Positions 1 to 64,000 of a stretch of DNA of 64,000 nucleotides are shown here, piece after piece. Source of the stretch: Sorangium cellulosum So0157-2. Lineage in GTDB: Bacteria; Myxococcota_A; Polyangia; Polyangiales; Polyangiaceae. Below the pieces are notes generated by a model, which searched no databases, had not been told where the DNA came from, and saw nothing but the letters and a program-made list of their open reading frames with translations. A program made the position numbers and the translations under genes. Where the stretch lies: assembly GCF_000418325.1 (NCBI RefSeq), contig NC_021658.1, positions 558,001-622,000 of the forward strand, given 5' to 3'. The stretch's first letter is position 1. Each line of letters opens with the position of its first letter.

Positions 1-245
1 GGCGCGCCGCCCCGGAGCGCCTCGATCCCCCGCGCGATCGCCTCGGGGTGGAGCCGCATGAGCGACGAGAACTCGAAGTCCGCGGTCGCGTGGATCACCC
101 GGCGGACGACCTGCCACTCCGCGTCCGGGAAGCCATGCGCGCCCGCCTCCTCGTCGATGATCGCGAAGCTCTTGTCCTCGATGCGCCGCCCGAGCGCGGT
201 CATCTGCCGCATGTCGTTCACCGCGCGCGCCTCCTCACCGCTCAT
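1..245 (-). CDS. cbiC: Precorrin-8X methylmutase, N-terminal part (cut by window edge)
   Basis: This is the N-terminal 81 residues of a CbiC/CobH precorrin-8X methylmutase, which moves the C11 methyl group to C12 of the corrin ring to give hydrogenobyrinate or cobyrinate. Visible family features are the segment IEDKSFAIIDEEAG followed by VVRRVIHATADFEF; the His in RVIHAT belongs to the region that carries the family's catalytic His. The gene starts with an ATG at 245 and runs off the left edge of the window. Its first 11 bases overlap the end of cbiD, so the two genes are translationally coupled in one minus-strand operon. The assignment is from recognised family motifs, and the rest of the protein is outside the window. 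Confidence 0.88.
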   Translation of the reverse strand, partial: MSGEEARAVNDMRQMTALGRRIEDKSFAIIDEEAGAHGFPDAEWQVVRRVIHATADFEFSSLMRLHPEAIARGIEALRGGA

Positions 246-1368
246 GGCTCCTCCGCTCTGTCTCTGCCGCGCCTTCGGCCGGGTACCGGCCGAGCAGCGC
301 CCCGTTGAAATCGACAAGGCAGGCGTGCACATCGAGGCCGCCGCCCGCGTGGCGCGAGGTGTGCTCGACGACGCGCCTGCAGATCCCCCCGGCCACGCCG
401 GTGAGCCCCTCGCGCTGGCACAGCTCGAGCACGTGCCGCGCGGTGTTTGCCTGCCGGATCTCCGCCGCGATCTCCGGCCGCGCGCCGAGCTCCTCGGCGA
501 TCTGCGCGAGCAGCTCCATGCTCACCTCCGAGCCGGCGGCGTGCGTCATCATCTTGCCGTCGGCCATCTTCGAGAGCTTGCCGATCATGCCGACGATGAC
601 CGCGCGGGCGATCCGCCGCCGCGCCGCGTGGCGGACGCCGGTGCCGATGAAGTCGCCCACCTGGATGAACGCGTCCTCCGGCAGCTCCGGGTAGAGCTTC
701 ATCGCGTACGCCTCGGACTTGCCGCCGGTCGTCAGCGCGAGCGTCGCGATGCCGCGCTCGGCGGCGACGTCGATCGCCTGCACCACGCTCGCGCGGAAGG
801 CGGCGGTCGAGTACGGCTTCACGATCCCGCTCGTCCCGAGGATGGAGATCCCGCCGACGAGCCCGAGGCGCGCGTTGATGGTCTGCTTCGCCATCTCCTC
901 GCCCTGGGGGACGCTGATCGTGACCGTGGCGCCGGCGAAGCCCGAGCCCTCGAGCTCCTCGAGCACCATCTCGGTGATGTTCCGGCGCGGCACGGGGTTC
1001 ACGGCCGGCGCGCCGACCGGCAGCCCGAGCCCGGGCTTTGTGACCACGGCGACCCCGTCGCCCCCGCGGATCTCGACGCCCGGCTCGCGGCGGAGCTCGA
1101 CCTCGGCGACGAGCTCGGCGCCGTGGGTGCAGTCCGGATCGTCGCCGGCGTCCTTGATGACGCTGCACGTGGCGCGCGGCCCCTCGCGGTCGCAGCGCTT
1201 CAGCGGGAAGGTCACCCGCTGCCCGTTCGGCAGGGTCGTCTCGATGGCGTCGACGGCCGCGCCGCGCGCGAGCACGCGCGCCGCCGCCTTGGCCGCGGCG
1301 GCCGCGCACGCGCCCGTCGTGAACCCCTCGCGCTGCCCTTTCGGGTCTCTCGGCCGGACCTCTGCCAT
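235..1368 (-). CDS. cbiD: Cobalt-precorrin-5B C(1)-methyltransferase
   Basis: CbiD methylates C1 of cobalt-precorrin-5B using S-adenosylmethionine in the oxygen-independent (early cobalt insertion) cobalamin route. The 377-aa product has the family's N-terminal signature GFTTGACAAAAAKAA near residues 15-29, the central ITEMVLEELEG and SVPQGEEMA segments, and a GTSGIV motif, with a length typical of CbiD. The start is the ATG at 1368. The gene lies 16 bp after the upstream flavoprotein gene and overlaps cbiC by 11 bp, as expected of an operon. The presence of CbiD rather than CobF, together with a cobalt transporter and CbiX nearby, argues for the anaerobic pathway. Confidence 0.93.
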   Translation of the reverse strand: MAEVRPRDPKGQREGFTTGACAAAAAKAAARVLARGAAVDAIETTLPNGQRVTFPLKRCDREGPRATCSVIKDAGDDPDCTHGAELVAEVELRREPGVEIRGGDGVAVVTKPGLGLPVGAPAVNPVPRRNITEMVLEELEGSGFAGATVTISVPQGEEMAKQTINARLGLVGGISILGTSGIVKPYSTAAFRASVVQAIDVAAERGIATLALTTGGKSEAYAMKLYPELPEDAFIQVGDFIGTGVRHAARRRIARAVIVGMIGKLSKMADGKMMTHAAGSEVSMELLAQIAEELGARPEIAAEIRQANTARHVLELCQREGLTGVAGGICRRVVEHTSRHAGGGLDVHACLVDFNGALLGRYPAEGAAETERRSHER

Positions 1369-1384
1369 CCAGGATCCTGAGCGA

Positions 1385-2128
1385 TTACGCGGACTTCTTC
1401 AGCGGGTTGTTGAAGAAGCTCTCGAGGAGCACGCTGCCCTCCGGCGCGCCGAGCGCGGCCAGCCGGTCGCGGAGCGGGTAGATGACGGCGCCGTCGCCCG
1501 CGCAGAGCGTGGCGTCGTAGGGCCCGGCCGCGAGCTCTCGCGCGCGGTCGCCGACGAGCGCGCACGCGCGCGCCGGACGCTCGGGGTGGCCGACCGGGAG
1601 GAAGCCGCCGAGGACCGTCAGGCGGGCGCGTTCGGGGAGGCGCTCCCGGACGAACCGCTCGGAGACGAAGGTGTCGTCGGACTCGACGAGCCAGACGAGG
1701 TCGAGCTGCGCCGCGCCGGCCGCGGCCGCGCCCCGCGCGATGCCGAGCGCGGCGGTGATGCCGGTGTCGGTGGCGACGACGAGCGCGCGGCCGGAGAAGC
1801 CGTCCGGCAGCCGCAGCTTGCCCCAGGGGCCGCTCCACTCGAGCTCCGCCCCGACGGCGATGTCGTTGAGCACGTTCGACCCCGGGCCGGCGCCGATGCG
1901 CTTGACCGCGATCTCGACGCTGCGCTGCTCGGCGTCGCTCGAGAGCAGCGAGTAGGCCCGCTTCGCGAGCTTGCCGCCGGGCAGGGTGACCCCGGTGTTG
2001 ATGATCACGTACTGCCCGCCGGCGAAGCCGAGCGCGGCGCCGTCGGCGCGCTCGACGCGGAGCAGCCGCGCCCCGTGGCCGAGCGGCTCGGCGTGGACGA
2101 TCCTGATCTTCGCGCTGCCCTGGGCCAT
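1385..2128 (-). CDS. FNR-like FAD/NAD(P)H oxidoreductase in the cobalamin operon
   Basis: This 247-aa protein looks like a ferredoxin-NADP reductase fold enzyme. The FAD-binding RAYSLLSS motif lies near residue 60, a GPGSNVLND segment follows, and an NAD(P)-binding ATDTGITAALGIARG stretch lies near residue 123. No Cys cluster for a [2Fe-2S] centre is visible, so it probably hands electrons to a partner. It sits directly upstream of cbiD with a 16-bp gap and shares its strand. A plausible role, inferred only from context, is reduction of a corrinoid intermediate or of cobalt before adenosylation, or electron supply to the CbiX ferredoxin domain. It is not CbiJ/CobK, which is not a flavoprotein, and it does not resemble CobR. 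The ATG at 2128 has an AGGAG ribosome site 7 nt upstream. Confidence 0.72.
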   Translation of the reverse strand: MAQGSAKIRIVHAEPLGHGARLLRVERADGAALGFAGGQYVIINTGVTLPGGKLAKRAYSLLSSDAEQRSVEIAVKRIGAGPGSNVLNDIAVGAELEWSGPWGKLRLPDGFSGRALVVATDTGITAALGIARGAAAAGAAQLDLVWLVESDDTFVSERFVRERLPERARLTVLGGFLPVGHPERPARACALVGDRARELAAGPYDATLCAGDGAVIYPLRDRLAALGAPEGSVLLESFFNNPLKKSA

Positions 2129-2134
2129 GGGTCT

Positions 2135-2176
2135 GCTCCTGCTCCTGCTCCTGTGCCTGCTCTTGCTCCTGCTTCT
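2135..2176 (-). repeat. AGGAGC hexamer array next to a ribosome binding site
   Basis: Seven consecutive in-phase hexamers read on the minus strand as AGAAGC, AGGAGC, AAGAGC, AGGCAC and then AGGAGC three times. They fill most of the 55-bp gap between the DUF3209-like gene and the flavoprotein gene. The last unit supplies the Shine-Dalgarno sequence of the flavoprotein, and the other units are near-perfect copies of it. Simple hexamer tracts can change length by slippage, which here would move or multiply ribosome sites without shifting the reading frame. Confidence 0.75.
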
Positions 2177-2183
2177 ACTTCGC

Positions 2184-2558
2184 TTACTCCGCCGGGTAGA
2201 TCTCGTGCACGAAGTCGTGCATCTCCTCGAGCTCGCGGTAGAGCCGGCCGAGCCCGTCGACCTGGGCGCGGAGGTCGAGCTCGACCTGCTTCGTGAGGAT
2301 GAGGAGCGAGCGCAGGTAGGCGATCTTCTCGTCGCCCGCGGGCGTCTTCGCGACCTTCTCCTGGAGCTCCGCGAGCGACCCCTCGAACAGCCGCGAGAGG
2401 CTCTTGAGATCCCCGGCGCGCAGCATCGCCGAGATCGGGCCGGGCGCCTCGGCCGCGGGGCCGAGCTCGGCGAGCTCGTGCGCGCGCTCGGCGGGATCGT
2501 CGATGCCGAGGATGTTCATGAGCCCCAGGCGAAGCGCGGCGATTTCGTGACAGGCCAT
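2184..2558 (-). CDS. Small DUF3209-like protein heading the cobalamin genes
   Basis: This 124-aa protein starts MACHEIAALRLGLMNILG and is otherwise mostly predicted helix, rich in Leu, Glu and Ala. The opening resembles the DUF3209 family, small proteins that I recall being encoded next to CbiX and other cobalamin genes in haloarchaea; this is from memory and is not checked. It is the first gene of the minus-strand block DUF3209-like, flavoprotein, cbiD, cbiC. No enzyme motif is visible; a Cys-x-His near the N-terminus could bind metal. The ATG start lies 13 nt after a GGAGGG on the minus strand. Coding status is well supported by its position, its ribosome site and its normal composition. 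Confidence 0.65.
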   Translation of the reverse strand: MACHEIAALRLGLMNILGIDDPAERAHELAELGPAAEAPGPISAMLRAGDLKSLSRLFEGSLAELQEKVAKTPAGDEKIAYLRSLLILTKQVELDLRAQVDGLGRLYRELEEMHDFVHEIYPAE

Positions 2559-2712
2559 GTCGGCTCCCTCCTAATCCGCCCCCTCCTACCAGCTAGGGAA
2601 CAGGGCGGGAAGGAGCAGGCGGGAGGGCCCGTGCGCGCGCTTCGACGGGCGCTCGGTCCGTGCTAGGTGGGCCCGCCGCCGCGCGCCCAGCGAGCGCGGC
2701 GCCCGCGCGCCC

Positions 2713-4617
2713 ATGCAGAAGATCACCCTCCTCGATCGCCTCCGCTACCGCTTCGATCTCACCATGGCGAAGGGCGCGCCCGCGCTCATCGCCTGGCTGT
2801 TCGTGCTCTCGACCGCCCTGGTGGTCGTGTTCGCGGCGGTCGTCGTGCTCCTCGGGCTCGCCCCCGACGGGGAGGACGGCGCGCCGGTGTCGTTCCCCTC
2901 CGCCCTCTGGATCACGCTGATGCGCGCCCTCGACGCCGGCACCGTCGCCGGCGACACGGGCAGCCGGGGCTACCTCGCCGCGATGTTCGCCGTCACGCTC
3001 GGCGGGATCTTCATGGTCAGCATCCTCATCGGCATCATCACGAGCGGCATCGAGGACCGCGTGACCGAGCTCCGCAAGGGCCGCTCCCTCGTCTGCGAGG
3101 AGGGGCACACCGTCATCCTCGGCTGGTCGCCGCAGATCTTCTCGATGATCCAGGAGCTCGCGATCGCCAACGAGAGCCGCCCGCGCGCGGCCATCGCCGT
3201 GCTCGCCGAGAAGGACAAGGTCGAGATGGAGGACGAGATCCGCGCGCGCGTCGGGTCGACCGGCAAGACGCGCGTGGTCTGCCGCACCGGAAACCCGTGC
3301 GATCCCGCGGACATCGCCATCGTGAACCCGGACGCGGCGCGGTCGATCATCCTGCTCTCGCCCGAGCAGGGGAACCCGGACTCGCAGGTGATCAAGTCGA
3401 TCCTGGCGCTCACCAACAAGGCGGGGCGCAAGAAGGGGCGCTACCCGATCGTCACGCAGATCCGCGACCGGCGGAACCTCGACGCCGCGCGGCTCGTGGC
3501 GCGCGACGAGGCGGCGCTCATCGCCACGGAGGACGTGCTCTCGCGCATCACCGTGCAGACCTGCCGCAGCGAGGGCCTCAGCGTCGTCTACGGCGAGCTG
3601 CTCGACTTCAAGGGCCACGAGATCTACACGCGCGACGAGCCCGCGCTCGTGGGCAGGTCGTTCGGCGAGACGCTCTTCGCGTACGACGACTGCGCGGTCA
3701 TCGGGATCCGGCGGCGGGGCGGCGAGGTGCGGCTCAACCCGCCCATGGACGCGCGGATCGAGCCGGGCGACGCCGTCATCCTCATCGCCGAGGACGACAG
3801 CGCGATCGGCGCGCCCTCGAAGAAGGCGCCGAAGGTCGACGAGCGGGCGATCCGGGACGGCAAGCCCGCCGCGCCGCGGCCCGAGCGCACGCTCCTCCTC
3901 GGCTGGAACCGCCGCGCCGCGGCGTTCATCAACGAGCTCGATCACTACGTCGCGGAGGGCTCCGAGGTCACCGTCGTCGCCGACGTCCCCGACGCCAGGG
4001 AGCAGCTCGAGGCCGAATGCGGCGAGCTCCGGAACCTCGCCGTCAGGGTCGAGCGGGGCGACACGACGGACCGGCGCACGCTCGACCGCGTGGTGGGCGC
4101 CTACGATCACGTGGTGACGCTGAGCTACTCCGACGCGCTCGATCCGCAGGAGGCCGACGCGCGCACGCTGGTCACGCTGCTCCACCTGCGCGACATCGAG
4201 GCGAAGCGCGGCCAGAGCTTCAGCATCGTGAGCGAGATGCTCGATCTCCGGAACCGCGAGCTCGCCGAGGTCGCGCACGCGGACGACTTCATCGTGAGCG
4301 ACAAGCTCGTCAGCCTGATGCTCGCGCAGATCTCCGAGAACCGGGACCTCGCCGCGGTCTTCGAGGACCTGTTCGATCCGGAGGGGTCCGAGCTGTACCT
4401 GAAGCCCGCGCGCGACTACGTGCGCCTCGCCCGCCCGGCGACCTTCGCCACGATCGTCGAGTCGGCGCGGCGCCGCGGCGAGGTCGCGGTCGGCTACCGC
4501 CTCGCGGCGCAGGCCGGCGACGCGGCGCAGGCCTACGGCGTGAAGGTGAACCCGAGGAAGCGCGCGCCGGTGACGCTCGGCGAGGGCGACAGGATCATCG
4601 TCCTGGCCGAGCAGTAG
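2713..4617 (+). CDS. CASTOR/POLLUX-type ion channel with RCK-like domains
   Basis: The 634-aa protein has two membrane segments near residues 17-50 and 95-117, flanking a short extracytoplasmic loop. Two large cytoplasmic nucleotide-binding RCK-like regions follow; the first starts at HTVILGWSPQIFSMI near residue 131 and the second at ERTLLLGWNRRAAAFINEL near residue 392. The ILGWS/LLGWN motif and the spacing match bacterial relatives of plant CASTOR/POLLUX cation channels, which form tetrameric channels with a gating ring. The substrate ion is not evident; K+ or Ca2+ is likely by family. It is a single gene on the plus strand, divergent from the cobalamin block and convergent with the ABC permease genes (5 bp between stop codons). 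Confidence 0.85.
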   Translation: MQKITLLDRLRYRFDLTMAKGAPALIAWLFVLSTALVVVFAAVVVLLGLAPDGEDGAPVSFPSALWITLMRALDAGTVAGDTGSRGYLAAMFAVTLGGIFMVSILIGIITSGIEDRVTELRKGRSLVCEEGHTVILGWSPQIFSMIQELAIANESRPRAAIAVLAEKDKVEMEDEIRARVGSTGKTRVVCRTGNPCDPADIAIVNPDAARSIILLSPEQGNPDSQVIKSILALTNKAGRKKGRYPIVTQIRDRRNLDAARLVARDEAALIATEDVLSRITVQTCRSEGLSVVYGELLDFKGHEIYTRDEPALVGRSFGETLFAYDDCAVIGIRRRGGEVRLNPPMDARIEPGDAVILIAEDDSAIGAPSKKAPKVDERAIRDGKPAAPRPERTLLLGWNRRAAAFINELDHYVAEGSEVTVVADVPDAREQLEAECGELRNLAVRVERGDTTDRRTLDRVVGAYDHVVTLSYSDALDPQEADARTLVTLLHLRDIEAKRGQSFSIVSEMLDLRNRELAEVAHADDFIVSDKLVSLMLAQISENRDLAAVFEDLFDPEGSELYLKPARDYVRLARPATFATIVESARRRGEVAVGYRLAAQAGDAAQAYGVKVNPRKRAPVTLGEGDRIIVLAEQ

Positions 4618-4622
4618 CGGGG

Positions 4623-5429
4623 TCAGCGCGCGTCGGCGCGCTCGAGGAGCACGCCCGCGGCGGCGATGGCGAGGGCGGCGAGCGGGACCGCGATCGCGAG
4701 CGCGACCGGCCCGAGCCAGGCCGAGGTGGCGTCGTTCCAGAGCAGCGAGGCGAGCACGACCGCGTCGCGGAGGCCCTCGCGCGCCTCGAACGCGTCGGGC
4801 CGGTACATGAACGCCGCCGTGGGCAAGAGCGGCGCGATCCACACGGCCGACGCGACCAGGAGCGCGTGGAAGCTGTCGTGCATCCGCGCGAGGAGCGGCA
4901 GGAGCGCCGAGAGCAGCGCGATCGCGAGCGCGATGAGGGCGAGGCCGGCGCCGAGCGCGCCCGCCGCGCTGACCATGTCGTTCTCCGCGAGGTGCGGCGC
5001 GACGGCGAGCGCGGTACAGGCCGCGACCGCCACGCCCGCCCCGACCCCGGCGAGCAGCGACGGCGCCGTGCGCGCGGCGAGCAGGACCCGAGCGCGGATC
5101 GGCTTGGCGAGCAGGATCTCGAGCCGATGCTCCTCCCGCGCCGTGACCGTCGCGTCGACGAGGCCCGCCAGGGCGACGAAGTAGGCGACGAAATAGGTAG
5201 CGAGGAGATCGTTGATCAGGAGCACGGCGGCCATCCCCTCGACGCGGAAGGCCTGCTCCAGGAAGCGGATGACCTGGGCCGGCACGCGGACGAGCAGCGC
5301 GTGGGTGCCGAGCACCACGAGCGCGCCCGCGATCGCCGCGACGAGCGAGGTGCGGCGCGGGGCGCGGCGCGCCTCGAGCGCGAAGTAGCCGCGGAGCGAG
5401 CCCGCGGCGGGGGCGGTCGCCCGGGTCAT
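4623..5429 (-). CDS. ABC-2 type transporter permease
   Basis: This is a 268-aa integral membrane protein with about six hydrophobic segments, for example near residues 27-49, 67-90, 113-137, 145-170 and at the C-terminus. The AREEHRLEILLAKPIRARVL stretch between membrane segments is typical of ABC-2/NosY-like permeases. Its start (ATG at 5429) overlaps the stop of the second permease gene by 4 bp. It is the last gene of a four-gene operon tetR-ATPase-permease-permease. With its partner it would form the membrane half of an exporter; the substrate cannot be read from the sequence. Confidence 0.82.
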   Translation of the reverse strand: MTRATAPAAGSLRGYFALEARRAPRRTSLVAAIAGALVVLGTHALLVRVPAQVIRFLEQAFRVEGMAAVLLINDLLATYFVAYFVALAGLVDATVTAREEHRLEILLAKPIRARVLLAARTAPSLLAGVGAGVAVAACTALAVAPHLAENDMVSAAGALGAGLALIALAIALLSALLPLLARMHDSFHALLVASAVWIAPLLPTAAFMYRPDAFEAREGLRDAVVLASLLWNDATSAWLGPVALAIAVPLAALAIAAAGVLLERADAR

Positions 5430-6193
5430 GCTTCCATCCTCCGGACGCCCGCGGCGCCGACCGCGATGGTGAGGGCGGTGAGCGCGGCGAGCGCGAGCAT
5501 CGGCGGGCCGAGCACGGCGGGGCCGAGGCGGTCGAGGCTCCCGAGGCCGAGCGCGCCGAGGGTGATCGGGTTCGCGAGGGTGATGGACCGCCAGGCGGGC
5601 TGGTAGAAGCCGATGAGCGAGAGGCCCACGAGGCCCCCGAGCGTGGCGAACCCGATCAGCGCCGAGGCGCCGCGGTACTTCACCCACGCGGCGATCGCGG
5701 CAGAGAGGGCGGTCGCGAACAGGGCCGCGAAGGCGTGGAGCGACATCGCGCCGAGGAAGGGGCCGGGGCGGAAACCGGGGACGCGCGCCGCGAAGTAGAC
5801 GGCCCCGGCGAGCTGGGTGGCGACGTGCAGGGTCCCCATCACCGCGCACGCGCTCAGCGCGCGGAGGACGAAGTAGCGCGGGATCGAGAGCGGCTTGCTG
5901 GCGAGGAGCGGCAGCACGCCGGTGTCGCGCTCGCGGAGCACGACGCCGCTGGCGAGCACCACGGGGATGAACGCGATCGCCTTGTTCATCGTCAGGTCGA
6001 TCCACACGTACATGAAGGTCTGGAACGGCCCGGCGTCGCCGAACCAGGCGGTGATCGCGGCGCGCACGTGCTCGGGCGGCCGCGCGAGCAAGACGGGGAT
6101 CGCGACCAGGGCGTAGGCGAGCATCGCGACGCAGAGCCAGGTCTTCCGCTCGCGCAGCGTCGCCAGGTAGTCGAGCCACAGGAGGCGGATCAC
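5426..6193 (-). CDS. ABC-2 type transporter permease
   Basis: This 255-aa membrane protein begins with a GTG at 6193, overlapping the stop of the ATPase gene by 4 bp. Membrane segments are visible near residues 19-37, 58-85, 102-130, 135-160, 170-190 and at the C-terminus. The motif LRERDTGVLPLLASKPLSIPRYF after the second segment is the usual ABC-2 permease coupling region and resembles its neighbour's EEHRLEILLAKPI, so the two are probably distant paralogues forming a heterodimer. The context with a TetR regulator suggests an inducible exporter. Confidence 0.82.
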   Translation of the reverse strand: MIRLLWLDYLATLRERKTWLCVAMLAYALVAIPVLLARPPEHVRAAITAWFGDAGPFQTFMYVWIDLTMNKAIAFIPVVLASGVVLRERDTGVLPLLASKPLSIPRYFVLRALSACAVMGTLHVATQLAGAVYFAARVPGFRPGPFLGAMSLHAFAALFATALSAAIAAWVKYRGASALIGFATLGGLVGLSLIGFYQPAWRSITLANPITLGALGLGSLDRLGPAVLGPPMLALAALTALTIAVGAAGVRRMEA

Positions 6194-6927
6194 GCGGCCT
6201 CCCGGCGCACGAGCGCGAGGTAGAGATCGTCCATGGTGCGGGCGCCGTGCGCGTCCTTGAGGCGCTCGACCTCGTCGCAGGCGACGAGGCGCGAGCGGTG
6301 CATCACCGCGACGCGCCGGCAGAGGGCCTCGACGTCGGAGAGGATGTGCGACGAGAACACGACGGTGACGCCGCGCTCGCGCGCGAGCTCGCGGAGCAGC
6401 TCGAGGAGCTCGTGGCGGCCGAGGGGATCGAGGCCCGAGGTCGGCTCGTCGAGCAGGAGCACCGCGGGCTCGTTGATCAGCGCCTGGGCGATCCCGACCT
6501 TCTGGGCCATGCCGGTGGAGAAGCCGCGCAGGGGGCGGTCGGCCTCGCGCTCGAGCGCGAAGCGGCGCAAGAGGGCGTCGGCGCGCGCGGCCGCGACGTC
6601 GCGGGGCAGCGCGAACATCGCGGCGACGTAGTGGAGGAACCCGCGCGCCGTCATGTCGGGGGGCAGCGAATAGGAAGCGGGCAGGTAGCCCGCGCTCCGT
6701 CGGACCTCGAGCGTCTCGCGGACGACGTCGCGCCCGAGCACGCGCGCGGACCCCGAGGTCGGCAGGGTCAGGCCGAGGAGCATGCGCAGCGTGGTCGTCT
6801 TGCCGGCGCCGTTGTGCCCCATGAAGCCGAAGATCTCGCCGGCGGCGACGGTGAAGCTCACGCCGTCGACGGCCGTGACCTTCCCGAAGCGCTTGCCGAG
6901 CGCGTTCACCTCGATCGCTTGGTTCAT
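6190..6927 (-). CDS. ABC transporter ATP-binding protein (exporter class)
   Basis: The 245-aa ATPase has Walker A GHNGAGKTT near residues 38-46, signature GFSTGMAQKVGIAQAL near 139, Walker B AVLLLDEPTSGLDP near 158 and the switch His in FSSHILSDVEAL. It belongs to the CcmA/NosF/DrrA-like class that works with ABC-2 permeases. The signature has GFSTGMAQ in place of the usual LSGGQ, which is common in this class. It overlaps the tetR gene upstream and the permease gene downstream by 4 bp each, so all four proteins should be made from one transcript. Confidence 0.9.
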   Translation of the reverse strand: MNQAIEVNALGKRFGKVTAVDGVSFTVAAGEIFGFMGHNGAGKTTTLRMLLGLTLPTSGSARVLGRDVVRETLEVRRSAGYLPASYSLPPDMTARGFLHYVAAMFALPRDVAAARADALLRRFALEREADRPLRGFSTGMAQKVGIAQALINEPAVLLLDEPTSGLDPLGRHELLELLRELARERGVTVVFSSHILSDVEALCRRVAVMHRSRLVACDEVERLKDAHGARTMDDLYLALVRREAA

Positions 6928-7610
6928 CGCTTGCTCCTTGCGCGCGACGCGGTCGCGCGGTGTGTCGTGGAGACCGTGGTCGTGGAGGCCGCCGCGGGGC
7001 GCGCGGCCAGGCCGGCGCGGAAGACGTCGGCGATCGCGTCGAGCGCGCGCTCGCCGGCGAAGGCGCCGAACGACGTGACCAGCCCGAGGTGCTGGGGCGC
7101 GAAGCGCAGCACGCCGAGCACGAAGGGGACCGCGTCGCGATCGACGTCGGGCCGGATCTCGCCGCGCGCGATGCCCTCGTCGACCCAGCCGACGATCTGG
7201 GCGACCTGCGCCTTCGCGGCGGCGGCGCTCGCGGCGTCGTCCTGCAGGCGGAGCGCGCGGAGGTCGGGGTCCTCGCGGAGGAGCTTGCCGAAGAGCGGCT
7301 CCGCGGCCTGCTGGCGGTAGGCAAAGCGGAGGGTCTCGACGAGGCGATCGAGCGGCGAGTCGAGGCCCATCACCTCGGCGGCGAAGCGGGCGCGGATCGC
7401 GGCGAAGGCCTGCTCGACCACCTCGCGCAGGAGGGCCTCCTTGTCGGCGAACTCCAGGTAGAGGGCGCCCTTCGCGCAGCCGGCCTCGGCGGCGACGGCG
7501 TCGAGGTTCACGCCCTTGAAGCCGCGCTCGGCGAAGAGGCGCCTGGCGGCCTCGAGGATCCTGGTGCGACGCGCAGGATCGCGCGGCTTTTCGGGGCGGC
7601 GGACGGGCAC
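6924..7610 (-). CDS. TetR-family transcriptional regulator
   Basis: This is a 228-aa protein with an N-terminal TetR helix-turn-helix (RRTRILEAARRLFAERGFKG, then NLDAVAAEAGCAKGALYLEF, about residues 13-60) and a helical ligand-binding domain. It is the first gene of the ABC exporter operon and overlaps the ATPase gene by 4 bp, so it most likely represses its own operon and releases it when the exported compound binds. The 134-bp gap upstream (7611-7744) would hold the operator; around 7620-7655 the sequence is unusually AT-rich for this genome, with a TGACTnnnnTAGACATACGAGTCA-like imperfect dyad. Confidence 0.9.
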   Translation of the reverse strand: MPVRRPEKPRDPARRTRILEAARRLFAERGFKGVNLDAVAAEAGCAKGALYLEFADKEALLREVVEQAFAAIRARFAAEVMGLDSPLDRLVETLRFAYRQQAAEPLFGKLLREDPDLRALRLQDDAASAAAAKAQVAQIVGWVDEGIARGEIRPDVDRDAVPFVLGVLRFAPQHLGLVTSFGAFAGERALDAIADVFRAGLAARPAAASTTTVSTTHRATASRARSKR

Positions 7611-7744
7611 AGAACCGATATGACTGATTTAGACATACGAGTCAAATTCGACGACGCCTCGGCGTGGGGCGCGGGCAGGGCCACGGGAGGGCTATCTCCG
7701 CGCGTCGGAGATCCACGCTCGAGCGCGGCTCCGGGCGCCGCGCC

Positions 7745-8932
7745 TCATTGCATGATGTCGTCGACGATCCGCGCCACCAGCCGGTCGCCGAGCAGGTGCT
7801 CCTCCACGAGGTCCTTCGCGTCCTCCTCGCGGACGCCGCGGTACCACACGCCGTCGGGGTAGACGGCGACCGTCGGCCCCTCGCCGCAGCGCCCCATGCA
7901 CGACGTCCTCGTCACGCGGATCTGCTGCTGCTGGCCGGCCTGCTTCACGCCGCGGCGCAGCGACTCGAGCAGCGCCAGGCTGCCGCGGTCCACGCAGTCG
8001 GCGTTGCCGCAGACGAGCACGTGCTTGCGCAGCGGGCGGTGGGCGTGCGGGTGGTTCGACGCCTGCGTGTGCGTGAGCGTGTGGCGCACGCTGTAGAGCA
8101 TCGCCTTGAGCCCGCCGACCTCCCGGGCGAGCCCCGGCAGGGCCGTGCGGTACATGCACGTGTCGCAGGGGAGGGGAGCCTCGCCGGCGAGCGCCTGGCG
8201 CGCGCGCTCGTCGATCAGCCCCGACAGCGCGCTCGACCGGCCGAGGTGGGGCGCGAGCGACGCGCGGATCCACGGGTACGTCGACGCGAAGCGGTCGACC
8301 TGCTCGGCGAGCTTCGTCATGAGCCGCCCGGCGAAGAGGAAGTAAGGGAGGACGACGACGCGCTCGGGCCGCTGGCGCGCGACGCGCTCGAGCGTCTCCT
8401 CGACCGAGGGCCGCGTGACGCCGATGAAGGTCGGCTCGACCAGGAGCAGCCCCCGGCCCTCGCCGATGAGGCGCGTCATCTTGCAGAAATCGCCGTTCGC
8501 GTCCGGGTCGCTGGACCCGCGCCCCACCACGACGAGCGCCGTCCGGGCGCGCGCCGCCGGGTCGCCCGGCAGCGCGGACGCGGCGCGCTCGAACGCGACC
8601 TCCGCGAGCGCCGGGTGCACGCCGAGGTGTTGCGCCGCCGAGAAGCGCACGCCCGGGTGCGCGGCCCGCGCCTGCTCGAGCGCCAGGGGGATGTCGTTCT
8701 TCACGTGCCCGGCCGCGAACAGGAACAGCGGCACGACCGCCACCCGGGACACTCGCGCCGCGAGCGCCGCGAGCGCGTCGGCGAGGTACGGCGTCGCGAG
8801 CTCGATGTAGCCGTGCTGCACCACGACCCCGGGCCGCGACGCGCCGTAATCGGCGACGAGCGCCTCGAACTCGGCGTTCGACGCGGCGTCGCGGCTGCCG
8901 TGGCCGATCAGCAGGAGCCCTTCGTCATGCAT
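7745..8932 (-). CDS. cbiX: Sirohydrochlorin cobaltochelatase fused to a [2Fe-2S] domain
   Basis: The 395-aa protein carries two CbiX units. The first begins GLLLIGHGSRDAASNAEF (residues 4-21, with the metal-site His10) and has the second family His in LFLFAAGHVKNDIP. The second unit starts at TALVVVGRGSSDPDAN near 137. Then come a CDTC motif, a His-rich stretch near residue 300 and a thioredoxin-like ferredoxin domain with Cys in CGNADC and CMGRC. CbiX inserts Co2+ into sirohydrochlorin, the first committed step of anaerobic cobalamin synthesis. The first unit keeps the His ligands, while the second looks degenerate (GRGSS replaces GHGSR). The ATG at 8932 lies inside cbiO (25-bp overlap), placing it last in the riboswitch-led cobalt uptake operon. 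Fused Fe-S domains are known in some CbiX proteins; their role is unsettled. Confidence 0.9.
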   Translation of the reverse strand: MHDEGLLLIGHGSRDAASNAEFEALVADYGASRPGVVVQHGYIELATPYLADALAALAARVSRVAVVPLFLFAAGHVKNDIPLALEQARAAHPGVRFSAAQHLGVHPALAEVAFERAASALPGDPAARARTALVVVGRGSSDPDANGDFCKMTRLIGEGRGLLLVEPTFIGVTRPSVEETLERVARQRPERVVVLPYFLFAGRLMTKLAEQVDRFASTYPWIRASLAPHLGRSSALSGLIDERARQALAGEAPLPCDTCMYRTALPGLAREVGGLKAMLYSVRHTLTHTQASNHPHAHRPLRKHVLVCGNADCVDRGSLALLESLRRGVKQAGQQQQIRVTRTSCMGRCGEGPTVAVYPDGVWYRGVREEDAKDLVEEHLLGDRLVARIVDDIMQ

Positions 8933-9744
8933 GCGAGCGCCTCCTCCAGGGTGAGCGGGAGCATTGCGCGGCCGCGCGGGTCGACCGGCTCGGCCGGGCG
9001 CATCCGGGTCCAGAGCTCCGCGACCCACGGCCGCCGGAGCCGCGCCCGCGCGAGCAGCTCGCCGGCCGCGAACACCTCCCGCGGCGGCCCGTCCGCGAGC
9101 ACCTGCCCGTCGCCGAGCAGCACCGCGCGCGTCGCGAAGAGCGGCACGAGGTCGACCGCGTGCGTCGCGGCGACCAGCGTGGTCCCCTGCTGCTCCGAGA
9201 GCGCGCGCAGCGTCCGGCACAGGGAGAGCTCGCCCTCCGGGTCGAGCCCCGCGGTCGGCTCGTCGAGCAGCAGCACGCGCGGCTGCATCGCGAGCATCCC
9301 GGCGATGCACGCGCGCTTGCGCTCGCCGAAGCTCAGCGCCTCGATCGCGCGGCCGGCGAGGTGCGCGATCTGCACGGCCGAGAGCGCCGCCTCGGCGCGG
9401 CGCCGCGCCTCGGGCGCGGGCAGGCCCAGGTTCCGCGGGCCGAACAGGACGTCGTCGAGGAGCGTCGCGCCGAGCAGCTGGTCGTCCGGGTCCTGGAGCA
9501 CGAGCGCGGCGCCCGCGGCCACGGCGTCCGAGGGCGAGCCCACGCGGCGGCCGGAGATCTCGACGCTGCCGCCGGGCGCGGGGAGGAGCCCGACGAGCGT
9601 CCTGAGCAGCGCGGTCTTGCCGGCGCCGTTGCCGCCGAGCACCGCCACGGACTCGCCCTCGGCGACGTCGAGGCGCACGTCGCGCAGCGCGGGCTCGGCG
9701 CCGCGGTAGCCCACCCTGGGCGCGCGGAGGGCGATCGCGCTCAT
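8908..9744 (-). CDS. cbiO: Cobalt ECF transporter ATPase
   Basis: This 278-aa ABC ATPase has Walker A GGNGAGKTALL near residues 37-47, the ECF-type Q-loop LVLQDPDDQLLGATLLDDVLFGP near 82, signature ALSFGERKRACIAGMLAM near 138, Walker B VLLLDEPTAGLDP near 159 and the switch His in AATHAVDL. The D-P-D-D-Q-L and D-V-x-F-G-P segments are diagnostic of energy-coupling-factor ATPases. It powers the CbiMQ cobalt importer. It overlaps cbiQ by 4 bp and cbiX by 25 bp. The C-terminal 50 residues (from about 230) extend past the ATPase core. Confidence 0.93.
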   Translation of the reverse strand: MSAIALRAPRVGYRGAEPALRDVRLDVAEGESVAVLGGNGAGKTALLRTLVGLLPAPGGSVEISGRRVGSPSDAVAAGAALVLQDPDDQLLGATLLDDVLFGPRNLGLPAPEARRRAEAALSAVQIAHLAGRAIEALSFGERKRACIAGMLAMQPRVLLLDEPTAGLDPEGELSLCRTLRALSEQQGTTLVAATHAVDLVPLFATRAVLLGDGQVLADGPPREVFAAGELLARARLRRPWVAELWTRMRPAEPVDPRGRAMLPLTLEEALACMTKGSC

Positions 9745-10490
9745 CCCGCCGCTCCGGCGGCGACGCTGAGGCCGAGGGCCGCGAGGGTGAGGGCGGCGAA
9801 CGCGAGGTTCGCGGCGGGCGCGCTCGGCCGGCGGTCGGCGACGGGGAGCTCCCCCCGGTAGCCGCGGAGCTGCATGGCGACGGCGGCGTGCTCGGAGCGC
9901 TCCAGGGTCCTGAGCGCCACGACGCCCGCGACGGCGCCGGCCGAGCGCGCGGCGGCGCCCGGGCGCGCGAACCCGCCGCGGAGCGCGGCGGCGCTCCACG
10001 CGCTGTCGGCGGCGCGCTGGAGCACGCCGGCGAAGCGGCGCGCGAGCGCGAGCAGCTCGACGAGGGCCGCGGGCGCGCCGAGCCCGGCGAGCGCCGCCTC
10101 GATCTCGGCCGGCGCGGCGGCGCTCGAGAGCCACCGGAGCACCGCGGCGGCCGCGAGGACGCGCGCGGCGATGGCGGCGGCGCGGCGGGCCCCGTCGCGC
10201 GCGATCGCGTCGAGCGGGAACGGCGCGCCCGCGAGGAGCGGCTCGCCCGGGGTGAGCGCGAGCGCGAGGGCGGCGGCGAGCCCGCCGATCCACGCGGCGG
10301 GCGCGAAGGCGCGGAGGATGGCGCCGGCGGTCACGCCCTGGAGGGCGAGGGCCGCGCACGCGACGGCGAGCAGCGCGGCCGGCGTCCAGGGCGAGCGCGC
10401 GCCCGCGGCGACGCAGCACGCGGCCACGGCGGCCCCGAGGCGGAGCCGGGGATCCACGTCGCGGAGCCGCGCGGGGGGGTCAATCCGCAC
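9741..10490 (-). CDS. cbiQ: Cobalt ECF transporter T component
   Basis: This is a 249-aa membrane protein of the CbiQ/EcfT family with membrane segments near residues 18-55, 63-83, 104-125 and at the C-terminus (about 228-246). The coupling-helix region contains RTLERSEHAAVAMQLRGYRG near residues 192-211, matching the EcfT pattern of a conserved Arg-Gly motif that docks on CbiO. It overlaps cbiO by 4 bp and the cbiN-like gene by 11 bp. The protein is unusually Ala-rich. Its role is to transmit ATP hydrolysis from CbiO to the substrate-binding CbiM. Confidence 0.9.
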   Translation of the reverse strand: MRIDPPARLRDVDPRLRLGAAVAACCVAAGARSPWTPAALLAVACAALALQGVTAGAILRAFAPAAWIGGLAAALALALTPGEPLLAGAPFPLDAIARDGARRAAAIAARVLAAAAVLRWLSSAAAPAEIEAALAGLGAPAALVELLALARRFAGVLQRAADSAWSAAALRGGFARPGAAARSAGAVAGVVALRTLERSEHAAVAMQLRGYRGELPVADRRPSAPAANLAFAALTLAALGLSVAAGAAG

Positions 10491-10779
10491 GGAGCTCGTC
10501 GCCGCCGGGCTTGCCGGCGGGCTGGCCGGCGCGCTCCACGAAGAGCACGCGCGAGAAGTAGCCCAGGGCGAAGCCGGAGAGGAGCCCTGCCCAGAGGAAC
10601 GCGAAGAGCAGGAGGTCTCCCTCGAGGCCTGCGAACAGCGGCCCCGTGTCGTGGCGGCCGGCGTCCTCGGCGACGCGGCGGACGACGGCCTCGTCGACCC
10701 CGTCCCACGAGGCGTTGCCGCACGCGGCGAGCCAGAGCGCGGCGGCGGCCAGCAGCGCGCGCGGCGCGACGGGCGTCAC
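10480..10779 (-). CDS. CbiN-like small membrane subunit of the cobalt transporter
   Basis: This 99-aa protein sits exactly where cbiN is found in cbiMNQO operons. It starts with GTG at 10779, overlapping the cbiM stop by 4 bp, and overlaps cbiQ by 11 bp. An N-terminal hydrophobic segment ends at LWLAACG, so it may be a lipoprotein (Cys20) or a membrane anchor. A polar extracytoplasmic stretch of about 30 residues follows, then a second membrane segment (LLLFAFLWAGLLSGFALGYF). Two segments flanking a loop is the CbiN/NikN layout. The sequence itself is not a close CbiN match by eye, so the assignment rests on position and topology. Confidence 0.68.
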   Translation of the reverse strand: MTPVAPRALLAAAALWLAACGNASWDGVDEAVVRRVAEDAGRHDTGPLFAGLEGDLLLFAFLWAGLLSGFALGYFSRVLFVERAGQPAGKPGGDELRAD

Positions 10780-11510
10780 GACGCCCCCGCGGGGAGCGGG
10801 ACGACGTGGAGCCGCTCGAGGATGTCGGGCCGCCGGGCGCGCAGGAAGACGAGCGCTCCCGCGGTCATGGCGCCCTCGAGGAGGCCGAGCGGCAGCTGGG
10901 TGGGGACGAAGGCGAGGGCGACGCCGGTGAACATGGATCCCACCGACCCGTCGCCCGCGAGCCCGAGCGCGAGCTCGAGGGCCGTGGTCGCGTACGTGGC
11001 CCAGTCGGACGTCACGCCGGCCAGGAACCCCGCGACCCAGAGGCTCGCGCCGCAGCGCCGCGCGAGCCGGAAGACGAGGTATCCGGTGAACGCGCCCGCG
11101 ATGCCCATCGACGCGACGTCGGCGCCGAGCGTGGTGAGCCCGCCGTGCGCGAGGAAGAGGGCCTGGATGAGGAGCGCCACCACGGTGACGAGGACGGTCA
11201 TCCAGGGGCCGATGAGCACCGCGGCGAGCCCGGTGCCGCACGGGTGGGAGCAGGTCCCTGCGGTCGGCACCGGCACGGGCATGCACGAGATCGCGAAGAC
11301 GGCGGCGGCGACGAGGCCGACGAACGGCTTGTAGAAGGCGTCGTCCCGGGTGCGGCGCCGGAGCAGGTGGAGGGCGACGGCGACGAAGGGCAGGGCGAGC
11401 GCGTTCCAGACCGCGCACCAGCCGAGCGGCAGGACGCCTTCCGCGAGGTGCATCGCGGCCGCGGGCCGGGGCGCGAGCAGCGTCGCGAGGAGCACGGCGG
11501 CGATGGACAC
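10776..11510 (-). CDS. cbiM: Cobalt ECF transporter substrate-binding subunit
   Basis: CbiM is the membrane S component that binds Co2+. With the GTG start at 11510 the product is 244 aa with a 19-residue signal peptide ending PRPAAA, so that the mature chain begins MHLAEGVLPLGW. The free N-terminus and His2 of mature CbiM/NikM are known to bind the metal. Further family marks are SCMPVPVPTAGTCSHPCGTGLAA and the NH/HGGLTTLG-type segment. The frame stays open upstream to a TTG at 11582, but that extension would add 24 non-hydrophobic residues ahead of the signal peptide. A cobalamin riboswitch lies 90 bp upstream, so cobalt uptake should be shut off when B12 is plentiful. Confidence 0.9.
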   Translation of the reverse strand: MSIAAVLLATLLAPRPAAAMHLAEGVLPLGWCAVWNALALPFVAVALHLLRRRTRDDAFYKPFVGLVAAAVFAISCMPVPVPTAGTCSHPCGTGLAAVLIGPWMTVLVTVVALLIQALFLAHGGLTTLGADVASMGIAGAFTGYLVFRLARRCGASLWVAGFLAGVTSDWATYATTALELALGLAGDGSVGSMFTGVALAFVPTQLPLGLLEGAMTAGALVFLRARRPDILERLHVVPLPAGAS

Positions 11511-11600
11511 AGCGCGGCCGTGAAGACCGATTTCGGCGCTCCGGGTGAAGTCCGCACCCGAACGCCACGAAGACGTGCGCAAGCTGCACCTCGTGGGGGG

Positions 11601-11777
11601 CTCGGGTAGGTCTCCCGGCTCATGGGTTCAGGGGGCCTTTCGGGCTCCCAGCGCCGCGTCCACCTTCCCAGGCCTCTTCAATGGCCCAGTGGTCTTTGGA
11701 GGCGGCTCCCCACTCACGGTGGCGGTACCGCGCCGGTTTCGCACCGGCTTCCCTGTTATGCCCAGAGGGCACCCGAG
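11601..11777 (-). promoter_or_regulatory. Cobalamin (B12) riboswitch
   Basis: Read on the minus strand, the region shows the recognised cobalamin aptamer landmarks. A closing P1 stem pairs CTCGGGT (complement of 11771-11777) with ACCCGAG (complement of 11601-11607). The conserved core reads CAGGGAAGCCGGTGCGAAACC, then GGTACCGCCACCGTGAG and AAAGACCACTGGGCC. Near the 3' end is GAGCCGGGAGACC. It lies 90 bp upstream of cbiM and should control the cbiM to cbiX operon, lowering expression when adenosylcobalamin binds. No clear intrinsic terminator follows the aptamer, so control is probably at translation or by Rho. Confidence 0.94.
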
Positions 11778-11799
11778 GTGTGGATTGTCAGATGGATGC

Positions 11800-11829
11800 T
11801 CGGTAGTCCCGTTTCGCGCCCGGCGTCAA
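11800..11829 (-). promoter_or_regulatory. Candidate sigma-70 promoter for the riboswitch operon
   Basis: On the minus strand a -35 like TTGACG (complement of 11824-11829) is followed after 18 nt by a -10 like TACCGA (complement of 11800-11805). It ends about 22 nt before the aptamer's P1 stem, which is where a promoter for this leader should be. This is a match by eye only. Confidence 0.5.
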
Positions 11830-12889
11830 GGACGTCGCGCCGCGGCCGCGGGGCGGGCGCTCGCCCTGCGGCGGCTGCCCCGCGGCGCGCTGGCGCGTTC
11901 GCGGCGGCTGCCCCGCGGCGCGCTGGCGCGTTCGCGGCGGCCGTCTGGCGGCGCGCGCGGGCGCGTCTCACGCCGGACCGGGCTCGGTGACGAACCGCGC
12001 GCGCGGGCTACCGCCGCGGGCCGTCCAGCGCGTCGCGGGCCGCCGAGCGCTCCGGCGTCCGGAGGTCCGGCGCGGCGTGGTACCCGCGCTGTGCCGCGCC
12101 CGCCCTCGCGGCATTGCGAGCGGCCGGTCCGCCGCTGCCGCGGTGTCCACCGCGTGTTGTGCCGTCCCGTCGAGCCGACGGGCTGCGCTGCGCGCGCTCG
12201 CGCCCTCCGGGGGGCAACGTGGCTTCCGCGAAATTGACCGAGACGCACGCGGACAAGCTTCCTCGAAAAAGCTGCAAGCGATGTGATTCTGTGGTTAAAG
12301 TCTCTTTACTTGTTCATCCCGGGATCGCCGCTCGCCCCCGGGTGCCCGCTCGGAGCGTGCGCCGCCCCGCGCGTGCGGCGCACGTTCCGGTGATTTTCTC
12401 GCCGCAGTGTGCTTTGTTCGTCCTGGCTCTTTACTTGTGAGCAAGTGTTCCGTTCCAGGCTCGCTTCGTCGCGGGGCCTGGCGTGAATGCGCGGCGGGCT
12501 CTCGTGTTCTCTTGTCGAGGGCGCGGCGAGCGACTCCGCGGGACGCTGCTCCCGCGCGGGTATGCCCGGCTCGAACGCGTATTCGCGGAAATCGGCGGCG
12601 TGCGCGCCGCGCTGTCACCTGGCTGTCATCGTGCCGGTAGCAATTCGCTCATCCGCGTGCAGCGGTTGCACTTTGTTATCGACAACCTGCTTCCGGGTGC
12701 CACACTCCGATCACCGCATGCGCACCGGCGCGGTTTCCCCCCCCCGGCCCGGAGCGCGTGCGGGCTATCTCGAGCACCGCAGCGGACGTTCTCCGCGCCG
12801 CTGCGGTTTCCCTGCCGCGGTCATGTCTGGCCCCCCTCCAGCATGACACGCGGTCTTTTTTTAGGTCTTCTGGCGCGCTGTTCGAGAAC
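11830..12889. other. Gene-poor 1.06-kb region
   Basis: No convincing gene is seen here. The region separates the minus-strand cobalt operon from the minus-strand enoyl-CoA hydratase gene. It holds two exact tandem copies of a 33-bp GC-rich unit (11871-11903 and 11904-11936). It also holds a strong hairpin (12356-12384) bracketed by two copies of a 12-bp sequence CTCTTTACTTGT (12302-12313 and 12427-12438), and a locally AT-richer zone from about 12280 to 12440. The open frames in it have irregular composition and lack family motifs. A small RNA or promoter region is possible but not shown. Confidence 0.55.
12356..12384. other. Strong isolated hairpin in gene-poor DNA
   Basis: Perfect 10-bp arms CGTGCGCCGC and GCGGCGCACG enclose a 9-base loop. 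On the plus strand the stem is followed by TTCCGGTGATTTTCTC, a weak T-rich tract. It could be a terminator-like stem or part of a small RNA. No gene lies immediately upstream on either strand, which is why it stands out. Confidence 0.5.
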
Positions 12890-13717
12890 TCACTTTCCTG
12901 TGAACGTGGCCTGCGATTTCGCCAGGAACGCTTTCATTCCGAGCTGTTGGTCCTCGCTGCCGAAGAGCGCGGCGAAGGCCTGGGCTTCCAGCTCGTTGGC
13001 GGCGGTGAGGTCGAGGCTCTCGCCGCGCAGGATGACGCGCTTGGCGGCGGCGACGGCGAGCGGCCCGCGCGAGGCGATCTTGAGGGCGGTCTCGCGGGCG
13101 CGCGCGAGGAGCTCGGCCGCCGGGAAGACGGCGTTGACGAGGCCGATCGAGAGCGCCTGCTCGGCGGTGATCATGTCGCCTGAATAGATGAGCTCGCGCG
13201 CGCGGCCGGGGCCGACCCGCCGCAGCAGCCGCTGGGTGCCGCCGAACCCGGGGATGACGCCCAGGTTCACCTCGGGCTGGCCGAGCTTGGCGCCTTCCGC
13301 GGCGTAGATGAAGTCGCAGGCGAGGGCGAGCTCGCAGCCGCCGCCCAGCGCGAAGCCGTTGACCGCGGCGATGACGGGGAACGGGGCGGTCTCGATGAGG
13401 TCGGCGAGGCGGTGGCCTGCTTCGGCGAACCGCTTCGCGGCGACGCTGTTCATGGCGGCCATCTCCGCGATATCGGCGCCCGCCACGAACGCCTTGCCGG
13501 CGCCGGTGAGCACGGCCGCGCGCACCTCGCTGCCCTCGGCGGGCGCGAGGAGGTCGTGGAAGGCCGCGGTGAGCTCGCCGAGGACGGCGGGGTTCAGGGC
13601 GTTGAGCTTGTCGGGCCGCTGGATGGTCACGGTGGCGACGTGGCCCGTACGCTCGACGGCGACGAGCTGGAGGGCACCGCGAGCAGGGACCCCCGGCTGC
13701 TGTTCTTGAGCGGTCAT
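12890..13717 (-). CDS. Enoyl-CoA hydratase (crotonase family)
   Basis: The 275-aa enzyme adds water to trans-2-enoyl-CoA. The oxyanion-hole segment AFVAGADIAEM lies at residues 76-86. The GGGCE motif at 125-129 supplies catalytic Glu129, and LGQPEVNLGVIPGFGGTQRL supplies the second Glu (Glu149), so a true hydratase is more likely than an isomerase. The first 18 residues are an extra, Gln/Pro-containing lead before the family core. A 3-hydroxyacyl-CoA dehydrogenase gene lies 1.3 kb away on the same strand, the next step in beta-oxidation or butyryl-CoA metabolism, separated by a toxin-antitoxin pair on the other strand. The ATG at 13717 has no strong ribosome site. Confidence 0.93.
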   Translation of the reverse strand: MTAQEQQPGVPARGALQLVAVERTGHVATVTIQRPDKLNALNPAVLGELTAAFHDLLAPAEGSEVRAAVLTGAGKAFVAGADIAEMAAMNSVAAKRFAEAGHRLADLIETAPFPVIAAVNGFALGGGCELALACDFIYAAEGAKLGQPEVNLGVIPGFGGTQRLLRRVGPGRARELIYSGDMITAEQALSIGLVNAVFPAAELLARARETALKIASRGPLAVAAAKRVILRGESLDLTAANELEAQAFAALFGSEDQQLGMKAFLAKSQATFTGK

Positions 13718-13816
13718 GGCCGGTGGTTAGCAGCGCGCGGCGCCGGGGGGAAGTGCGCGCCGTGCGCCGGGAGATGGGGGCATTTCGTGCCCGCCTGGGC
13801 CTGCTATGCTGAGCCC

Positions 13817-14119
13817 GTGGCTGAGCCGACGAGCGAGCGATTTCCAGAGGAAGTCACGCGCCTGTTCTGGGACACGGACCCGGACGGCGTCGATCTGGAG
13901 CGGCATCGAGACTACGTCATGGAGCGGGTGATGAGCCGGGGCGGATGGGCGGCGATGCGCTGGCTGAGGCAGGCGTACTCGGTGGAGGCGCTCGCCGACT
14001 TCTTGCGACGGAAGGGGCACCGGCTTGCTCCGCGGGAGCTTGCGTACTGGGCGGTCATCGCCGGCATCGAGCTGCCGGTCCCGCGGGGCGGGGCGCGGCC
14101 GGCGTGGACAGGGCGATGA
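13817..14119 (+). CDS. Probable antitoxin of a nucleotidyltransferase TA pair (DUF6922-like)
   Basis: This is a 100-aa protein from GTG 13817. The FPEEVTRLFWDTDPDGVDLERH opening and the RGGWAAMRWLRQAYSVEALADFL segment match the small proteins (DUF6922-like) that are commonly encoded before AbiEii-type nucleotidyltransferases. Its stop overlaps the start of that partner gene by 4 bp (14116-14119). The LERHRDYVMERV and DFLRRKGHRLAPRELAYWA stretches suggest a helical DNA- or toxin-binding fold. The function is assigned from family resemblance and gene pairing; no classic antitoxin DNA-binding motif was identified with certainty. Confidence 0.7.
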   Translation: MAEPTSERFPEEVTRLFWDTDPDGVDLERHRDYVMERVMSRGGWAAMRWLRQAYSVEALADFLRRKGHRLAPRELAYWAVIAGIELPVPRGGARPAWTGR

Positions 14120-14721
14120 GCGAGATCCTCTCCAGCGCGCAGCGCAAGGCGCTGGAGGTGCTGGCGCGCGCCGTCGAGCCGTCGACCTACCTTGCCGGCG
14201 GGGTCGCCGTGGCGCTTCGGCTTCATCATCGGCAGTCGCGCGATCTCGATCTGTTCACTGCCGAGTCCGATCCCGCGAGATGGGTACCGGCGCTCGTCGG
14301 GCCGACGATCCGGGTCCTAACGCGTGCAGAAGGGACTTTGTACCTGGAGGTAGAAGGGGTCCCGGCGAGCATCCTGCGGTATGGTTACCCGTTGCTGGGG
14401 CCGCCCGAGTCCTTGCCTGGGGTTCCGCTCCCGGTCGCATCGCTCGATGATCTGGAGTGCATGAAGCTGTCGGCGATCGCGGGTCGCGGGGCGCGCAGGG
14501 ATTTCTGGGATTTCCACGCGCTGCTCACGTCACGAGGGCGCAACGTGGAACAGGCGCTCGAGGCGTACGCGCGGAAATATGCAGCCGAGGATGTGGGCCA
14601 TGTGGTGCGCAGCCTGGCGTATTTCGCCGACGCCGAAGAGGAGCCGATGCCGGGCGGGATGACAGAGGAGCGGTGGATGCAGATCCGGTCCGATCTCATC
14701 GCCTGGGTGCGTGCGACGTGA
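14116..14721 (+). CDS. Nucleotidyltransferase toxin, AbiEii/AbiGii-like
   Basis: The 201-aa protein has the nucleotidyltransferase core YLAGGVAVALRLHHRQSRDLDLF at about residues 26-48; the Gly-Gly and the Asp-x-Asp (SRDLDLF) are the substrate and metal ligands. A later LDDLECMKLSAIAGRGARRDFWDF segment is typical of AbiEii/DUF1814 proteins, including the Lys and the RxDFxD pattern. Relatives act as toxins that modify tRNA acceptor ends and give abortive phage resistance. Its ATG overlaps the DUF6922-like gene, the usual order antitoxin then toxin. It interrupts two minus-strand acyl-CoA genes, so it may be an insertion. Confidence 0.83.
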   Translation: MSEILSSAQRKALEVLARAVEPSTYLAGGVAVALRLHHRQSRDLDLFTAESDPARWVPALVGPTIRVLTRAEGTLYLEVEGVPASILRYGYPLLGPPESLPGVPLPVASLDDLECMKLSAIAGRGARRDFWDFHALLTSRGRNVEQALEAYARKYAAEDVGHVVRSLAYFADAEEEPMPGGMTEERWMQIRSDLIAWVRAT

Positions 14722-14824
14722 CGACCCAGCCGTGAACCCGCGCGCTATCGAGGGGAGTCGCGCAGACAGGCCCTCTTCCGAACCGCAGCGCAGCCTTTCG
14801 ATCCACCCCCGTCCCGCCCTGGCG

Positions 14825-15020
14825 AGAGCCAGCGGAGGAGGGGGTGCCGCGCGGGGGGCCGGCGGGGTAGGGCCCCACAAACCCGAGCGCCGGCGTGCTC
14901 CTTGCGGCGCCCTCCGGGACCGACCCACCCATTCCCATGGCAATAGCCCCCCAAGAGGCGCGAGTTTGTGGGAGGGGCCCCCGCCGGCCCCCCGCGCGGC
15001 ACCCCCTCCTCCGCTGGCTC
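14825..15020. repeat. Large inverted repeat (about 60-bp arms)
   Basis: The left arm (about 14825-14886) and right arm (about 14958-15020) are near-perfect reverse complements. Both contain CCAGCGGAGGAGGGGGTGCC followed by GCGCGGGGGGCCGGCGGGG, and both end at the loop side with CCCACAAA and an adjacent CTCG or CGAG. The 70-bp loop carries GCCGGCGTGCTCC and CATTCCCATGGCAATAG. It fills the 344-bp space between the nucleotidyltransferase gene and the dehydrogenase gene. It could be a miniature mobile element or a very stable bidirectional terminator; no other gene is seen in the gap. Confidence 0.85.
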
Positions 15021-15065
15021 CGTCGCAGCGGCCCCCCTCCTCCGCTGCAGCCGCGCCCCCCTCCG

Positions 15066-15956
15066 CTACACCGCCCGCCCCGTCTTCTGCCCCTTCTCGT
15101 CGTACACGTAGAACCCCCGCCCGCTCTTCTTCCCGTACCACCCTGCCGCCACCAGGTTCCGCAGCAGCGTGGGCGCCCGGTACTTCGAGTCCCCGAACTC
15201 CCGGTGCAGCACCTCCGCGATCGAGAGCACCGTGTCCAGCCCGATCAGGTCCGCGAGCTCCAGCGGCCCCATCGGGTGGTTCAGCCCGAGCCGCGCCCCC
15301 GCGTCGATGTCCTCCGGCGTGGACAGCCCCTCCTGGAGCGCGAAGCACGCCTCGTTCAGGAACGGGATCAGCATCCGGTTCACGATGAACCCCGGCTGGT
15401 CCTTCGAGGTGATCACCGTCTTGCCGAGCCCCACCGCGAGCGCCCGGACGGCCTCGTACGTCGCGTCCGACGTCTGCACCCCCCGGACGACCTCGACCAG
15501 CTTCATCAGCGGCACCGGGTTCATGAAGTGCATACCGATGACCAGCTCAGGCCGGCCGGTCACCGCCGCGAGCCGCGTGATCGAGATCGACGACGTGTTC
15601 GACGCCAGGATCGCCCCCTTCGGCATCGCCGCGTCCGCGAGCTTGAAGATCCCGCACTTCACCTCGAAGCTTTCGGTCACCGCCTCCACGGCCAGGTCGA
15701 CCCCGGACAGGCCGGCGATGCCGTCCGCGACCGCCACGCGGCCGAGGAGCGCCTCCCGCGCCTCCGCCGCCATCTTGCCCTTCTCCACCACCTTCGCGAG
15801 GATGGCGGCGATCTGGGCCTTGCCCGACTCCGCCAGCGCCCTCGAGACGTCGCACAGGACCACCTCGAGGCCCGCGGCCGCGGCGACCTGGGCGATGCCT
15901 CGCCCCATCTGGCCCGCGCCGATCACCCCGAAGCGCTTGATCGTCGTAGCTTCCAT
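15066..15956 (-). CDS. 3-hydroxybutyryl-CoA dehydrogenase
   Basis: This 296-aa enzyme oxidises 3-hydroxyacyl-CoA with NAD(P). The dinucleotide motif GVIGAGQMGRGIAQ lies at residues 10-23, the VEAVTE segment at 90-95 and the NTSSISIT segment at 120-127. The catalytic His143 and Asn146 are in GMHFMNPVPLMKLVEVV. The C-terminal domain shows DQPGFIVNRMLIPFLNEA and the ADLIGLDT motif, and its length matches HbdA/PaaH-type single-domain dehydrogenases. It faces the giant TPR gene head to head across 213 bp. The neighbouring enoyl-CoA hydratase would supply its substrate. Confidence 0.94.
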   Translation of the reverse strand: MEATTIKRFGVIGAGQMGRGIAQVAAAAGLEVVLCDVSRALAESGKAQIAAILAKVVEKGKMAAEAREALLGRVAVADGIAGLSGVDLAVEAVTESFEVKCGIFKLADAAMPKGAILASNTSSISITRLAAVTGRPELVIGMHFMNPVPLMKLVEVVRGVQTSDATYEAVRALAVGLGKTVITSKDQPGFIVNRMLIPFLNEACFALQEGLSTPEDIDAGARLGLNHPMGPLELADLIGLDTVLSIAEVLHREFGDSKYRAPTLLRNLVAAGWYGKKSGRGFYVYDEKGQKTGRAV

Positions 15957-16169
15957 GGCCGCGGTTGATACCCGAAGCCGAGGGCGCGGTGAACCGCCCA
16001 TGCCGACGGCCCGCCCGCTGGCCGTCCCCGCAGCAGAAGCACGCGAAAGCTCCGCCCGCGCTTCCCGACCCGCGGGGGCGAGGAACCTTGAAACCGCGGC
16101 GGCCGCCCGGCTATCTTCGCCCGGCCCGTGAACGGACCGGACCGATCTCGCGAGGTCCGCGGAGAGACG

Positions 16170-19100
16170 ATGAGCGTTGAGACGATTCGGATGGCCCTTG
16201 GGCGCCTGCAGGATGAGCCCGAAAACGAGGCGGCCTGGAACGAGCTCGCGGAGGCCGTGACCGCTCCGAACAACGGCGCGGGCGCCGGGGACGTCGAGCG
16301 CCTGCTCGGCGCGGCCCGCGCGCGGCACGAGCAGCGGCGCGAGTGGCAGGCCGTCGCCCGCCTGCTCGAGCTGGAGATCGCGCTCGCCGCCGGCAGCCCG
16401 GTCGAGGGCGCGATGCAGGCGGAGCTCGCCCGCGTCTACCACGAGGAGCTCATCGACGTGGACCGCGCGACGGCCGCCTACAAGCGGCTGCTCGAGCTGC
16501 GCCCCGACGACGACGCCGCCGCCGAGGCCCTCGAGACCGACGCCTCGAAGCGCGAGCGGTGGCGCGACCTCGTGGACCGCTACGTGGCCGAGGCCGAGGC
16601 CGCCACGGACGGCGCGTTCAAGAGCGCGCTCACCACGAGCGCCGCCGACATCGCCTACCGCTACGGCCGCGCCGAGCTCGGCGAGAAGGTGACCGAGCTC
16701 ATCGATCTCGCCCTCAAGCTCGACCCGAAGAACCGCCGCGCCGCCAACCTCGCCGAGATCGCCTTCGCCGCCGCCGGCGACTGGGAGGCCGTCGTCCGCG
16801 TCCAGTCGCTCGTCAAGGCCGAGGCCCAGGCCAAGGAGGACCGCGTCGCGGCGGGCCTCCGCTCGGCGCGCACGATCAAGACCCACCTCAATGACGCGGC
16901 CCGCGCGGTCGCGGCCTACGAGGAGGTGCTCGACCTCTCGCCCGGCCAGCCCGAGGCGCTCTCGTTCCTGGCCGAGGCGTACTCCGCCGCGGGCGACTGG
17001 GATCGCCTGGTCGCGCTCTACGAGGACCAGCTCCGCAGCGGCGGCGTGAAGCCCGGCGAGGAGCTCGGCATGCTCGTGCAGATCGCCATGGTCCACTGGC
17101 GCATGCGCGGCCAGCCCCAGGCGGCCGAGCCCTATTTCGACCGCGTGCGGCGCGCCGACGCGGCGCACGCCGGCATGCTCAACTTCTACCGCGAGGTCCT
17201 GGAGCAGCGCGGCGACAAGCCGCGGCTCACGACCATCCTCACGGACGCGCAGCGCGCCCTGCCCGACGGCCCCGAGAAGCGCGCCATCGCCACCGAGCTC
17301 GCGCGGCTCGCCGAGTCGCAGGAGAACGCCGCCAAGGCGATCGAGCAGTACAAGTCCGTGCTCCGGACCGACCCGGAGAACCGCCAGGCGCGCGACGCCC
17401 TGAAGCGCCTCTACCTGCAGACCGAGGGGTACAACGCCCTCGTCGAGCTCTACCGGCAGGACCTCGAGCGCACGCCCGCCGACGACGTCGCCGGCAGGGT
17501 CGCCGTGCTCCGCGAGATCGCCGGGATCTACCGCGACCGCGCCAAGAACGACGCGGCGCTCGTCACGGTCCTCACCCAGATCGTCCAGCTCGACGACAAG
17601 GACGTGGACGCCGTGCGGGAGCTCACCCGCATCTACGAGGCGCTCGGCCGCTGGCGCGACCTGCTCTCGTACCAGCAGCGCCTCGCCGAGCTGACCGAGA
17701 GCCGCGCCGAGAAGGCGGGGCTCTACCGCGCCGTCGCGCGGCGCTGGTTCGACCAGTTCTCGAACGTGCAGAACGCCATCGCGGCGTACGAGGCGCTGCT
17801 CACCGTCGAGCCGATCGACGAGGAGGCGCAGCAGAAGCTCCGCGAGCTCTACCTGAAGCGGCGCGCGTGGCCGCAGCTCTACTCGCTCTACGAGCGCAAG
17901 CTCGAGAGCGCCGAGGGCGCCGCGAAGATCGAGCTCCTCGGCGAGATGGCCAAGCTCGCGGCCGAGCGGCTCGATCGCGGCGCCGACGCCATCGCGCTCC
18001 AGAAGCGGATCCTCGAGCTCGACCCGAGCGCCCCCGGGGTGCTCGACGCGCTGGAGAAGCAGGCCGAGCGCGAGAAGGACTTCGCCACGGTCGCCGAGGT
18101 GCTCGAGCGGCGCGTCGACCTCGCGGCCGACGACGCGGCGCGGCTCGTCTCGCTGCAGAAGCTCGGGGCCGTGTACGCCGAGCGCCTCAAGGACCCGGCC
18201 CAGGCGGCGCGGACGTGGCGGCGGGTGCTCACGCTCTCGCCGGGGCACGCGCGCGCGCTCCGCGTCCTGCGCGACGCGTACTTCGCCGCGGGCGACTGGG
18301 ACGGGCTCGAGGAGCTCTACGCCTCGCAGAACGACTGGGAGGGCCTCGTCGACTTCCTCTCGGGCGCGGCGGACAAGGCGACCGACCCCGCGACGAAGCT
18401 CGACATCTCCTTCCGCGCGGCGCGCATCTTCGAGGAGCAGCTCAAGGCGCCCGAGCGCGCCGCGCGCTCGTACGAGCGCGTGCTCAGCGTCTCGCCGAGG
18501 GACGCGCGCGCCGCGGCGGCGCTCGTGCCGATCTACGAGGAGGAGGAGAAGTGGGCCCGGCTGCCGGCGCTCTACGAGATCCTCCTCGACGCGACCGACG
18601 ACGCCGAGGCGCAGGTCGGCATGCTGCGCAAGCTCGCGGCGGTGACGGGCGGCCCGCTCTCGGACAAGGCGAGCGCGCTCGGCTACGCGCGCCGCGCCTA
18701 CGAGCTCAAGCCCGACGAGGAGGGGCTCGACCTGCTCGAGGCCTGGTCGCGGGCGGCGGGCTCCTGGGGGCCGTTCGTCGAGGCGGTCGAGGGCCGGCTC
18801 CGGACGGCGACGGACCTCGCGACCGACGTCCAGCGCACGCTCCGGCTGAAGCTCGCCGAGGTCTACGCGCGCGAGATGGGCAAGCTCGACGAGGCGGTGA
18901 CCGTCTACCGCGGCCTCGTCGAGGACGACCCGTCCGACGACGCCACGGTGAGGGCGCTCGACGCGCTCCTCCGCGCGAACGAGCGGCAGGCCGACCTCCG
19001 GTGGCTGTTCGAGCTCCGGGCGAGCCAGGTCGGGGGCGAGGACCGCGCCGAGATCCTCGAGGAGTGGGCGACGCTCGAGGAGGAGGTCTTCGGCGATCCG

Positions 19101-22100
19101 GCGAAGGCGATCGAGCTTTTGCGCAAGGTCATCGCGCTCGCGCCCGGGCGCATCAACGCGCTCCGGGTGCTCTCGCGGCTCCTGAACGCCGCGGGCGAGT
19201 ACGAGGCGGCGGCCGAGATCGTGGCCACGCACCGCGACGTCAGCGAGGGCGACGAGCGGGCGCGGCGCGAGATCGAGCTCGCGACGCTCTACCTCGACCG
19301 GCTGGACCGGCCGGCGGACGCGTTCGAGGCGGCGGTGCGCGCGCTCGAGCTGACGGCGCACGACCCGGACGCGATCGCCGTGCTCTCGCGGCTCGTCGAG
19401 CGCCCGGAGACGCGCGTGCGCGCGGCCCGGGTGCTCGCGGTCGAGTACGCCGAGACGGGCAACCACCGGCGCGAGGCCATGGCCCTGCGGGTGATCCTCG
19501 AGGCGGAGCGGGACCCGGAGCGCCGGCGGGAGCTCTACCTGACGCTCGCGAACGTCGAGGAGACGAAGCTGCACGCGGCGGGGACGGCGTTCGACGCGCT
19601 GCTCCGGGCGCTGCACGAGTTCTCGGACGACATCGAGCTCTGGGACCGCGCCGCGGAGCTGTCGCGCCGCGCCGGCCGCCCGACCGATCTCGCGGAGGCC
19701 TACCGCGTGCACCTCGTCGCGGGGCGCACCGAGGGCGACAAGGTGCTCGGCAGCTCCGTGGAGGTCGAGCTCTGCGAGCGCGCGGCGAGCCTGCACGACG
19801 AGCAGCTCGGCGACCCGGAGGGCGCGAAGCCCTACCTGGAGCGGGTGCTGAGCCTCGACCCGAACAGCCACCGCGCCTTCGAGCGGCTGAAGCAGATCCT
19901 GACCGCGGCCGAGCGCTGGGGCGAGCTCGAGGAGCTCTACGACCGCGCCGCCAAGGGCACGACCGACCAGAGCGAGCGCATCGAGCTGCTCAACGAGGTG
20001 GCGCTGATCGCCGAGGAGATCATCGGCGATGCGGCCAAGGCGATCGGCTACTACGAGCGCATCCTCGAGCTCGATCCGTTCTACACGGCGGCGCTCGACT
20101 CGCTGGAGAAGCTCTACGAGCGCGAGGGGCGCTTCCGCGACCTCGCGGCGCTCCTCGAGCAGCGCCTGAAGACGGCGACCGAGTCCGAGAGCGTGGAGAT
20201 GAAGCTGTCGCTCGGCAGCATCTACCTCGACCGGCTGCACGAGCCGGAGGGGTCGCTCGGGCACCTCGAGGACGTGCTCCGGATCCGGCAGAACGACCCG
20301 AAGGCGCGCGAGCTCGTCGAGCGGCTGCTCGACATCGGCGCGCTCCGGCTCCGGGCGGCGCGCGTGCTCGAGGCGGTGTACGAGGCGCGGGACGAGATCC
20401 GGCAGCTCGTGCGCGTCCTCGAGATCCGGCGCCAGGGCGCGGAGACCGAGTCCGAGCAGCGCGAGCTGCTCCGCCGGGTGAGCGTGCTCCAGGACGAGCG
20501 GCTCAAGGACGACGCCGGCGCGTTCGCCAGCCTGTCGGAGCTCCTGCCGCTCGAGCCGGAGGACCTCGCGGCGCGCGAGCGGCTCATCGAGATCGGCCGG
20601 CGCCTCGGCGAGCACGAGCAGGTGGCCGAGGTGCTCACGGCGGCCGCGGACGCGTGCGGGACGGCGTCCATCCGCGGCGAGATCCTGATGGAGGTCGCGA
20701 GGATCTGCGAGGATCTCCTCGGCGACGCCGACCGGGCCGAGAAGGTCTACCGGCGCGTGCTCTCCATCGATCCGACCGACCCCTCGCTGGTGATCCCGGC
20801 GGCGCAGGCGCTCGGCCGCATCTACGCGGCGAAGGAGGAGCACCAGGCGCTCGCGGGCGTGCTCGCGATCGAGGTGCGCCTCGAGGAGGACGCCGACACG
20901 CGGCGGTCGCTCTACGAGCGCATCGGCACGCTGTACGAGACGGTGCTCGACGACCCGACCAAGGCGATCGAGGCGTGGCAGGCGCGGCTCGGCGACGACA
21001 GCGCCGACGCGGCGGCGCTCGCGGCGCTCGAGCGGCTCTACGAGCGGACGTCGCAGTGGCGCGAGCTCGTCTCCGTGCTCCGGGCGCGGGAGCAGTCGAC
21101 CACCGAGCCGGAGGAGCGGCGGCGCGCCATGACCAAGGCGGCCGAGACGCTCGCGCAGCGGCTCGCCGACGTGCCCGAGGCGATCAACGCGTGGCGCGCG
21201 GTGCTCGACGAGTTCGGGCCCGAGCGCTCGACCCTCGCGGCCCTCGAGGCGCTCTACGAGCTCGACGAGCGCTGGGTCGACCTCGCCGACACGCTGGAGA
21301 CGGACCTGTCGCTCGCGGTGGAGACGCCCGCCCGGCTCGACCTGCTCGCGCGGCTCGGCGACGTGCGGCGGCTGCACCAGGGCGACGCGGCGGGGGCGCT
21401 CGAGGCGTACCGCCAGGCGCTCTCGCTCGACCCGTCGAACGCGCGCTGCCGCGCGGCGCTCGAGGCGATGCTCGAGCGGGACGACGCGCGCCGGGACGCG
21501 GCCGAGACGCTCGAGCCGCTCTACGAGGCGGACGGCGACGCCGAGCGCCTCCTCCGGGTCCTCGAGATCAAGGTCGAGACCTCGGATCTCCCGAGCGAGC
21601 GGCTCGCCACGCTGCAGAAGGCGCTCCGCACGGCCGAGGGGCCGCTCGGCGACACGTCGCGGGCGTTCGGCTACGCGCTCCGCGGCGTGCGCGAGGCGGC
21701 GGGCGAGCCCGACGTGACGACCTGGATCGAGACGGTCGAGCGGCTGGGCGAGGCCACCGGGCGCTGGGCCGAGGTGTGCGAGCTGTTCCAGCGCATCGCG
21801 CCGGACATCCTCGACGGCGACGTGCAGCAGAACGTCCGGCTCCGGGTCGGCGAGCTCGCGCGGCACAAGCTCGACGACCGCGAGCTCGCGGTCGAGCAGT
21901 ACAAGAAGGCGCTCGAGGCCCACGGCGACGACCGGCGGGCGATGATCGCGCTGGAGGAGCTCTACGGCGAGGCGAACGACGCCGGGCGGCTGCTCGCGAT
22001 CCTGAAGCTCCGGGTCGAGAACGCCGAGAGCGACGAGGAGAAGACGGGGCTGCTCTTCCGGATCGCCGAGCTCGAGCGGGGCCCGCTCGGGGACCAGGCG

Positions 22101-25100
22101 GGCGCGATCGCGACCTACGAGACGATCCTCGACATCGCGCTCCACCCGGACGCGATCGCGGCGCTCGACAGCCTCTACCGCGAGGCGGGGCGCTTCCAGG
22201 ACCTGATCCGGCTCTACGAGCGGCAGCTCGACGTGCGCGCCGGCGATCTCGCCGAGCTGCACGTCAAGATCGCGCTCGTCGCGCACCGGCACACCGAGGA
22301 CCTGGAGCGCGCGTTCGACGAGCTGTCCGAGGCGCTGCTCATCGATCCGGCGCACGAGGGCGCCGTCTCGCTGCTCGAGACGATCCTCGCGGGCTCGGCC
22401 GAGGCCGAGCACCGGGCGCGCGCCGGCGAGATGCTCGAGCCGGTGTACCTGCGCCGGGCGGACTGGAACCGGGTGCGGGTCGCGCTCGAGGCGCGCCTCG
22501 CCGCGAGCCAGGACCCGGTCGAGCGCCGCGACCTCCTGCAGCGGCTCGCGACGCTGCACGAGGAGCAGCTCGAGGATTACCGCGCGGCCCTGGAGACGGT
22601 GGCGAAGCTCCTCCACGAGGACCTCACCGACGAGGGGGTGTGGGCGGAGCTCGAGCGGCTCGCCAAGGTCGCGAGCGCCGAGCGGCGGCTCGCGGAGATC
22701 TACGCGGCGGAGCTCGGCGAGCTCACCTCGGACGACGCGTCGAGCGCGAAGCTCAGCCGGCGCACCGGCGAGCTCTACGCCGAGCTCGGCGACGTGGCCG
22801 ACGCGCTGAAGTGGTACCGGCGCGCGCACGAGTTCGAGCCGGACTCGCGCGAGCTGTTCGACGCCATCGACGGGCTGCTCATCAAGGAGGGCCGCCACGC
22901 CGAGCGCATCCAGCTCTACCGCGCGGCGCTCGACTACCGGAAGGACGAGGACCGGCTCGACGCCCTGCACACGATCGCGCGCCTGGAGCGGACGGAGCTC
23001 CGCGAGCCCGCGCTCGCGATCGAGACCTACCGCGCGGCGCTCGACGTCGACGAGGGCGACGCCCGGGCGCTCGACGCGCTGACCGAGCTCTACCGCGAGC
23101 TCGACCGGCCGCGCGACCTCGCCGACCTCTACCTGCGCCGCGCCGAGGCGGCGCCGGACGGCCACCGGGCGGCGCCCTACCGGCTGGCGCTCGCGGAGCT
23201 GCTCCGCACGCGCCTCGAGGACACCGCGGGCGCGATCGATCAGCTCGAGGCGATCGTCGGCGAGGTGCCGACGCACGCCGAGGCGATCCGGGCGCTCGAG
23301 GCGCTGATCCAGGACCCGCAGCACAAGGCGCGGATCGTCGAGATCCTGCGGCCGCTCTACGAGGGGGCGGACGACTGGCGGCAGCTCATCCGGCTCAACG
23401 AGGAGCGGTTCGGCCTCGCGTCGGACGCGCGCGACAAGGTCGCCGTGCTGCGCGAGACGGCGAAGCTCTGGGAGACGCGGGGGAGCGACGAGCTGCGCGC
23501 CTTCGACGCGATCCGGACGGCGTTCAGCCTCGATCCGGACGACGGCGAGACGCGCGGCGAGCTCGAGCGGCTCGCCGAGCAGCTCGGCGCCTGGGAGGAG
23601 CTCGCGGAGAGCCTCGAGCAGGGCGTGACCATCACGTCCGACGAGCTCACGAAGCGCGAGCTGCTCTCGTCGCTGGCCAAGGTCTACGACACGCGCATCG
23701 ACGACCCGCGCCGGGCGCTCCGCGCCTACGCGCGCCTGTCCGCGCTCGACCCGAGCGACCCCGAGCCGCTCGAGCAGATGGACACCCTGGCCGTGCTGCT
23801 CAGCGACTGGGACACGCTGATCTCCGTCCTCGAGAAGAAGAGCGAGATGGCCTCGGACGAGGAGAACGCCTCGATCTGCCGGCGCATCGCCGAGACCAAG
23901 CTCGAGATGCTCGAGGACACCGAGGGCGCCATCCAGGCGTACGAGCGGGCGCTCGAGCTCGACCCCGAGAGCGCGATGACGATCGACGCGCTCATCGAGC
24001 TGCACGAGCCCCGCGGCGCCGCGAGCCGGCTGGTGGAGCTCTACGGCCGCCGCGTCGAGCTCGCGGGCGCCGACGAGGAGGAGCTGCGCTACGACCTCAA
24101 CGTCCGCGCCGCCGAGCGCTACGAGAAGGACCTCTCGAGCCCGCGCGACGCGATCACGGCGCTCACCGCGGCGCTCGACGCGAAGCCGGGCGACCCGGCG
24201 GTGCTCTCCTCGCTGGAGCGGCTCTACCGGGCCGAGCGGATGTGGGACGAGCTCCTGTCGAACCTGATGCTCCAGGCGAGCGCCGCCGCGGACCGGGACG
24301 CGCGCGTCAAGCTGCGGACGGCGATCGGCGATCTCTACGCGCGGGAGCTCGAGAGCCCGAGCGACGCGATCGAGCAGTACCGGCTCGTCCTCGACGAGGA
24401 TCCGGCGAACGATCACGCGATCCAGGCGGTCCGGGCCATCGGCGAGGGCCGCGAGGAGCTGCGCCTCGACGCGGCCCAGGTCCTCGAGCCCGTCCTCCGC
24501 GCGGCCGGCCGCCATGAGGAGCTCGCGGCCGCGCTCGAGCTGCGCCTGCGCGCGCAGACCGAGCCGTCCGACCGGGCCGAGACGCTGCGGGCGATCGCGG
24601 CGGTGCAGGACGTGCAGCTCGGTCGCCCGCTCGAGGCGGAGCAGGCGCTGCTCCGCGCCCTGGAGGACGCGCCGGACGACGCGTCGCTGCACGGCGAGAT
24701 CGAGCGGCTCGCGGAGCGCACCGACGGCTTCGGCCGCTACTGCGACGCGCTCGCGCAGCGGGCCGCGTCGACCTTCGACGCGACGATCGCGAAGGACCTG
24801 TTCCTCCGGATCGGCCGCATCGCCGAGGAGAAGCTCAAGGACGACCGGCGCAGCGCCCAGGCCTACGCCAAGGCCGTCGAGCACGCCGGCGACACGCCGG
24901 AGCTCCTCGAGGCGCTCGATCGGCTCTACGGCCGCCTCGGCGACGAGAAGGCGCTCGCGGACGTGCTCGAGCGGCGCGTCGCGGTGACGAGCGGCGATCG
25001 CGACCAGGCGGATCTCTTCTACCGGCTCGCGGTGATCCAGATCGAGTCGTTCGGCGACAAGGCCCAGGGGCTGAACACCCTGCGGCAGGCGCTCGATCAC

Positions 25101-27410
25101 GCGGTCGATCACGAGCGGGCGAGCGCCGCGCTCGAGGCGCTCACCGAGGATCCGGCGCTCTTCGACGAGGCGGCCGAGGCGCTCGAGGGCGTCTACCGCA
25201 CGCGGGGCGACAACGCCGCGCTGGCGCGCCTCTACGAGAAGCGCATCCGCTTCGCGCCGACCGGCGTGGAGCGGATCCGGATGCGCCTCGACCTCGCCAA
25301 GGTGCTCGAGGTGCGCTCGAACGACCCGCGGGCGGCGCTCGAGACCCTCGAGAAGGCGCTCGCCGACGACCCGTCGGACCCCGACGTGCTCGGCGAGATC
25401 GAGCGCCTCGCCCCGCTGACGGGCGGCTGGGCGAGCGCCGCGGCCGCGCTGGAGCGGGCGGTGCGGGCCGGGGCCGACCTCGACAGCGACACGGCGCGCG
25501 ACCTCTGGATGCGCATCGCCGAGTGGCAGAAGAACAAGGTGGGCGACCCGAAGGCCGCCGAGGCGGCGTACGAGGCGGCGCTCACGCACGACCCCACGAG
25601 CGAGCACATCCTGCGGTCGATCGAGGAGCTGCAGCGGGCCCCCGGGCGCGAGCGCGACCTCATCGGCACGCTCCGCCGGATCGCGGCCCTCGACGGCATG
25701 GAGGGGACCGCGGCCGAGCTCCGCCGCGAGGCGAAGGAGCTCGCCGAGCGCGCGCTCGCCGACCGGGAGCTCGTCGAGGCGATCCTGCGCGAGATGATCG
25801 CCGCGGACGAGGGCGACACCTGGGCGCTCGCCGAGCTCACCAAGGTGCGCGAGGAGGCGGGCGACCACAAGGAGGTCTTCCGGCTGCTCGTGCGCCAGTC
25901 CGAGCTCTACGCCGAGGCCGATCGCATCCGCGACGCGCGGCACGCCGCCGCGGCGGTCGCGCGCGAGAAGCTCGGCGACGACGCGGCGGCGATCGAGCTC
26001 TACGAGACGCTCTTCGAGGCGGACCCGGGCGACGCGCGCGCCGCGACCGCGCTGCGCGAGCTCTACGCGAAGGCCGGCAAGCACAAGGAGCTGCTCTCGC
26101 TCCTCGAGCGGCTCACCGACCTGGCCGAGTCCCCCGAGGCCCGCTCGGCGCTGCGGCTCGAGAGCGCGGAGATCTGCCTCTCGCGGCTCGACGCGGTGAG
26201 CGAGGCGACCGAGCACCTGCGCGCGGTCCTCGACGAGCAGCCCGACAACGAGAAGGCGACGGTCCTGCTCGCGCAGCTGCTCGAGAAGACCGGCCGCGAT
26301 CAGGAGCTGTCGGATCTGTTCGTCACGCAGATCGAGCGCGCGAAGGACCGCGGCGACGTCGCGGCGGAGCTCTCGTACAGCGTCCGCCTCGGCGAGGTCT
26401 ACGAGACCCGGCTGAACGACACGGCGCGGGCGATCGAGACCTACCGCGCGGTCCTCGAGCGCGAGCCGCGCCACCCCGGCGCGCTCCTCGCGCTGGCCCG
26501 CCTGCACGAGCAGCGCGGGGAGAAGGGCGAGGCGGCGCAGCGGCTCGAGGTGATCCTCGAGGACGCGAGCGGCCCCGAGGCGGTGAGCACGTCGCTCCGG
26601 CTCGCGGATCTGCACCGGTCCCTCGGCGACGAGGGCGCGGTCCGGCGCGTGCTCGAGCGGGGCCTCGCGGCGGACGCGTCGGCGCAGGACATCCGCAAGC
26701 AGCTCCTCGCCCTCTACGAGAAGCAGCAGGCCTTCACCGAGCTCGCCGATCTCATCACCGGCGACGCGGAGACGGCGGCGCAGCCGGCCGAGAAGGTGGC
26801 GCTCTACCGCAAGGCGGCGGGCATCCACCTGACGAAGCGGAACGACCCCGGCCGCGCCGCGGACCTCCTCGTCAAGGCCACGGAGCTCGTGCCGGGCGAT
26901 CGCGAGCTCCTGCTCGCGCTGTGCGACGCGTACAGCGCCTCGGGCCGCGGCCAGAAGGCCGCCGAGGCGCTCCAGCAGATCGTCGAGTCCTACGGCGGCC
27001 GCCGCTCGAAGGATCTCGCCGCGATCCACCACCGCCTCGCCAAGGCCTACCTGGCCGAGGGGCAGCGGGAGCGCGCGCTCGCCGAGCTCGACACCGCCTT
27101 CAAGATCGACCCGGGCTCGATCGCCATCCTCCGCGACCTCGGCGTGCTGGCGCTGGAGCTGTCGGAGTCGGGCGACGACGCGGCGAAGGCGGCGCACATC
27201 GACCGCGCGCAGAAGACCTTCCGCGCGCTGCTCCTCCAGAAGCTCGACGAGGGCGCGCCGATCAGCAAGGGCGAGGTCTTCTATTACCTCGGCGTGATCA
27301 GCCACCGTCAGAACGACGACAAGAAGGCGATCCAGATGCTGGAGCGCGCCCTCGACAACGAGAAGGACTTCGCCCCGGCGAAGGAGCTCCTGGCGCAGCT
27401 CAAGAAGTGA
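16170..27410 (+). CDS. Giant tetratricopeptide-repeat protein (3746 aa)
   Basis: One uninterrupted frame of 11.2 kb encodes a protein built almost wholly of TPR-like helical pairs. Units recur as YERILELDPFYTAALDSLEKLY, then REGRFRDLAALLEQRLKTA, at intervals near 37 and 115 residues. The W/Y-x-x-L, L-x-P-x-x-x-x-A pattern is kept from about residue 50 to the C-terminus. The chain is very rich in Ala, Glu, Leu and Arg and has almost no Cys. No signal peptide or membrane segment is seen, so it is probably a large cytoplasmic scaffold. The ATG at 16170 is preceded by GGAGAG at a proper distance; the frame also opens at a GTG at 16128. The C-terminal 250 residues look like canonical TPRs (ILRDLGVLALEL, then YYLGVISHRQNDDKKAIQML). 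Giant TPR proteins are known in myxobacteria, but their function is unknown. Confidence 0.92.
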   Translation: MSVETIRMALGRLQDEPENEAAWNELAEAVTAPNNGAGAGDVERLLGAARARHEQRREWQAVARLLELEIALAAGSPVEGAMQAELARVYHEELIDVDRATAAYKRLLELRPDDDAAAEALETDASKRERWRDLVDRYVAEAEAATDGAFKSALTTSAADIAYRYGRAELGEKVTELIDLALKLDPKNRRAANLAEIAFAAAGDWEAVVRVQSLVKAEAQAKEDRVAAGLRSARTIKTHLNDAARAVAAYEEVLDLSPGQPEALSFLAEAYSAAGDWDRLVALYEDQLRSGGVKPGEELGMLVQIAMVHWRMRGQPQAAEPYFDRVRRADAAHAGMLNFYREVLEQRGDKPRLTTILTDAQRALPDGPEKRAIATELARLAESQENAAKAIEQYKSVLRTDPENRQARDALKRLYLQTEGYNALVELYRQDLERTPADDVAGRVAVLREIAGIYRDRAKNDAALVTVLTQIVQLDDKDVDAVRELTRIYEALGRWRDLLSYQQRLAELTESRAEKAGLYRAVARRWFDQFSNVQNAIAAYEALLTVEPIDEEAQQKLRELYLKRRAWPQLYSLYERKLESAEGAAKIELLGEMAKLAAERLDRGADAIALQKRILELDPSAPGVLDALEKQAEREKDFATVAEVLERRVDLAADDAARLVSLQKLGAVYAERLKDPAQAARTWRRVLTLSPGHARALRVLRDAYFAAGDWDGLEELYASQNDWEGLVDFLSGAADKATDPATKLDISFRAARIFEEQLKAPERAARSYERVLSVSPRDARAAAALVPIYEEEEKWARLPALYEILLDATDDAEAQVGMLRKLAAVTGGPLSDKASALGYARRAYELKPDEEGLDLLEAWSRAAGSWGPFVEAVEGRLRTATDLATDVQRTLRLKLAEVYAREMGKLDEAVTVYRGLVEDDPSDDATVRALDALLRANERQADLRWLFELRASQVGGEDRAEILEEWATLEEEVFGDPAKAIELLRKVIALAPGRINALRVLSRLLNAAGEYEAAAEIVATHRDVSEGDERARREIELATLYLDRLDRPADAFEAAVRALELTAHDPDAIAVLSRLVERPETRVRAARVLAVEYAETGNHRREAMALRVILEAERDPERRRELYLTLANVEETKLHAAGTAFDALLRALHEFSDDIELWDRAAELSRRAGRPTDLAEAYRVHLVAGRTEGDKVLGSSVEVELCERAASLHDEQLGDPEGAKPYLERVLSLDPNSHRAFERLKQILTAAERWGELEELYDRAAKGTTDQSERIELLNEVALIAEEIIGDAAKAIGYYERILELDPFYTAALDSLEKLYEREGRFRDLAALLEQRLKTATESESVEMKLSLGSIYLDRLHEPEGSLGHLEDVLRIRQNDPKARELVERLLDIGALRLRAARVLEAVYEARDEIRQLVRVLEIRRQGAETESEQRELLRRVSVLQDERLKDDAGAFASLSELLPLEPEDLAARERLIEIGRRLGEHEQVAEVLTAAADACGTASIRGEILMEVARICEDLLGDADRAEKVYRRVLSIDPTDPSLVIPAAQALGRIYAAKEEHQALAGVLAIEVRLEEDADTRRSLYERIGTLYETVLDDPTKAIEAWQARLGDDSADAAALAALERLYERTSQWRELVSVLRAREQSTTEPEERRRAMTKAAETLAQRLADVPEAINAWRAVLDEFGPERSTLAALEALYELDERWVDLADTLETDLSLAVETPARLDLLARLGDVRRLHQGDAAGALEAYRQALSLDPSNARCRAALEAMLERDDARRDAAETLEPLYEADGDAERLLRVLEIKVETSDLPSERLATLQKALRTAEGPLGDTSRAFGYALRGVREAAGEPDVTTWIETVERLGEATGRWAEVCELFQRIAPDILDGDVQQNVRLRVGELARHKLDDRELAVEQYKKALEAHGDDRRAMIALEELYGEANDAGRLLAILKLRVENAESDEEKTGLLFRIAELERGPLGDQAGAIATYETILDIALHPDAIAALDSLYREAGRFQDLIRLYERQLDVRAGDLAELHVKIALVAHRHTEDLERAFDELSEALLIDPAHEGAVSLLETILAGSAEAEHRARAGEMLEPVYLRRADWNRVRVALEARLAASQDPVERRDLLQRLATLHEEQLEDYRAALETVAKLLHEDLTDEGVWAELERLAKVASAERRLAEIYAAELGELTSDDASSAKLSRRTGELYAELGDVADALKWYRRAHEFEPDSRELFDAIDGLLIKEGRHAERIQLYRAALDYRKDEDRLDALHTIARLERTELREPALAIETYRAALDVDEGDARALDALTELYRELDRPRDLADLYLRRAEAAPDGHRAAPYRLALAELLRTRLEDTAGAIDQLEAIVGEVPTHAEAIRALEALIQDPQHKARIVEILRPLYEGADDWRQLIRLNEERFGLASDARDKVAVLRETAKLWETRGSDELRAFDAIRTAFSLDPDDGETRGELERLAEQLGAWEELAESLEQGVTITSDELTKRELLSSLAKVYDTRIDDPRRALRAYARLSALDPSDPEPLEQMDTLAVLLSDWDTLISVLEKKSEMASDEENASICRRIAETKLEMLEDTEGAIQAYERALELDPESAMTIDALIELHEPRGAASRLVELYGRRVELAGADEEELRYDLNVRAAERYEKDLSSPRDAITALTAALDAKPGDPAVLSSLERLYRAERMWDELLSNLMLQASAAADRDARVKLRTAIGDLYARELESPSDAIEQYRLVLDEDPANDHAIQAVRAIGEGREELRLDAAQVLEPVLRAAGRHEELAAALELRLRAQTEPSDRAETLRAIAAVQDVQLGRPLEAEQALLRALEDAPDDASLHGEIERLAERTDGFGRYCDALAQRAASTFDATIAKDLFLRIGRIAEEKLKDDRRSAQAYAKAVEHAGDTPELLEALDRLYGRLGDEKALADVLERRVAVTSGDRDQADLFYRLAVIQIESFGDKAQGLNTLRQALDHAVDHERASAALEALTEDPALFDEAAEALEGVYRTRGDNAALARLYEKRIRFAPTGVERIRMRLDLAKVLEVRSNDPRAALETLEKALADDPSDPDVLGEIERLAPLTGGWASAAAALERAVRAGADLDSDTARDLWMRIAEWQKNKVGDPKAAEAAYEAALTHDPTSEHILRSIEELQRAPGRERDLIGTLRRIAALDGMEGTAAELRREAKELAERALADRELVEAILREMIAADEGDTWALAELTKVREEAGDHKEVFRLLVRQSELYAEADRIRDARHAAAAVAREKLGDDAAAIELYETLFEADPGDARAATALRELYAKAGKHKELLSLLERLTDLAESPEARSALRLESAEICLSRLDAVSEATEHLRAVLDEQPDNEKATVLLAQLLEKTGRDQELSDLFVTQIERAKDRGDVAAELSYSVRLGEVYETRLNDTARAIETYRAVLEREPRHPGALLALARLHEQRGEKGEAAQRLEVILEDASGPEAVSTSLRLADLHRSLGDEGAVRRVLERGLAADASAQDIRKQLLALYEKQQAFTELADLITGDAETAAQPAEKVALYRKAAGIHLTKRNDPGRAADLLVKATELVPGDRELLLALCDAYSASGRGQKAAEALQQIVESYGGRRSKDLAAIHHRLAKAYLAEGQRERALAELDTAFKIDPGSIAILRDLGVLALELSESGDDAAKAAHIDRAQKTFRALLLQKLDEGAPISKGEVFYYLGVISHRQNDDKKAIQMLERALDNEKDFAPAKELLAQLKK

Positions 27411-27424
27411 CGTAATCTCGCCGT

Positions 27425-28417
27425 GTGACGCGGCTCGTCAGCATCGACGGTGTCATCCATCGGCCGGAGGAGGCCAAGGTCTCGGTCTACGACCGCGGCT
27501 TCCTCTACGGCGACAGCGTCTTCGAGACCATCCGCACCTACGGCGGCGAGCCGTTCGCGCTGGAGGAGCACCTCGCCCGCCTGGAGCGCTCGGCCGAGCG
27601 GATCGCGATCGCGCTGCCGATCCCCCGCGACGAGCTCGGCCGCGAGGTGCGCGCGCTGCTCCGGGCCGCGACCGCGGCGGAGGGCGCCGGAGCGGCGGCG
27701 GGCTCGGCTGGCGCCGCGGGCGCGGCCGGCGCCGCAGGCTCGGCCGCGCCGCTCGAGAGCTACGTCCGCGTGATGCTCACCCGCGGCAGCGGCCCGCTCG
27801 GGCTCGATCCCGCGCTCGCGGGCGCGCCCCTCCGCGTCATCGTCGTCGAGCCGCTCAAGCCGCTGCCGGGCGCGCTCTACCGCGACGGGATCTCGGCCAT
27901 CACGACCCCCACCCAGCGGGCCGGCGACGCGGCGCCGGGCGCCAAGGTCTCGAACTACCTCGAGAGCCTCCTCGCCCTGCGCCAGGCGCGGGCCGCCGGG
28001 GCCCACGAGGCGCTGATCCTCGACCCGTCCGGCCACGTCGTCGAGGGCACGACGTCCAACGTCTTCCTGGTGGAGCGGCGCCCGCCCGCGCACGAGGGCG
28101 CGGAGGACGCGGGGCACCTCTTGATCACGCCGCCCAAGGAGGCCGGGATCCTGGTCGGCATCACCCGGGCCAACGTCATCGACGTCGCGGGCGAGCTCGG
28201 CATCCCCGTGTGCTGCGAGCCGGTCACGATGGCCCGCCTCCTCGCCGCCGAGGAGGCGTTCATCACCTCGAGCCTCCGCGAGATCGTCCCGGTCGTGCGC
28301 GTGGACGGGCACGCGATCGGCGCGGGCGTCCCCGGCCCGAAGACCCGGGCGCTGCACGCCGCTTTTCGCAACAAGGTGGGCCTCGGTGAGGCGCCTCTCC
28401 CGTGGGAGGCGCCCTGA
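27425..28417 (+). CDS. Class IV PLP aminotransferase (BCAT/aminodeoxychorismate lyase-like)
   Basis: This 330-aa enzyme of fold type IV begins at GTG 27425, 14 bp after the TPR gene. Signature parts are VYDRGFLYGDSVFETIR (residues 21-37), the PLP Lys in AKVSNYLESLLAL (Lys174), ILDPSGHVVEGTTSNVFLV and the phosphate-binding TSSLREIVPV near the C-terminus. Branched-chain aminotransferase, D-amino-acid aminotransferase and 4-amino-4-deoxychorismate lyase share this pattern and cannot be separated by eye. An Ala/Gly-rich insert (about residues 85-108) between core strands is a lineage oddity. It may be co-transcribed with the TPR gene, without an obvious functional link. Confidence 0.88.
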   Translation: MTRLVSIDGVIHRPEEAKVSVYDRGFLYGDSVFETIRTYGGEPFALEEHLARLERSAERIAIALPIPRDELGREVRALLRAATAAEGAGAAAGSAGAAGAAGAAGSAAPLESYVRVMLTRGSGPLGLDPALAGAPLRVIVVEPLKPLPGALYRDGISAITTPTQRAGDAAPGAKVSNYLESLLALRQARAAGAHEALILDPSGHVVEGTTSNVFLVERRPPAHEGAEDAGHLLITPPKEAGILVGITRANVIDVAGELGIPVCCEPVTMARLLAAEEAFITSSLREIVPVVRVDGHAIGAGVPGPKTRALHAAFRNKVGLGEAPLPWEAP

Positions 28418-28566
28418 GCCGCGGCGGCCGGCCGGACCGCGTCGAAATCTTGCGATCCAGGATGTGCCGCCCGGAGACCACGTCCAAGAAGCGGGCCAGC
28501 GCGCTCCGTGCGCGGCCGGACGGGGCTCGGGCCTCGCCCGCCGTACAATTTGCTCGAGAGGAATCC

Positions 28567-29403
28567 ATGATGAATCGCTCGCTTCGAATCGCCTGCTTCT
28601 TGATCTGCGCGGCCTCTGCCGCAGCGTCGGCCGGGTGTGTCATCACCGCAGAGACCCTCGTGCGCTACGAAGGCAACGACGAGAGCGTGCGCGTCAAGTA
28701 CCTCCCGACCCAGAGCATCCGCATCGTGAGCGACAACGGCGACGTCGAGGTCCGCACCGGGAACGTGAGCGACGTCGAGGTCACCTTCTCCCCGTTCACG
28801 ATGCGCAAGAAGGACGAGAACCAGCTCGCGGTGCAGGAGATCGAGGAGGATCTCGAGCTCGCCGCGAAGACCGACGGCGACGTCGTCATCACGACCCGCA
28901 CCAGGGACGGCTCCTCGGGGTACCTCGGCGCCGACATCGAGGTCGTCCTGCCGAAGAAGGACTTCGACGGCGTGCTCCGCATCGAGCAGGACAACGGCAG
29001 CATCGACGTCGATCTCGACGGCGCCCCGTCCCGCGGCACCACCATCGTGAGCAACAACGGCAGCATCGACGTGGTCGGCGCGCGCGGCACGATCGACGTG
29101 GCCACCAAGAACGGCAGCGTCTTCGTCGACCTCGACGCGTGGAGCAGCTCGGACGGCGCGATCTCCTCCGGCAACGGCGCGATCGAGCTCTCGGTGCCGG
29201 CGGGGGTGGACGGGACGATGACCGCGCAGACGCTCAACGGCGACATCGTGGAGCAGGGCCTCCCCTCCACGTGGGCGACCGCCGGAGAGGGCAGCGGCGG
29301 CGACCGCTTCGATCACGCGACGTCGTACACGATGGGCGACGGCGACGGCGGCCTCCTCGAGCTCTTCACCGAGAACGGCGACATCACCATCGACGTGAAG
29401 TAG
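28567..29403 (+). CDS. DUF4097-type beta-repeat lipoprotein
   Basis: This is a 278-aa protein with a signal peptide and lipobox ending SAGC (Cys24), so it is predicted to be anchored in the envelope. The mature part repeats a short beta motif of the form DNGDVEV, DNGSIDV, NNGSIDV, KNGSVFV, GNGAIEL, LNGDIVE and ENGDITI roughly every 20-25 residues. This is the pattern of DUF4097 beta-helix-like proteins, which often occur in adhesin or anti-sigma contexts. The ATG at 28567 follows GAGAGG. A 15-bp stem terminator lies 16 bp after the stop. The role is not known. Confidence 0.87.
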   Translation: MMNRSLRIACFLICAASAAASAGCVITAETLVRYEGNDESVRVKYLPTQSIRIVSDNGDVEVRTGNVSDVEVTFSPFTMRKKDENQLAVQEIEEDLELAAKTDGDVVITTRTRDGSSGYLGADIEVVLPKKDFDGVLRIEQDNGSIDVDLDGAPSRGTTIVSNNGSIDVVGARGTIDVATKNGSVFVDLDAWSSSDGAISSGNGAIELSVPAGVDGTMTAQTLNGDIVEQGLPSTWATAGEGSGGDRFDHATSYTMGDGDGGLLELFTENGDITIDVK

Positions 29404-29418
29404 CTCCGTCAGGACAAA

Positions 29419-29468
29419 AGCGGAGAGGCGAGCGCCGGAAGGATCCGGGCTCGCCTCTCCGCTCTTTG
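29419..29468 (+). terminator. Intrinsic terminator after the DUF4097 gene
   Basis: A perfect 15-bp stem (29419-29433 pairs with 29449-29463, AGCGGAGAGGCGAGC with its complement) has a 15-base loop. It is followed by CTTTG on the plus strand and preceded by ACAAA on the other. The short T and A tracts on both sides suggest it may also stop the convergent gene that ends at 29531. Confidence 0.88.
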
Positions 29469-29530
29469 TGACCAGCGCGCCGGTGTCGCCGGCGCCCTCG
29501 ATCACGCGCCGGCGTCGCCGGCGCCCTCGA

Positions 29531-31882
29531 TCAGCCGCCGGCGCCCTGCTGCGCCTCGGCGCCCTCGCCGCTCGGCGCCTCGCCGCCCGCGCCCTCGGCA
29601 GGCGCCTCGCCGCCCTGCGCCGGGGCGCCCCCGGCCGGCGCGGCCGCGCCCGCCGGGACCGGCACCCGCAGCTGCCCGCCGCCCTGCTGCGCGAGCACGC
29701 CGAGCGCCTTCTGGAAGAACGCCGCCAGGAAGGGGATCTCGCGTGGCGGCGAGGTGATCAGCCCCGCCGCCTTGATGGCGCGCGCCACGGCGAGGGCGGC
29801 GGTGGCCGCCGCGTCGCCCCTGCGCGCCCGCAGCGAGACCGCGCTGCTCCGGATCCGCGTCGCGAGCTGCCCGCGCACCTCGGGCGAGAAGAACCGATCG
29901 GTCGCGAGCTCAAGCTCCTCCCGCAGCGCCGTGTTCACCAGCGCGGGATCGCGCATCCCGGCGGACCCGAGCCGCTGGCCGACCTTCTGCAGGAGCTCGT
30001 CGAGCGCCTGCCGCGCGGGCAGCCAGTGCCGGAACTCCGGCTCGTCGTGCAGCGAGGCGGAGCCGGCGATGTGCGACGCCACCTGCTCGTCCGTCAGGCT
30101 CTCCTCGAGGTCGGCCACCGGGTGCCGCGGCTCGGCCTCGGGCGCGGGCTCGACGAGATCGCGACACCCCTCCAGCCCGAGCGGCAGGACCTGCCCCGAC
30201 GCGGCGTTCTGCCGCTTCGCGAGCGCGATCCGGTGGCGGGCCCACTCCAGGGAGACGGGCACGGGCGCCGTGCCCAGGTTGTCCTGCGCGCGCGCCCGGC
30301 CCTCCTTGAGCTGCGAGCCGCTGAGCCACCCCGCGCCGGCGTGCACAACGCCGACCCCCTCGCGCACGATCACCTCCGCGATCCGGTAGCGGCCGCTCGT
30401 GTCGCGGCTCGTGATCGCGATCGCCTCGGTCCCGCTCGAGTCCGGCGGGATCAGCGTCGCCTCGACCACCTCGGCGCGCTCCTCGGCGAGCCGCACCACG
30501 CGCGGTCGCGTCGGGATCGCCGCCCCGCGCGACTTCAGCACGTTGAGCGCGCGTCGCGCCGCCTTCCGCGCCGCGCCGGAGGCCTCCTCCGACTCGGCGG
30601 CCGCCGCGATCGCCTCCGCGTTGGAGGCGCCGAGCCAGGCGTCGACGAGCGCCGGCGCGGCGTCGCCCGCCGACCGCAGCGCCTCGATCGCCCGGTCCCA
30701 GCCCGCCGCGAGCACCTCGGCGTCGAACTCGACCTTGGCCGCCTCGGCGCCCGCGCCGCCCTCGGGCCGCGCCCCGCCGTCGGCCTTGCTCTTCGCGGCC
30801 GTGGTCGCCTGCTTCGCCTTCGCCTTCGCGGCGAGCGCCTCGCGCGCCGTGAGCGCCGGCTTGTCCGCCGCCGCGACCTGCTTCGCCTTGGCCGCCGGCA
30901 GCGCGAACAGCAGGTGCGCCGGCTTGGCCGGGCCCTGCGGCCGGCCGCCCTTGCCCGTCACCACCGTCGCGGCCGCGCCCTGGCCGACCACGGTCACCAT
31001 CCGGTCGCTCTGCTGCTGCTTCGCCGCCGCGGGCGCTCGTCCCTCGGCCCCCGAGGGCCGCGCGTCCCCGCCGCCCGCCCGTCCGCCTTCCGCGCCCGGC
31101 CGCGCCGACAGCCCGCGGTCGGGCCTCGGCCCCCGGTCGGGCCGCGGGCCGCGGTCGGGGCGCGGGCCGCGGTCGGGCCTCGGCCCCCGGTCGAACCTCG
31201 GCCCCCGGTCGGGCCTCGCGCCCTGCTCCCCGCCGGCCCCCTGCGCCGCGCCGGGTCCCTGCTCCGGCCTGGGGCCGCGGTCGGGCCTGGGCCCCCGGTC
31301 GGGGCGCGGGCCGCGGTCGGGCCTCGGCCCCCGGTCGGGCCGCGGGCCGCGGTCGGGGCGCGGGCCGCGGTCGGGCCTCGGCCCCCGGTCGGGCCGCGGG
31401 CCGCGGTCGGGGCGCGGGCCGCGGTCGGGCCTCGGCCCCCGGTCGAACCGCGGCGCGCCGGAGGGCGCGGCGGCTCGCTCGGGCCTGGGCGCGCGGTAGT
31501 CGCGCACGACGCGCGGCGCGGCGGTGGGCGGCGGCGCGGCGTCTTCTGTCGTGGGCGGCGTCGTGGGCGGCGTCGTGGCCGGCGGCGGCGCGTCGGCCAG
31601 CGCCGGCCGCTTGCGGGGCGCGATCACGTCCAGCAGCGAGCCCTGCGGCTCCTTTGCGGCGGCCTTCGCCGAGGGGCGCGGCGCTTCGCCTGCGGGCTGC
31701 GCCGAGGCGCCCTCGGACGGCTCGTCGGCTCGCTTCGCGGAGGCCGCCGTGCTCGCCGAGCGGACGACCCTGCGCGCGCGCGGCTTGTCTCCGCTCTCTG
31801 CATCGGGGGCGCCCTCGTGCGCAGGTTCGGGAACTGCGCTGGCGGTCCGCTCCGTGCTCTCGCTCTCGTTCTTTGTGCTCAT
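29531..31882 (-). CDS. Large protein with disordered GPRPDR-repeat region
   Basis: This 783-aa protein has no recognised domain. Residues 1-145 are polar and Pro/Ala-rich. About residues 145-265 repeat the six-residue unit GPRPDR, an Arg-rich stretch reminiscent of RGG-type RNA-binding tails. The next 100 residues are Lys/Ala-rich. Residues about 370-730 look folded, with helical text such as VEFDAEVLAAGWDRAIEALR and RELELATDRFF-like segments. The tail is Gly/Ala/Glu-rich. A role in RNA or nucleoid binding is a guess from the basic repeats. The start is ATG 31882. It is followed by recombination and nucleotide-metabolism genes on the same strand, but the gaps give no strong operon signal. Confidence 0.72.
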   Translation of the reverse strand: MSTKNESESTERTASAVPEPAHEGAPDAESGDKPRARRVVRSASTAASAKRADEPSEGASAQPAGEAPRPSAKAAAKEPQGSLLDVIAPRKRPALADAPPPATTPPTTPPTTEDAAPPPTAAPRVVRDYRAPRPERAAAPSGAPRFDRGPRPDRGPRPDRGPRPDRGPRPDRGPRPDRGPRPDRGPRPDRGPRPDRGPRPDRGPRPEQGPGAAQGAGGEQGARPDRGPRFDRGPRPDRGPRPDRGPRPDRGPRPDRGLSARPGAEGGRAGGGDARPSGAEGRAPAAAKQQQSDRMVTVVGQGAAATVVTGKGGRPQGPAKPAHLLFALPAAKAKQVAAADKPALTAREALAAKAKAKQATTAAKSKADGGARPEGGAGAEAAKVEFDAEVLAAGWDRAIEALRSAGDAAPALVDAWLGASNAEAIAAAAESEEASGAARKAARRALNVLKSRGAAIPTRPRVVRLAEERAEVVEATLIPPDSSGTEAIAITSRDTSGRYRIAEVIVREGVGVVHAGAGWLSGSQLKEGRARAQDNLGTAPVPVSLEWARHRIALAKRQNAASGQVLPLGLEGCRDLVEPAPEAEPRHPVADLEESLTDEQVASHIAGSASLHDEPEFRHWLPARQALDELLQKVGQRLGSAGMRDPALVNTALREELELATDRFFSPEVRGQLATRIRSSAVSLRARRGDAAATAALAVARAIKAAGLITSPPREIPFLAAFFQKALGVLAQQGGGQLRVPVPAGAAAPAGGAPAQGGEAPAEGAGGEAPSGEGAEAQQGAGG
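31105..31450. repeat. 18-bp tandem repeat coding for GPRPDR
   Basis: About nineteen degenerate 18-bp units (reading GGCCCGCGGCCGGACCGC and variants on the coding strand) lie in frame inside the 783-aa gene. Because 18 is divisible by 3, copy number can change without breaking the protein. One break in the array (around 31210-31265) encodes a Gln/Gly/Ala-rich spacer that includes AGGEQGARPD. Confidence 0.8.
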
Positions 31883-31936
31883 GTCGAGGCTCCCGGGGAC
31901 ATTTTGGAGAGGGGGGCCGCGGCCGCGGCTCCCCGA

Positions 31937-32323
31937 TTATCGCGATAGATGGGCAACAGCTTCGATCTCGACGGCGGCGCCCTTGGGCAGCGCCGCCACC
32001 TGCACCGTCGCCCGTGCGGGCGGCGCGCCGCCGACGGCCGCCCCGTACACCTGGTTGACGACGGCGAAATCCGCGAGGTTCGTCAGGTAGATCGTGGTCT
32101 TCACCACGTCGTCCCAGCCCGCGCCGGCCGCGGACAGCACCTCGGTCAGGTTCTTGATCACCTGGGCCGTCTGCGCCTCGATCCCCCCTGCGACGAGCTC
32201 GCCCGTCGCGGGATCGATCGGGATCTGGCCGCTGCAGAACACGAGGTCGCCGGCCCTGACGGCCTGCGAGTAGGGCCCGATGGCGCGCGGTGCCCGGTCG
32301 GATGTGATGGTGGTTTTGGACAT
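31937..32323 (-). CDS. ridA: RidA-family enamine/imine deaminase
   Basis: This 128-aa protein of the RidA/YjgF family hydrolyses reactive 2-aminoacrylate and related enamines. It has the substrate-binding Arg104 in PPARATVQVAALPKGAAVEIEA, the GPYSQAV opening (residues 16-22), the SGQIPIDPATGE segment and the C-terminal Glu. The length is exactly family size. The ATG is at 32323. It precedes the GPRPDR protein on the minus strand with a 54-bp gap. Confidence 0.94.
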   Translation of the reverse strand: MSKTTITSDRAPRAIGPYSQAVRAGDLVFCSGQIPIDPATGELVAGGIEAQTAQVIKNLTEVLSAAGAGWDDVVKTTIYLTNLADFAVVNQVYGAAVGGAPPARATVQVAALPKGAAVEIEAVAHLSR

Positions 32324-32419
32324 GTCGACCTCTGAATCGTGGAGCGCCCCGGCGTGCGGGAGGCCCGCCGGCCCCGGCCCTCGCTCGCGTGGGTCGGGGG
32401 CCGAGCTGCGCGGTTGTCG

Positions 32420-33124
32420 CTAGCCGAAGCTCTTCCGGCCTTCGATGGCTCGCCCCAGCGTCACCTGGTCGGCGAACTCCAGATCTCCCCCGTGCGGCAC
32501 GCCGCTCGCAATCCGCGTGACCTGGATCCCCATGGCGCCGAGCTCGCGCGCGAGGAGCAGCGCGGTCGCCTCCCCGTCGACCGAGGGCGGCGTGGCGACG
32601 AGCACCTCCCGCACCGGCTGCTCGGGGTCGCGCACGCGCGCCCGGAGCGCCTCCAGGGGCAGCTCCTCGGCCCCGACCCCCTCGAGGGGCGAGAGGAGCC
32701 GGCCGAGCACGAAGTAGCGCCCGCGCATCGCCCCGCTCCGCTCGATCGCGAGCAGGTCCTGGACGCGCGCGACGACGCAGAGGAGGGCGCCGTCGCGCCG
32801 CGTGTCCTGGCAGATGGCGCAGAGCGCCCGGCCGTCGTCGTCGAGCTCGGCGATGTGGCCGCACCGGGTGCACGGCCGGATGTGGTCGCAGAGCTCCGCG
32901 AGCTCGCTGCCGAGGTCGCGCGCGGTGTCCTCGCCGGCGGTCACGAGGAAGAGGGCGAAGCGCTGCGCCGTCTTCTCGCCGACGCCCGGCAGGCGGGCGA
33001 GCAGCTGGGCGACGCGCGACAGCCGGCCGGGCAGGCCGCCGGGCGCGCTGCGGAAGCCGGCGGGGCCGCCGTTCGGGAGCTTCGAGGAGCCGGGGAGCGA
33101 GGCCGGGGGACGCAACGCGATCAA
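32420..33124 (-). CDS. recR: Recombination mediator RecR
   Basis: RecR works with RecF/RecO to load RecA at gaps. The 234-aa protein has the helix-hairpin-helix LARLPGVGEKTAQRFA (42-57), a four-Cys zinc finger (Cys85, Cys88, Cys102, Cys105) and a Toprim domain starting near CVVARVQDLLAIE. The TTG start at 33124 overlaps the ybaB stop by 4 bp and gives about 30 extra residues ahead of the usual N-terminus; no better start is visible in between. The ybaB-recR order is the conserved one, but here the pair points away from dnaX. Confidence 0.93.
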   Translation of the reverse strand: MIALRPPASLPGSSKLPNGGPAGFRSAPGGLPGRLSRVAQLLARLPGVGEKTAQRFALFLVTAGEDTARDLGSELAELCDHIRPCTRCGHIAELDDDGRALCAICQDTRRDGALLCVVARVQDLLAIERSGAMRGRYFVLGRLLSPLEGVGAEELPLEALRARVRDPEQPVREVLVATPPSVDGEATALLLARELGAMGIQVTRIASGVPHGGDLEFADQVTLGRAIEGRKSFG

Positions 33125-33444
33125 GTGTGCATGCCGGGGAGCTTCACGCCGCCGGTCACCTTGGCGATCTCGCTCTCGACGAGCTTGTCGGCCGTCTCGA
33201 GCGCCGAGTTCGACGCGGCCACGATGGCGTCGAGCGCCATCTCGAGGCCCTCGCTGGCGAGGAAGGCGGGGTCGACGTCGATCCTGCGCACCTTTCCCTC
33301 GCAGGAGACCACGACGGTGACCTTGTCGCCGGCGGCGGTCGCGCTCACCTCGCGGTCCTTCAGCTCGCCCTTCACCTGGTCGATCTTGCGCTGCATGCGC
33401 GCCGCCTGGCGAACCAGCTCATTCATTCCGCCGCGAAATTGCAT
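33121..33444 (-). CDS. ybaB: YbaB/EbfC nucleoid-associated protein
   Basis: This 107-aa DNA-binding protein of the YbaB/EbfC family starts MQFRGGMNELVRQAARMQRK and has the family pattern KVTVVVSCEGKVRRIDVDP followed by LEMALDAIVAASNSAL. Members form dimers that coat DNA and are usually encoded between dnaX and recR. It ends with a stop that overlaps the recR start. The ATG at 33444 leaves a 300-bp divergent space to dnaX. Confidence 0.92.
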   Translation of the reverse strand: MQFRGGMNELVRQAARMQRKIDQVKGELKDREVSATAAGDKVTVVVSCEGKVRRIDVDPAFLASEGLEMALDAIVAASNSALETADKLVESEIAKVTGGVKLPGMHT

Positions 33445-33744
33445 GGTCAGACGGCCGTCTATGCCGTGAACCGCGCCGCGCCGCAACCGGGAAGGGGACG
33501 CGGAGAGCCCGGCCGGCCCCCGTCCGGTCCGTCTCGCCACGAGCGGGCGCTTCCGCCTCTCCAGGGACTCCCCGGCGCGCGTCGGCTCCAGGGACTCCCC
33601 GGCGCGCGCCGGCCGCCCCGGCCCCGGCGGAGCGGGGTGCGTTTCGAGCGATAACTCTGGCAAACTGACCGGAATGCGGGGCGCCGTCCGTGCCGGTCAC
33701 AGCTGCGGCGACGCGCCCGCGAGAAGGTGCTAGTCGAGCAGCGT
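33445..33744. other. Divergent ybaB/dnaX intergenic region
   Basis: This 300-bp space must hold promoters for both directions. It contains two near-identical copies of CTCCAGGGACTCCCCGGCGC (33559 onward and 33586 onward, a 27-bp period) and an AT-richer patch at 33650-33675 (ATAACTCTGGCAAACTGACC). No gene or well-formed promoter pair was recognised. Confidence 0.45.
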
Positions 33745-35832
33745 ATGAGCTACGTCGTCCTCGCGCGGAAATGGCGCCCGCAGTCCTTCGAGGATCTCGT
33801 CGGCCAGGAGCACGTATCCACGACGCTCGCCAACGCCATCGCGCGGGATCGCGTCGCGCACGCCTTCCTGTTCACGGGCGTCCGCGGGGTCGGCAAGACG
33901 ACGAGCGCGCGCATCCTCGCCAAGGCGCTGAACTGCGTGCACGGCCCCACGGCGAAGCCGTGCCAGGCGTGCCCGGCGTGCGCCGAGATCACCGTCGGCG
34001 CGGACGTCGACGTCCAGGAGATCGACGGCGCGAGCTACAACGGCGTCGACGAGGTGCGCAAGCTCCAGGAGAGCCTGCCGTACCGGCCGGCGCGCGACCG
34101 GTTCAAGATCTTCATCGTGGACGAGGTCCACATGCTCTCGAACGCGGCGTGGAACGCGTTCCTGAAGACGCTGGAGGAGCCGCCGCCGCACGTGAAGTTC
34201 ATCTTCGCGACGACGGAGGTGCACAAGGTCCCGGTCACGATCCTGAGCCGGTGCCAGCGCTACGACTTCAAGCTCATCGGGGCGCAGCAGATCGCGGCGC
34301 GGCTCCGCTGGGTGCTCGAGCAGGAGAAGATCCCCGCCGACGATCCTGCGCTCAGCGCGCTCGCGCGGGAGGCGGCGGGGAGCATGCGCGACGCGATGAG
34401 CCTGCTCGACCAGGTGATCGCGTGGGTGGGCACGAGCGGCGATCGCATCACGGCCGAGGGCGTGGCGAAGGTGCTCGGCGTCGCCGATCGCGTGGTGCTG
34501 CACCGGCTCGCGGAGGCGCTGGTGGACGGCGATCCTGCGGCGTGCGTGCGCATCGTCGGCGAGCTCGCGCAGGAGGGGTACGACCTGCCGCACGTGGCCC
34601 GCGACTTCCTCGCGCACCTGCGCGATCTCGTGGTGGCGAAGGTCTGCGACGATCCGGCGCCGCTGCTCGATCTCGCCGACGAGGAGGTCGCCGACGCGCG
34701 GGCGCTCGCGGCGCGCGCGGACGCGGACGATCTCACGCGGCTGCACCAGGGCTTCTCGCGCGCGTTCGACGACATCGTCCGGAGCGGCCAGCCGCGGGCC
34801 TCGCTGGAGATGGCGCTCGTGCGGCTCGCCAGGCGGCCGCCGCTCTTGCCGATCGACGAGCTGCTGCGCCGCCTCGGCGATCTCGAGCGGCGCCTGAACG
34901 GCGGCGGCGGCGGAGGAGGAGGCGGCGGCGGTGCGCCGGAGCGCGCGCCGCAGCGGCCCGGCGCGCCGTCCGGCGGCGCGGCTGCGCCCCGGCGCGGCGC
35001 GGCGGAGGCTGCGCCGGAGGAGGCGCGCGGCGCGGGTGCGGCGCCGGCGTACGGCGCGGCGGCGAGCGGGGCGGCGAGGGCCAACGGCGCGGCGGCGAAC
35101 GGCGCGATGGCGAACGGCGCGATGGCGAACGGCGCGGCGGCGAACGTCGTCTCCCTCGTGAACGGCGCGCCGGGCGTGAACGGCGCGGCGGCGTCCTTCG
35201 CGGGCAGCGCCGCGCCGGCGTTCGCGGGCGCGGCCGCGCCGGCGTTCGCGAAGGCGCCGTACGCGAACGGCGCGGCCGCGCCGGCGTACCGCCCCGACAG
35301 CGCCCCGCCTCCGTCGCCGCGCGGCGCGCTGTACTCCGTTCCGCAGAGCGCCCCGGCGGCCCCCGCGCCGTCGGGCCCGGTGTCAAGGACGAGCAGCGCG
35401 CCGCCCCCGGCGATGAGCGCCAGCGACCTCGCCACCTGGCGCGCGGTGATCACCGCGGTCCGGGCGCAGCGGCCGGCGCTCGCCTCGGTGCTCGAGCACG
35501 CGGCCGTGCTGGAGCTCTCGCCGACGCGCGTCGTCCTCGGCTACGAGGCGAACTCGTTCCTGTCGGGCCAGGCCACCGAGCCCGCGGCCCGCGACATGCT
35601 CGCCCGCGTGCTGCAATCCCATTTCGGCGGCCCCGCCGAGCTCGTCTTCGAGACGATCACCCGCGGCAGCGCCGGCCCGTCGCTCGCGCAGGTCGAGACG
35701 GCCGAGCGCAAGGCCCGCGTCGACGCCGCCCGGCGCGCCGTGGCCGACCACCCCCTCGTCACGGCCGCGATCGAGCTGCTCGGCGCGGAGCTCAAGGACG
35801 TGCGGCTCTCTCCGGAGTTCGCCGACGGGTGA
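33745..35832 (+). CDS. dnaX: DNA polymerase III subunits gamma and tau
   Basis: DnaX is the clamp-loader ATPase. The 695-aa protein starts MSYVVLARKWRPQSFEDLVG, the family N-terminus. It has Walker A GVRGVGKT (45-52), zinc Cys64, Cys73, Cys76 and Cys79, the DEVH Walker B (126-129) and the SRC arginine finger (168-170). Domains II and III run to about residue 385. A poly-Gly tract (about 388-400) and an Ala/Asn-Gly repeat region (about 445-490) then link to a C-terminal tau-like domain (from about 560). No obvious slippery A-run for a gamma frameshift is seen. An upstream GTG at 33727 is in frame but less likely. It is separated from ybaB-recR by divergence. Confidence 0.95.
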   Translation: MSYVVLARKWRPQSFEDLVGQEHVSTTLANAIARDRVAHAFLFTGVRGVGKTTSARILAKALNCVHGPTAKPCQACPACAEITVGADVDVQEIDGASYNGVDEVRKLQESLPYRPARDRFKIFIVDEVHMLSNAAWNAFLKTLEEPPPHVKFIFATTEVHKVPVTILSRCQRYDFKLIGAQQIAARLRWVLEQEKIPADDPALSALAREAAGSMRDAMSLLDQVIAWVGTSGDRITAEGVAKVLGVADRVVLHRLAEALVDGDPAACVRIVGELAQEGYDLPHVARDFLAHLRDLVVAKVCDDPAPLLDLADEEVADARALAARADADDLTRLHQGFSRAFDDIVRSGQPRASLEMALVRLARRPPLLPIDELLRRLGDLERRLNGGGGGGGGGGGAPERAPQRPGAPSGGAAAPRRGAAEAAPEEARGAGAAPAYGAAASGAARANGAAANGAMANGAMANGAAANVVSLVNGAPGVNGAAASFAGSAAPAFAGAAAPAFAKAPYANGAAAPAYRPDSAPPPSPRGALYSVPQSAPAAPAPSGPVSRTSSAPPPAMSASDLATWRAVITAVRAQRPALASVLEHAAVLELSPTRVVLGYEANSFLSGQATEPAARDMLARVLQSHFGGPAELVFETITRGSAGPSLAQVETAERKARVDAARRAVADHPLVTAAIELLGAELKDVRLSPEFADG

Positions 35833-35849
35833 GCGGCGGGCGCCGCCGC
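35833..35849. terminator. Weak hairpin between convergent dnaX and Uma2 genes
   Basis: A 7-bp GC stem (GCGGCGG, loop GCG, CCGCCGC) lies immediately after the dnaX stop and 11 bp from the stop of the convergent gene. There is no T-tract, so terminator function is uncertain. Confidence 0.35.
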
Positions 35850-35859
35850 CCGAGCGGGC

Positions 35860-36468
35860 TCAGCCGGGGTTCCGCAGCCAGCCGCGGAACGCCTTGACCG
35901 CCTCGTGCTGGTCCGGCCAGCGCACGAACCGCGCGAGCGCGACGAGATCCAGATCCGGGAGCAGCTCGCTGGCCGCGATGGCCTCGTACGCCTCGCCGCG
36001 CAGCGCGTGGAGGTGGAAGGCGTCGTTCTCCCAGAACCAGACCTCGCGGACGCCGAGACCGCTATAGACAGACAGCTTGTCGATTCCACCGCTCGTCAGC
36101 GCCACCTCGATCGCAATGTCGGGGAACTCCTTGATCGGCTCGCCGACGCAGTAACACTCGTCGGGCTCGAGGCCGCGTGCCTTGGCCTCGCGGCGGAAGG
36201 TGGTCGAGCCGTAGCCGTAGAGCGGCACATCCCGCTCCACCGCGAAGAGCTCGATCAGGCGAGCGATGCTCTTCTTCGCCAATTCGTGATCGATGGACGG
36301 GCTCATCAGCTCCAGCGTTCCCTCGCAGAAGGTCATCCGCAGGCCGGGCCTGTCCAGCTCGTCCCGCAGCCTCACGTACGTCTGCCAGGGGACTCCGTGG
36401 AGCACGAACCGCTGCTCACCCGCGGGAGCGGTCGGGGACGGAAACGGCATGTGCACGGCGGCTACCAT
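35860..36468 (-). CDS. Uma2-family putative endonuclease (DUF820)
   Basis: This 202-aa protein has the Uma2/DUF820 PD-(D/E)XK layout. An EGTLELMSPSIDHELAKKSIA helix region is followed by the core EPDECYCVGEP, FPDIAIEVALTSGGIDKLSVY (Asp and Glu-x-x of the nuclease core, then the helix Lys) and VREVWFWENDAFHLHAL. Such genes are abundant in cyanobacteria and myxobacteria, often near mobile DNA; their biological role is unclear. It lies 67 bp downstream of the P-loop ATPase gene on the same strand, so it could be the last gene of that operon. The ATG is at 36468. Confidence 0.82.
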   Translation of the reverse strand: MVAAVHMPFPSPTAPAGEQRFVLHGVPWQTYVRLRDELDRPGLRMTFCEGTLELMSPSIDHELAKKSIARLIELFAVERDVPLYGYGSTTFRREAKARGLEPDECYCVGEPIKEFPDIAIEVALTSGGIDKLSVYSGLGVREVWFWENDAFHLHALRGEAYEAIAASELLPDLDLVALARFVRWPDQHEAVKAFRGWLRNPG

Positions 36469-36535
36469 GGGCGCTCGCGCAGGATAGCACGCGCGCCCCG
36501 CGCGTCGCCGCCCTCACACGCCGCGACAGGCCACC

Positions 36536-37156
36536 TCAAGCGCCTCGCGCCGTGCCGTCGAGCCGCGCGCGGCTCACCAGGAGCTCCGCCCGCTCTTCCA
36601 CGGTGCCCGGGCCGACGTCGACCACCTCGAAGCCGGCCGCGCGGTACAGCGCGCCGAGCCGCTGGTTGATCCGCTCCGCCTCGTCGCCCCGCGCCTCGCT
36701 GCTCCTGCCCCAGCGCGGCGCCTGCAGCTCCGGCATCACGGCGAACAGGAACACAAGCGCATACCGCTCGAACGCGGGCTCGCCGGGCGGCCAGGGATAC
36801 GCCGCCTCTCCGCTCGTGCGCAGGTAGTACTCGACCGGATCGAGATACCCGCGCTCCAGCCAGTCCCCATCATTCGCCGACGCCTCGATCGCCTTTTGCG
36901 TCTCCAGCACGCGCGCGGCGAACTCCCGCTTGCGGCACAGGGGACAGACGTGGTCCGGCGCGTCGATCGGGCGAAACGGCGCGTCGGGCGGGTGCCCGTG
37001 GGTGCGCGCCCCGAGCTCGTCGAGCACGCGCCGGTGCGCCTCGCCGTGCACGCGGTAGCCCCGCGTGGCCGCGAGGTGGCGGAGCGTCGTGGTCTTGCCG
37101 CACGAATAGGCGCCGGTCGCGACGAAGAGGCGCTTGCTCGTCTCCGGCGCTCTCAT
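36536..37156 (-). CDS. P-loop ATPase/kinase of the AAA_28 type, last gene of the radical SAM operon
   Basis: This 206-aa protein has Walker A GAYSCGKT (residues 15-22) and a helix carrying VHGEAHRRVLDELG. It also has a CPLC pair (Cys71, Cys74) that could bind zinc, and a C-terminal part with EERAELLVSRARLDG. The overall pattern resembles AAA_28/NadR-like single-domain kinases, which phosphorylate small molecules or act as NTP sensors. Its ATG at 37156 overlaps the methyltransferase stop by 4 bp. No substrate can be named. In this operon it would act together with two radical SAM enzymes and a methyltransferase. Confidence 0.7.
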   Translation of the reverse strand: MRAPETSKRLFVATGAYSCGKTTTLRHLAATRGYRVHGEAHRRVLDELGARTHGHPPDAPFRPIDAPDHVCPLCRKREFAARVLETQKAIEASANDGDWLERGYLDPVEYYLRTSGEAAYPWPPGEPAFERYALVFLFAVMPELQAPRWGRSSEARGDEAERINQRLGALYRAAGFEVVDVGPGTVEERAELLVSRARLDGTARGA

Positions 37157-38145
37157 CGCCGCGCCCACCACACCGAGCCGGCGCCGCGCTCGATCGGCCG
37201 CCCGGCCACGGACATGAAGTGCGCTGTCGCGTCCACGACGCCCGCGTGCTCCTCGTTGTGATCGTGGCCCCCGACGACGCCGCCGGGCTTGAGCTTCGGC
37301 CACCAGGTCTCGAGATCGGCGAGCACGGCCGCGCGATCGTGCGAGCCGTCGAGAAACACGAGATCCAGGCTCGCGTCGGCGAAGCGCGCCGCCGCGTCCG
37401 TGGACGGCATCCGGAGGACGTGGGGCCTTATCCCGAGCGCCTCCATGTTCGCCCGGAACGCGCCCGGCACGTCCTCCGCGGCCAGGAGGGCGCGATACCG
37501 CTCGTCGTAGGCGTCGCTGGAGCCGTCCCACGTGTCGACGCAATGGAGCGCGACGCCGTTCCTCGCCGCGAGCCGCCCGACGTACGCCGTGGAGAGCCCC
37601 TTCCAGGAGCCCACCTCGACCATCGCGCCGCCCCGGAGCGAGCGCACCAGCGCGCGGTACGCGAGGCCGTCTTCCTCGGAGAACCAGCCCTGGATGGGCT
37701 CGACCCGCGTCACCGGGAACAGCGCGAGGAGCGCCGCCTGCTTCCGCGCCGGATCGCGGTATTCGTACTGCCGGTCGCAGAGCTTGACGAAGCAGCGGGC
37801 GTCGTGCGCGACGAACAGCGGCCGCTCGATCCCGGCGAATTTCTTGAGCGACGTGGACCGCTCGGGCTCCCGCTCTCCCCGCCGGATCTCGCCTTCGGTG
37901 GTCGCGAAGATGACGTCCTCGTGCCGGATCGGGCGCCCCTGGTCCGGGCCGTCGGTCCACGGCCGCTCTCCCGGATATCCGGCGCGGTCGGTGCCGTGCT
38001 CGAGGAGGCGAGCCAGCTTGTCCGCCTCGCTCGCGCGGAACAGGAGAGGGCCTGTGACGCCGCGCGCGTCGAGCTCGTCCAGCGCCTCCTCGAGGAAGAG
38101 CAGGTTCCGGCCGATGTACGGAACGGGAATAACGGGCGGCGTCAT
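37153..38145 (-). CDS. SAM-dependent methyltransferase with unassigned N-terminal region
   Basis: The C-terminal half of this 330-aa protein is a class I methyltransferase of the Methyltransf_24 kind. Motif I is MVEVGSWKGLST (175-186), followed by HCVDTWDGSSDAYDERY, then LDLVFLDGSHDRAAV and KPGGVVGGHDH. The first 150 residues form a separate unit with LLFRASEADKLARLLEHGTD, then EDVIFATTEGE and FAGIERPLFVAHDARCFVKL, which I cannot assign. The gene overlaps the ATPase gene and the second radical SAM gene by 4 bp each. The methylated substrate is unknown; related C-terminal domains modify sugars and other small metabolites in biosynthetic clusters. Confidence 0.8.
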   Translation of the reverse strand: MTPPVIPVPYIGRNLLFLEEALDELDARGVTGPLLFRASEADKLARLLEHGTDRAGYPGERPWTDGPDQGRPIRHEDVIFATTEGEIRRGEREPERSTSLKKFAGIERPLFVAHDARCFVKLCDRQYEYRDPARKQAALLALFPVTRVEPIQGWFSEEDGLAYRALVRSLRGGAMVEVGSWKGLSTAYVGRLAARNGVALHCVDTWDGSSDAYDERYRALLAAEDVPGAFRANMEALGIRPHVLRMPSTDAAARFADASLDLVFLDGSHDRAAVLADLETWWPKLKPGGVVGGHDHNEEHAGVVDATAHFMSVAGRPIERGAGSVWWARR

Positions 38146-39218
38146 GACGGGTCGACGGACCCGCGCGCCGCCGGGGGCGGGCCCAGGATGCCGTCCCAGG
38201 GCTGCCAGGTGGACGCGAGCCGCGCGTTCGGGTGGAAGATGAGCTCGTGGACGATGCCCGGGCCCGAGCGCTTCGTCTCCTCGAGCTGGGCGAGGTCGGC
38301 CTCCTCGAAGACCACATCGATGTCCTCGAAGCGGAACACCTCGACATAGTAATAATAGCCCACGATCTGCCGCTCGAACGAGAACCGCGCGTCGGCGCTG
38401 AGCGCGTCGAGGATCGGCTCGAGCCGGACGCGGCTGCGATCGCTGTATTTCACGACGTGGTTCTCGACCACCGCGGTCGGGTCGGTCTTCATCAGCTGCC
38501 GGAAGATCACGTTGTCCACGCCGAGCGACCGGGCGAACCGCAGATAAGAGACGATGGCATCGACCGAGTCGATCTGCCCCGCGAGGAGCACGCAGGAGAG
38601 GCGCACGCGGGTGCCGCCCGCCGCTGCCGCCGAGACGACGCTGCGCAGCTCGTCGACGCTCAGGCCGTCTTTCATCACCATCAGCCTGGCGTTCGTGTCG
38701 TGATCGGGGTGGGCGCGGCTGATGTTGAGGTGCTGCACGCCGGTGTCGGCGATCCAGTCGATCACGCGCTTTCCGTCGCGCCGCTGGAGCAGCCCCGAGC
38801 CGTTCGTGGTGAGCGTCCGCTTGCGCCCTCGGCGGGCCTGCCCGAGGGCGAGGATGCGGGGCAGCCGCGGATCGTGGCTCGGCTCGCCGCCGGTGATGGA
38901 TACCGTCGGATCGAGCGGCCTCAGCGCGTCGAGGGACTCGGCCATGGCGTCGAAATAGCGAGCGTCGTCGTCCTCGACGGTCTTCTGCAGCGAGAGGCTC
39001 CGCCCGCGCGAGGCCGGCCTGAGCTCCTCGACGCAGAAGTGGCATTTCGCGTTGCAGGGCTGCCGGCTGTAGATGGAGAAGTTCGCGTTGCGGTAGATCT
39101 CGACCGGCCGGCCCCACAGGTCGAAGCGCACCGTCTCGCCGGCGGTGCTGTTGCCGGTCAGATCGAAGGCGCGGCTCTTCAGGCGGCGCCATTCGTCGCG
39201 GAAGGGGCGCGCGCTCAC
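38142..39218 (-). CDS. Radical SAM protein (second of pair)
   Basis: This 358-aa protein starts at GTG 39218, overlapping the preceding gene's stop by 4 bp. The [4Fe-4S] motif is Cys55-x3-Cys59-x2-Cys62 (CNAKCHFC), followed by the SAM-binding SITGGEPSHDP near residue 110 and TLTTNGSG near 137. A strand NVIFRQLMKTDPTAVVENH follows, and then a long C-terminal part without an obvious SPASM Cys cluster. The motif spacing is that of the MoaA/PqqE-like class of peptide- or metabolite-modifying enzymes. It is part of the operon rSAM1-rSAM2-methyltransferase-ATPase. The substrate is unknown. Confidence 0.85.
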   Translation of the reverse strand: MSARPFRDEWRRLKSRAFDLTGNSTAGETVRFDLWGRPVEIYRNANFSIYSRQPCNAKCHFCVEELRPASRGRSLSLQKTVEDDDARYFDAMAESLDALRPLDPTVSITGGEPSHDPRLPRILALGQARRGRKRTLTTNGSGLLQRRDGKRVIDWIADTGVQHLNISRAHPDHDTNARLMVMKDGLSVDELRSVVSAAAAGGTRVRLSCVLLAGQIDSVDAIVSYLRFARSLGVDNVIFRQLMKTDPTAVVENHVVKYSDRSRVRLEPILDALSADARFSFERQIVGYYYYVEVFRFEDIDVVFEEADLAQLEETKRSGPGIVHELIFHPNARLASTWQPWDGILGPPPAARGSVDPS

Positions 39219-39961
39219 GGCAGGCCCCGCATGGCGTCGGAGCGCGCCACGAGGTCGGGGCCGAAGGCGCGGCCGTCGGGGTTGAGCATCGTGAAATGGG
39301 TGCCGACGAGGAACGGCTCGTCCCAGTCCTCGCGCTTCTGCGCGAAGCCGTAGCGCTGGAGGTGGAACACGTTGGCGATCGCGAGGAGCCCCGCGTCGCG
39401 CACCGCCTCCACGACCCACGCGTCGCCGTCGGCCTCGGTCTTGCGCAGCCGGACGTTGAGGACGAGCTGGCGATCGCCGCCGAGCGCGGCGAGCCGCGCG
39501 TGAATGGCGCGCGCGAGGGGGAGGAGGCCGCTGTCGTGCTCGAGGAGGTGGTGGTTGATCGAGAGCTTGAGGGTGGTGGGCTCGCCGAGCTTCTGGAGCC
39601 AGGCGTCGAGCGCTGCCGGATCGCGCGGGATCTCGACGCCGTTGGTGACGACGACGACGCGCGCGCAGCGGGGCTCGGCGCGGGCGAGGCGCACCATCTC
39701 GTCGAAGTGCGGGTGGATGGTGGGCTCGCCGCCCTCGAGCTGCACCTCGAAGGGGCCCTCGGGTGGGAAGCTTGCGCGGTAGCGGTCGAGGGCGAGGAAG
39801 GTCCGGCCGCGGGGCGACGAGCAGGTGCAGCACCACGGGCAGGCGCGGTTGCAGTGGTTCGTGGTGGCGACGTAGAGGCGGTGCGGGCGCTCCGCCGTGG
39901 GGCGGTCGAGCGGGAGCGCGCCGGTGAGCGTGGCGTTCTGGGGTCTCGTCGCGGTCGGCAT
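39215..39961 (-). CDS. Radical SAM protein (first of pair, short)
   Basis: This 248-aa protein starts at the ATG at 39961, which follows a GGAGG site. The frame is open upstream to 40075, but that stretch looks non-coding. The cluster motif is Cys37-x3-Cys41-x2-Cys44 (CNRACPWC), with extra Cys45 and Cys47 right behind it. The GGEPTIHP motif lies near residue 77 and VVVTNGVEIP near 101. The protein ends soon after the partial barrel, so it is short for a stand-alone enzyme and may work as a partner of the following radical SAM protein. Its start lies 64 bp after the stop of the last cas gene on the same strand. Confidence 0.84.
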   Translation of the reverse strand: MPTATRPQNATLTGALPLDRPTAERPHRLYVATTNHCNRACPWCCTCSSPRGRTFLALDRYRASFPPEGPFEVQLEGGEPTIHPHFDEMVRLARAEPRCARVVVVTNGVEIPRDPAALDAWLQKLGEPTTLKLSINHHLLEHDSGLLPLARAIHARLAALGGDRQLVLNVRLRKTEADGDAWVVEAVRDAGLLAIANVFHLQRYGFAQKREDWDEPFLVGTHFTMLNPDGRAFGPDLVARSDAMRGLP

Positions 39962-40025
39962 GGGGCCTCCGGCGAGGAGGATACGGCGGCGGGGGGAGGG
40001 GATGAAGGAGATCTGGGGCGGCGGA

Positions 40026-40988
40026 TCAGCCAGCCCGGGCCGGGCGTGCCATGCGCGCCGGGGCGAAGCTCCCATAGCCGCCCTGATCGCTCCGGCGGAT
40101 CGCAGACTCGAACACGATGGCGATGCCGCGGGCGCGCAGGACGCCCGGATCCACCTCGAAGACCTCCGACGACGTCAGGACGGAGCCGATGACGGGGCGT
40201 GAGAGCGGCACCGTCCAGATCGGCCATCGGAATGTGCCTGTCTTCCACTCGCCGCTGCACCCGGTCGTCACGATCCGGTCGCCCACGGGCGCGACCCGGA
40301 TGAACGGCAGGCCCCGGAACGCGAGCCAGTCCGCGCCGGGCACGCCGAGCTTCTTGTCCTTCGAGGGATCGCTCGCGCGCAGCGCATAGTCGCGCGCCGA
40401 GGTGTTGTCCCACTGGAGCACCGGGAGCGGTCGCTCGTAGCGCCACGGCCCAAACAGCGCCTCTTCCAGGTCCTCGACGCGCACACCCTGGATGAGCTCG
40501 CTCACCATCGTGAGGAACTCCTGCTGGCCTGCGGTGAAATGCAGCGCGGTCGGCTTCGTGTTGCCGTTGTTGTCCACCGCCACATCCGTCGCAAACGCTG
40601 CGGCGAAGGCGAGGCTCCGCCGCAGCTCGTCGCTTACCCCACGGCTCGGGCAATCGCCTAGCAGGCGGCTCAGGTAATCCACGAAGAAGCCAGGAGGAGG
40701 CTTGAGATCGTGCGCCTCGGCCCCGTCGCCATCCTTGCGATAATGCAACCACTCGATCGCCGGCTCTCCGCGGAAGCTCGCCAGATCCTGGACGAGCACA
40801 TCGAGCAACGCGCCGCGATCCGGGCCGCCCATGATCGCCGGCTGGTACGTGCCGCCGGCGCGCCAGACCAGTCTGGGCTCCGGCGTCCCATCTTTCGTCC
40901 GGTCGGCGAGCGCGTTGAGCACCCCGAGCGCCGCCAGGAACGCCAGCGGATTCTTGCCATCAAGCCCGGTCAGCAAGAGCTCGGTCAT
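40026..40988 (-). CDS. csb3: Type I-G effector subunit, Csb3/Cas8-like
   Basis: This 320-aa protein is encoded immediately after cas3, with a 4-bp overlap. It starts MTELLLTGLDGKNPLAFLAALGVLNAL, a G-(x)-NPLxFLAALGVL opening shared by Csx17/Csb3-type large subunits of type I-G. It has AAFATDVAVDNNGNTKPTALHF and a C-terminal stretch IWTVPLSRPVIGSVLTS. At 320 aa it is much shorter than Csx17 (about 700 aa), so the Csb3-type subunit seen in the Geobacter-like branch is the best fit. It would recognise the PAM or stabilise the Cascade-like complex. The gene name is my best family match, not a certain one. Confidence 0.68.
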   Translation of the reverse strand: MTELLLTGLDGKNPLAFLAALGVLNALADRTKDGTPEPRLVWRAGGTYQPAIMGGPDRGALLDVLVQDLASFRGEPAIEWLHYRKDGDGAEAHDLKPPPGFFVDYLSRLLGDCPSRGVSDELRRSLAFAAAFATDVAVDNNGNTKPTALHFTAGQQEFLTMVSELIQGVRVEDLEEALFGPWRYERPLPVLQWDNTSARDYALRASDPSKDKKLGVPGADWLAFRGLPFIRVAPVGDRIVTTGCSGEWKTGTFRWPIWTVPLSRPVIGSVLTSSEVFEVDPGVLRARGIAIVFESAIRRSDQGGYGSFAPARMARPARAG

Positions 40989-43984
40989 CTGTCGTCCCTC
41001 GCCCCGATGTCGCCGCGCTGCTCTTCCTCGCTCCGCCGGTGATCCGCGAGCCGCAGGAGCGCTTCGAGCCACGCCAGGCCGAACCAGCCGTAGCGCTGCA
41101 CGAGCCGCCAGAACCGCTCGGCGATGCCCGCGTCGAGCCGCGCGAGGCCGTGATCGCTCGATACGCGCACGGGCGTGCCCTCCACCTCCAGGGCGAGCTC
41201 GACGGGCTCGTCATCCGCGACGACGGGCGCGAACGGCCGGCACCAGCCGTGATGCGATGCCGTGAGATGCAGCACCAGATCGCGATCGACATCCTTGTCG
41301 AACAGCCGTTCGCAGCCCTGAAGGAGCGCAACGGACGAGAGCTCGTGTCGGGCGCCCCGCGGGTATCCAGATCGCTTGATCGCGTGGGCCCGCGCCGCGC
41401 GATCCGCAGCGACGAGCGCGCTCTTGGCGAGCGGCTCGGGCGCCACCGCCGCCCGGAGCTCGCTGCCCCCGTGGAGCATCCGCTGGAACCGCGGATCGAC
41501 CTTCCCGGCGTCGTGCCAGCGCGCCGCCAGCTCGACCGCGCGCGCGACCTCGGGCGGGAGCCCGCACTGCTCGGCGAACCGCCTGGCCCAGGAAGCGACG
41601 CCTCCCAGGTGCTCGCGCAGCGTCACCTCGACGCCCGTGTACGACGCGCCGTCGTCCTCCGTCGTCACGTCGCCCGCCCCCTCGACGCGCGTCCGGAAGC
41701 GGCCGACGAGCGCGAAATAGCCCTCCTCGACCCGCGGCGCCCCGTCCTCGCCCACCAGCTCCATGCCGTCGAGCCTCACGAGCGCGGGGCGCCTCCTGCC
41801 CTTCACCGCGAGCGCCGTGATCACCTGGCCAAGCCACGATGTCGCGGCCGTTGCCGCGCTCATCTCCGAGAGCCACGCGTCGATCTCCGCGCGATCCTGG
41901 GCATCCGACCGCTCGTCCACGACCGGGACGGGGATCTTTGGCAGTGCAGCATCCGTGACGCCAGCATGCTGCCGCATGACGTCCGGGTGCAGCCGCAGCG
42001 TCGGGCGGCCTGTCTGCTGCCAGCGGGCGCGATCGCCCAGGTCCGAGACAGGCACCTGCGACGAAGGATCCCAGGTGCCGCCGGCGAGGCCTCCGTACGT
42101 GCCAGGGACGACGAGCGTGCTGCCTGGGCAGAGCTCGCCGGGCTCGATCACCCGGCTCTCGTCGCCCTTCCAGAGCAGCGCGAGGCGCCCGTCGTGGCGA
42201 TCTCCTTCGTCATCGTCCATCGCGCGCCCCTCGATGTCGGCGAGCTCGGGGGCCGCGCCGCCCTGGAGCCACGCCCGCACCGCATGGATCGGCAGCGAGA
42301 TTGCCTCGAGCCCGACCGGCGCGCACGCCTCCACGCGCTTCAACAACGCCTCGCGCGCCTCCTCGTCTCGCTTCGCCTGCGCGAGCAGCGTTCCGGTCAC
42401 GTCGGCGCGCCAGACGACTTGCACCTCGGGCGCATGCTCCTGGTCGGTCCCATGGAGCCACAGGGAGACATCAGGATCGACCTCCGGGCTCGGCCGCGTC
42501 TGCACCCACGCGTCGAGATGCGCGGGGAGCATCACCGGTGCGCGCGATGTCTGCGACAGCATTGCCTCGAGCCTTGCCCCCTCGGGCAGCGCCGCCGCCA
42601 TCTCCTGGATGCCGAAATCGCGCGTTGCCTCGCCGAGCCACGTCCACGTCGCGGCGAGCGCATTGCCATAGACCGGATCGACGTAATCCTTGGCGAGCGC
42701 GTCCGAGCGCACCAGCACCACGCCGCGCGCGTCCTCGATCGCGCCGATCCGGTTCAGGCGGCCGAAGCGCTGCCGGAGCGCGTCGATCGAGGCGCACTCG
42801 GTCACGATCGCGTCGAGATCAAAGTCGGCGCCCGCCTCGATGCATTGGGTCGCGACGATGACCACCGGGTCCGCGGCTGCGTCGCGCGCCCGGCCCGTGC
42901 GCACGAGCGGGCCGAGCCTTTCGTCGAGATCGTCGCGATCGAGCGGGCGCATGCGGCCCGTGACGAGGATGGGGTCGACGCTGCCGCCGGACCGCTTCCG
43001 GATCGCCTCGGCGGCCTCGCGCGCCGTGGCGACGCGGTTGACGATGACGCCGACGGCGCGCCCCGGCGCCACGAAGCGCAGGGCGTGCTCGGCGCATGCC
43101 TCGGCGAGGGCTGCTCGCCGCGCGCCCTCCCCGCCGCTCACCTTCACTTCGGCGAGCGCGGCTGGCTTGTTCGCCTGGAGCCGCCGCGCGAGCCGCTCGT
43201 CGCGGCGATCGTCGTCGTTCAGTCCGAACACGCGCCCATCGTCGGACGCAGCGGACGTCACGCCGGCGGTTCCCGCCGTGCTCCCCGGCGTGGCCGACAT
43301 CTCCACGACCTGCCATCGGTCGGGCAGCTTGCGGCTCGTCCACGTGCGATATCGGCACAGCGAGCGCAGCGTCTCGCGGAACGGCTGCGACAGGTGCACC
43401 TCGTCGAGCAGCAGGAGCGTATCGTTGCCGAGCAGCCCCGCGTGGATGGGGCGCATGGCGTCGCTCACGCCGTAGCCGCGGAAGAGCAGCCGCGAGCCGA
43501 CCTGATCCACGGTCGAGACGGCCACGAGCGGCTGATCAGGCCTCCGCGCCCACGCATCGTCGCGCGGCATGCCGCCGCGGAGCTGCGCCAGCGCGAGCGG
43601 CGCCTCGTTCCCCCGCAGGCCAGCGAGCGCCCGGAGCCGATCGGCCACGGCGCGGAGGACTCCGTTCCCCGCGCCCGTCAGCGTCTCGGCGATCTTCTTC
43701 GCGCGCTCGAACGCCTGATCGACGACCGTCCGCCGGTCCACGACCATCACGATGCGCCGGGGGGCCGTGCGCTGAGCCGGCGGCGCTGCGGCGTCGAGCG
43801 CGAGGTGGAAGAGGGCAACGTCGATCGCCGCCGTCTTGCCCGCGCCCGTGGGCAGATCGAGCAGCGTCGGCCAGCCCCCCTCGCGCGCCACGTCGGCGAG
43901 CAGCCTCGCCTGCCACGGGAACGGCGCCGCGCCGTGGATCGCCTCGAAGTACGCGGCGAAGTCGTCGGGCGAGAGCTCAGCCAT
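40985..43984 (-). CDS. cas3: Cas3 helicase-nuclease, type I-G layout (HD domain at C-terminus)
   Basis: Cas3 unwinds and cuts target DNA after Cascade binding. The 999-aa protein begins with the helicase: the Q-motif-like FPWQARLL, Walker A LPTGAGKT (44-51), the DEVH box (194-197), VVEMSATPG, and later the helicase C motif VIVATQCIEAGADFDLD with the QRFGRLNR box. The HD phosphohydrolase is at the C-terminus: RWHDAGKVDPRFQRML (His and Asp near residue 824) and TASHHGW near 918. A C-terminal HD is the arrangement of type I-G (formerly I-U) Cas3, the reverse of most type I Cas3 proteins. It overlaps csb2 by 8 bp. Confidence 0.95.
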   Translation of the reverse strand: MAELSPDDFAAYFEAIHGAAPFPWQARLLADVAREGGWPTLLDLPTGAGKTAAIDVALFHLALDAAAPPAQRTAPRRIVMVVDRRTVVDQAFERAKKIAETLTGAGNGVLRAVADRLRALAGLRGNEAPLALAQLRGGMPRDDAWARRPDQPLVAVSTVDQVGSRLLFRGYGVSDAMRPIHAGLLGNDTLLLLDEVHLSQPFRETLRSLCRYRTWTSRKLPDRWQVVEMSATPGSTAGTAGVTSAASDDGRVFGLNDDDRRDERLARRLQANKPAALAEVKVSGGEGARRAALAEACAEHALRFVAPGRAVGVIVNRVATAREAAEAIRKRSGGSVDPILVTGRMRPLDRDDLDERLGPLVRTGRARDAAADPVVIVATQCIEAGADFDLDAIVTECASIDALRQRFGRLNRIGAIEDARGVVLVRSDALAKDYVDPVYGNALAATWTWLGEATRDFGIQEMAAALPEGARLEAMLSQTSRAPVMLPAHLDAWVQTRPSPEVDPDVSLWLHGTDQEHAPEVQVVWRADVTGTLLAQAKRDEEAREALLKRVEACAPVGLEAISLPIHAVRAWLQGGAAPELADIEGRAMDDDEGDRHDGRLALLWKGDESRVIEPGELCPGSTLVVPGTYGGLAGGTWDPSSQVPVSDLGDRARWQQTGRPTLRLHPDVMRQHAGVTDAALPKIPVPVVDERSDAQDRAEIDAWLSEMSAATAATSWLGQVITALAVKGRRRPALVRLDGMELVGEDGAPRVEEGYFALVGRFRTRVEGAGDVTTEDDGASYTGVEVTLREHLGGVASWARRFAEQCGLPPEVARAVELAARWHDAGKVDPRFQRMLHGGSELRAAVAPEPLAKSALVAADRAARAHAIKRSGYPRGARHELSSVALLQGCERLFDKDVDRDLVLHLTASHHGWCRPFAPVVADDEPVELALEVEGTPVRVSSDHGLARLDAGIAERFWRLVQRYGWFGLAWLEALLRLADHRRSEEEQRGDIGARDDR

Positions 43985-45668
43985 TGGCCCTCAGCGGCCG
44001 AAAGAGGCCGAGGCCGAAGTAACGCCCGGCGCCGAGCAGGATGGGTCCCCTCACCGGCGCATCGAACGTGAGCGTCGCGTGCACCAGCACGCGCTGCACG
44101 GGAGGCTTGCCCGCATGGAACGGCGGGAAGCGTCGGGCCTTGTCGGCGCCCGCGAGGGGCGCTGCAGGCATGACCGTCACGCGCGATGGCCGCGGCAGTC
44201 CGATCCGCTCGCACGCGACGGCGAGCGTCGCCTCGGCTTCGGCGTAGGCGGCGGCCTCCTTCTGCGGGTCGCGCGCGCCGAGATCGCCCGGGTTGCGATC
44301 GAGCGCGACCGGCGTGGCGCTGGCCCAGGATGCGGCCTCGGCGCACCAGGTCGCGGGCCTCAGCGTCGTCGCGGACGTCTGCTCTTCCAGCCGCTCGAGC
44401 ATGAGCTCGCCGGCCTTGCCGAGGTGGACAGGGAGCCTCGGCGGCTCCTCGTCGCCGCCGCGCGCCTGCTGCTCCCACGCGTCCAGCGCGCGGTAGATGG
44501 CGAGCCGCTCGTCGCGCGTCACGTCCCGCGGCAGGATCAACGCGACGCCGAGGAGCGCGCCGTCGGCATGCTCGCTGCCGACGAACGGCAGCGGGACGTA
44601 GGCGAGGTGGGGGCGCTCGCTCGGTCCGCCCGACGCGCGGTGCCCCGAGAGGATCTCCGGCGCGCCGGGACCGTAGGCCGCCATCATGGCCTTGCGCACC
44701 GTCCTGGCGACGTCGACGGCCCGGATCGAGGGGAGGCGCGGGCCGGCGACCCGGCGCAGGACGATCCACCCATCGCCGAAAAGGGGCGCCGGCGCGCTCG
44801 CCTCGCTGGCGGCGCGAGGCCGCACGTAGCGCTGGAACGATGCCGGCATGACCCGTCCGGGCGTGTCGGCCTGCAGCTCGAACGCGGCGCCGAGGGCCGC
44901 GAGCTGACCCGGGCCGACGACGCGGAGCACCGCCTCATCGCCGGCGCGCCCCGGGCCCGTATCGTCCGGGATCCAGGTCGCTTCGGGGCGGTCGTCGCGC
45001 ACGCGGGCGGTCACGAGCGACGAGGAGTGTCCGAGCCGCGTCACGCGCGCGGCGAGCGCATCGAGCGCCGCGCGCTGCTCGGGCGTAGGGGTCGCGCTCG
45101 GCCACGCGAAGACGATGCGCGGCATGGCGGGTTCCATCTCGGCGGGCGCGCTCGACGGGAAGGTGCGCGGCTGCCGCGTCCTTCGCTCGGGCAGGATCGA
45201 CGTCGCCTTGACCGGCCCGTCTTTCCCCTCCTTCCCGGCCGGGACCGGTGCGATCGCCTTGCGCACGGCCTCCAGGAAGCGCGCCTCGGCCTTGACCAGC
45301 TTCTTCTCGGCGGCGGCGAGCGGCTTTCCGCCCGCGGGCCGTGCGGCGTCGAGCTCGGCGCGCGCCTCGCGCACGGTGAGCGCCTCGTCGTCGAGCGAGC
45401 CGACCACGCTCGTGTCGTTCACCGGCACGAACACGGTCACGACCTCCCGCGCGGCGGCTTCGGGCGCCGTGATCTCGGGCGGGCCTTGCTGCTCCAGCCA
45501 CTCCAGCGCGGCGCGCTCGTCGGCTGACGGATCGAGCGTGTCGAAGTACGCCGCGACGAGGGCCGAGAACAGCCGTGCCGGGTGCGGAGGCCACTCGGCC
45601 CGATCGCGGTCGTCGACGGCGGTCGCCACGTAGCGGCCGGTCAGCAGGGCGACCTCGATCGCGAGCAT
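43977..45668 (-). CDS. csb2: Csb2 (Cas5-Cas6 fusion of type I-G)
   Basis: This 563-aa protein of the GSU0054/Csb2 family is the signature of type I-G. The N-terminal Cas5-like half begins MLAIEVALLTGRYVATAVDDR with EWPPHPARLFSALVAAY. The C-terminal Cas6-like half ends with the glycine-rich loop LLGAGRYFGLGLFRPL and has HATLTFDAPVRGPIL. It would process crRNA at the repeat stem and cap the complex. The start ATG (45666-45668) overlaps the csb1 stop by 1 bp. Confidence 0.93.
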   Translation of the reverse strand: MLAIEVALLTGRYVATAVDDRDRAEWPPHPARLFSALVAAYFDTLDPSADERAALEWLEQQGPPEITAPEAAAREVVTVFVPVNDTSVVGSLDDEALTVREARAELDAARPAGGKPLAAAEKKLVKAEARFLEAVRKAIAPVPAGKEGKDGPVKATSILPERRTRQPRTFPSSAPAEMEPAMPRIVFAWPSATPTPEQRAALDALAARVTRLGHSSSLVTARVRDDRPEATWIPDDTGPGRAGDEAVLRVVGPGQLAALGAAFELQADTPGRVMPASFQRYVRPRAASEASAPAPLFGDGWIVLRRVAGPRLPSIRAVDVARTVRKAMMAAYGPGAPEILSGHRASGGPSERPHLAYVPLPFVGSEHADGALLGVALILPRDVTRDERLAIYRALDAWEQQARGGDEEPPRLPVHLGKAGELMLERLEEQTSATTLRPATWCAEAASWASATPVALDRNPGDLGARDPQKEAAAYAEAEATLAVACERIGLPRPSRVTVMPAAPLAGADKARRFPPFHAGKPPVQRVLVHATLTFDAPVRGPILLGAGRYFGLGLFRPLRANG

Positions 45669-46945
45669 CAGCCCTCGTCCTCGGCCTCGCCGCTCGCCGC
45701 CAGCTCACGGCTCTTCCGGATGAGGCCCGCGAGCTTCGGCGCCGGCGTGAGCGTGATGGGCTTCGCATCCCAGCCGAGACCGAGCTTCCGCGCCTTCTGC
45801 TCGGCGCCCTTGAGCAGGGCCGCGGCCTCGGCCCGCGACAGCGAGAAGCGCTCCGGCTCGCCGCCATCGCGGCCGACGAGCTCGAAGACGAGGGGCTCTT
45901 TCGCGACGAGGGTCGAGCGCGAACGAAGATCGTAGCCCTGGTCGCGCTGGTAGACGACAGCGGCGAGGCCCAGCGCGGCGAGCGCGGTGCGCGCCGCGGT
46001 CTCGGCCGCGTCGCGTTGCTCGGTGGGGAGGCGCTCGCCCGAGCAGGCGGTCTGGAAGCGCAGGCGGCGGAGGGCGCCGAGCGACAGCACGGTGGTCTGC
46101 ACGGCGTGGCTCATCGTGACCCCGCCGGCCGCGGCGTCGATGCTCGGCGGGATGTTGCCGTGGTTGATGGCCGACGGAGAGCCCTTTTTGCCGTCGCCGC
46201 CGCTGCGTGAGAACTCGACGGGCTTGCCGCCTTTGGCCAGCTCGGCCTCCTTCGGGTCGACGGTCCAGTCCTGGCTGGGATCCTTGTGCTTGAACACCGG
46301 GCCTGCCTTCGTCTGGATGCCGGCGGGGTCGAGGCGACTCGCCGTCTTCACGCCGGTCGCGATGTCGATGCCGACGATCTCGGAGACCAGGCAGCGCTGG
46401 AACTTGGCGCCGAGGCCGCCCTTCGGGCCGGTGCTGTCCCACACGCCGAAGATCAGGGCTGTCGGGCAGTACTTGAACATGGCCGTCGCGTGGGTCGGGC
46501 GCGCGTCGGTCACCTCCTTGCCGACGGCCGTGTGGCGGAACGGGGTGCCGCCCAGCACGCTGTCGCGGAGGAGCGCGTCGGCGATGCGATGCGGAGCCTG
46601 GAGCGCCGTGATCTGCTCGAGGTCCGCGAGCCCCGCCTCGTTCGAGAAGTCGACCTGCACGATGGGGAAGGGGAGCTCCCCGCGCCGGAATCCGTCGAGC
46701 AGCGCCTCCTCGAAGCGGTTTGCCTGGGAAGCGACCGAGTCGAGGAGCACTGTCGTGACCTCGCGCCCGTCGATGCGTCGCTGCTCCGTCGCGTACTTCG
46801 TGGTCGCGTTGCGCTCCTTCACGTACGTCGGCGGGAAGACCTTGTCGCCGGGGCCGCCTGCGGGCTCAAGGCGCGTGATGGCGCGGATCGCGGCGGCGCC
46901 GCCGGCGACGGCGTTCGCGAGGGTATCGAGGTCGAGAGAGCGCAT
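45668..46945 (-). CDS. csb1: Csb1 (Cas7 backbone of type I-G)
   Basis: This 425-aa protein of the GSU0053/Csb1 family forms the helical backbone that holds crRNA. Family marks are VLLDSVASQANRFEEALL near residue 65, HRIADALLRDSVLGGTPFRH, HATAMFKYCPTALIFGVWDS near 152 and a C-terminal FSLSRAEAAALL. It is the first gene of the effector operon csb1-csb2-cas3-csb3. The ATG at 46945 is preceded by GGAGGA at 3 nt. The promoter must lie in the 545-bp divergent space shared with cas4-cas1. Confidence 0.93.
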   Translation of the reverse strand: MRSLDLDTLANAVAGGAAAIRAITRLEPAGGPGDKVFPPTYVKERNATTKYATEQRRIDGREVTTVLLDSVASQANRFEEALLDGFRRGELPFPIVQVDFSNEAGLADLEQITALQAPHRIADALLRDSVLGGTPFRHTAVGKEVTDARPTHATAMFKYCPTALIFGVWDSTGPKGGLGAKFQRCLVSEIVGIDIATGVKTASRLDPAGIQTKAGPVFKHKDPSQDWTVDPKEAELAKGGKPVEFSRSGGDGKKGSPSAINHGNIPPSIDAAAGGVTMSHAVQTTVLSLGALRRLRFQTACSGERLPTEQRDAAETAARTALAALGLAAVVYQRDQGYDLRSRSTLVAKEPLVFELVGRDGGEPERFSLSRAEAAALLKGAEQKARKLGLGWDAKPITLTPAPKLAGLIRKSRELAASGEAEDEG

Positions 46946-47490
46946 CGGTCCTCCGTGGGCGGAACGTGGGCGGAAAACGGTAGCAAGCTCCAGGCTGCGC
47001 GATCCGGGGCGAGCTCATGCGGCTCGGGGCCGGCGTCGCGCGGCCGACGCGACGGTGTTTACCATCGCAGAGGAGGGGGTGGATGGGAAGAGGGCGACGC
47101 CTGACTACGCAGCATTGCGTATACCCTGGCGAGTTTACCTGACGACGTGACGACGCAGCCGAGCTCGGCTTGGCGGGCGCAGAGCCGGGTTGCTCGGGCT
47201 GTGGTGCCGGAGCTGAACGGGGGAGGCACCGGGACGAGCCAAGGAGGGTCCGGGAGAGGTGGAGTCGCCTCTCCAGGTGGACCCGTCGCGAGCGAGGCCT
47301 CCGCGCCGTCGCACGAAGAGCGCTGCTTGCAGCGCTCTGTGGCCGGCGGGAGGTCGCGCAGCAGAACGCCGCGGCTCTTGCTCGGCATTGCGGTGAGCTA
47401 TTCAGAATTCCCGCATCAAATTCGTGGATCCATCTGCTTGACTCTGCCTGACACGAAGGCGTCTGATGCCGTCCAAAGGGGGTGCCACGA
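46946..47490. other. Divergent cas intergenic region with perfect palindrome
   Basis: This 545-bp space separates the effector operon (minus) from the adaptation genes (plus) and should hold both promoters. It contains a palindrome with 10-bp arms at 47317-47338 (AGAGCGCTGC, TT, GCAGCGCTCT) and a comparatively AT-rich segment at 47395-47460 just before cas4-cas1. No gene with family motifs is seen in it. Confidence 0.55.
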
Positions 47491-49494
47491 ATGGCGCGAG
47501 CTCCTGAGCGCGTGACGGACGAATCGAGCGAGCCGCTGATCCGGGCGAAGCCGCTCCCGCGGAGGTTGCCAGTCGCGGGGACGCCGCCGGAGCTGGTGCC
47601 GGCGCGGATGATCAACGAGGTGCTCTACTGCGAGCGCCTGCTCTACCTGGAGTGGGCGCAAGGCGAGTTCGAGGACAACGTCTTCACGGTGGAGGGCCGG
47701 AGCGTGCACCGGCGCGCGGACGTCGCGGGTGGCGAGCTGCCGCCGCGGCCGGCGGGCGCCGCGCAGGGCGCCGGAGCGGAGCAGGCCGAGGTGGCAGCTT
47801 CCCCGGCGCAGCCGCGGCGCGCGCCGGGAAGGCGGGCCGACAGGGACGAGGAGGGCGACGAGCCGGCGCCGTACGAGGCGCGCAGCGTGTGGCTCTCGTC
47901 GGAGCGGCTCGGCATCACGGCGAAGATCGACGTGGTGGAGGGCGACGCGTCGGGGCGCCTCCTGCCGATCGAGTACAAGCGCGGCCACGCGCCGGACGTG
48001 CCCGGAGGGGCTTATCTGCCGGAGCGCGCGCAGCTCTGCGCGCACGTGCTGCTCCTGCGCGAGCACGGGTATTCGTGCGACGAGGCGGCCGTCTACTTCG
48101 CGGCGTCGCGCCGGCGCGTCTCGATCGCGATCGACGACGCGCTGATCGCCGCGACGCACGCGGCCGCGGCGCGCGCGCGGGAGGTGACGCGGGCCGCGGC
48201 CATCCCCCCGCCGCTCGTCGACAGCCCGAAGTGCAACGGCTGCTCGCTCGTCGGGATCTGCTTGCCCGACGAGACCAACCTGCTGCGGCGCCTCGACGGC
48301 GAGGATCTCGACGCGGCCGCGGCGTCCGAGGGCCCGCCGCTCGAGGCCGGCGGATCCGCGGAGCTGGAGGGCCCGCTGGAGGTGGATCCGTGGGGGATCG
48401 CCGGCGCGGCGGCTGTGGACGAGCGGGTGGTGGAGGACAGTGACGACGAGCGCGGGGTGGAGCTCAGGCGGCTTCATCCGGCGCGGGACGACAAGGTCCC
48501 TGTGTACGTGCAGGAGCAGGGGGCGCGCATCGGGCTCGCGGGGGAGCGGCTCGTGATCCACACCCGGACCGGGGGGCAGACGGAGGCGCGCCTGTCGAAC
48601 ACGTCGCAGGTGGCCCTGCTCGGCAACGTGCAGATCTCGACGCAGGCGATGCGGGCGCTGCTCGAGCGCGGGATACCCCTGCTCCTCATGACGTACGGCG
48701 GCTACTACCTGGGCCGCGCGACGGGGCTCGAGTCGAGGAACGTGGAGCTCCGCGTCGCGCAGCACCGGGCGGCGGCGGACGAGGCGTTCTGCCTGTCGTT
48801 CGCGCGCGGGGTGGTGGTGTCGAAGATCAAGAACGCGAGGACGATGCTCCGGCGCAACCACGCGTCGCCCGAGGCGGCGGTGCTGTCGGAGCTCGATCAG
48901 CTCGCGCGCAAGGCCGCGGAGGCGCCTTCGCTGCCGTCGCTGCTCGGGATCGAGGGGACCGCGGCCCGGGTGTACTTCGGGGCGTTCGCCGGCATGTTGA
49001 AGGCCGCGGGCGAGGTGAGGGGCGAGTTCGATCTGGAAGGGAGGAACCGGCGGCCGCCGCGGGATCCGGTGAACGCGCTGCTGTCGCTCGCGTACGCGCT
49101 GCTCGCGAAGGAGCTCGCGACGACGCTGGGCACGGTCGGGCTGGATCCGCTGCTCGGGTTCTATCACCAGCCGCGCTTCGGCCGGCCGGCGCTGGCGCTG
49201 GATCTCATGGAGGAGTTCCGGCCGATCGTGGCGGACTCGGTGGTCGTGGCGGCCATCAACAACGGGGTGGTCGCGCCGGACGATTTCCAGCGCTTCGGGG
49301 ACGCGGTGGCGCTGCGGCCGGCCGGGCGCAAGAAGTTCCTCTTGGCGTACGAGCGGCGGATGGACCAGCTCGTGACGCACCCGGTGTTCGGATACCGGAT
49401 CAGCTACCGCCGGGTGCTGGAGGTGCAGGCGCGGCTGCTCGCGCGGGTGCTGCTCGGCGAGGTCGGGGCGTATCCGTCCTTCCGGACGCGGTGA
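47491..49494 (+). CDS. cas4-cas1: Cas4-Cas1 fusion protein
   Basis: The 667-aa fusion is typical of type I-G. The N-terminal Cas4 part (about 35-270) is a RecB-like nuclease with an Fe-S cluster: Cys47 plus Cys248, Cys251 and Cys257 as ligands, Asp147 in AKIDVVEG and Glu161-x-Lys163 in PIEYKRG as the nuclease core. A Pro/Ala-rich insert sits at 80-125. The Cas1 integrase (about 330-667) shows LLGNVQISTQAMRALLERG, the Glu in LLGIEGTAARVYF, the His in FYHQ and the Asp/Glu in LALDLMEEFRP. Cas4 trims prespacers to the right PAM and length and Cas1 integrates them. The ATG at 47491 follows AAAGGGGG. Confidence 0.95.
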   Translation: MARAPERVTDESSEPLIRAKPLPRRLPVAGTPPELVPARMINEVLYCERLLYLEWAQGEFEDNVFTVEGRSVHRRADVAGGELPPRPAGAAQGAGAEQAEVAASPAQPRRAPGRRADRDEEGDEPAPYEARSVWLSSERLGITAKIDVVEGDASGRLLPIEYKRGHAPDVPGGAYLPERAQLCAHVLLLREHGYSCDEAAVYFAASRRRVSIAIDDALIAATHAAAARAREVTRAAAIPPPLVDSPKCNGCSLVGICLPDETNLLRRLDGEDLDAAAASEGPPLEAGGSAELEGPLEVDPWGIAGAAAVDERVVEDSDDERGVELRRLHPARDDKVPVYVQEQGARIGLAGERLVIHTRTGGQTEARLSNTSQVALLGNVQISTQAMRALLERGIPLLLMTYGGYYLGRATGLESRNVELRVAQHRAAADEAFCLSFARGVVVSKIKNARTMLRRNHASPEAAVLSELDQLARKAAEAPSLPSLLGIEGTAARVYFGAFAGMLKAAGEVRGEFDLEGRNRRPPRDPVNALLSLAYALLAKELATTLGTVGLDPLLGFYHQPRFGRPALALDLMEEFRPIVADSVVVAAINNGVVAPDDFQRFGDAVALRPAGRKKFLLAYERRMDQLVTHPVFGYRISYRRVLEVQARLLARVLLGEVGAYPSFRTR

Positions 49495-49554
49495 GGGAGG
49501 GGAGGCGGCGAGGAGAGCGAGCGAGAGGGCGAGAGAGGCGGAGAGGAGGCCGGC

Positions 49555-49845
49555 GTGAGGCAGAGCTACATCGTGAGCTACGACGTCTGCGATCCGAAGC
49601 GGCTGCGCAAGATCTTCAAGGCGATGCGGGGGTACGGCGACTGGCTGCAGCTGTCGGTGTGGCAGTGCGAGCTGAGCCGGAGGGAGCTCGTGGAGCTGCG
49701 GCGGGATCTCGGGCAGATCATCGATGCGAAGGTGGACCAGGTGCTGATCATCGACATCGGTCCGGCGAACGGGCGCGGGCTCAGCGCCATCGCGTCGCTC
49801 GGCCGGGCGTACGTCCCGTCGGAGCGGGTGGCGGTGGTGGTGTGA
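49555..49845 (+). CDS. cas2: Cas2
   Basis: This 96-aa Cas2 starts at a GTG (49555) behind GAGAGGAGG. It has the ferredoxin-like opening SYIVSYDVCDPKRLRKIFK with the conserved Asp10, then GYGDWLQLSVWQCELS and the C-terminal VDQVLIIDIGP strand. Cas2 is the dimeric core that Cas1 dimers flank during spacer integration. It lies 60 bp after cas4-cas1, completing the adaptation module. Confidence 0.95.
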   Translation: MRQSYIVSYDVCDPKRLRKIFKAMRGYGDWLQLSVWQCELSRRELVELRRDLGQIIDAKVDQVLIIDIGPANGRGLSAIASLGRAYVPSERVAVVV

Positions 49846-49885
49846 GGCGCTGAGCCGGCGGGGAGGCGTCGGCGGCGAGCTGCCT

Positions 49886-50830
49886 TCAGCGCGCCGCCGG
49901 GTCTGCGAGCCAGGCGGTGAGCGCGTCTGCGGAGAGGCCCAGCCGGACGTCGTCGAGACGATCGGAACCGAGGCGGTCGAGCCGTTCGGCCAGCACGGGA
50001 TGCTCCGCCTCGGTCAGCGGTCGCCCTAGCTTCTTCTCGAACTGCGCCGCCAGCACCCGGAGCTGCCCCTCGGTGAGGCCCTCCTTGCGTCCCTCGGTGA
50101 GGCCCTCCTTGCGCGCCTCGTCGCGGAGGGTCTGCTTGAGCTGCTCGAACCACTGCTGAACTTCCGTCACGATCTCCTCCTCTTCCGCCTCTTCTTGCGT
50201 GCGCGCCGAGGGGTCGGCCGGGACCTCGAAGCGCAATCTTAGCAGCCAGGGCAGGGCGATGCCCCTCTCCCAGGCGTCGTCGGGCAGGGCGATGAGCTCA
50301 CGGATGGCATCGCGCAGCACGGCGCGCGCGCCGAGCAGGCGCAGGAGCAGGGTGTCTCGGGTGCGCGGCAGCTCGGCGATGACGACGACGTCGATCCGCC
50401 ATCCCGGCGCGGCTCGGTAGAGGCCGGGGCGCCCGGGCACCGGGTCGAAGCCGAACGCGTCAAGCACGGTGGCGGGCCGGCCGCTGCTGAGGACGCACAG
50501 CCGCGGGAAGGGCACGGGGCCGCCGGCGCGGCGCTCGAGCTCGTGGTGCCAGTGGAGCTGCTTGCGGACGCAGTCGCGCAGCTCGGCCGGACCGGGGGTG
50601 TCGTGGAAGGGCTCGAACTGGCAGGGTTCTGCCGCGAGCTCGCCGAGCAGGCCGAGCTCTGCGCGCAACGCGGCGCGGGCGGGATCGGGCACATACCAGA
50701 TGTCCATGGTCTGGGAGGTTGCGATGACCTCGACCTGCATGTCGGCGCCGCCGACGAGATCGAGGGTCTCGCGCAGGACGTTCTTGCCGAAGGCGTCGAA
50801 TCTACCGCGCCTCGATGCGGTGGCGAGCAT
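49886..50830 (-). CDS. Nuclease-like accessory protein with EGLTEG tail (Rpn/PD-(D/E)XK-like)
   Basis: This 314-aa protein of uncertain family begins RGRFDAFGKNVLRETLDLVGG. It has a predicted alpha/beta core with MDIWYVPDP, then GWRIDVVVIAELPRTRDTLLLRLL. A charged helical C-terminus carries RKEGLTEGRKEGLTEG and a terminal helical repeat that mentions LADRL/DRLGSDRL. The EGxxEGxxEG stretch before a short helical end is typical of Rpn-like and DUF4351-type nuclease/transposase-related proteins. The start is taken at ATG 50830; the frame is open further upstream with poor composition. It is convergent with cas2 (40 bp between stops) and separates cas2 from the CRISPR array. Confidence 0.6.
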   Translation of the reverse strand: MLATASRRGRFDAFGKNVLRETLDLVGGADMQVEVIATSQTMDIWYVPDPARAALRAELGLLGELAAEPCQFEPFHDTPGPAELRDCVRKQLHWHHELERRAGGPVPFPRLCVLSSGRPATVLDAFGFDPVPGRPGLYRAAPGWRIDVVVIAELPRTRDTLLLRLLGARAVLRDAIRELIALPDDAWERGIALPWLLRLRFEVPADPSARTQEEAEEEEIVTEVQQWFEQLKQTLRDEARKEGLTEGRKEGLTEGQLRVLAAQFEKKLGRPLTEAEHPVLAERLDRLGSDRLDDVRLGLSADALTAWLADPAAR

Positions 50831-51413
50831 GGGATTGGTCGAGCGTGTTGGCAAGCCGATCTCGGCGCATCGCGTGCTGTTTTTGCGAAGCGATGGAGCG
50901 GGACGCCACGTACGCAGCGGAGCGGGAGCAGCGGTATTACGCGCGCCGCGTCGAGGTTGTGCTGATATCGTGTTCCCAGCGTTGCGCGCCGGTGATCCTC
51001 CGCCACGGTTGCGGTCTCCGCTCTGCTTCGCTGCAATCCTCGGCGCGCTCGCGAACGCACGCTTGCGCGTCGACACGCCGAGGTGGACGGCTTCACGGTG
51101 TGGCAGCGTCGTCCGGGAATGAAAGTCCTGGGCGCGCCTAGACCGCGTGAGCGGTCGCTCACCTCGGGCCCGTGCTTGACTTCGATCACGACGTCGAGGT
51201 CGATCGCGACGTCGACGTCGAGCGTCGGCAGCTCGTCCACATCGCCGAGCTCGCGGCCTTCCTTCGGGCCCGCACGCCGGTGCAGGCGCCGGAACCGGGA
51301 GAGGGGTCGCACGCCGGCCGAGCCGACGTGCGGCGTCATGAACTGTGACTTCGCCTACGTCGATGCAGAAAGATCGAGAGGTTTTGATGAGCTACAGATC
51401 TGCCGACCACAAG
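50831..51413. other. Unclear region, possible gene remnant at 51140-51339
   Basis: No intact gene is recognised. On the minus strand, 51339 down to about 51140 reads as an open stretch with VDELPTLDVDVAIDLDVVIEVKHG, which looks protein-like (alternating hydrophobics and acids, E-V-K of nuclease type). It runs into irregular sequence and has no family length. It could be a broken neighbour of the nuclease-like gene. The plus-strand reading of the same DNA is also open, so the call is weak. Confidence 0.35.
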
Positions 51414-51428
51414 GCATCGTGGTCGTTG

Positions 51429-51702
51429 GCGAGCGCGCTCGCGGGGGGACCAGGTCGCGTCGTGGTCGTTGGCGAGCGCGCTCGCGGGGGATCGGGACGC
51501 GCTGGCGATCGCGGGCGAGCGCGCTCGCGGGGGGACCAGGTCGCGTCGTGGTCGTTGGCGAGCGCGCTCGCGGGGGATCGGGACGCGCTGGCGATCGCGG
51601 GCGAGCGCGCTCGCGGGGGGACCAGGTCGCGTCGTGGTCGTTGGCGAGCGCGCTCGCGGGGGACCGGGACGCGCTGGCGATCACGGGCGAGCCCCGCCTC
51701 GC
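51429..51702. repeat. 43-bp palindromic tandem repeat (seven units)
   Basis: The 14-bp palindrome GCGAGCGCGCTCGC recurs at 51429, 51472, 51515, 51558, 51601 and 51644, exactly 43 bp apart each time, with a seventh degenerate copy at 51687. The 29-bp intervals are of two kinds. One contains GGGACCAGGTCGCGTCGTGG and recurs at least three times; the other contains GGATCGGGACGCGCTGGCGA. They mostly alternate, giving an 86-bp higher-order unit. The array lies between the nuclease-like gene and the CRISPR leader. Regular palindromes at four helical turns (43 bp) suit a multi-site protein-binding array or a template-slippage product. It is not a CRISPR array, because the intervals are themselves repeated. 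Confidence 0.9.
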
Positions 51703-52406
51703 AGGGTGCCTCGGGAAGGCGGCGGGGTCCGGCCCGGGGGTCGCCGCCGTCCCGGAGCAGGTGAGATGGACCACGCCGGCCTTCAAGACGCAAGTGCCCC
51801 ACGCAGGCATCGGCGGAGGGGGCGGGCAGCCCCACGGGCCCCGGGTGCAAAAGGAGAAGGAAGAAGGCGCGCCGGTTTCCAGCGTGTGCGCCCTTTCGTG
51901 AGGGACGGACCCAACGGGTCCGGGAATCGCGGCGATCGACGGCGGTGCGCGGCGTGGAAGAAGGTAGCAGAGGCGTGTTGGGAGCTGCTGGGCGCGACGG
52001 AGATCCGCGGCCGTTGAACCGTTGCTCCGTAGCGTGGACGGTGGGCGAGCGACGCCGAGAAGCTCGTCAGCGCGAGCGGCGCAGCGGCCGCACCCTGGGC
52101 AGGGCGGCTGGACGAGCGGACGAGGTGGGGCTGGAGAGGTCCCGATAGGGGCGAGGACGGAAGGGCTGGGCACGGCATGGCGGGGGTGTGGTAGAAGAGG
52201 GGGGAGGCGCCGGCTGCGAGCGGTGGAGTGACGCGAAAATCCCGGGAGGCGCTCGCAACGCCGGTAGGTGTTTGAAATGACGATGGTTTTTGAGAGCGCG
52301 GGGGGCCTCCGGAGGGCCACCCGGGGCCGGCGAAGGGGGGTCGAAGGGGAACCTCTCGCAAACCGGCTTGCAAGTACGCGAAATGTCAGGTACGTCTGGG
52401 AGGCCT
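51703..52406 (+). promoter_or_regulatory. CRISPR leader and gene-free region upstream of the array
   Basis: This 704-bp region shows no gene. It ends at the first repeat, on the side where the leader is expected because the repeats end ATTGAAGC rightward and the degenerate, cut repeat is at the right end. The last 170 bp include AT-richer patches (TGTTTGAAATGACGATGG near 52270, and GCAAGTACGCGAAATGTCAG near 52370) typical of leaders in GC-rich genomes. A small hairpin CGGACCC-AAC-GGGTCCG lies near 51906. The array promoter probably lies within 52240-52400. Confidence 0.55.
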
Positions 52407-55400
52407 CTCTCCGCCGCTGAAAGGCGGCGGCCCCATTGAAGCCCCTCGGGGTCGAGCCTGCCCCAGTGGCTCAGCACGCTCTCCGCCGCTGAAAGGCGGC
52501 GGCCCCATTGAAGCATGGCTAGATGACTCGGTCGTTTTCATGGTCCTGCCCTCTCCGCCGCTGAAAGGCGGCGGCCCCATTGAAGCATGGCTAGATGACT
52601 CGGTCGTTTTCATGGTCCTGCCCTCTCCGCCGCTGAAAGGCGGCGGCCCCATTGAAGCATGGCTAGATGACTCGGTCGTTTTCATGGTCCTGCCCTCTCC
52701 GCCGCTGAAAGGCGGCGGCCCCATTGAAGCGCCAGCACGCCGCCCTGCCCATGACGCCCGAAGCCGTGGCTCTCCGCCGCTGAAAGGCGGCGGCCCCATT
52801 GAAGCGAGCCTGACGACCAGGGCAACGGCGCCGGCTTCGTGCTCTCCGCCGCTGAAAGGCGGCGGCCCCATTGAAGCGCCGTGGCGCTCGCGCTTGCGGC
52901 GGCGCCGAACGAGCTCTCCGCCGCTGAAAGGCGGCGGCCCCATTGAAGCTCGTCGATTCGCGGTCCAGGTCACGCCCGAGTTCCGGCCTCTCCGCCGCTG
53001 AAAGGCGGCGGCCCCATTGAAGCAAGTGCACGTATACTCTTCGCTGACTGGCTCACCCACTCTCCGCCGCTGAAAGGCGGCGGCCCCATTGAAGCACGAG
53101 GTACGCGATCGACCGGTTCGCACAGCGCGTGTGCTCTCCGCCGCTGAAAGGCGGCGGCCCCATTGAAGCGAGCCTGACGACCAGGGCAACGGCGCCGGCT
53201 TCGTGCTCTCCGCCGCTGAAAGGCGGCGGCCCCATTGAAGCGAGCCTGACGACCAGGGCAACGGCGCCGGCTTCGTGCTCTCCGCCGCTGAAAGGCGGCG
53301 GCCCCATTGAAGCCAGATCGAGCCATCCGACCAGGAGGCGGGGGGATCCGATCTCTCCGCCGCTGAAAGGCGGCGGCCCCATTGAAGCTAGACCTGGCGA
53401 ACGTTGCCAGTGGCCTCGACGATCTTCTCTCCGCCGCTGAAAGGCGGCGGCCCCATTGAAGCTCGTCGATTCGCGGTCCAGGTCACGCCCGAGTTCCGGC
53501 CTCTCCGCCGCTGAAAGGCGGCGGCCCCATTGAAGCACGAGGTACGCGATCGACCGGTTCGCACAGCGCGTGTGCTCTCCGCCGCTGAAAGGCGGCGGCC
53601 CCATTGAAGCAAGTCTCCGGTGTTAAACATCCGCTCCTCTGCCTCGCTCTCCGCCGCTGAAAGGCGGCGGCCCCATTGAAGCGACCACCGCGAGCACGCT
53701 TCCGCCGCCCGGAATCACCTCTCCGCCGCTGAAAGGTGGCGGCCCCATTGAAGCCGCTGTTCCTTGAGCCACCGCTGGACGAGGGCGATCCCGATCTCCG
53801 CCGCTGAAAGGCGGCGGCCCCATTGAAGCCGCTCTGCGAACAGCACGGTCGGAGAGGTGTGTTTGAATCTCCGCCGCTGAAAGGCGGCGGCCCCATTGAA
53901 GCCGTACGTCAGGACGTGGGCGGAGGCTCTCTTGCCCGACTCTCCGCCGCTGAAAGGCGGCGGCCCCATTGAAGCATCAGCTCGCGCCGATGCGCAACGA
54001 ACAGCGACCGACTCTCCGCCGCTGAAAGGCGGCGGCCCCATTGAAGCACCTCGACGAACGCGTCGCGCGCGGACTCGCTGCGCAGCTCTCCGCCGCTGAA
54101 AGGCGGCGGCCCCATTGAAGCACCTCGACGAACGCGTCGCGCGCGGACTCGCTGCGCAGCTCTCCGCCGCTGAAAGGCGGCGGCCCCATTGAAGCACCTC
54201 GACGAACGCGTCGCGCGCGGACTCGCTGCGCAGCTCTCCGCCGCTGAAAGGCGGCGGCCCCATTGAAGCGTCTTGCAGATGACCTCCCACGTGTCTGCGA
54301 GGTGGCTCTCCGCCGCTGAAAGGCGGCGGCCCCATTGAAGCGTCTTGCAGATGACCTCCCACGTGTCTGCGAGGTGGCTCTCCGCCGCTGAAAGGCGGCG
54401 GCCCCATTGAAGCCTCTAAGGTCGTGTTCGATGCCGGAGCCTTGCTGGCTCTCCGCCGCTGAAAGGCGGCGGCCCCATTGAAGCGATGGCATGCGTAGGA
54501 GGGACGAAAAATCCCTGCATCCTCTCCGCCGCTGAAAGGCGGCGGCCCCATTGAAGCTTGAGATCGTCGACGTCGAGTGTAGGGAGCCAATAGCTCTCCG
54601 CCGCTGAAAGGCGGCGGCCCCATTGAAGCTTGAGATCGTCGACGTCGAGTGTAGGGAGCCAATAGCTCTCCGCCGCTGAAAGGCGGCGGCCCCATTGAAG
54701 CGTAGGACGCCCGGATTACGCGGGCGAAGCCTTCGGACTCTCCGCCGCTGAAAGGCGGCGGCCCCATTGAAGCCGGTACCTGGGCCCCAAGTTCGTGGAG
54801 CGCGTCCTCGACTCTCCGCCGCTGAAAGGCGGCGGCCCCATTGAAGCCGGTACCTGGGCCCCAAGTTCGTGGAGCGCGTCCTCGACTCTCCGCCGCTGAA
54901 AGGCGGCGGCCCCATTGAAGCGAGCCTGACGACCAGGGCAACGGCGCCGGCTTCGTGCTCTCCGCCGCTGAAAGGCGGCGGCCCCATTGAAGCGAGCCTG
55001 ACGACCAGGGCAACGGCGCCGGCTTCGTGCTCTCCGCCGCTGAAAGGCGGCGGCCCCATTGAAGCACGAGGTACGCGATCGACCGGTTCGCACAGCGCGT
55101 GTGCTCTCCGCCGCTGAAAGGCGGCGGCCCCATTGAAGCCGGAGAGGGGAGCGCTGCGTAATGGCCCTGCCGCGCGCTCTCCGCCGCTGAAAGGCGGCGG
55201 CCCCATTGAAGCTGCAAGTTCGGGGAGCTCCCCGTGCGCCCTGTTTCCTTGAGCTCTCCGCCGCTGAAAGGCGGCGGCCCCATTGAAGCTGCAAGTTCGG
55301 GGAGCTCCCCGTGCGCCCTGTTTCCTTGAGCTCTCCGCCGCTGAAAGGCGGCGGCCCCATTGAAGCACCTCGACGAACGCGTCGCGCGCGGACTCGCTGC

Positions 55401-56593
55401 GCAGCTCTCCGCCGGTGAAAGGCGGCGGCCCCATTGAAGCACCTCGACGAACGCGTCGCGCGCGGACTCGCTGCGCAGCTCTCCGCCGCTGAAAGGCGGC
55501 GGCCCCATTGAAGCGTCTTGCAGATGACCTCCCACGTGTCTGCGAGGTGGCTCTCCGCCGCTGAAAGGCGGCGGCCCCATTGAAGCTTCGATCTGCCGGA
55601 GAGCGTGTACGACGACGCGGTCTCTCCGCCGCTGAAAGGCGGCGGCCCCATTGAAGCTTCGATCTGCCGGAGAGCGTGTACGACGACGCGGTCTCTCCGC
55701 CGCTGAAAGGCGGCGGCCCCATTGAAGCATACGGTCCGGGTCTTCAAGCTCTACGTTGTAGCAGGGCCTCTCCGCCGCTGAAAGGCGGCGGCCCCATTGA
55801 AGCTACGCCGACCACGTGCGAGGGTTCCGGCCCGCCTTCTACTCTCCGCCGCTGAAAGGCGGCGGCCCCATTGAAGCTACGCCGACCACGTGCGAGGGTT
55901 CCGGCCCGCCTTCTACTCTCCGCCGCTGAAAGGCGGCGGCCCCATTGAAGCTACGCCGACCACGTGCGAGGGTTCCGGCCCGCCTTCTACTCTCCGCCGC
56001 TGAAAGGCGGCGGCCCCATTGAAGCGCCAGCACGCCGCCCTGCCCATGACGCCCGAAGCCGTGGCTCTCCGCCGCTGAAAGGCGGCGGCCCCATTGAAGC
56101 TTGAGATCGTCGACGTCGAGTGTAGGGAGCCAATAGCTCTCCGCCGCTGAAAGGCGGCGGCCCCATTGAAGCATCGCGCAGGCCGCGACGGGCGGCGCCG
56201 CCACGGCCCTCTCCGCCGCTGAAAGGCGGCGGCCCCATTGAAGCATGCTCATCTCCATCCTCCCGCGCGCCTCGGCGCTCTCTCTCCGCCGCTGAAAGGC
56301 GGCGGCCCCATTGAAGCATGCTCATCTCCATCCTCCCGCGCGCCTCGGCGCTCTCTCTCCGCCGCTGAAAGGCGGCGGCCCCATTGAAGCTCCTATGAGG
56401 GAAGCGGCAATCGGGCCCGCTACGTGATAGCTCTCCGCCGCTGAAAGGCGGCGGCCCCATTGAAGCCGGTACCTGGGCCCCAAGTTCGTGGAGCGCGTCC
56501 TCGACTCTCCGCCGCTGAAAGGCGGCGGCCCCATTGAAGCCGTTGACATGTCGGTCGCGGCCGGCGTCGCCCAGCGATCTCTCCGCCGCTGAA
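52407..56593 (+). CRISPR. Type I-G CRISPR array, 57 full repeats plus one truncated
   Basis: Thirty-six-base repeats begin CTCTCCGCCG and end CCCCATTGAAGC. They contain a 7-bp stem CCGCCGC/GCGGCGG with a TGAAAG loop. Repeat starts include 52407, 52479, 52551, 52623 and 52695, continuing to 56505; the last (56579) is cut after 15 bases by an IS. Spacers are 35-41 bp. By my reading only 32 of the 57 spacers are distinct. Repeat variants occur at 53719 (C to T), 53794 and 53867 (first base A), and 55405 (C to G). The 3' GAAGC end and the leader on the left set the orientation as plus. The associated cas genes are the type I-G set upstream. Several spacers read through as good coding sequence, consistent with phage gene origin. 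Confidence 0.98.
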
Positions 56594-58034
56594 CGTACAT
56601 TTCGCGCCTACGGGGCGCGAGTGGGCCGAGGGCAATGCGCGAGCGGTGTTCGGTTGAAGAGATGCGGTACCGATTACGATCGGGCGCGTCCAGAGCCTCA
56701 CGAAGACACACGTCCCCCTCACCCCCACGATGATTTCGGCTGGTTCCGGGCTCAATTCAGCCAGCGGGCGAGCTGCGAGCGCTCCGGCACGTGCAGCTTC
56801 GTGCCCCGAGCCGAGCGGGCCAACCGTCCCGGCACGAGGATCAGCGCGCGGCGCAGCCACGGCGTTCGCCAGCTCGCCAGGTGCGGAACATGGTCCAGCA
56901 CATACCGGCGCATCAGGTTGGCGGTCAGCAGCTTCAGCAGCAGCGCGGCATGATTGGCGTTGAAGCTGTGGCTCGGCACGCGACCGCATCCCCACCCGTG
57001 CTTGAGATCGCCGATGAGCGGCTCGATGCCCGCGCGCAGGTCATACCGCGCCGCGACGTCTTCCGGCGCTTCGACCGGCTCGTTGGTCAAGAAGACCTGC
57101 ACCGTGTAGTCGAGGCCCTCCCAGAGGTAGATCTGCTTGCCGTTCTCCCGGTCGCGTGTGCGTACGGCAATCACGCGGACACTATCCGGCCAATCGCTGC
57201 ACCGGAACGGGACCTCGGCCACCTGCCGCCGGGGACGACCGTCGGCATCCCAGTCGATGGTACGCCATCCGGTAGCGTGTGCGACCATGCCCACCAGATC
57301 GGGGCTCATCCGCGCCTTGGTCAGGAAAAAGCATCCCTTCATGGCAACGGCGTGCATCAAGGCGCTGCAATCCCCCGCGCCATCGATCCGCACGTAGATG
57401 ACCGCGCTCGGCGCTGCGGCGCGCGCCCGGTCGATGCACTCCTCGACGAAAGGCACATCGGCTTCGCCAAAGCTCGTGTCGCCAGGTCGCAGCTTGGCTC
57501 CGACGATCGCGTCGACCTCGGCGACCCGCGCCAGGATCGGATGATAGCTCGGCCGGCCGTGATAGCGCGGGTTCGGGCCCGGCAGCGCCCCCTCCTGCAT
57601 CCCGAAGAGCGGCTCCACGGTCGTGTCGACGTCGATGTGTACGAACCGGTGCTTTCGGCGCGCAACGAGGGCGAGCCCATGGTCGACGAGCATGGCCGGG
57701 AAAAGCTGCGGCTCAGGGCCGCGTCGACGCCGAGCTCGCGGATGAAGGCGCCGAACGGGGCAAGCCCTGCGACCCCCGTCAGGTTCGTCTCCGTGGGTTT
57801 GACGTGGAGTGTGGAAGGGTCTGGCCGCCGGATGCGCTTCTGGTGCCGCCCGTCGCCTTTCCTCTTGAACCCAAGCTGGCGCCGGCGCACCTTGGAGGTG
57901 CTCGGCGTGCGTCTTCGTTTCGTCATAGCAACCGGGACCGGTCGCCACGCCGAGCCTTTCTTTCAAGGCATTCCGTTTACGCCGCCAGCTTTCTCACCCC
58001 TCGGAGCGGCTTCGTAGGCGCGAAATCCACGTTT
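56592..58034 (-). mobile_element. IS1380-like insertion sequence
   Basis: Terminal inverted repeats of about 21 bp bound the element: left AACGTACATTTCGCGCCTACG at 56592-56612, right the near-complement at 58013-58034 (CGTAGGCGCGAAATCC followed by ACGTTT). Between them lies one transposase coding region on the minus strand. The left end sits inside the final CRISPR repeat. The right end abuts a DUF3368 toxin fragment. No matching target-site duplication is visible across the two flanks, so the surrounding DNA was probably rearranged after insertion. Confidence 0.83.
56752..57926 (-). pseudogene. IS1380-family transposase, frame shifted
   Basis: The N-terminus is read from ATG 57926 (MTKRRRTPSTSKVRRRQLGF, then AGLAPFGAFIRELGVDAAL). 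Close to 57710 the continuing sequence moves to another frame, where the body continues as FPAMLVDHGLALVARRKHRF, then HIDVDTTVEPLFGMQEGALPG, NPRYHGRPSYHPILA, RIDGAGDCSALMHAV and GIEPLIGDLKHGWG. The Asp in DVDTTVE, the Asp in RIDGAGD and the Glu in GIEPLIGDLK match the DDE pattern of IS1380 transposases. The shift is equivalent to -1 at a CTTTTCC run, so it is either a mutation or programmed frameshifting. It is listed as a pseudogene because no canonical slippery heptamer is seen. Confidence 0.75.
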
Positions 58035-58039
58035 AAGGT

Positions 58040-58180
58040 ACGTTGGGGCTGCTCGTCGAGGCGCGACGTGCCGGCGTCCTCGGGTCTCTCCGGGCAGTGC
58101 TCGACGACCTCGCCAACGCCGGCTTCCGCGTCAGCGCGCTCCTCGTGACAGAGGCGCTGCGGCAGGTCGGCGAAGAGTAG
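58040..58180 (+). pseudogene. 3' remnant of a DUF3368 (PIN-like) toxin gene
   Basis: The last 46 codons of a DUF3368-type protein are present: TLGLLVEARRAGVLGSLRAV, then LDDLANAGFRVSALLVTEAL, then RQVGEE and a stop. The G-T-L-G-(L/V)-L and AGF-(W/R)-(V/L)-S pattern is that of the C-terminal half of these putative PIN-domain toxins. The 5' part, and any UPF0175 antitoxin gene, are missing because the insertion sequence ends 5 bp upstream. A TAA just upstream in the same frame closes it off. Confidence 0.7.
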
Positions 58181-58498
58181 GTTCTGCCCGGCCACCGAGA
58201 TCAAGCGCCGGAGATCGGACGGCGCTGCGTCCGTCGGGGGGTCGGGCGGTCGACCGCTCATCGGGCTCCAGGCCCCGCTGGAGCGCGACCGTGGCCGCGC
58301 GCCCTGTCCGTGATGTCAGCTCAGCCGGCCGGCAAGCGTCTGCAAGTCGCCTCCCAGCCCCCCGTGCTCCCCGCCATCTCGCTCACCCGTCGGTCCCATC
58401 CACCGCCCCGCCCGGTCGGCACCGCGCCGGCCGACCCCTCGGCGCTGCCCCCCTGCCGATTCCATGACGACCCCGGGAGGCTCCCCGCAATTCTATGC
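58181..58498. other. Gene-free gap before the sigma factor gene
   Basis: No gene is seen. The sigma factor frame is open leftward as far as an ATG at 58310, but those 63 codons are Pro/Ser/Arg-rich with no family likeness, so they are left out. The promoter of the sigma factor gene probably lies here. Confidence 0.45.
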
Positions 58499-60202
58499 AT
58501 GAGCCCTCTTTCTCCGCCCCCTCCGCCCCCTCCGCCCGCTCTCCCCCCTCCGCCCCCCGACCTCGTCCAGCACAGCACCTGGGCATCGATGCACGCGACC
58601 GCCGTTCACGTCCTCCCGGGGATGCTCCGGTACCTCGGGGTCGCCCAGGGCGACATCGACGACCTCTCCCAGGAGGTCCTGCTCGGCGCCTACATCAGCC
58701 TCCCCCGGTACGACCCCCACTATCCCGCCGGCGCGTACGGCGCGCCCTTCCCGCCGCCGTCCTCCGCGTCGCCTCTGCACGACCTCGTCTTCGCCGCCGT
58801 GCCCGTCTCCATCGCCGCCGCCGCTGCCGCCGCTGCCGCCGACCCCGCCGACCCCTCCGAGCCTGCGTACGACCCCGCGTCGCCCCCTCTCCGCTTCCCA
58901 CCCGCGCTCTCCAGCCGATCGCGCCCGGCCCACCTCGGTCCGCGCTGGCGTTCCGAGTCCGCCTGGCTCTTCGGGATCGCCTGGCGCAAGGTGCGGAGCC
59001 ACCTCGAGCGCGCTTACCGGCGGCGCGAGGTGCCGGTGGGCCTCGCGGACGCGGCGTGCTTCGAGGGCGCCGAGGTCGCGCCGAGCAGCGAGCAGCGCGT
59101 CGTCAGGAAGGAGCGGATCGCGCTCGCGATCCGCCTCCTGGCGAGCATCGCGCCCGAACGGCGCGCCGTCCTCCTCATGGCCGATGCGTACGAGATCCCG
59201 ATGCGCGAGGTCGCGCGCGCCCTCGAGATCAACGAGAACACCGCCGCGAGCCGTCTGCGCCTCGCGCGCGAGGACTACCGCGCCGCCGTGAAGCGCCTGC
59301 GAGCCGAGGAGCAGCACGCGCTCCGATCCCGCCTGCTCATGCTCCCGCTCTTCTCCCTCGCCTCCGCCAGCTCCGCCAGCTCCGCCGCCCCGGCGCGCGC
59401 CGTCCTCGCAGGCGCCTCCGCCATCGCCGAGGCGAACGCGCCCGCGACCCTTCCCAGCCCGCGAAGCGATCCCGGACGACACGATCCCGCAGATCGGCCC
59501 CGGAACCCGGCACGCTCCGCGCGCTTCGCCCGCGTCGCACACCTCGCACGCCCGCTCGCCCGGTTCGTCCGCCCGGCGCTGGCTCGGGGGACGGCGGCCA
59601 TCGTCGGCGCCGCCGTCGTGGTCGCGGCGCTCGCTCCAGCGCCGGTCTCCTGGGCCAACCGCCTGGCGCCGATCGCGACACAGCTCGTCGCCGCGCGCGC
59701 CGCCCACGCAGGTGCGCGACCGGAGACCGATCCCGGCGAGCCACCGCGATCCAAGGCGCCGCCGCGCGACGCGCTCGCAGCGATCCCAGCCAAAGAAACG
59801 TCAGCCGTCCGGACGCCCCCGCCCGCGCTGCCTCCGCCCGCGCCGGCGGATGGCTCCGGCCATCTCAAGCCCGCAGCGCCGCGGCAGCATGCCTCCTCCG
59901 AGCGACGTCAGGATCCGCTCACCGAGGAGATCCTGCTGCTCGAGGCGGTCAGGCAGGCGCTGGTGCAAGGCGACCGTGCGACCGCGATGGAACGCATCGC
60001 CGCCCACGAGCGACGGTTCCCGCAGGGGCGGCTGAAGCTGATGCGCGAGCGGCTCCGAGCGAAGATGGACCCGGCGCAGCCCGCGCCGGCCGGCAATCCC
60101 ACGCAGCCCGCGCCGGCGGGCAACCCGACGCAGGCCGCACCGGCCGGCAACCCGACGCACCCGGTACCGGCCGGCAACGCGTCGAGGGAGATGCTCCCGT
60201 GA
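58499..60202 (+). CDS. ECF-like sigma factor with membrane segment and long C-terminal tail
   Basis: This 567-aa protein has a Pro-rich start (residues 1-20). Sigma region 2 runs from about 30 (MLRYLGVAQGDIDDLSQEVL) and is resumed after an Ala/Pro-rich insert at about 155-178 (WLFGIAWRKVRSHLERAYRR). Sigma region 4 lies at about 213-265 (LASIAPERRAVLLMADAYEI, MREVARALEINENTAASRLR). A membrane segment follows near 364-386 (GTAAIVGAAVVVAALAPAP). A periplasmic-side tail has a helical segment (LEAVRQALVQGDRATAMERI) and tandem NPTQPAPAG repeats at the C-terminus. The ATG at 58499 is chosen; one at 58310 is in frame. Sigma factors with a fused membrane domain may be self-controlled by proteolysis. 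The stop overlaps the next gene by 4 bp. Confidence 0.8.
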   Translation: MSPLSPPPPPPPPALPPPPPDLVQHSTWASMHATAVHVLPGMLRYLGVAQGDIDDLSQEVLLGAYISLPRYDPHYPAGAYGAPFPPPSSASPLHDLVFAAVPVSIAAAAAAAAADPADPSEPAYDPASPPLRFPPALSSRSRPAHLGPRWRSESAWLFGIAWRKVRSHLERAYRRREVPVGLADAACFEGAEVAPSSEQRVVRKERIALAIRLLASIAPERRAVLLMADAYEIPMREVARALEINENTAASRLRLAREDYRAAVKRLRAEEQHALRSRLLMLPLFSLASASSASSAAPARAVLAGASAIAEANAPATLPSPRSDPGRHDPADRPRNPARSARFARVAHLARPLARFVRPALARGTAAIVGAAVVVAALAPAPVSWANRLAPIATQLVAARAAHAGARPETDPGEPPRSKAPPRDALAAIPAKETSAVRTPPPALPPPAPADGSGHLKPAAPRQHASSERRQDPLTEEILLLEAVRQALVQGDRATAMERIAAHERRFPQGRLKLMRERLRAKMDPAQPAPAGNPTQPAPAGNPTQAAPAGNPTHPVPAGNASREMLP

Positions 60203-61404
60203 CCGCGCGAACGAGGCGTGCACGCCGCACACCGCGCGGCCAGAGCGCGATCACGAACGCGATCGCCACGTGGTTCCAGCGCGCAGCGCTCGCCGCGATG
60301 ACCGCCGCCGCGATCGCCATTCTCGGGATCGCGCCGGTCCGGGCCGAGCCCAGGGCCACGCCGACCCGCGTGCGGCTCGAGTTCCTCCGAGGACCGGGCG
60401 CCGAGGAGTGCCCCGATGAGCGGTTCCTGCGCGAGCAGACGATCCGGAGGTTGGCAGGGGTCGATCCCTTCGATGCGGCGGCGCCGCTCACGCTGACCGC
60501 CTCCATCGAGCGCCAGCGCGGCGAGCTCGCCGCCGCGCTGTTCCTCCGCGATCGCTCCGGCCGGGGGCTCTGGGCCGACGGCTTCAGCGCCAGGGTGGAC
60601 TGCGAGGTGCTCGTCAGCGCCATCGCCCTGTCCATCGCCGTGCTCCTCGACGGCGACGAGCTCCCCGCGATGTCGGGCGCGACGCCCGACCTCCCCGCAG
60701 CGCCGGGGGCACCGCCTGCTCCGCCGCAGCCCACCGACAAGGCGATGGTCCCAGGCCCACCCTGCTCACCGGACCGGCCTTGCCCGCCGCAGCCCGCCCC
60801 TGCTCCCGTATCGCCCTCGCAGAAAACGCCGCCCCCGCGCAAGACGCCGCCCCCGCGCAAGACGCCGCCCGGGAGCAGCGCGCCGCCGGCTCCTTCGGAG
60901 CGCTTCCGCTGGGTGGCCGGCCTCGACGCCGTGGCGGGCCTCGGGCTGACGCCCGGCGTTTCCCTTGGATCGGCGATGTCCATCGGGGCACGCTGGCCGG
61001 CCTGGTCCGCGGCGCTGGAGGTGCGCGGGTTGTCCTCTCTACCGGGGAAAATCGATGCCGTGGACATGTCGGTGTCCACCATCACGGCGAACATCGTTCC
61101 CTGCCTGAACCGCCGCACCGTGTTCGCGTGCGGCCTCGCCGAGCTCGGCGTGGTCCGCACGGCGCCCAGCACTCCCTTCGACGTGGCATCGCGGCTGCGC
61201 TTCCGCGCCGGTTTGGGGGCACGGGCTGGCATCGCGTGGCCTCTTGCAGAGAACCTCTCCATGCGAGCGCACGCCGAGATCGTTCACCCCGTGATCGGCG
61301 CCGCGCTCCTTCGCCACCCAGGCGTCCCTGTACGCGAGCGCCCCATGTGGAGCGCCCTCGCTCTCGGTGCGGCACTCGGAATCGGTCTACAGGTAAGCCT
61401 GTGA
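60199..61404 (+). CDS. Predicted envelope protein partnered with the sigma factor
   Basis: This 401-aa protein is read from GTG 60199, which overlaps the sigma factor stop by 4 bp. A basic N-terminus is followed by a hydrophobic segment and probable signal cleavage near IAPVRAEPRA (about residue 50). A compact domain has two conserved-looking Cys (EECPDERF, RVDCEVLVSAIALSIAVLLDG). A Pro-rich linker contains KTPPPRKTPPPRKTPP. The C-terminal part (RFRWVAGLDAVAGLGLTPG to the end in GIGLQVSL) alternates like an outer-membrane beta-barrel. No name is given. Operon position suggests that it senses envelope state for the sigma factor or is its main target. Confidence 0.7.
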   Translation: MTARTRRARRTPRGQSAITNAIATWFQRAALAAMTAAAIAILGIAPVRAEPRATPTRVRLEFLRGPGAEECPDERFLREQTIRRLAGVDPFDAAAPLTLTASIERQRGELAAALFLRDRSGRGLWADGFSARVDCEVLVSAIALSIAVLLDGDELPAMSGATPDLPAAPGAPPAPPQPTDKAMVPGPPCSPDRPCPPQPAPAPVSPSQKTPPPRKTPPPRKTPPGSSAPPAPSERFRWVAGLDAVAGLGLTPGVSLGSAMSIGARWPAWSAALEVRGLSSLPGKIDAVDMSVSTITANIVPCLNRRTVFACGLAELGVVRTAPSTPFDVASRLRFRAGLGARAGIAWPLAENLSMRAHAEIVHPVIGAALLRHPGVPVRERPMWSALALGAALGIGLQVSL

Positions 61405-61453
61405 GGGCCAGCGGGCAGTGAACGCAGCGAAGCTCAGTGGCGCTGAAGAAATG

Positions 61454-61467
61454 AGAAAATTTTCTCG
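61454..61467. promoter_or_regulatory. AT-rich perfect palindrome upstream of the lipoprotein gene
   Basis: The 14-bp palindrome GAGAAAATTTTCTC stands out in a GC-rich genome. It lies 82 bp before the lipoprotein start codon and 50 bp after the envelope gene's stop. It could be an operator or the A/T-rich part of a promoter. Confidence 0.5.
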
Positions 61468-61548
61468 ATTCTGGGAATGGTGCTCATGAGAATGTTCGTC
61501 AATCGTCCTCCTTGTGCTGCGGAGTCGCGTTTCAGTAAGGTCTCAGCC

Positions 61549-62664
61549 ATGCGCATCTCACGCCTCGTCCTTCCGGGAATGCTGCTCATCGCTGGTTGCG
61601 AACTGGAACCCGTCATCATCACGGGTCCCTGTACGCAAGAAGAGATCGATCTCGGGTACTGCGACGTGCCCGACGCCGGAACGACCAGCACCGGCGGCGA
61701 CGGCGGCGACGCCGGCGCTGGCGGCCAGGGCGGCGCCGGCGGCGACACGCACAGCTCGCTGTGCTCCGGCCAGTGCGCCCCGCCCGCGCCGCTCGGCTGG
61801 TTCGGCCCGGCGCTGCTCTGGTTCGGTCCCTCCGAGGCCGTCCCCGACTGCCCCGCCGACGCGCCGACGCTCGGCTACGAGGGCTTCGCCGATCTCCAGC
61901 AGCCGCCCCTGGAGTGCGCGACCTGCGCGTGCGATCCGCCCGACGCCTCCTGCTCCCTCCCCACCGACTGGGCCGCAGCATCCTCCTCCTCGTGCCCCGG
62001 CGACGAGCCGGGCACCGTGACGACCTCCTTCGCCGCCCCCGATGGCTGGGACGGCGCCTGCACCGCGGCGAACGCGATCCCCGCCGATCACCTCTGCAAC
62101 GGCGAGCCCTGCGTGCAGTCGCTCACCATCGCCGCCCCCTCGGTCGTCACGACCGGCGCCTGCACGCCGCGCGAGGACGTCCCGCCGCCCATCCCCAGGC
62201 TCGATCCGTGGGCGACGCGGGCCAGGGCGTGCCTCGCCGGCGCGTACACCGCGTGCGACGACGCGACGACGTGCGTGCCCTCGGCGCCCTCGGGCTTCAC
62301 GACCTGCGTCTTCCATGAGGGGGACGACGCAGACTGTCCGGACGGGTACGCCGTCCGGCACCTCTTCTTCGCGGACGTGATCGACGGCCGCGACTGCACG
62401 CCCTGCGGCTGCGGCGATCCGACCGGCGCCTCGTGCACCCTCATGGCCTCCGTGTACCGCGACGCCGCCTGCACGGACCTGCTCGCGTCGAACGTCGTCA
62501 GCTCGAGCGTCCCGTTCTGCGTCGTGACGCCGCCCGGCGTCGCCCTGGGCAGCAAGTCGGCCGTGATCGCCACGGTGGAGCCGGGCAGGTGCGCGCCGCA
62601 CGGAGGCGAGCCCGTCGGCGAGCTCCGGCCGAGCGCGCCCTCCACGTTCTGCTGCATCGCCTGA
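61549..62664 (+). CDS. Cysteine-rich lipoprotein
   Basis: This 371-aa protein is read from ATG 61549, which gives a clean lipoprotein signal: MRISRLVLPGMLLIAGC with the lipobox Cys17. The frame is open 24 codons further upstream, but that lacks signal character. A Gly/Asp-rich linker (about 47-67) is followed by a secreted domain with about 25 Cys, many in pairs such as CATCAC, CTPCGCG and CCIA at the very end. Such proteins are common and unexplained in myxobacteria. There is no enzyme motif. It follows the sigma/envelope pair by 144 bp and may be controlled with it. Confidence 0.78.
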   Translation: MRISRLVLPGMLLIAGCELEPVIITGPCTQEEIDLGYCDVPDAGTTSTGGDGGDAGAGGQGGAGGDTHSSLCSGQCAPPAPLGWFGPALLWFGPSEAVPDCPADAPTLGYEGFADLQQPPLECATCACDPPDASCSLPTDWAAASSSSCPGDEPGTVTTSFAAPDGWDGACTAANAIPADHLCNGEPCVQSLTIAAPSVVTTGACTPREDVPPPIPRLDPWATRARACLAGAYTACDDATTCVPSAPSGFTTCVFHEGDDADCPDGYAVRHLFFADVIDGRDCTPCGCGDPTGASCTLMASVYRDAACTDLLASNVVSSSVPFCVVTPPGVALGSKSAVIATVEPGRCAPHGGEPVGELRPSAPSTFCCIA

Positions 62665-62715
62665 CGCGCCCCCACTCACCCCCCACTCACTTCCCACCTC
62701 ACCCCCCACCTCACC

Positions 62716-64000
62716 TCAACACCTCGCCTCCGCCGCCCCCCGCGCCAGCCGCGCGGTGAACGTCGTCCCCCGCTCCGCCTCGCTCTCGACCTCGATCCCC
62801 CCGCCGTGCGCCCTCGCGATCTGGTGCGCGATGAACAGCCCCAGCCCGAGCCCCCGCCCCGAGCTCGTCCTCCCGCCGACCATCGCCTGGTGGAACGGGT
62901 CGAACAGCGTCGCCAGGAGCTCGGGCGCGATCGCCGGCCCGTCGTTGTGCACCTCGATCAGCACGTCGTCCCCGCGCGGCCGGATCGCCACCCGGACGGC
63001 GCTCCCGGGCGCGGCGTAGTCGACCGCGTTCTGCACGAGGTTCGTCACCATCTGCGCCACCCGCTCGGGATCCCACTGCCCGGCGCCGCTCCCGTGCAGA
63101 TCGAGCCGGATCGGCACCCCCGCGTGCATCGCCCCGAGCTCGTCGATCGCCCCCTTGCAGATGAGATGGAGGTCCCCCGGGCTCGGCGCGATCGGGATGC
63201 TGCCGCCGAAGCGGCTCCGCGTCAGATCGAGCAGATCCTCGATCGTCCGCCCCATGCGGCGCGCGCTCGCCGCGATCCGCTCGACGCTCTTCGCCTGGCC
63301 CGGCGTCAGGTTGCCGTGGTGCATCAGCACGCTCGTCGCCAGCGTGACGGACGTGAGCGGCGTGCGCAGGTAATGGCCGAGCGCGCCCAGGAACCGATCC
63401 CGAAACGCGAGCTCCTCGCGCCGCGCGGCCTCCGCCCGCTTGCGCTCCGAGATGTCGATCACCGTGCCGATCATCCGGACGCTCCGCCCCGCGGCGTCGA
63501 AGCAGGCGCGCCCCTGCACGCAGACCCAGCGCTCGATCCCGTCGCGGAGCCCCACGAGGCGGTACTCGATGTTGTACTCACCGCCGCTCGCCGGGTCCTG
63601 CGAGCGCAGCACGGCCTCCTGCACGCGCGCGCGATCGTCCGGGTGGATCGCCGAGACGAAGAGCTCGTAATCGACGTCCTGCTCCGGACCCACCCCGGAC
63701 ACCTGCCGGCAGCGGTCGTCCCAGCGCAGCGCGCCGGTCACGGTGTCGTAATCCCAGACCCCGACGCCGCCGGCCTCCGTGGCGAGCCGCAGGCGCGCGG
63801 CGCTGTCCTCGAGCGCCGCGCGCGTCGCCGTCTCGATCTCGCGGGCGCTCGTCCACATGCTCGCGTCCACCACCGCATGGAGGACCTGCGCCTCCCTCAC
63901 GCCGAGGCAGATCCCCTGTGCGGCGCACACCTCGATCAGCGCCGCCCGGAGGTGCGACAGCTCGCGCAGGGTCGCCGCGATGCAGCGGACCTGCGCGGCG
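62716..64000 (-). CDS. PAS-containing sensor histidine kinase (N-terminus cut by window edge)
   Basis: At least 427 residues are present, and the frame runs out of the window on the right. A helical N-terminal segment (about the first 60 residues) resembles RsbRD-like leads. A PAS fold follows (LATEAGGVGVWDYDTVTGAL to a PAC-like MIGTVIDISERKRA). The phospho-acceptor region is RFLGALGHYLRTPLTSV, with the His in GHYLRTPL. The ATPase domain has NLVQNAVDYAAP (N box), VHNDGPAIAP (G1) and SSGRGLGLGLFIAHQIARAHGG (G2). It ends in RLARGAAEARC. It autophosphorylates and passes phosphate to a response regulator not seen here. GTG 63930 is a possible start but the frame continues upstream. Confidence 0.9.
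   Translation of the reverse strand, partial: AAQVRCIAATLRELSHLRAALIEVCAAQGICLGVREAQVLHAVVDASMWTSAREIETATRAALEDSAARLRLATEAGGVGVWDYDTVTGALRWDDRCRQVSGVGPEQDVDYELFVSAIHPDDRARVQEAVLRSQDPASGGEYNIEYRLVGLRDGIERWVCVQGRACFDAAGRSVRMIGTVIDISERKRAEAARREELAFRDRFLGALGHYLRTPLTSVTLATSVLMHHGNLTPGQAKSVERIAASARRMGRTIEDLLDLTRSRFGGSIPIAPSPGDLHLICKGAIDELGAMHAGVPIRLDLHGSGAGQWDPERVAQMVTNLVQNAVDYAAPGSAVRVAIRPRGDDVLIEVHNDGPAIAPELLATLFDPFHQAMVGGRTSSGRGLGLGLFIAHQIARAHGGGIEVESEAERGTTFTARLARGAAEARC

Follow-up and report, generated by a model that had tools for sequence, protein, structure and literature searches.

A type I-G CRISPR array of Sorangium cellulosum So0157-2 with many duplicated spacers, some of them shared with two further arrays

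Duplication and rearrangement of spacers by misalignment of repeats or by recombination between them is an established phenomenon (PMC11472070, PMC8047081), and both tandem and dispersed spacer copies have been described in Mycobacterium tuberculosis (PMC7708916), in Bifidobacterium animalis subsp. lactis (PMC12915315) and in a review (PMC8047081). The SpacerPlacer survey (PMC11472070) and the same review depict single-unit and block duplications, together with deletions between identical repeats, in which repeat boundaries are kept, and the array of Sorangium cellulosum So0157-2 described here follows that pattern. The amounts differ: the survey counted 805 of 24,090 spacers (3.3%) as duplication candidates (PMC11472070), as against extra copies in 25 of the 57 units of the So0157-2 array. 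The CRISPR locus of M. tuberculosis likewise contains adjacent single-unit, multi-unit and distant copies, with later loss within a copy, and single units make up 11 of its 16 tandem duplications; these 16 tandem events and four distant ones are spread over 198 isolates, whereas 12 adjacent runs plus distant copies are found in one So0157-2 array, which, unlike the M. tuberculosis locus, also shares spacers with other arrays (PMC7708916). In B. animalis subsp. lactis repeated spacers are again adjacent or dispersed, and in its type I-E genomes with several arrays they are sometimes common to more than one array, as in So0157-2; the systems of that organism are mainly type I-E, with one type I-G system, whereas the array considered here is type I-G (PMC12915315). 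For the myxobacteria, a 2024 CRISPR survey named I-G as the feature subtype of the suborder Sorangiineae, found arrays with the same repeat to be scattered, and removed duplicate spacers in one of its comparisons; the 36-bp repeat of the present array, ending in TTGAAGC, is the G-type of that survey (PMC11237760). No description of the array was found in that survey, in the literature on duplicated spacers or in that on the So0157-2 genome, as far as the excerpts of these sources extend. The array is an extreme example of a known process, and what is unusual about it is the amount of duplication and the exact sharing of spacers with two arrays whose leaders differ by 20%.

The window, the 64,000-nucleotide stretch of DNA that was analysed, covers positions 558,001–622,000 of the 14,782,125-bp single-contig genome, and its features are collected in Table 1. 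The 57 full repeats, at 52407–56540, enclose 56 spacers (31 distinct), and a terminal 38-nt spacer (56541–56578), unlike all others in the array, brings the totals to the 57 spacers and 32 different sequences that an earlier note on this DNA had reported; the recount leaves 25 extra copies, and every spacer start quoted in that note was recovered. With each distinct spacer given a number, the order is 1 2 2 2 3 4 5 6 7 8 4 4 9 10 6 8 11 12 13 14 15 16 17 17 17 18 18 19 20 21 21 22 23 23 4 4 8 24 25 25 17 17 18 26 26 27 28 28 28 3 21 29 30 30 31 23, followed by the terminal spacer. Thirteen distinct spacers are present in two to five copies each and occupy 38 of the 57 units. The copies of any one spacer are identical throughout the array, and whole repeat-spacer units have been duplicated with their repeat boundaries intact, as is expected of repeat-mediated duplication. 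Four of the 57 full repeats are off the consensus, by one base each; the only three-spacer run to recur inside the array is 17-17-18; and the longest exact repeat, whether within this array or between arrays, is 187 bp.

Table 1. Features of the window that bear on the CRISPR array (window positions).
Feature	Positions	Strand	Remarks
Cas8g	40026..41072	-	PADLOC Cas8g
cas3g helicase-nuclease	40985..43984	-	PADLOC Cas3g
csb2 / Cas5-Cas6 (GSU0054 family)	43977..45668	-	Pfam above cut-off; PADLOC Cas56g
csb1 / Cas7g (GSU0053 family)	45668..46945	-	Pfam above cut-off; PADLOC Cas7g
Cas4-Cas1 fusion	47482..49494	+	both Pfam domains in one 670-aa ORF
Cas2	frame 49495..49845 (stop-to-stop)	+	PF09827 above cut-off at 49567-49761; PADLOC Cas2g
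Leader	52150..52406	+	79.5 and 79.7% identical to the other two arrays' leaders over 259 and 256 alignment columns
CRISPR array	52407..56593	+	type I-G style 36-bp repeat CTCTCCGCCGCTGAAAGGCGGCGGCCCCATTGAAGC; 57 full and 1 truncated repeat; 57 spacers, 32 distinct
Array part A (spacer positions 1-34)	52443..54885	+	read as first pass through ancestral order; boundary picked post hoc
Variant-repeat block	53683..53939	+	GGTGG variant follows spacer 12; repeats after 13 and 14 start with A; 12-variant-13 block also in both other arrays
Array part B (spacer positions 35-56)	54922..56504	+	read as second pass; its 9 spacers common with the 9.17-Mb array are co-ordered
Truncated terminal repeat	56579..56593	+	15/36 bp; adjoins transposase element
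Transposase ORF (DDE_Tnp_1_4, PF13701)	56752..57966	-	flanked by 14-bp inverted repeat at 56599 and 58013

Related arrays were parsed in 41 loci linked to this one by their Cas4-Cas1 fusion and in six stretches of other Sorangium genomes, with an array finder that required at least four repeats, a repeat of 23–48 bp and spacers of at least 18 nt; an array met twice was counted once, and the filter dropped none. This set yielded 33 arrays with 915 spacers, from 29 loci, and two extra copies. Counted in the same way, the window array has 25 extra copies in 56 spacers as against 2 in 915 (Fisher p 8e-32), a contrast that may be inflated because most of the related loci are, by title, metagenome contigs, in which duplicates may be lost. 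Strain So ceGT47 carries type I-G arrays like that of the window, with the same repeat, the same leader family and several arrays per genome; when four of its stretches were parsed separately, 158 of 160 spacers proved distinct, the exceptions being two adjacent duplicates, of which one belongs to a short array missed by the finder. In contrast to So0157-2, its arrays have no spacers in common (160 spacers, four stretches), and among five other Sorangium genomes there were no shared spacers in the parsed arrays of four and no match to the repeat in the remaining one.

Two other arrays of the So0157-2 genome carry the same repeat. The first, at 8.415 Mb (the 8.42-Mb array), has 14 spacers, 13 of them distinct, in the order 32 12 13 33 34 34 35 36 28 10 30 37 38 39; the second, at 9.17 Mb on the reverse strand, has 40 intervals (the last of 253 bp), 38 of them distinct, in the order 32 7 8 40 41 24 25 42 17 43 18 44 19 20 45-50 26 51 27 52 28 10 53 54 30 11 33 13 14 12 13 55 12 56 57 58. 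By exact sequence, the window array shares 17 spacers with the 9.17-Mb array and five with the 8.42-Mb array, and the latter two have seven in common; the terminal window spacer is absent from both. Identical spacers occur letter for letter in three arrays with leaders about 80% identical (mutually 78–80%, over 256–561 alignment columns). Since the shared spacers are free of mismatches while the leaders have drifted this far, the sharing either is far more recent than the divergence of the leaders or has been refreshed. Compared with the duplications within the window array, this sharing between arrays is the more secure of the two results. A lone near-copy of the CRISPR repeat also lies near position 2851828 of the genome, directly upstream of an ATG.

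Several features of the shared and duplicated units bear on how they were copied. A mutated repeat (GGTGG) follows spacer 12 at all four of its occurrences, across the three arrays, and the block made up of spacers 12 and 13 sits in differing contexts in the three; the repeat after spacers 13 and 14 always begins with A, although that base may instead be the spacer's. Spacer lengths in the three arrays span 35–44 nt and copies of one spacer never differ in length, the chance that two independent spacer draws agree in length being 0.21 (labels 1–55); that lengths vary and yet all copies agree is a strong argument against repeated capture of the same protospacers. Near-matches are also lacking, in that no pair of distinct spacers in the three arrays (spacers below 70 nt) lies within 12 edits. 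Taken together, the travelling mutated repeat, the constant copy length and the lack of near-matches suggest that existing repeat-spacer units were probably copied as DNA and not recaptured, such that a special adaptation machinery is not required.

The order of the shared spacers is in part conserved. When the window array is divided after spacer position 34 into parts A and B, a cut chosen after the data were seen, all nine spacers that part B shares with the 9.17-Mb array are co-ordered (permutation p 5e-5); parts A and B share seven spacers with a longest common order of six (p 0.017), and early part A, to spacer 16, has a common order of six of seven shared with the 9.17-Mb array (p 0.026). 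Concordance is not found for the whole of part A against the 9.17-Mb array (six of 11 shared, p 0.25) or for the 8.42-Mb against the 9.17-Mb array (four of seven shared, p 0.54), and no three-spacer run is common to any two of the three arrays. The concordance being only partial, the history of these arrays includes rearrangement besides loss. With the leader spacers 1 and 2 excluded, parts A and B contain 21 and 15 different spacers, seven of them common, which gives an ancestral size of about 45 spacers (21 x 15 / 7) if the two parts are random remnants of one array; the 29 spacers of the window array and 34 of the 9.17-Mb array (labels 32, 56, 57 and 58 excluded), with 17 in common, give 58, an estimate of the same order of magnitude, neither being an independent test. 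One spacer of the 9.17-Mb array, 65 nt long, is the start of 13 joined to the end of 15, and inspection by eye shows no evident repeat where the two meet; this fusion suggests that the array probably once had the order 13-14-15 that is still present in the window array. The idea that duplicates had replaced spacers private to the 9.17-Mb array (17-43-18 there and 17-17-18 in the window, compared by eye) was dropped, as private spacers lie next to almost all the shared ones in that array.

Successive copies of a spacer in the window array lie one unit apart in 15 cases, 2–4 units apart in none, and 5–45 units apart in 10. The smooth geometric fall-off of block length that has been reported for deletions, and which is not strictly defining for duplications, is not seen here. 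A single tandem birth-death process, run with geometric block means of 1, 1.2, 1.5, 2.7 and 5, matched the data in 0 of 400 runs per setting under a strict criterion; under a looser one the matches were 0, 0, 1, 0 and 0 of 1000 runs. In contrast, a model in which the whole array is duplicated once, after which blocks are deleted and single units duplicated, reproduced the data by the looser criterion in 44% (15 duplications) and 83% (20 duplications) of 1000 runs, and the match fell to 0.8% with a duplicated-block mean of 1.5 and to none with a mean of 2.7, implying that single-unit duplication must dominate if the array is real. The distance pattern, with 15 adjacent copies, none at 2–4 units and 10 at five or more, thus fits a large duplication with single-unit duplications and deletions and does not fit one smooth slippage process. 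Settings and criteria were picked after the data had been seen, so these simulations indicate which models are able to fit and do not amount to independent tests.

On this evidence we favour, with moderate confidence, a type I-G array whose content was reworked as DNA once the spacers had been acquired, by repeat-mediated copying and loss. An ancestral array of roughly 45–58 spacers would have been copied between array loci; at the window locus it may then have been lengthened by a large tandem duplication, giving rise to parts A and B, and by a smaller duplication of about six units; single units would have been doubled or tripled, and many units would have been deleted independently in each copy. 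The old end of the array is cut off beside the insertion element. The route would be homologous recombination mediated by the repeats, or replication slippage, and Cas proteins would not be needed for the copying. Recombination or slippage between repeats was among the readings offered in the earlier note; it is the best supported of them, strengthened by the inter-array sharing, by the repeat variant that accompanies its spacer and by the partial conservation of order. The note's suggestion of a special adaptation machinery has no support beyond the position of the array next to the cas genes, and its third option, mis-assembly, is a serious candidate. A wider reading, in which three paralogous arrays with leaders 20% diverged exchange units in a form of concerted evolution and constitute a partly redundant common memory, the cas-adjacent array accumulating multiple copies, is tentative and perhaps doubtful.

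Several observations fit reworking of the arrays less easily. Among them are the two comparisons of order without concordance, the absence of a three-spacer run common to any two arrays, with 17-17-18 alone recurring inside the window array, the length of the longest exact repeat (187 bp) and the lack of sharing between the So ceGT47 arrays. Adjacent doublings, moreover, number 15 in the window array, one in the 8.42-Mb array and none in the 9.17-Mb array, that is, 15 of 55 neighbouring pairs in the window array as against 0 of 39 in the 9.17-Mb array (the last pair including the 253-bp interval; Fisher p 1.4e-4). Given that the 9.17-Mb array resides in the same cell and has the same repeat, one common slippage rate does not fit, and the absence of adjacent duplicates there is uncomfortable for a purely biological account. 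Every duplication discussed here depends on an assembly of short reads: the sequencing used HiSeq 1000 and 454, gaps were closed by PCR, fosmid ends were added, and the excerpt of the genome paper contains no mention of long reads (PMC3696898). The real array might accordingly be shorter, or contain other spacers, the duplicates having arisen as contigs or PCR products were merged on the 36-bp repeat; in particular, contigs that overlap by repeat-spacer-repeat but are joined on one repeat would have exactly one unit doubled. The lack of any three-spacer run common between arrays and the near absence of duplicates in relatives also speak for such an artefact, and simulated unit doubling alone, at a chosen rate, does yield the number of adjacent copies. 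It yields no distant copies, however, and artefact walks through the shared repeat with random or local re-entry produce copies at distances of 2–4 units; none of the three settings matched the pattern in any of 1000 runs. Spacers private to the window array (2, 3, 4, 6, 21 and 23) are duplicated as well, a real common origin is required to account for the agreement in order of part B with the 9.17-Mb array and for the repeat variant that the arrays share, and the longest exact repeat would be resolvable by reads of 250–400 bp, if such reads were used; 187 bp is within 454 read length. An assembly cause for most of the duplicates is, on balance, unlikely, but it is kept as a serious candidate because joining on a single repeat would produce the adjacent doublings and the 9.17-Mb array has none.

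Two explanations that invoke the adaptation machinery fare worse than either mis-assembly or reworking at the DNA level. Recapture of the same protospacers by Cas4-Cas1-Cas2, in the window array and in parallel in the other two, would be in keeping with the single cas1 identified in the genome, which probably serves all three same-repeat arrays, and an agreement in order would be expected if infections came in the same order. As the earlier note had argued for distant identical spacers, fresh capture is nevertheless a poor explanation, since all copies share their ends and length, shifted or near-identical spacers are absent, and the mutated repeat moves with spacer 12, the 12-13 block appearing in differing contexts in three arrays; we regard it as very improbable. 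The search for sources points the same way with little force. Individual searches covered spacers 4 and 17, two of the 32 distinct spacers of the window array, and with up to three mismatches these matched, in six Sorangium genomes, only arrays of the So0157-2 genome itself, so that no outside source was found there; the exact 24-base cores of both five-copy spacers gave nothing in IMG/VR. The whole array used as a query had only weak matches among phages (five records, best E 0.4) and plasmids (12 records), the best plasmid match, at E 6e-4, covering window positions 56196–56228, where 20 of 33 bases are repeat. Spacers without an identifiable source are common, and the absence of one weighs little. 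Least probable of all, and in our judgement scarcely credible, is a machinery that would use its own arrays as the source of spacers and insert these anew. In its favour is the fact that the array richest in copies is the one beside cas4-cas1 and cas2, and beyond that position the proposal finds no support: the copies are spread along the array and not placed at the leader end, spacer 2 being the only one of the 12 adjacent runs close to it, the variant repeat has been copied too, and cas1, cas2 and cas4 match ordinary type I-G families.

If real, the array would be, to our knowledge, among the most rearranged arrays known; the order of spacers need not be a timeline, units would pass from one array to another, and a memory would change in copy number without new infection. 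It would also be a good natural case for distinguishing RecA dependence from replication slippage in array rearrangement, which a review names as an open question (PMC8047081). If it is an assembly error, it stands as a warning about spacer order taken from short-read genomes.

Genes that by sequence make up a complete type I-G cas set adjoin the window array (Table 1). csb1 and csb2 were matched by PF09617 and PF09609 above cut-off, and an alternative frame for Cas2, 49491–49853, gave no match, in contrast to the frame listed. The genome paper had listed only cas1, cas2 and cas3 (PMC3696898). At its old end (56579–58026) the array stops within a repeat, and the missing remainder of that repeat was not found beyond the transposase element, so that part of the array has probably been lost at this end. 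A tandem repeat (51428–51692) separates cas2 from the leader, with an 86-bp unit, 3.1 copies and 98% matches. Just beyond the cas genes a radical SAM protein (38142–39836, minus strand) has weak viperin-like matches, and further off a plus-strand frame of 3760 aa (16128–27410) is rich in tetratricopeptide repeats, the opposite strand there being free of stops for 4079 codons, with 3-hydroxyacyl-CoA dehydrogenase domains at its C-terminal end.
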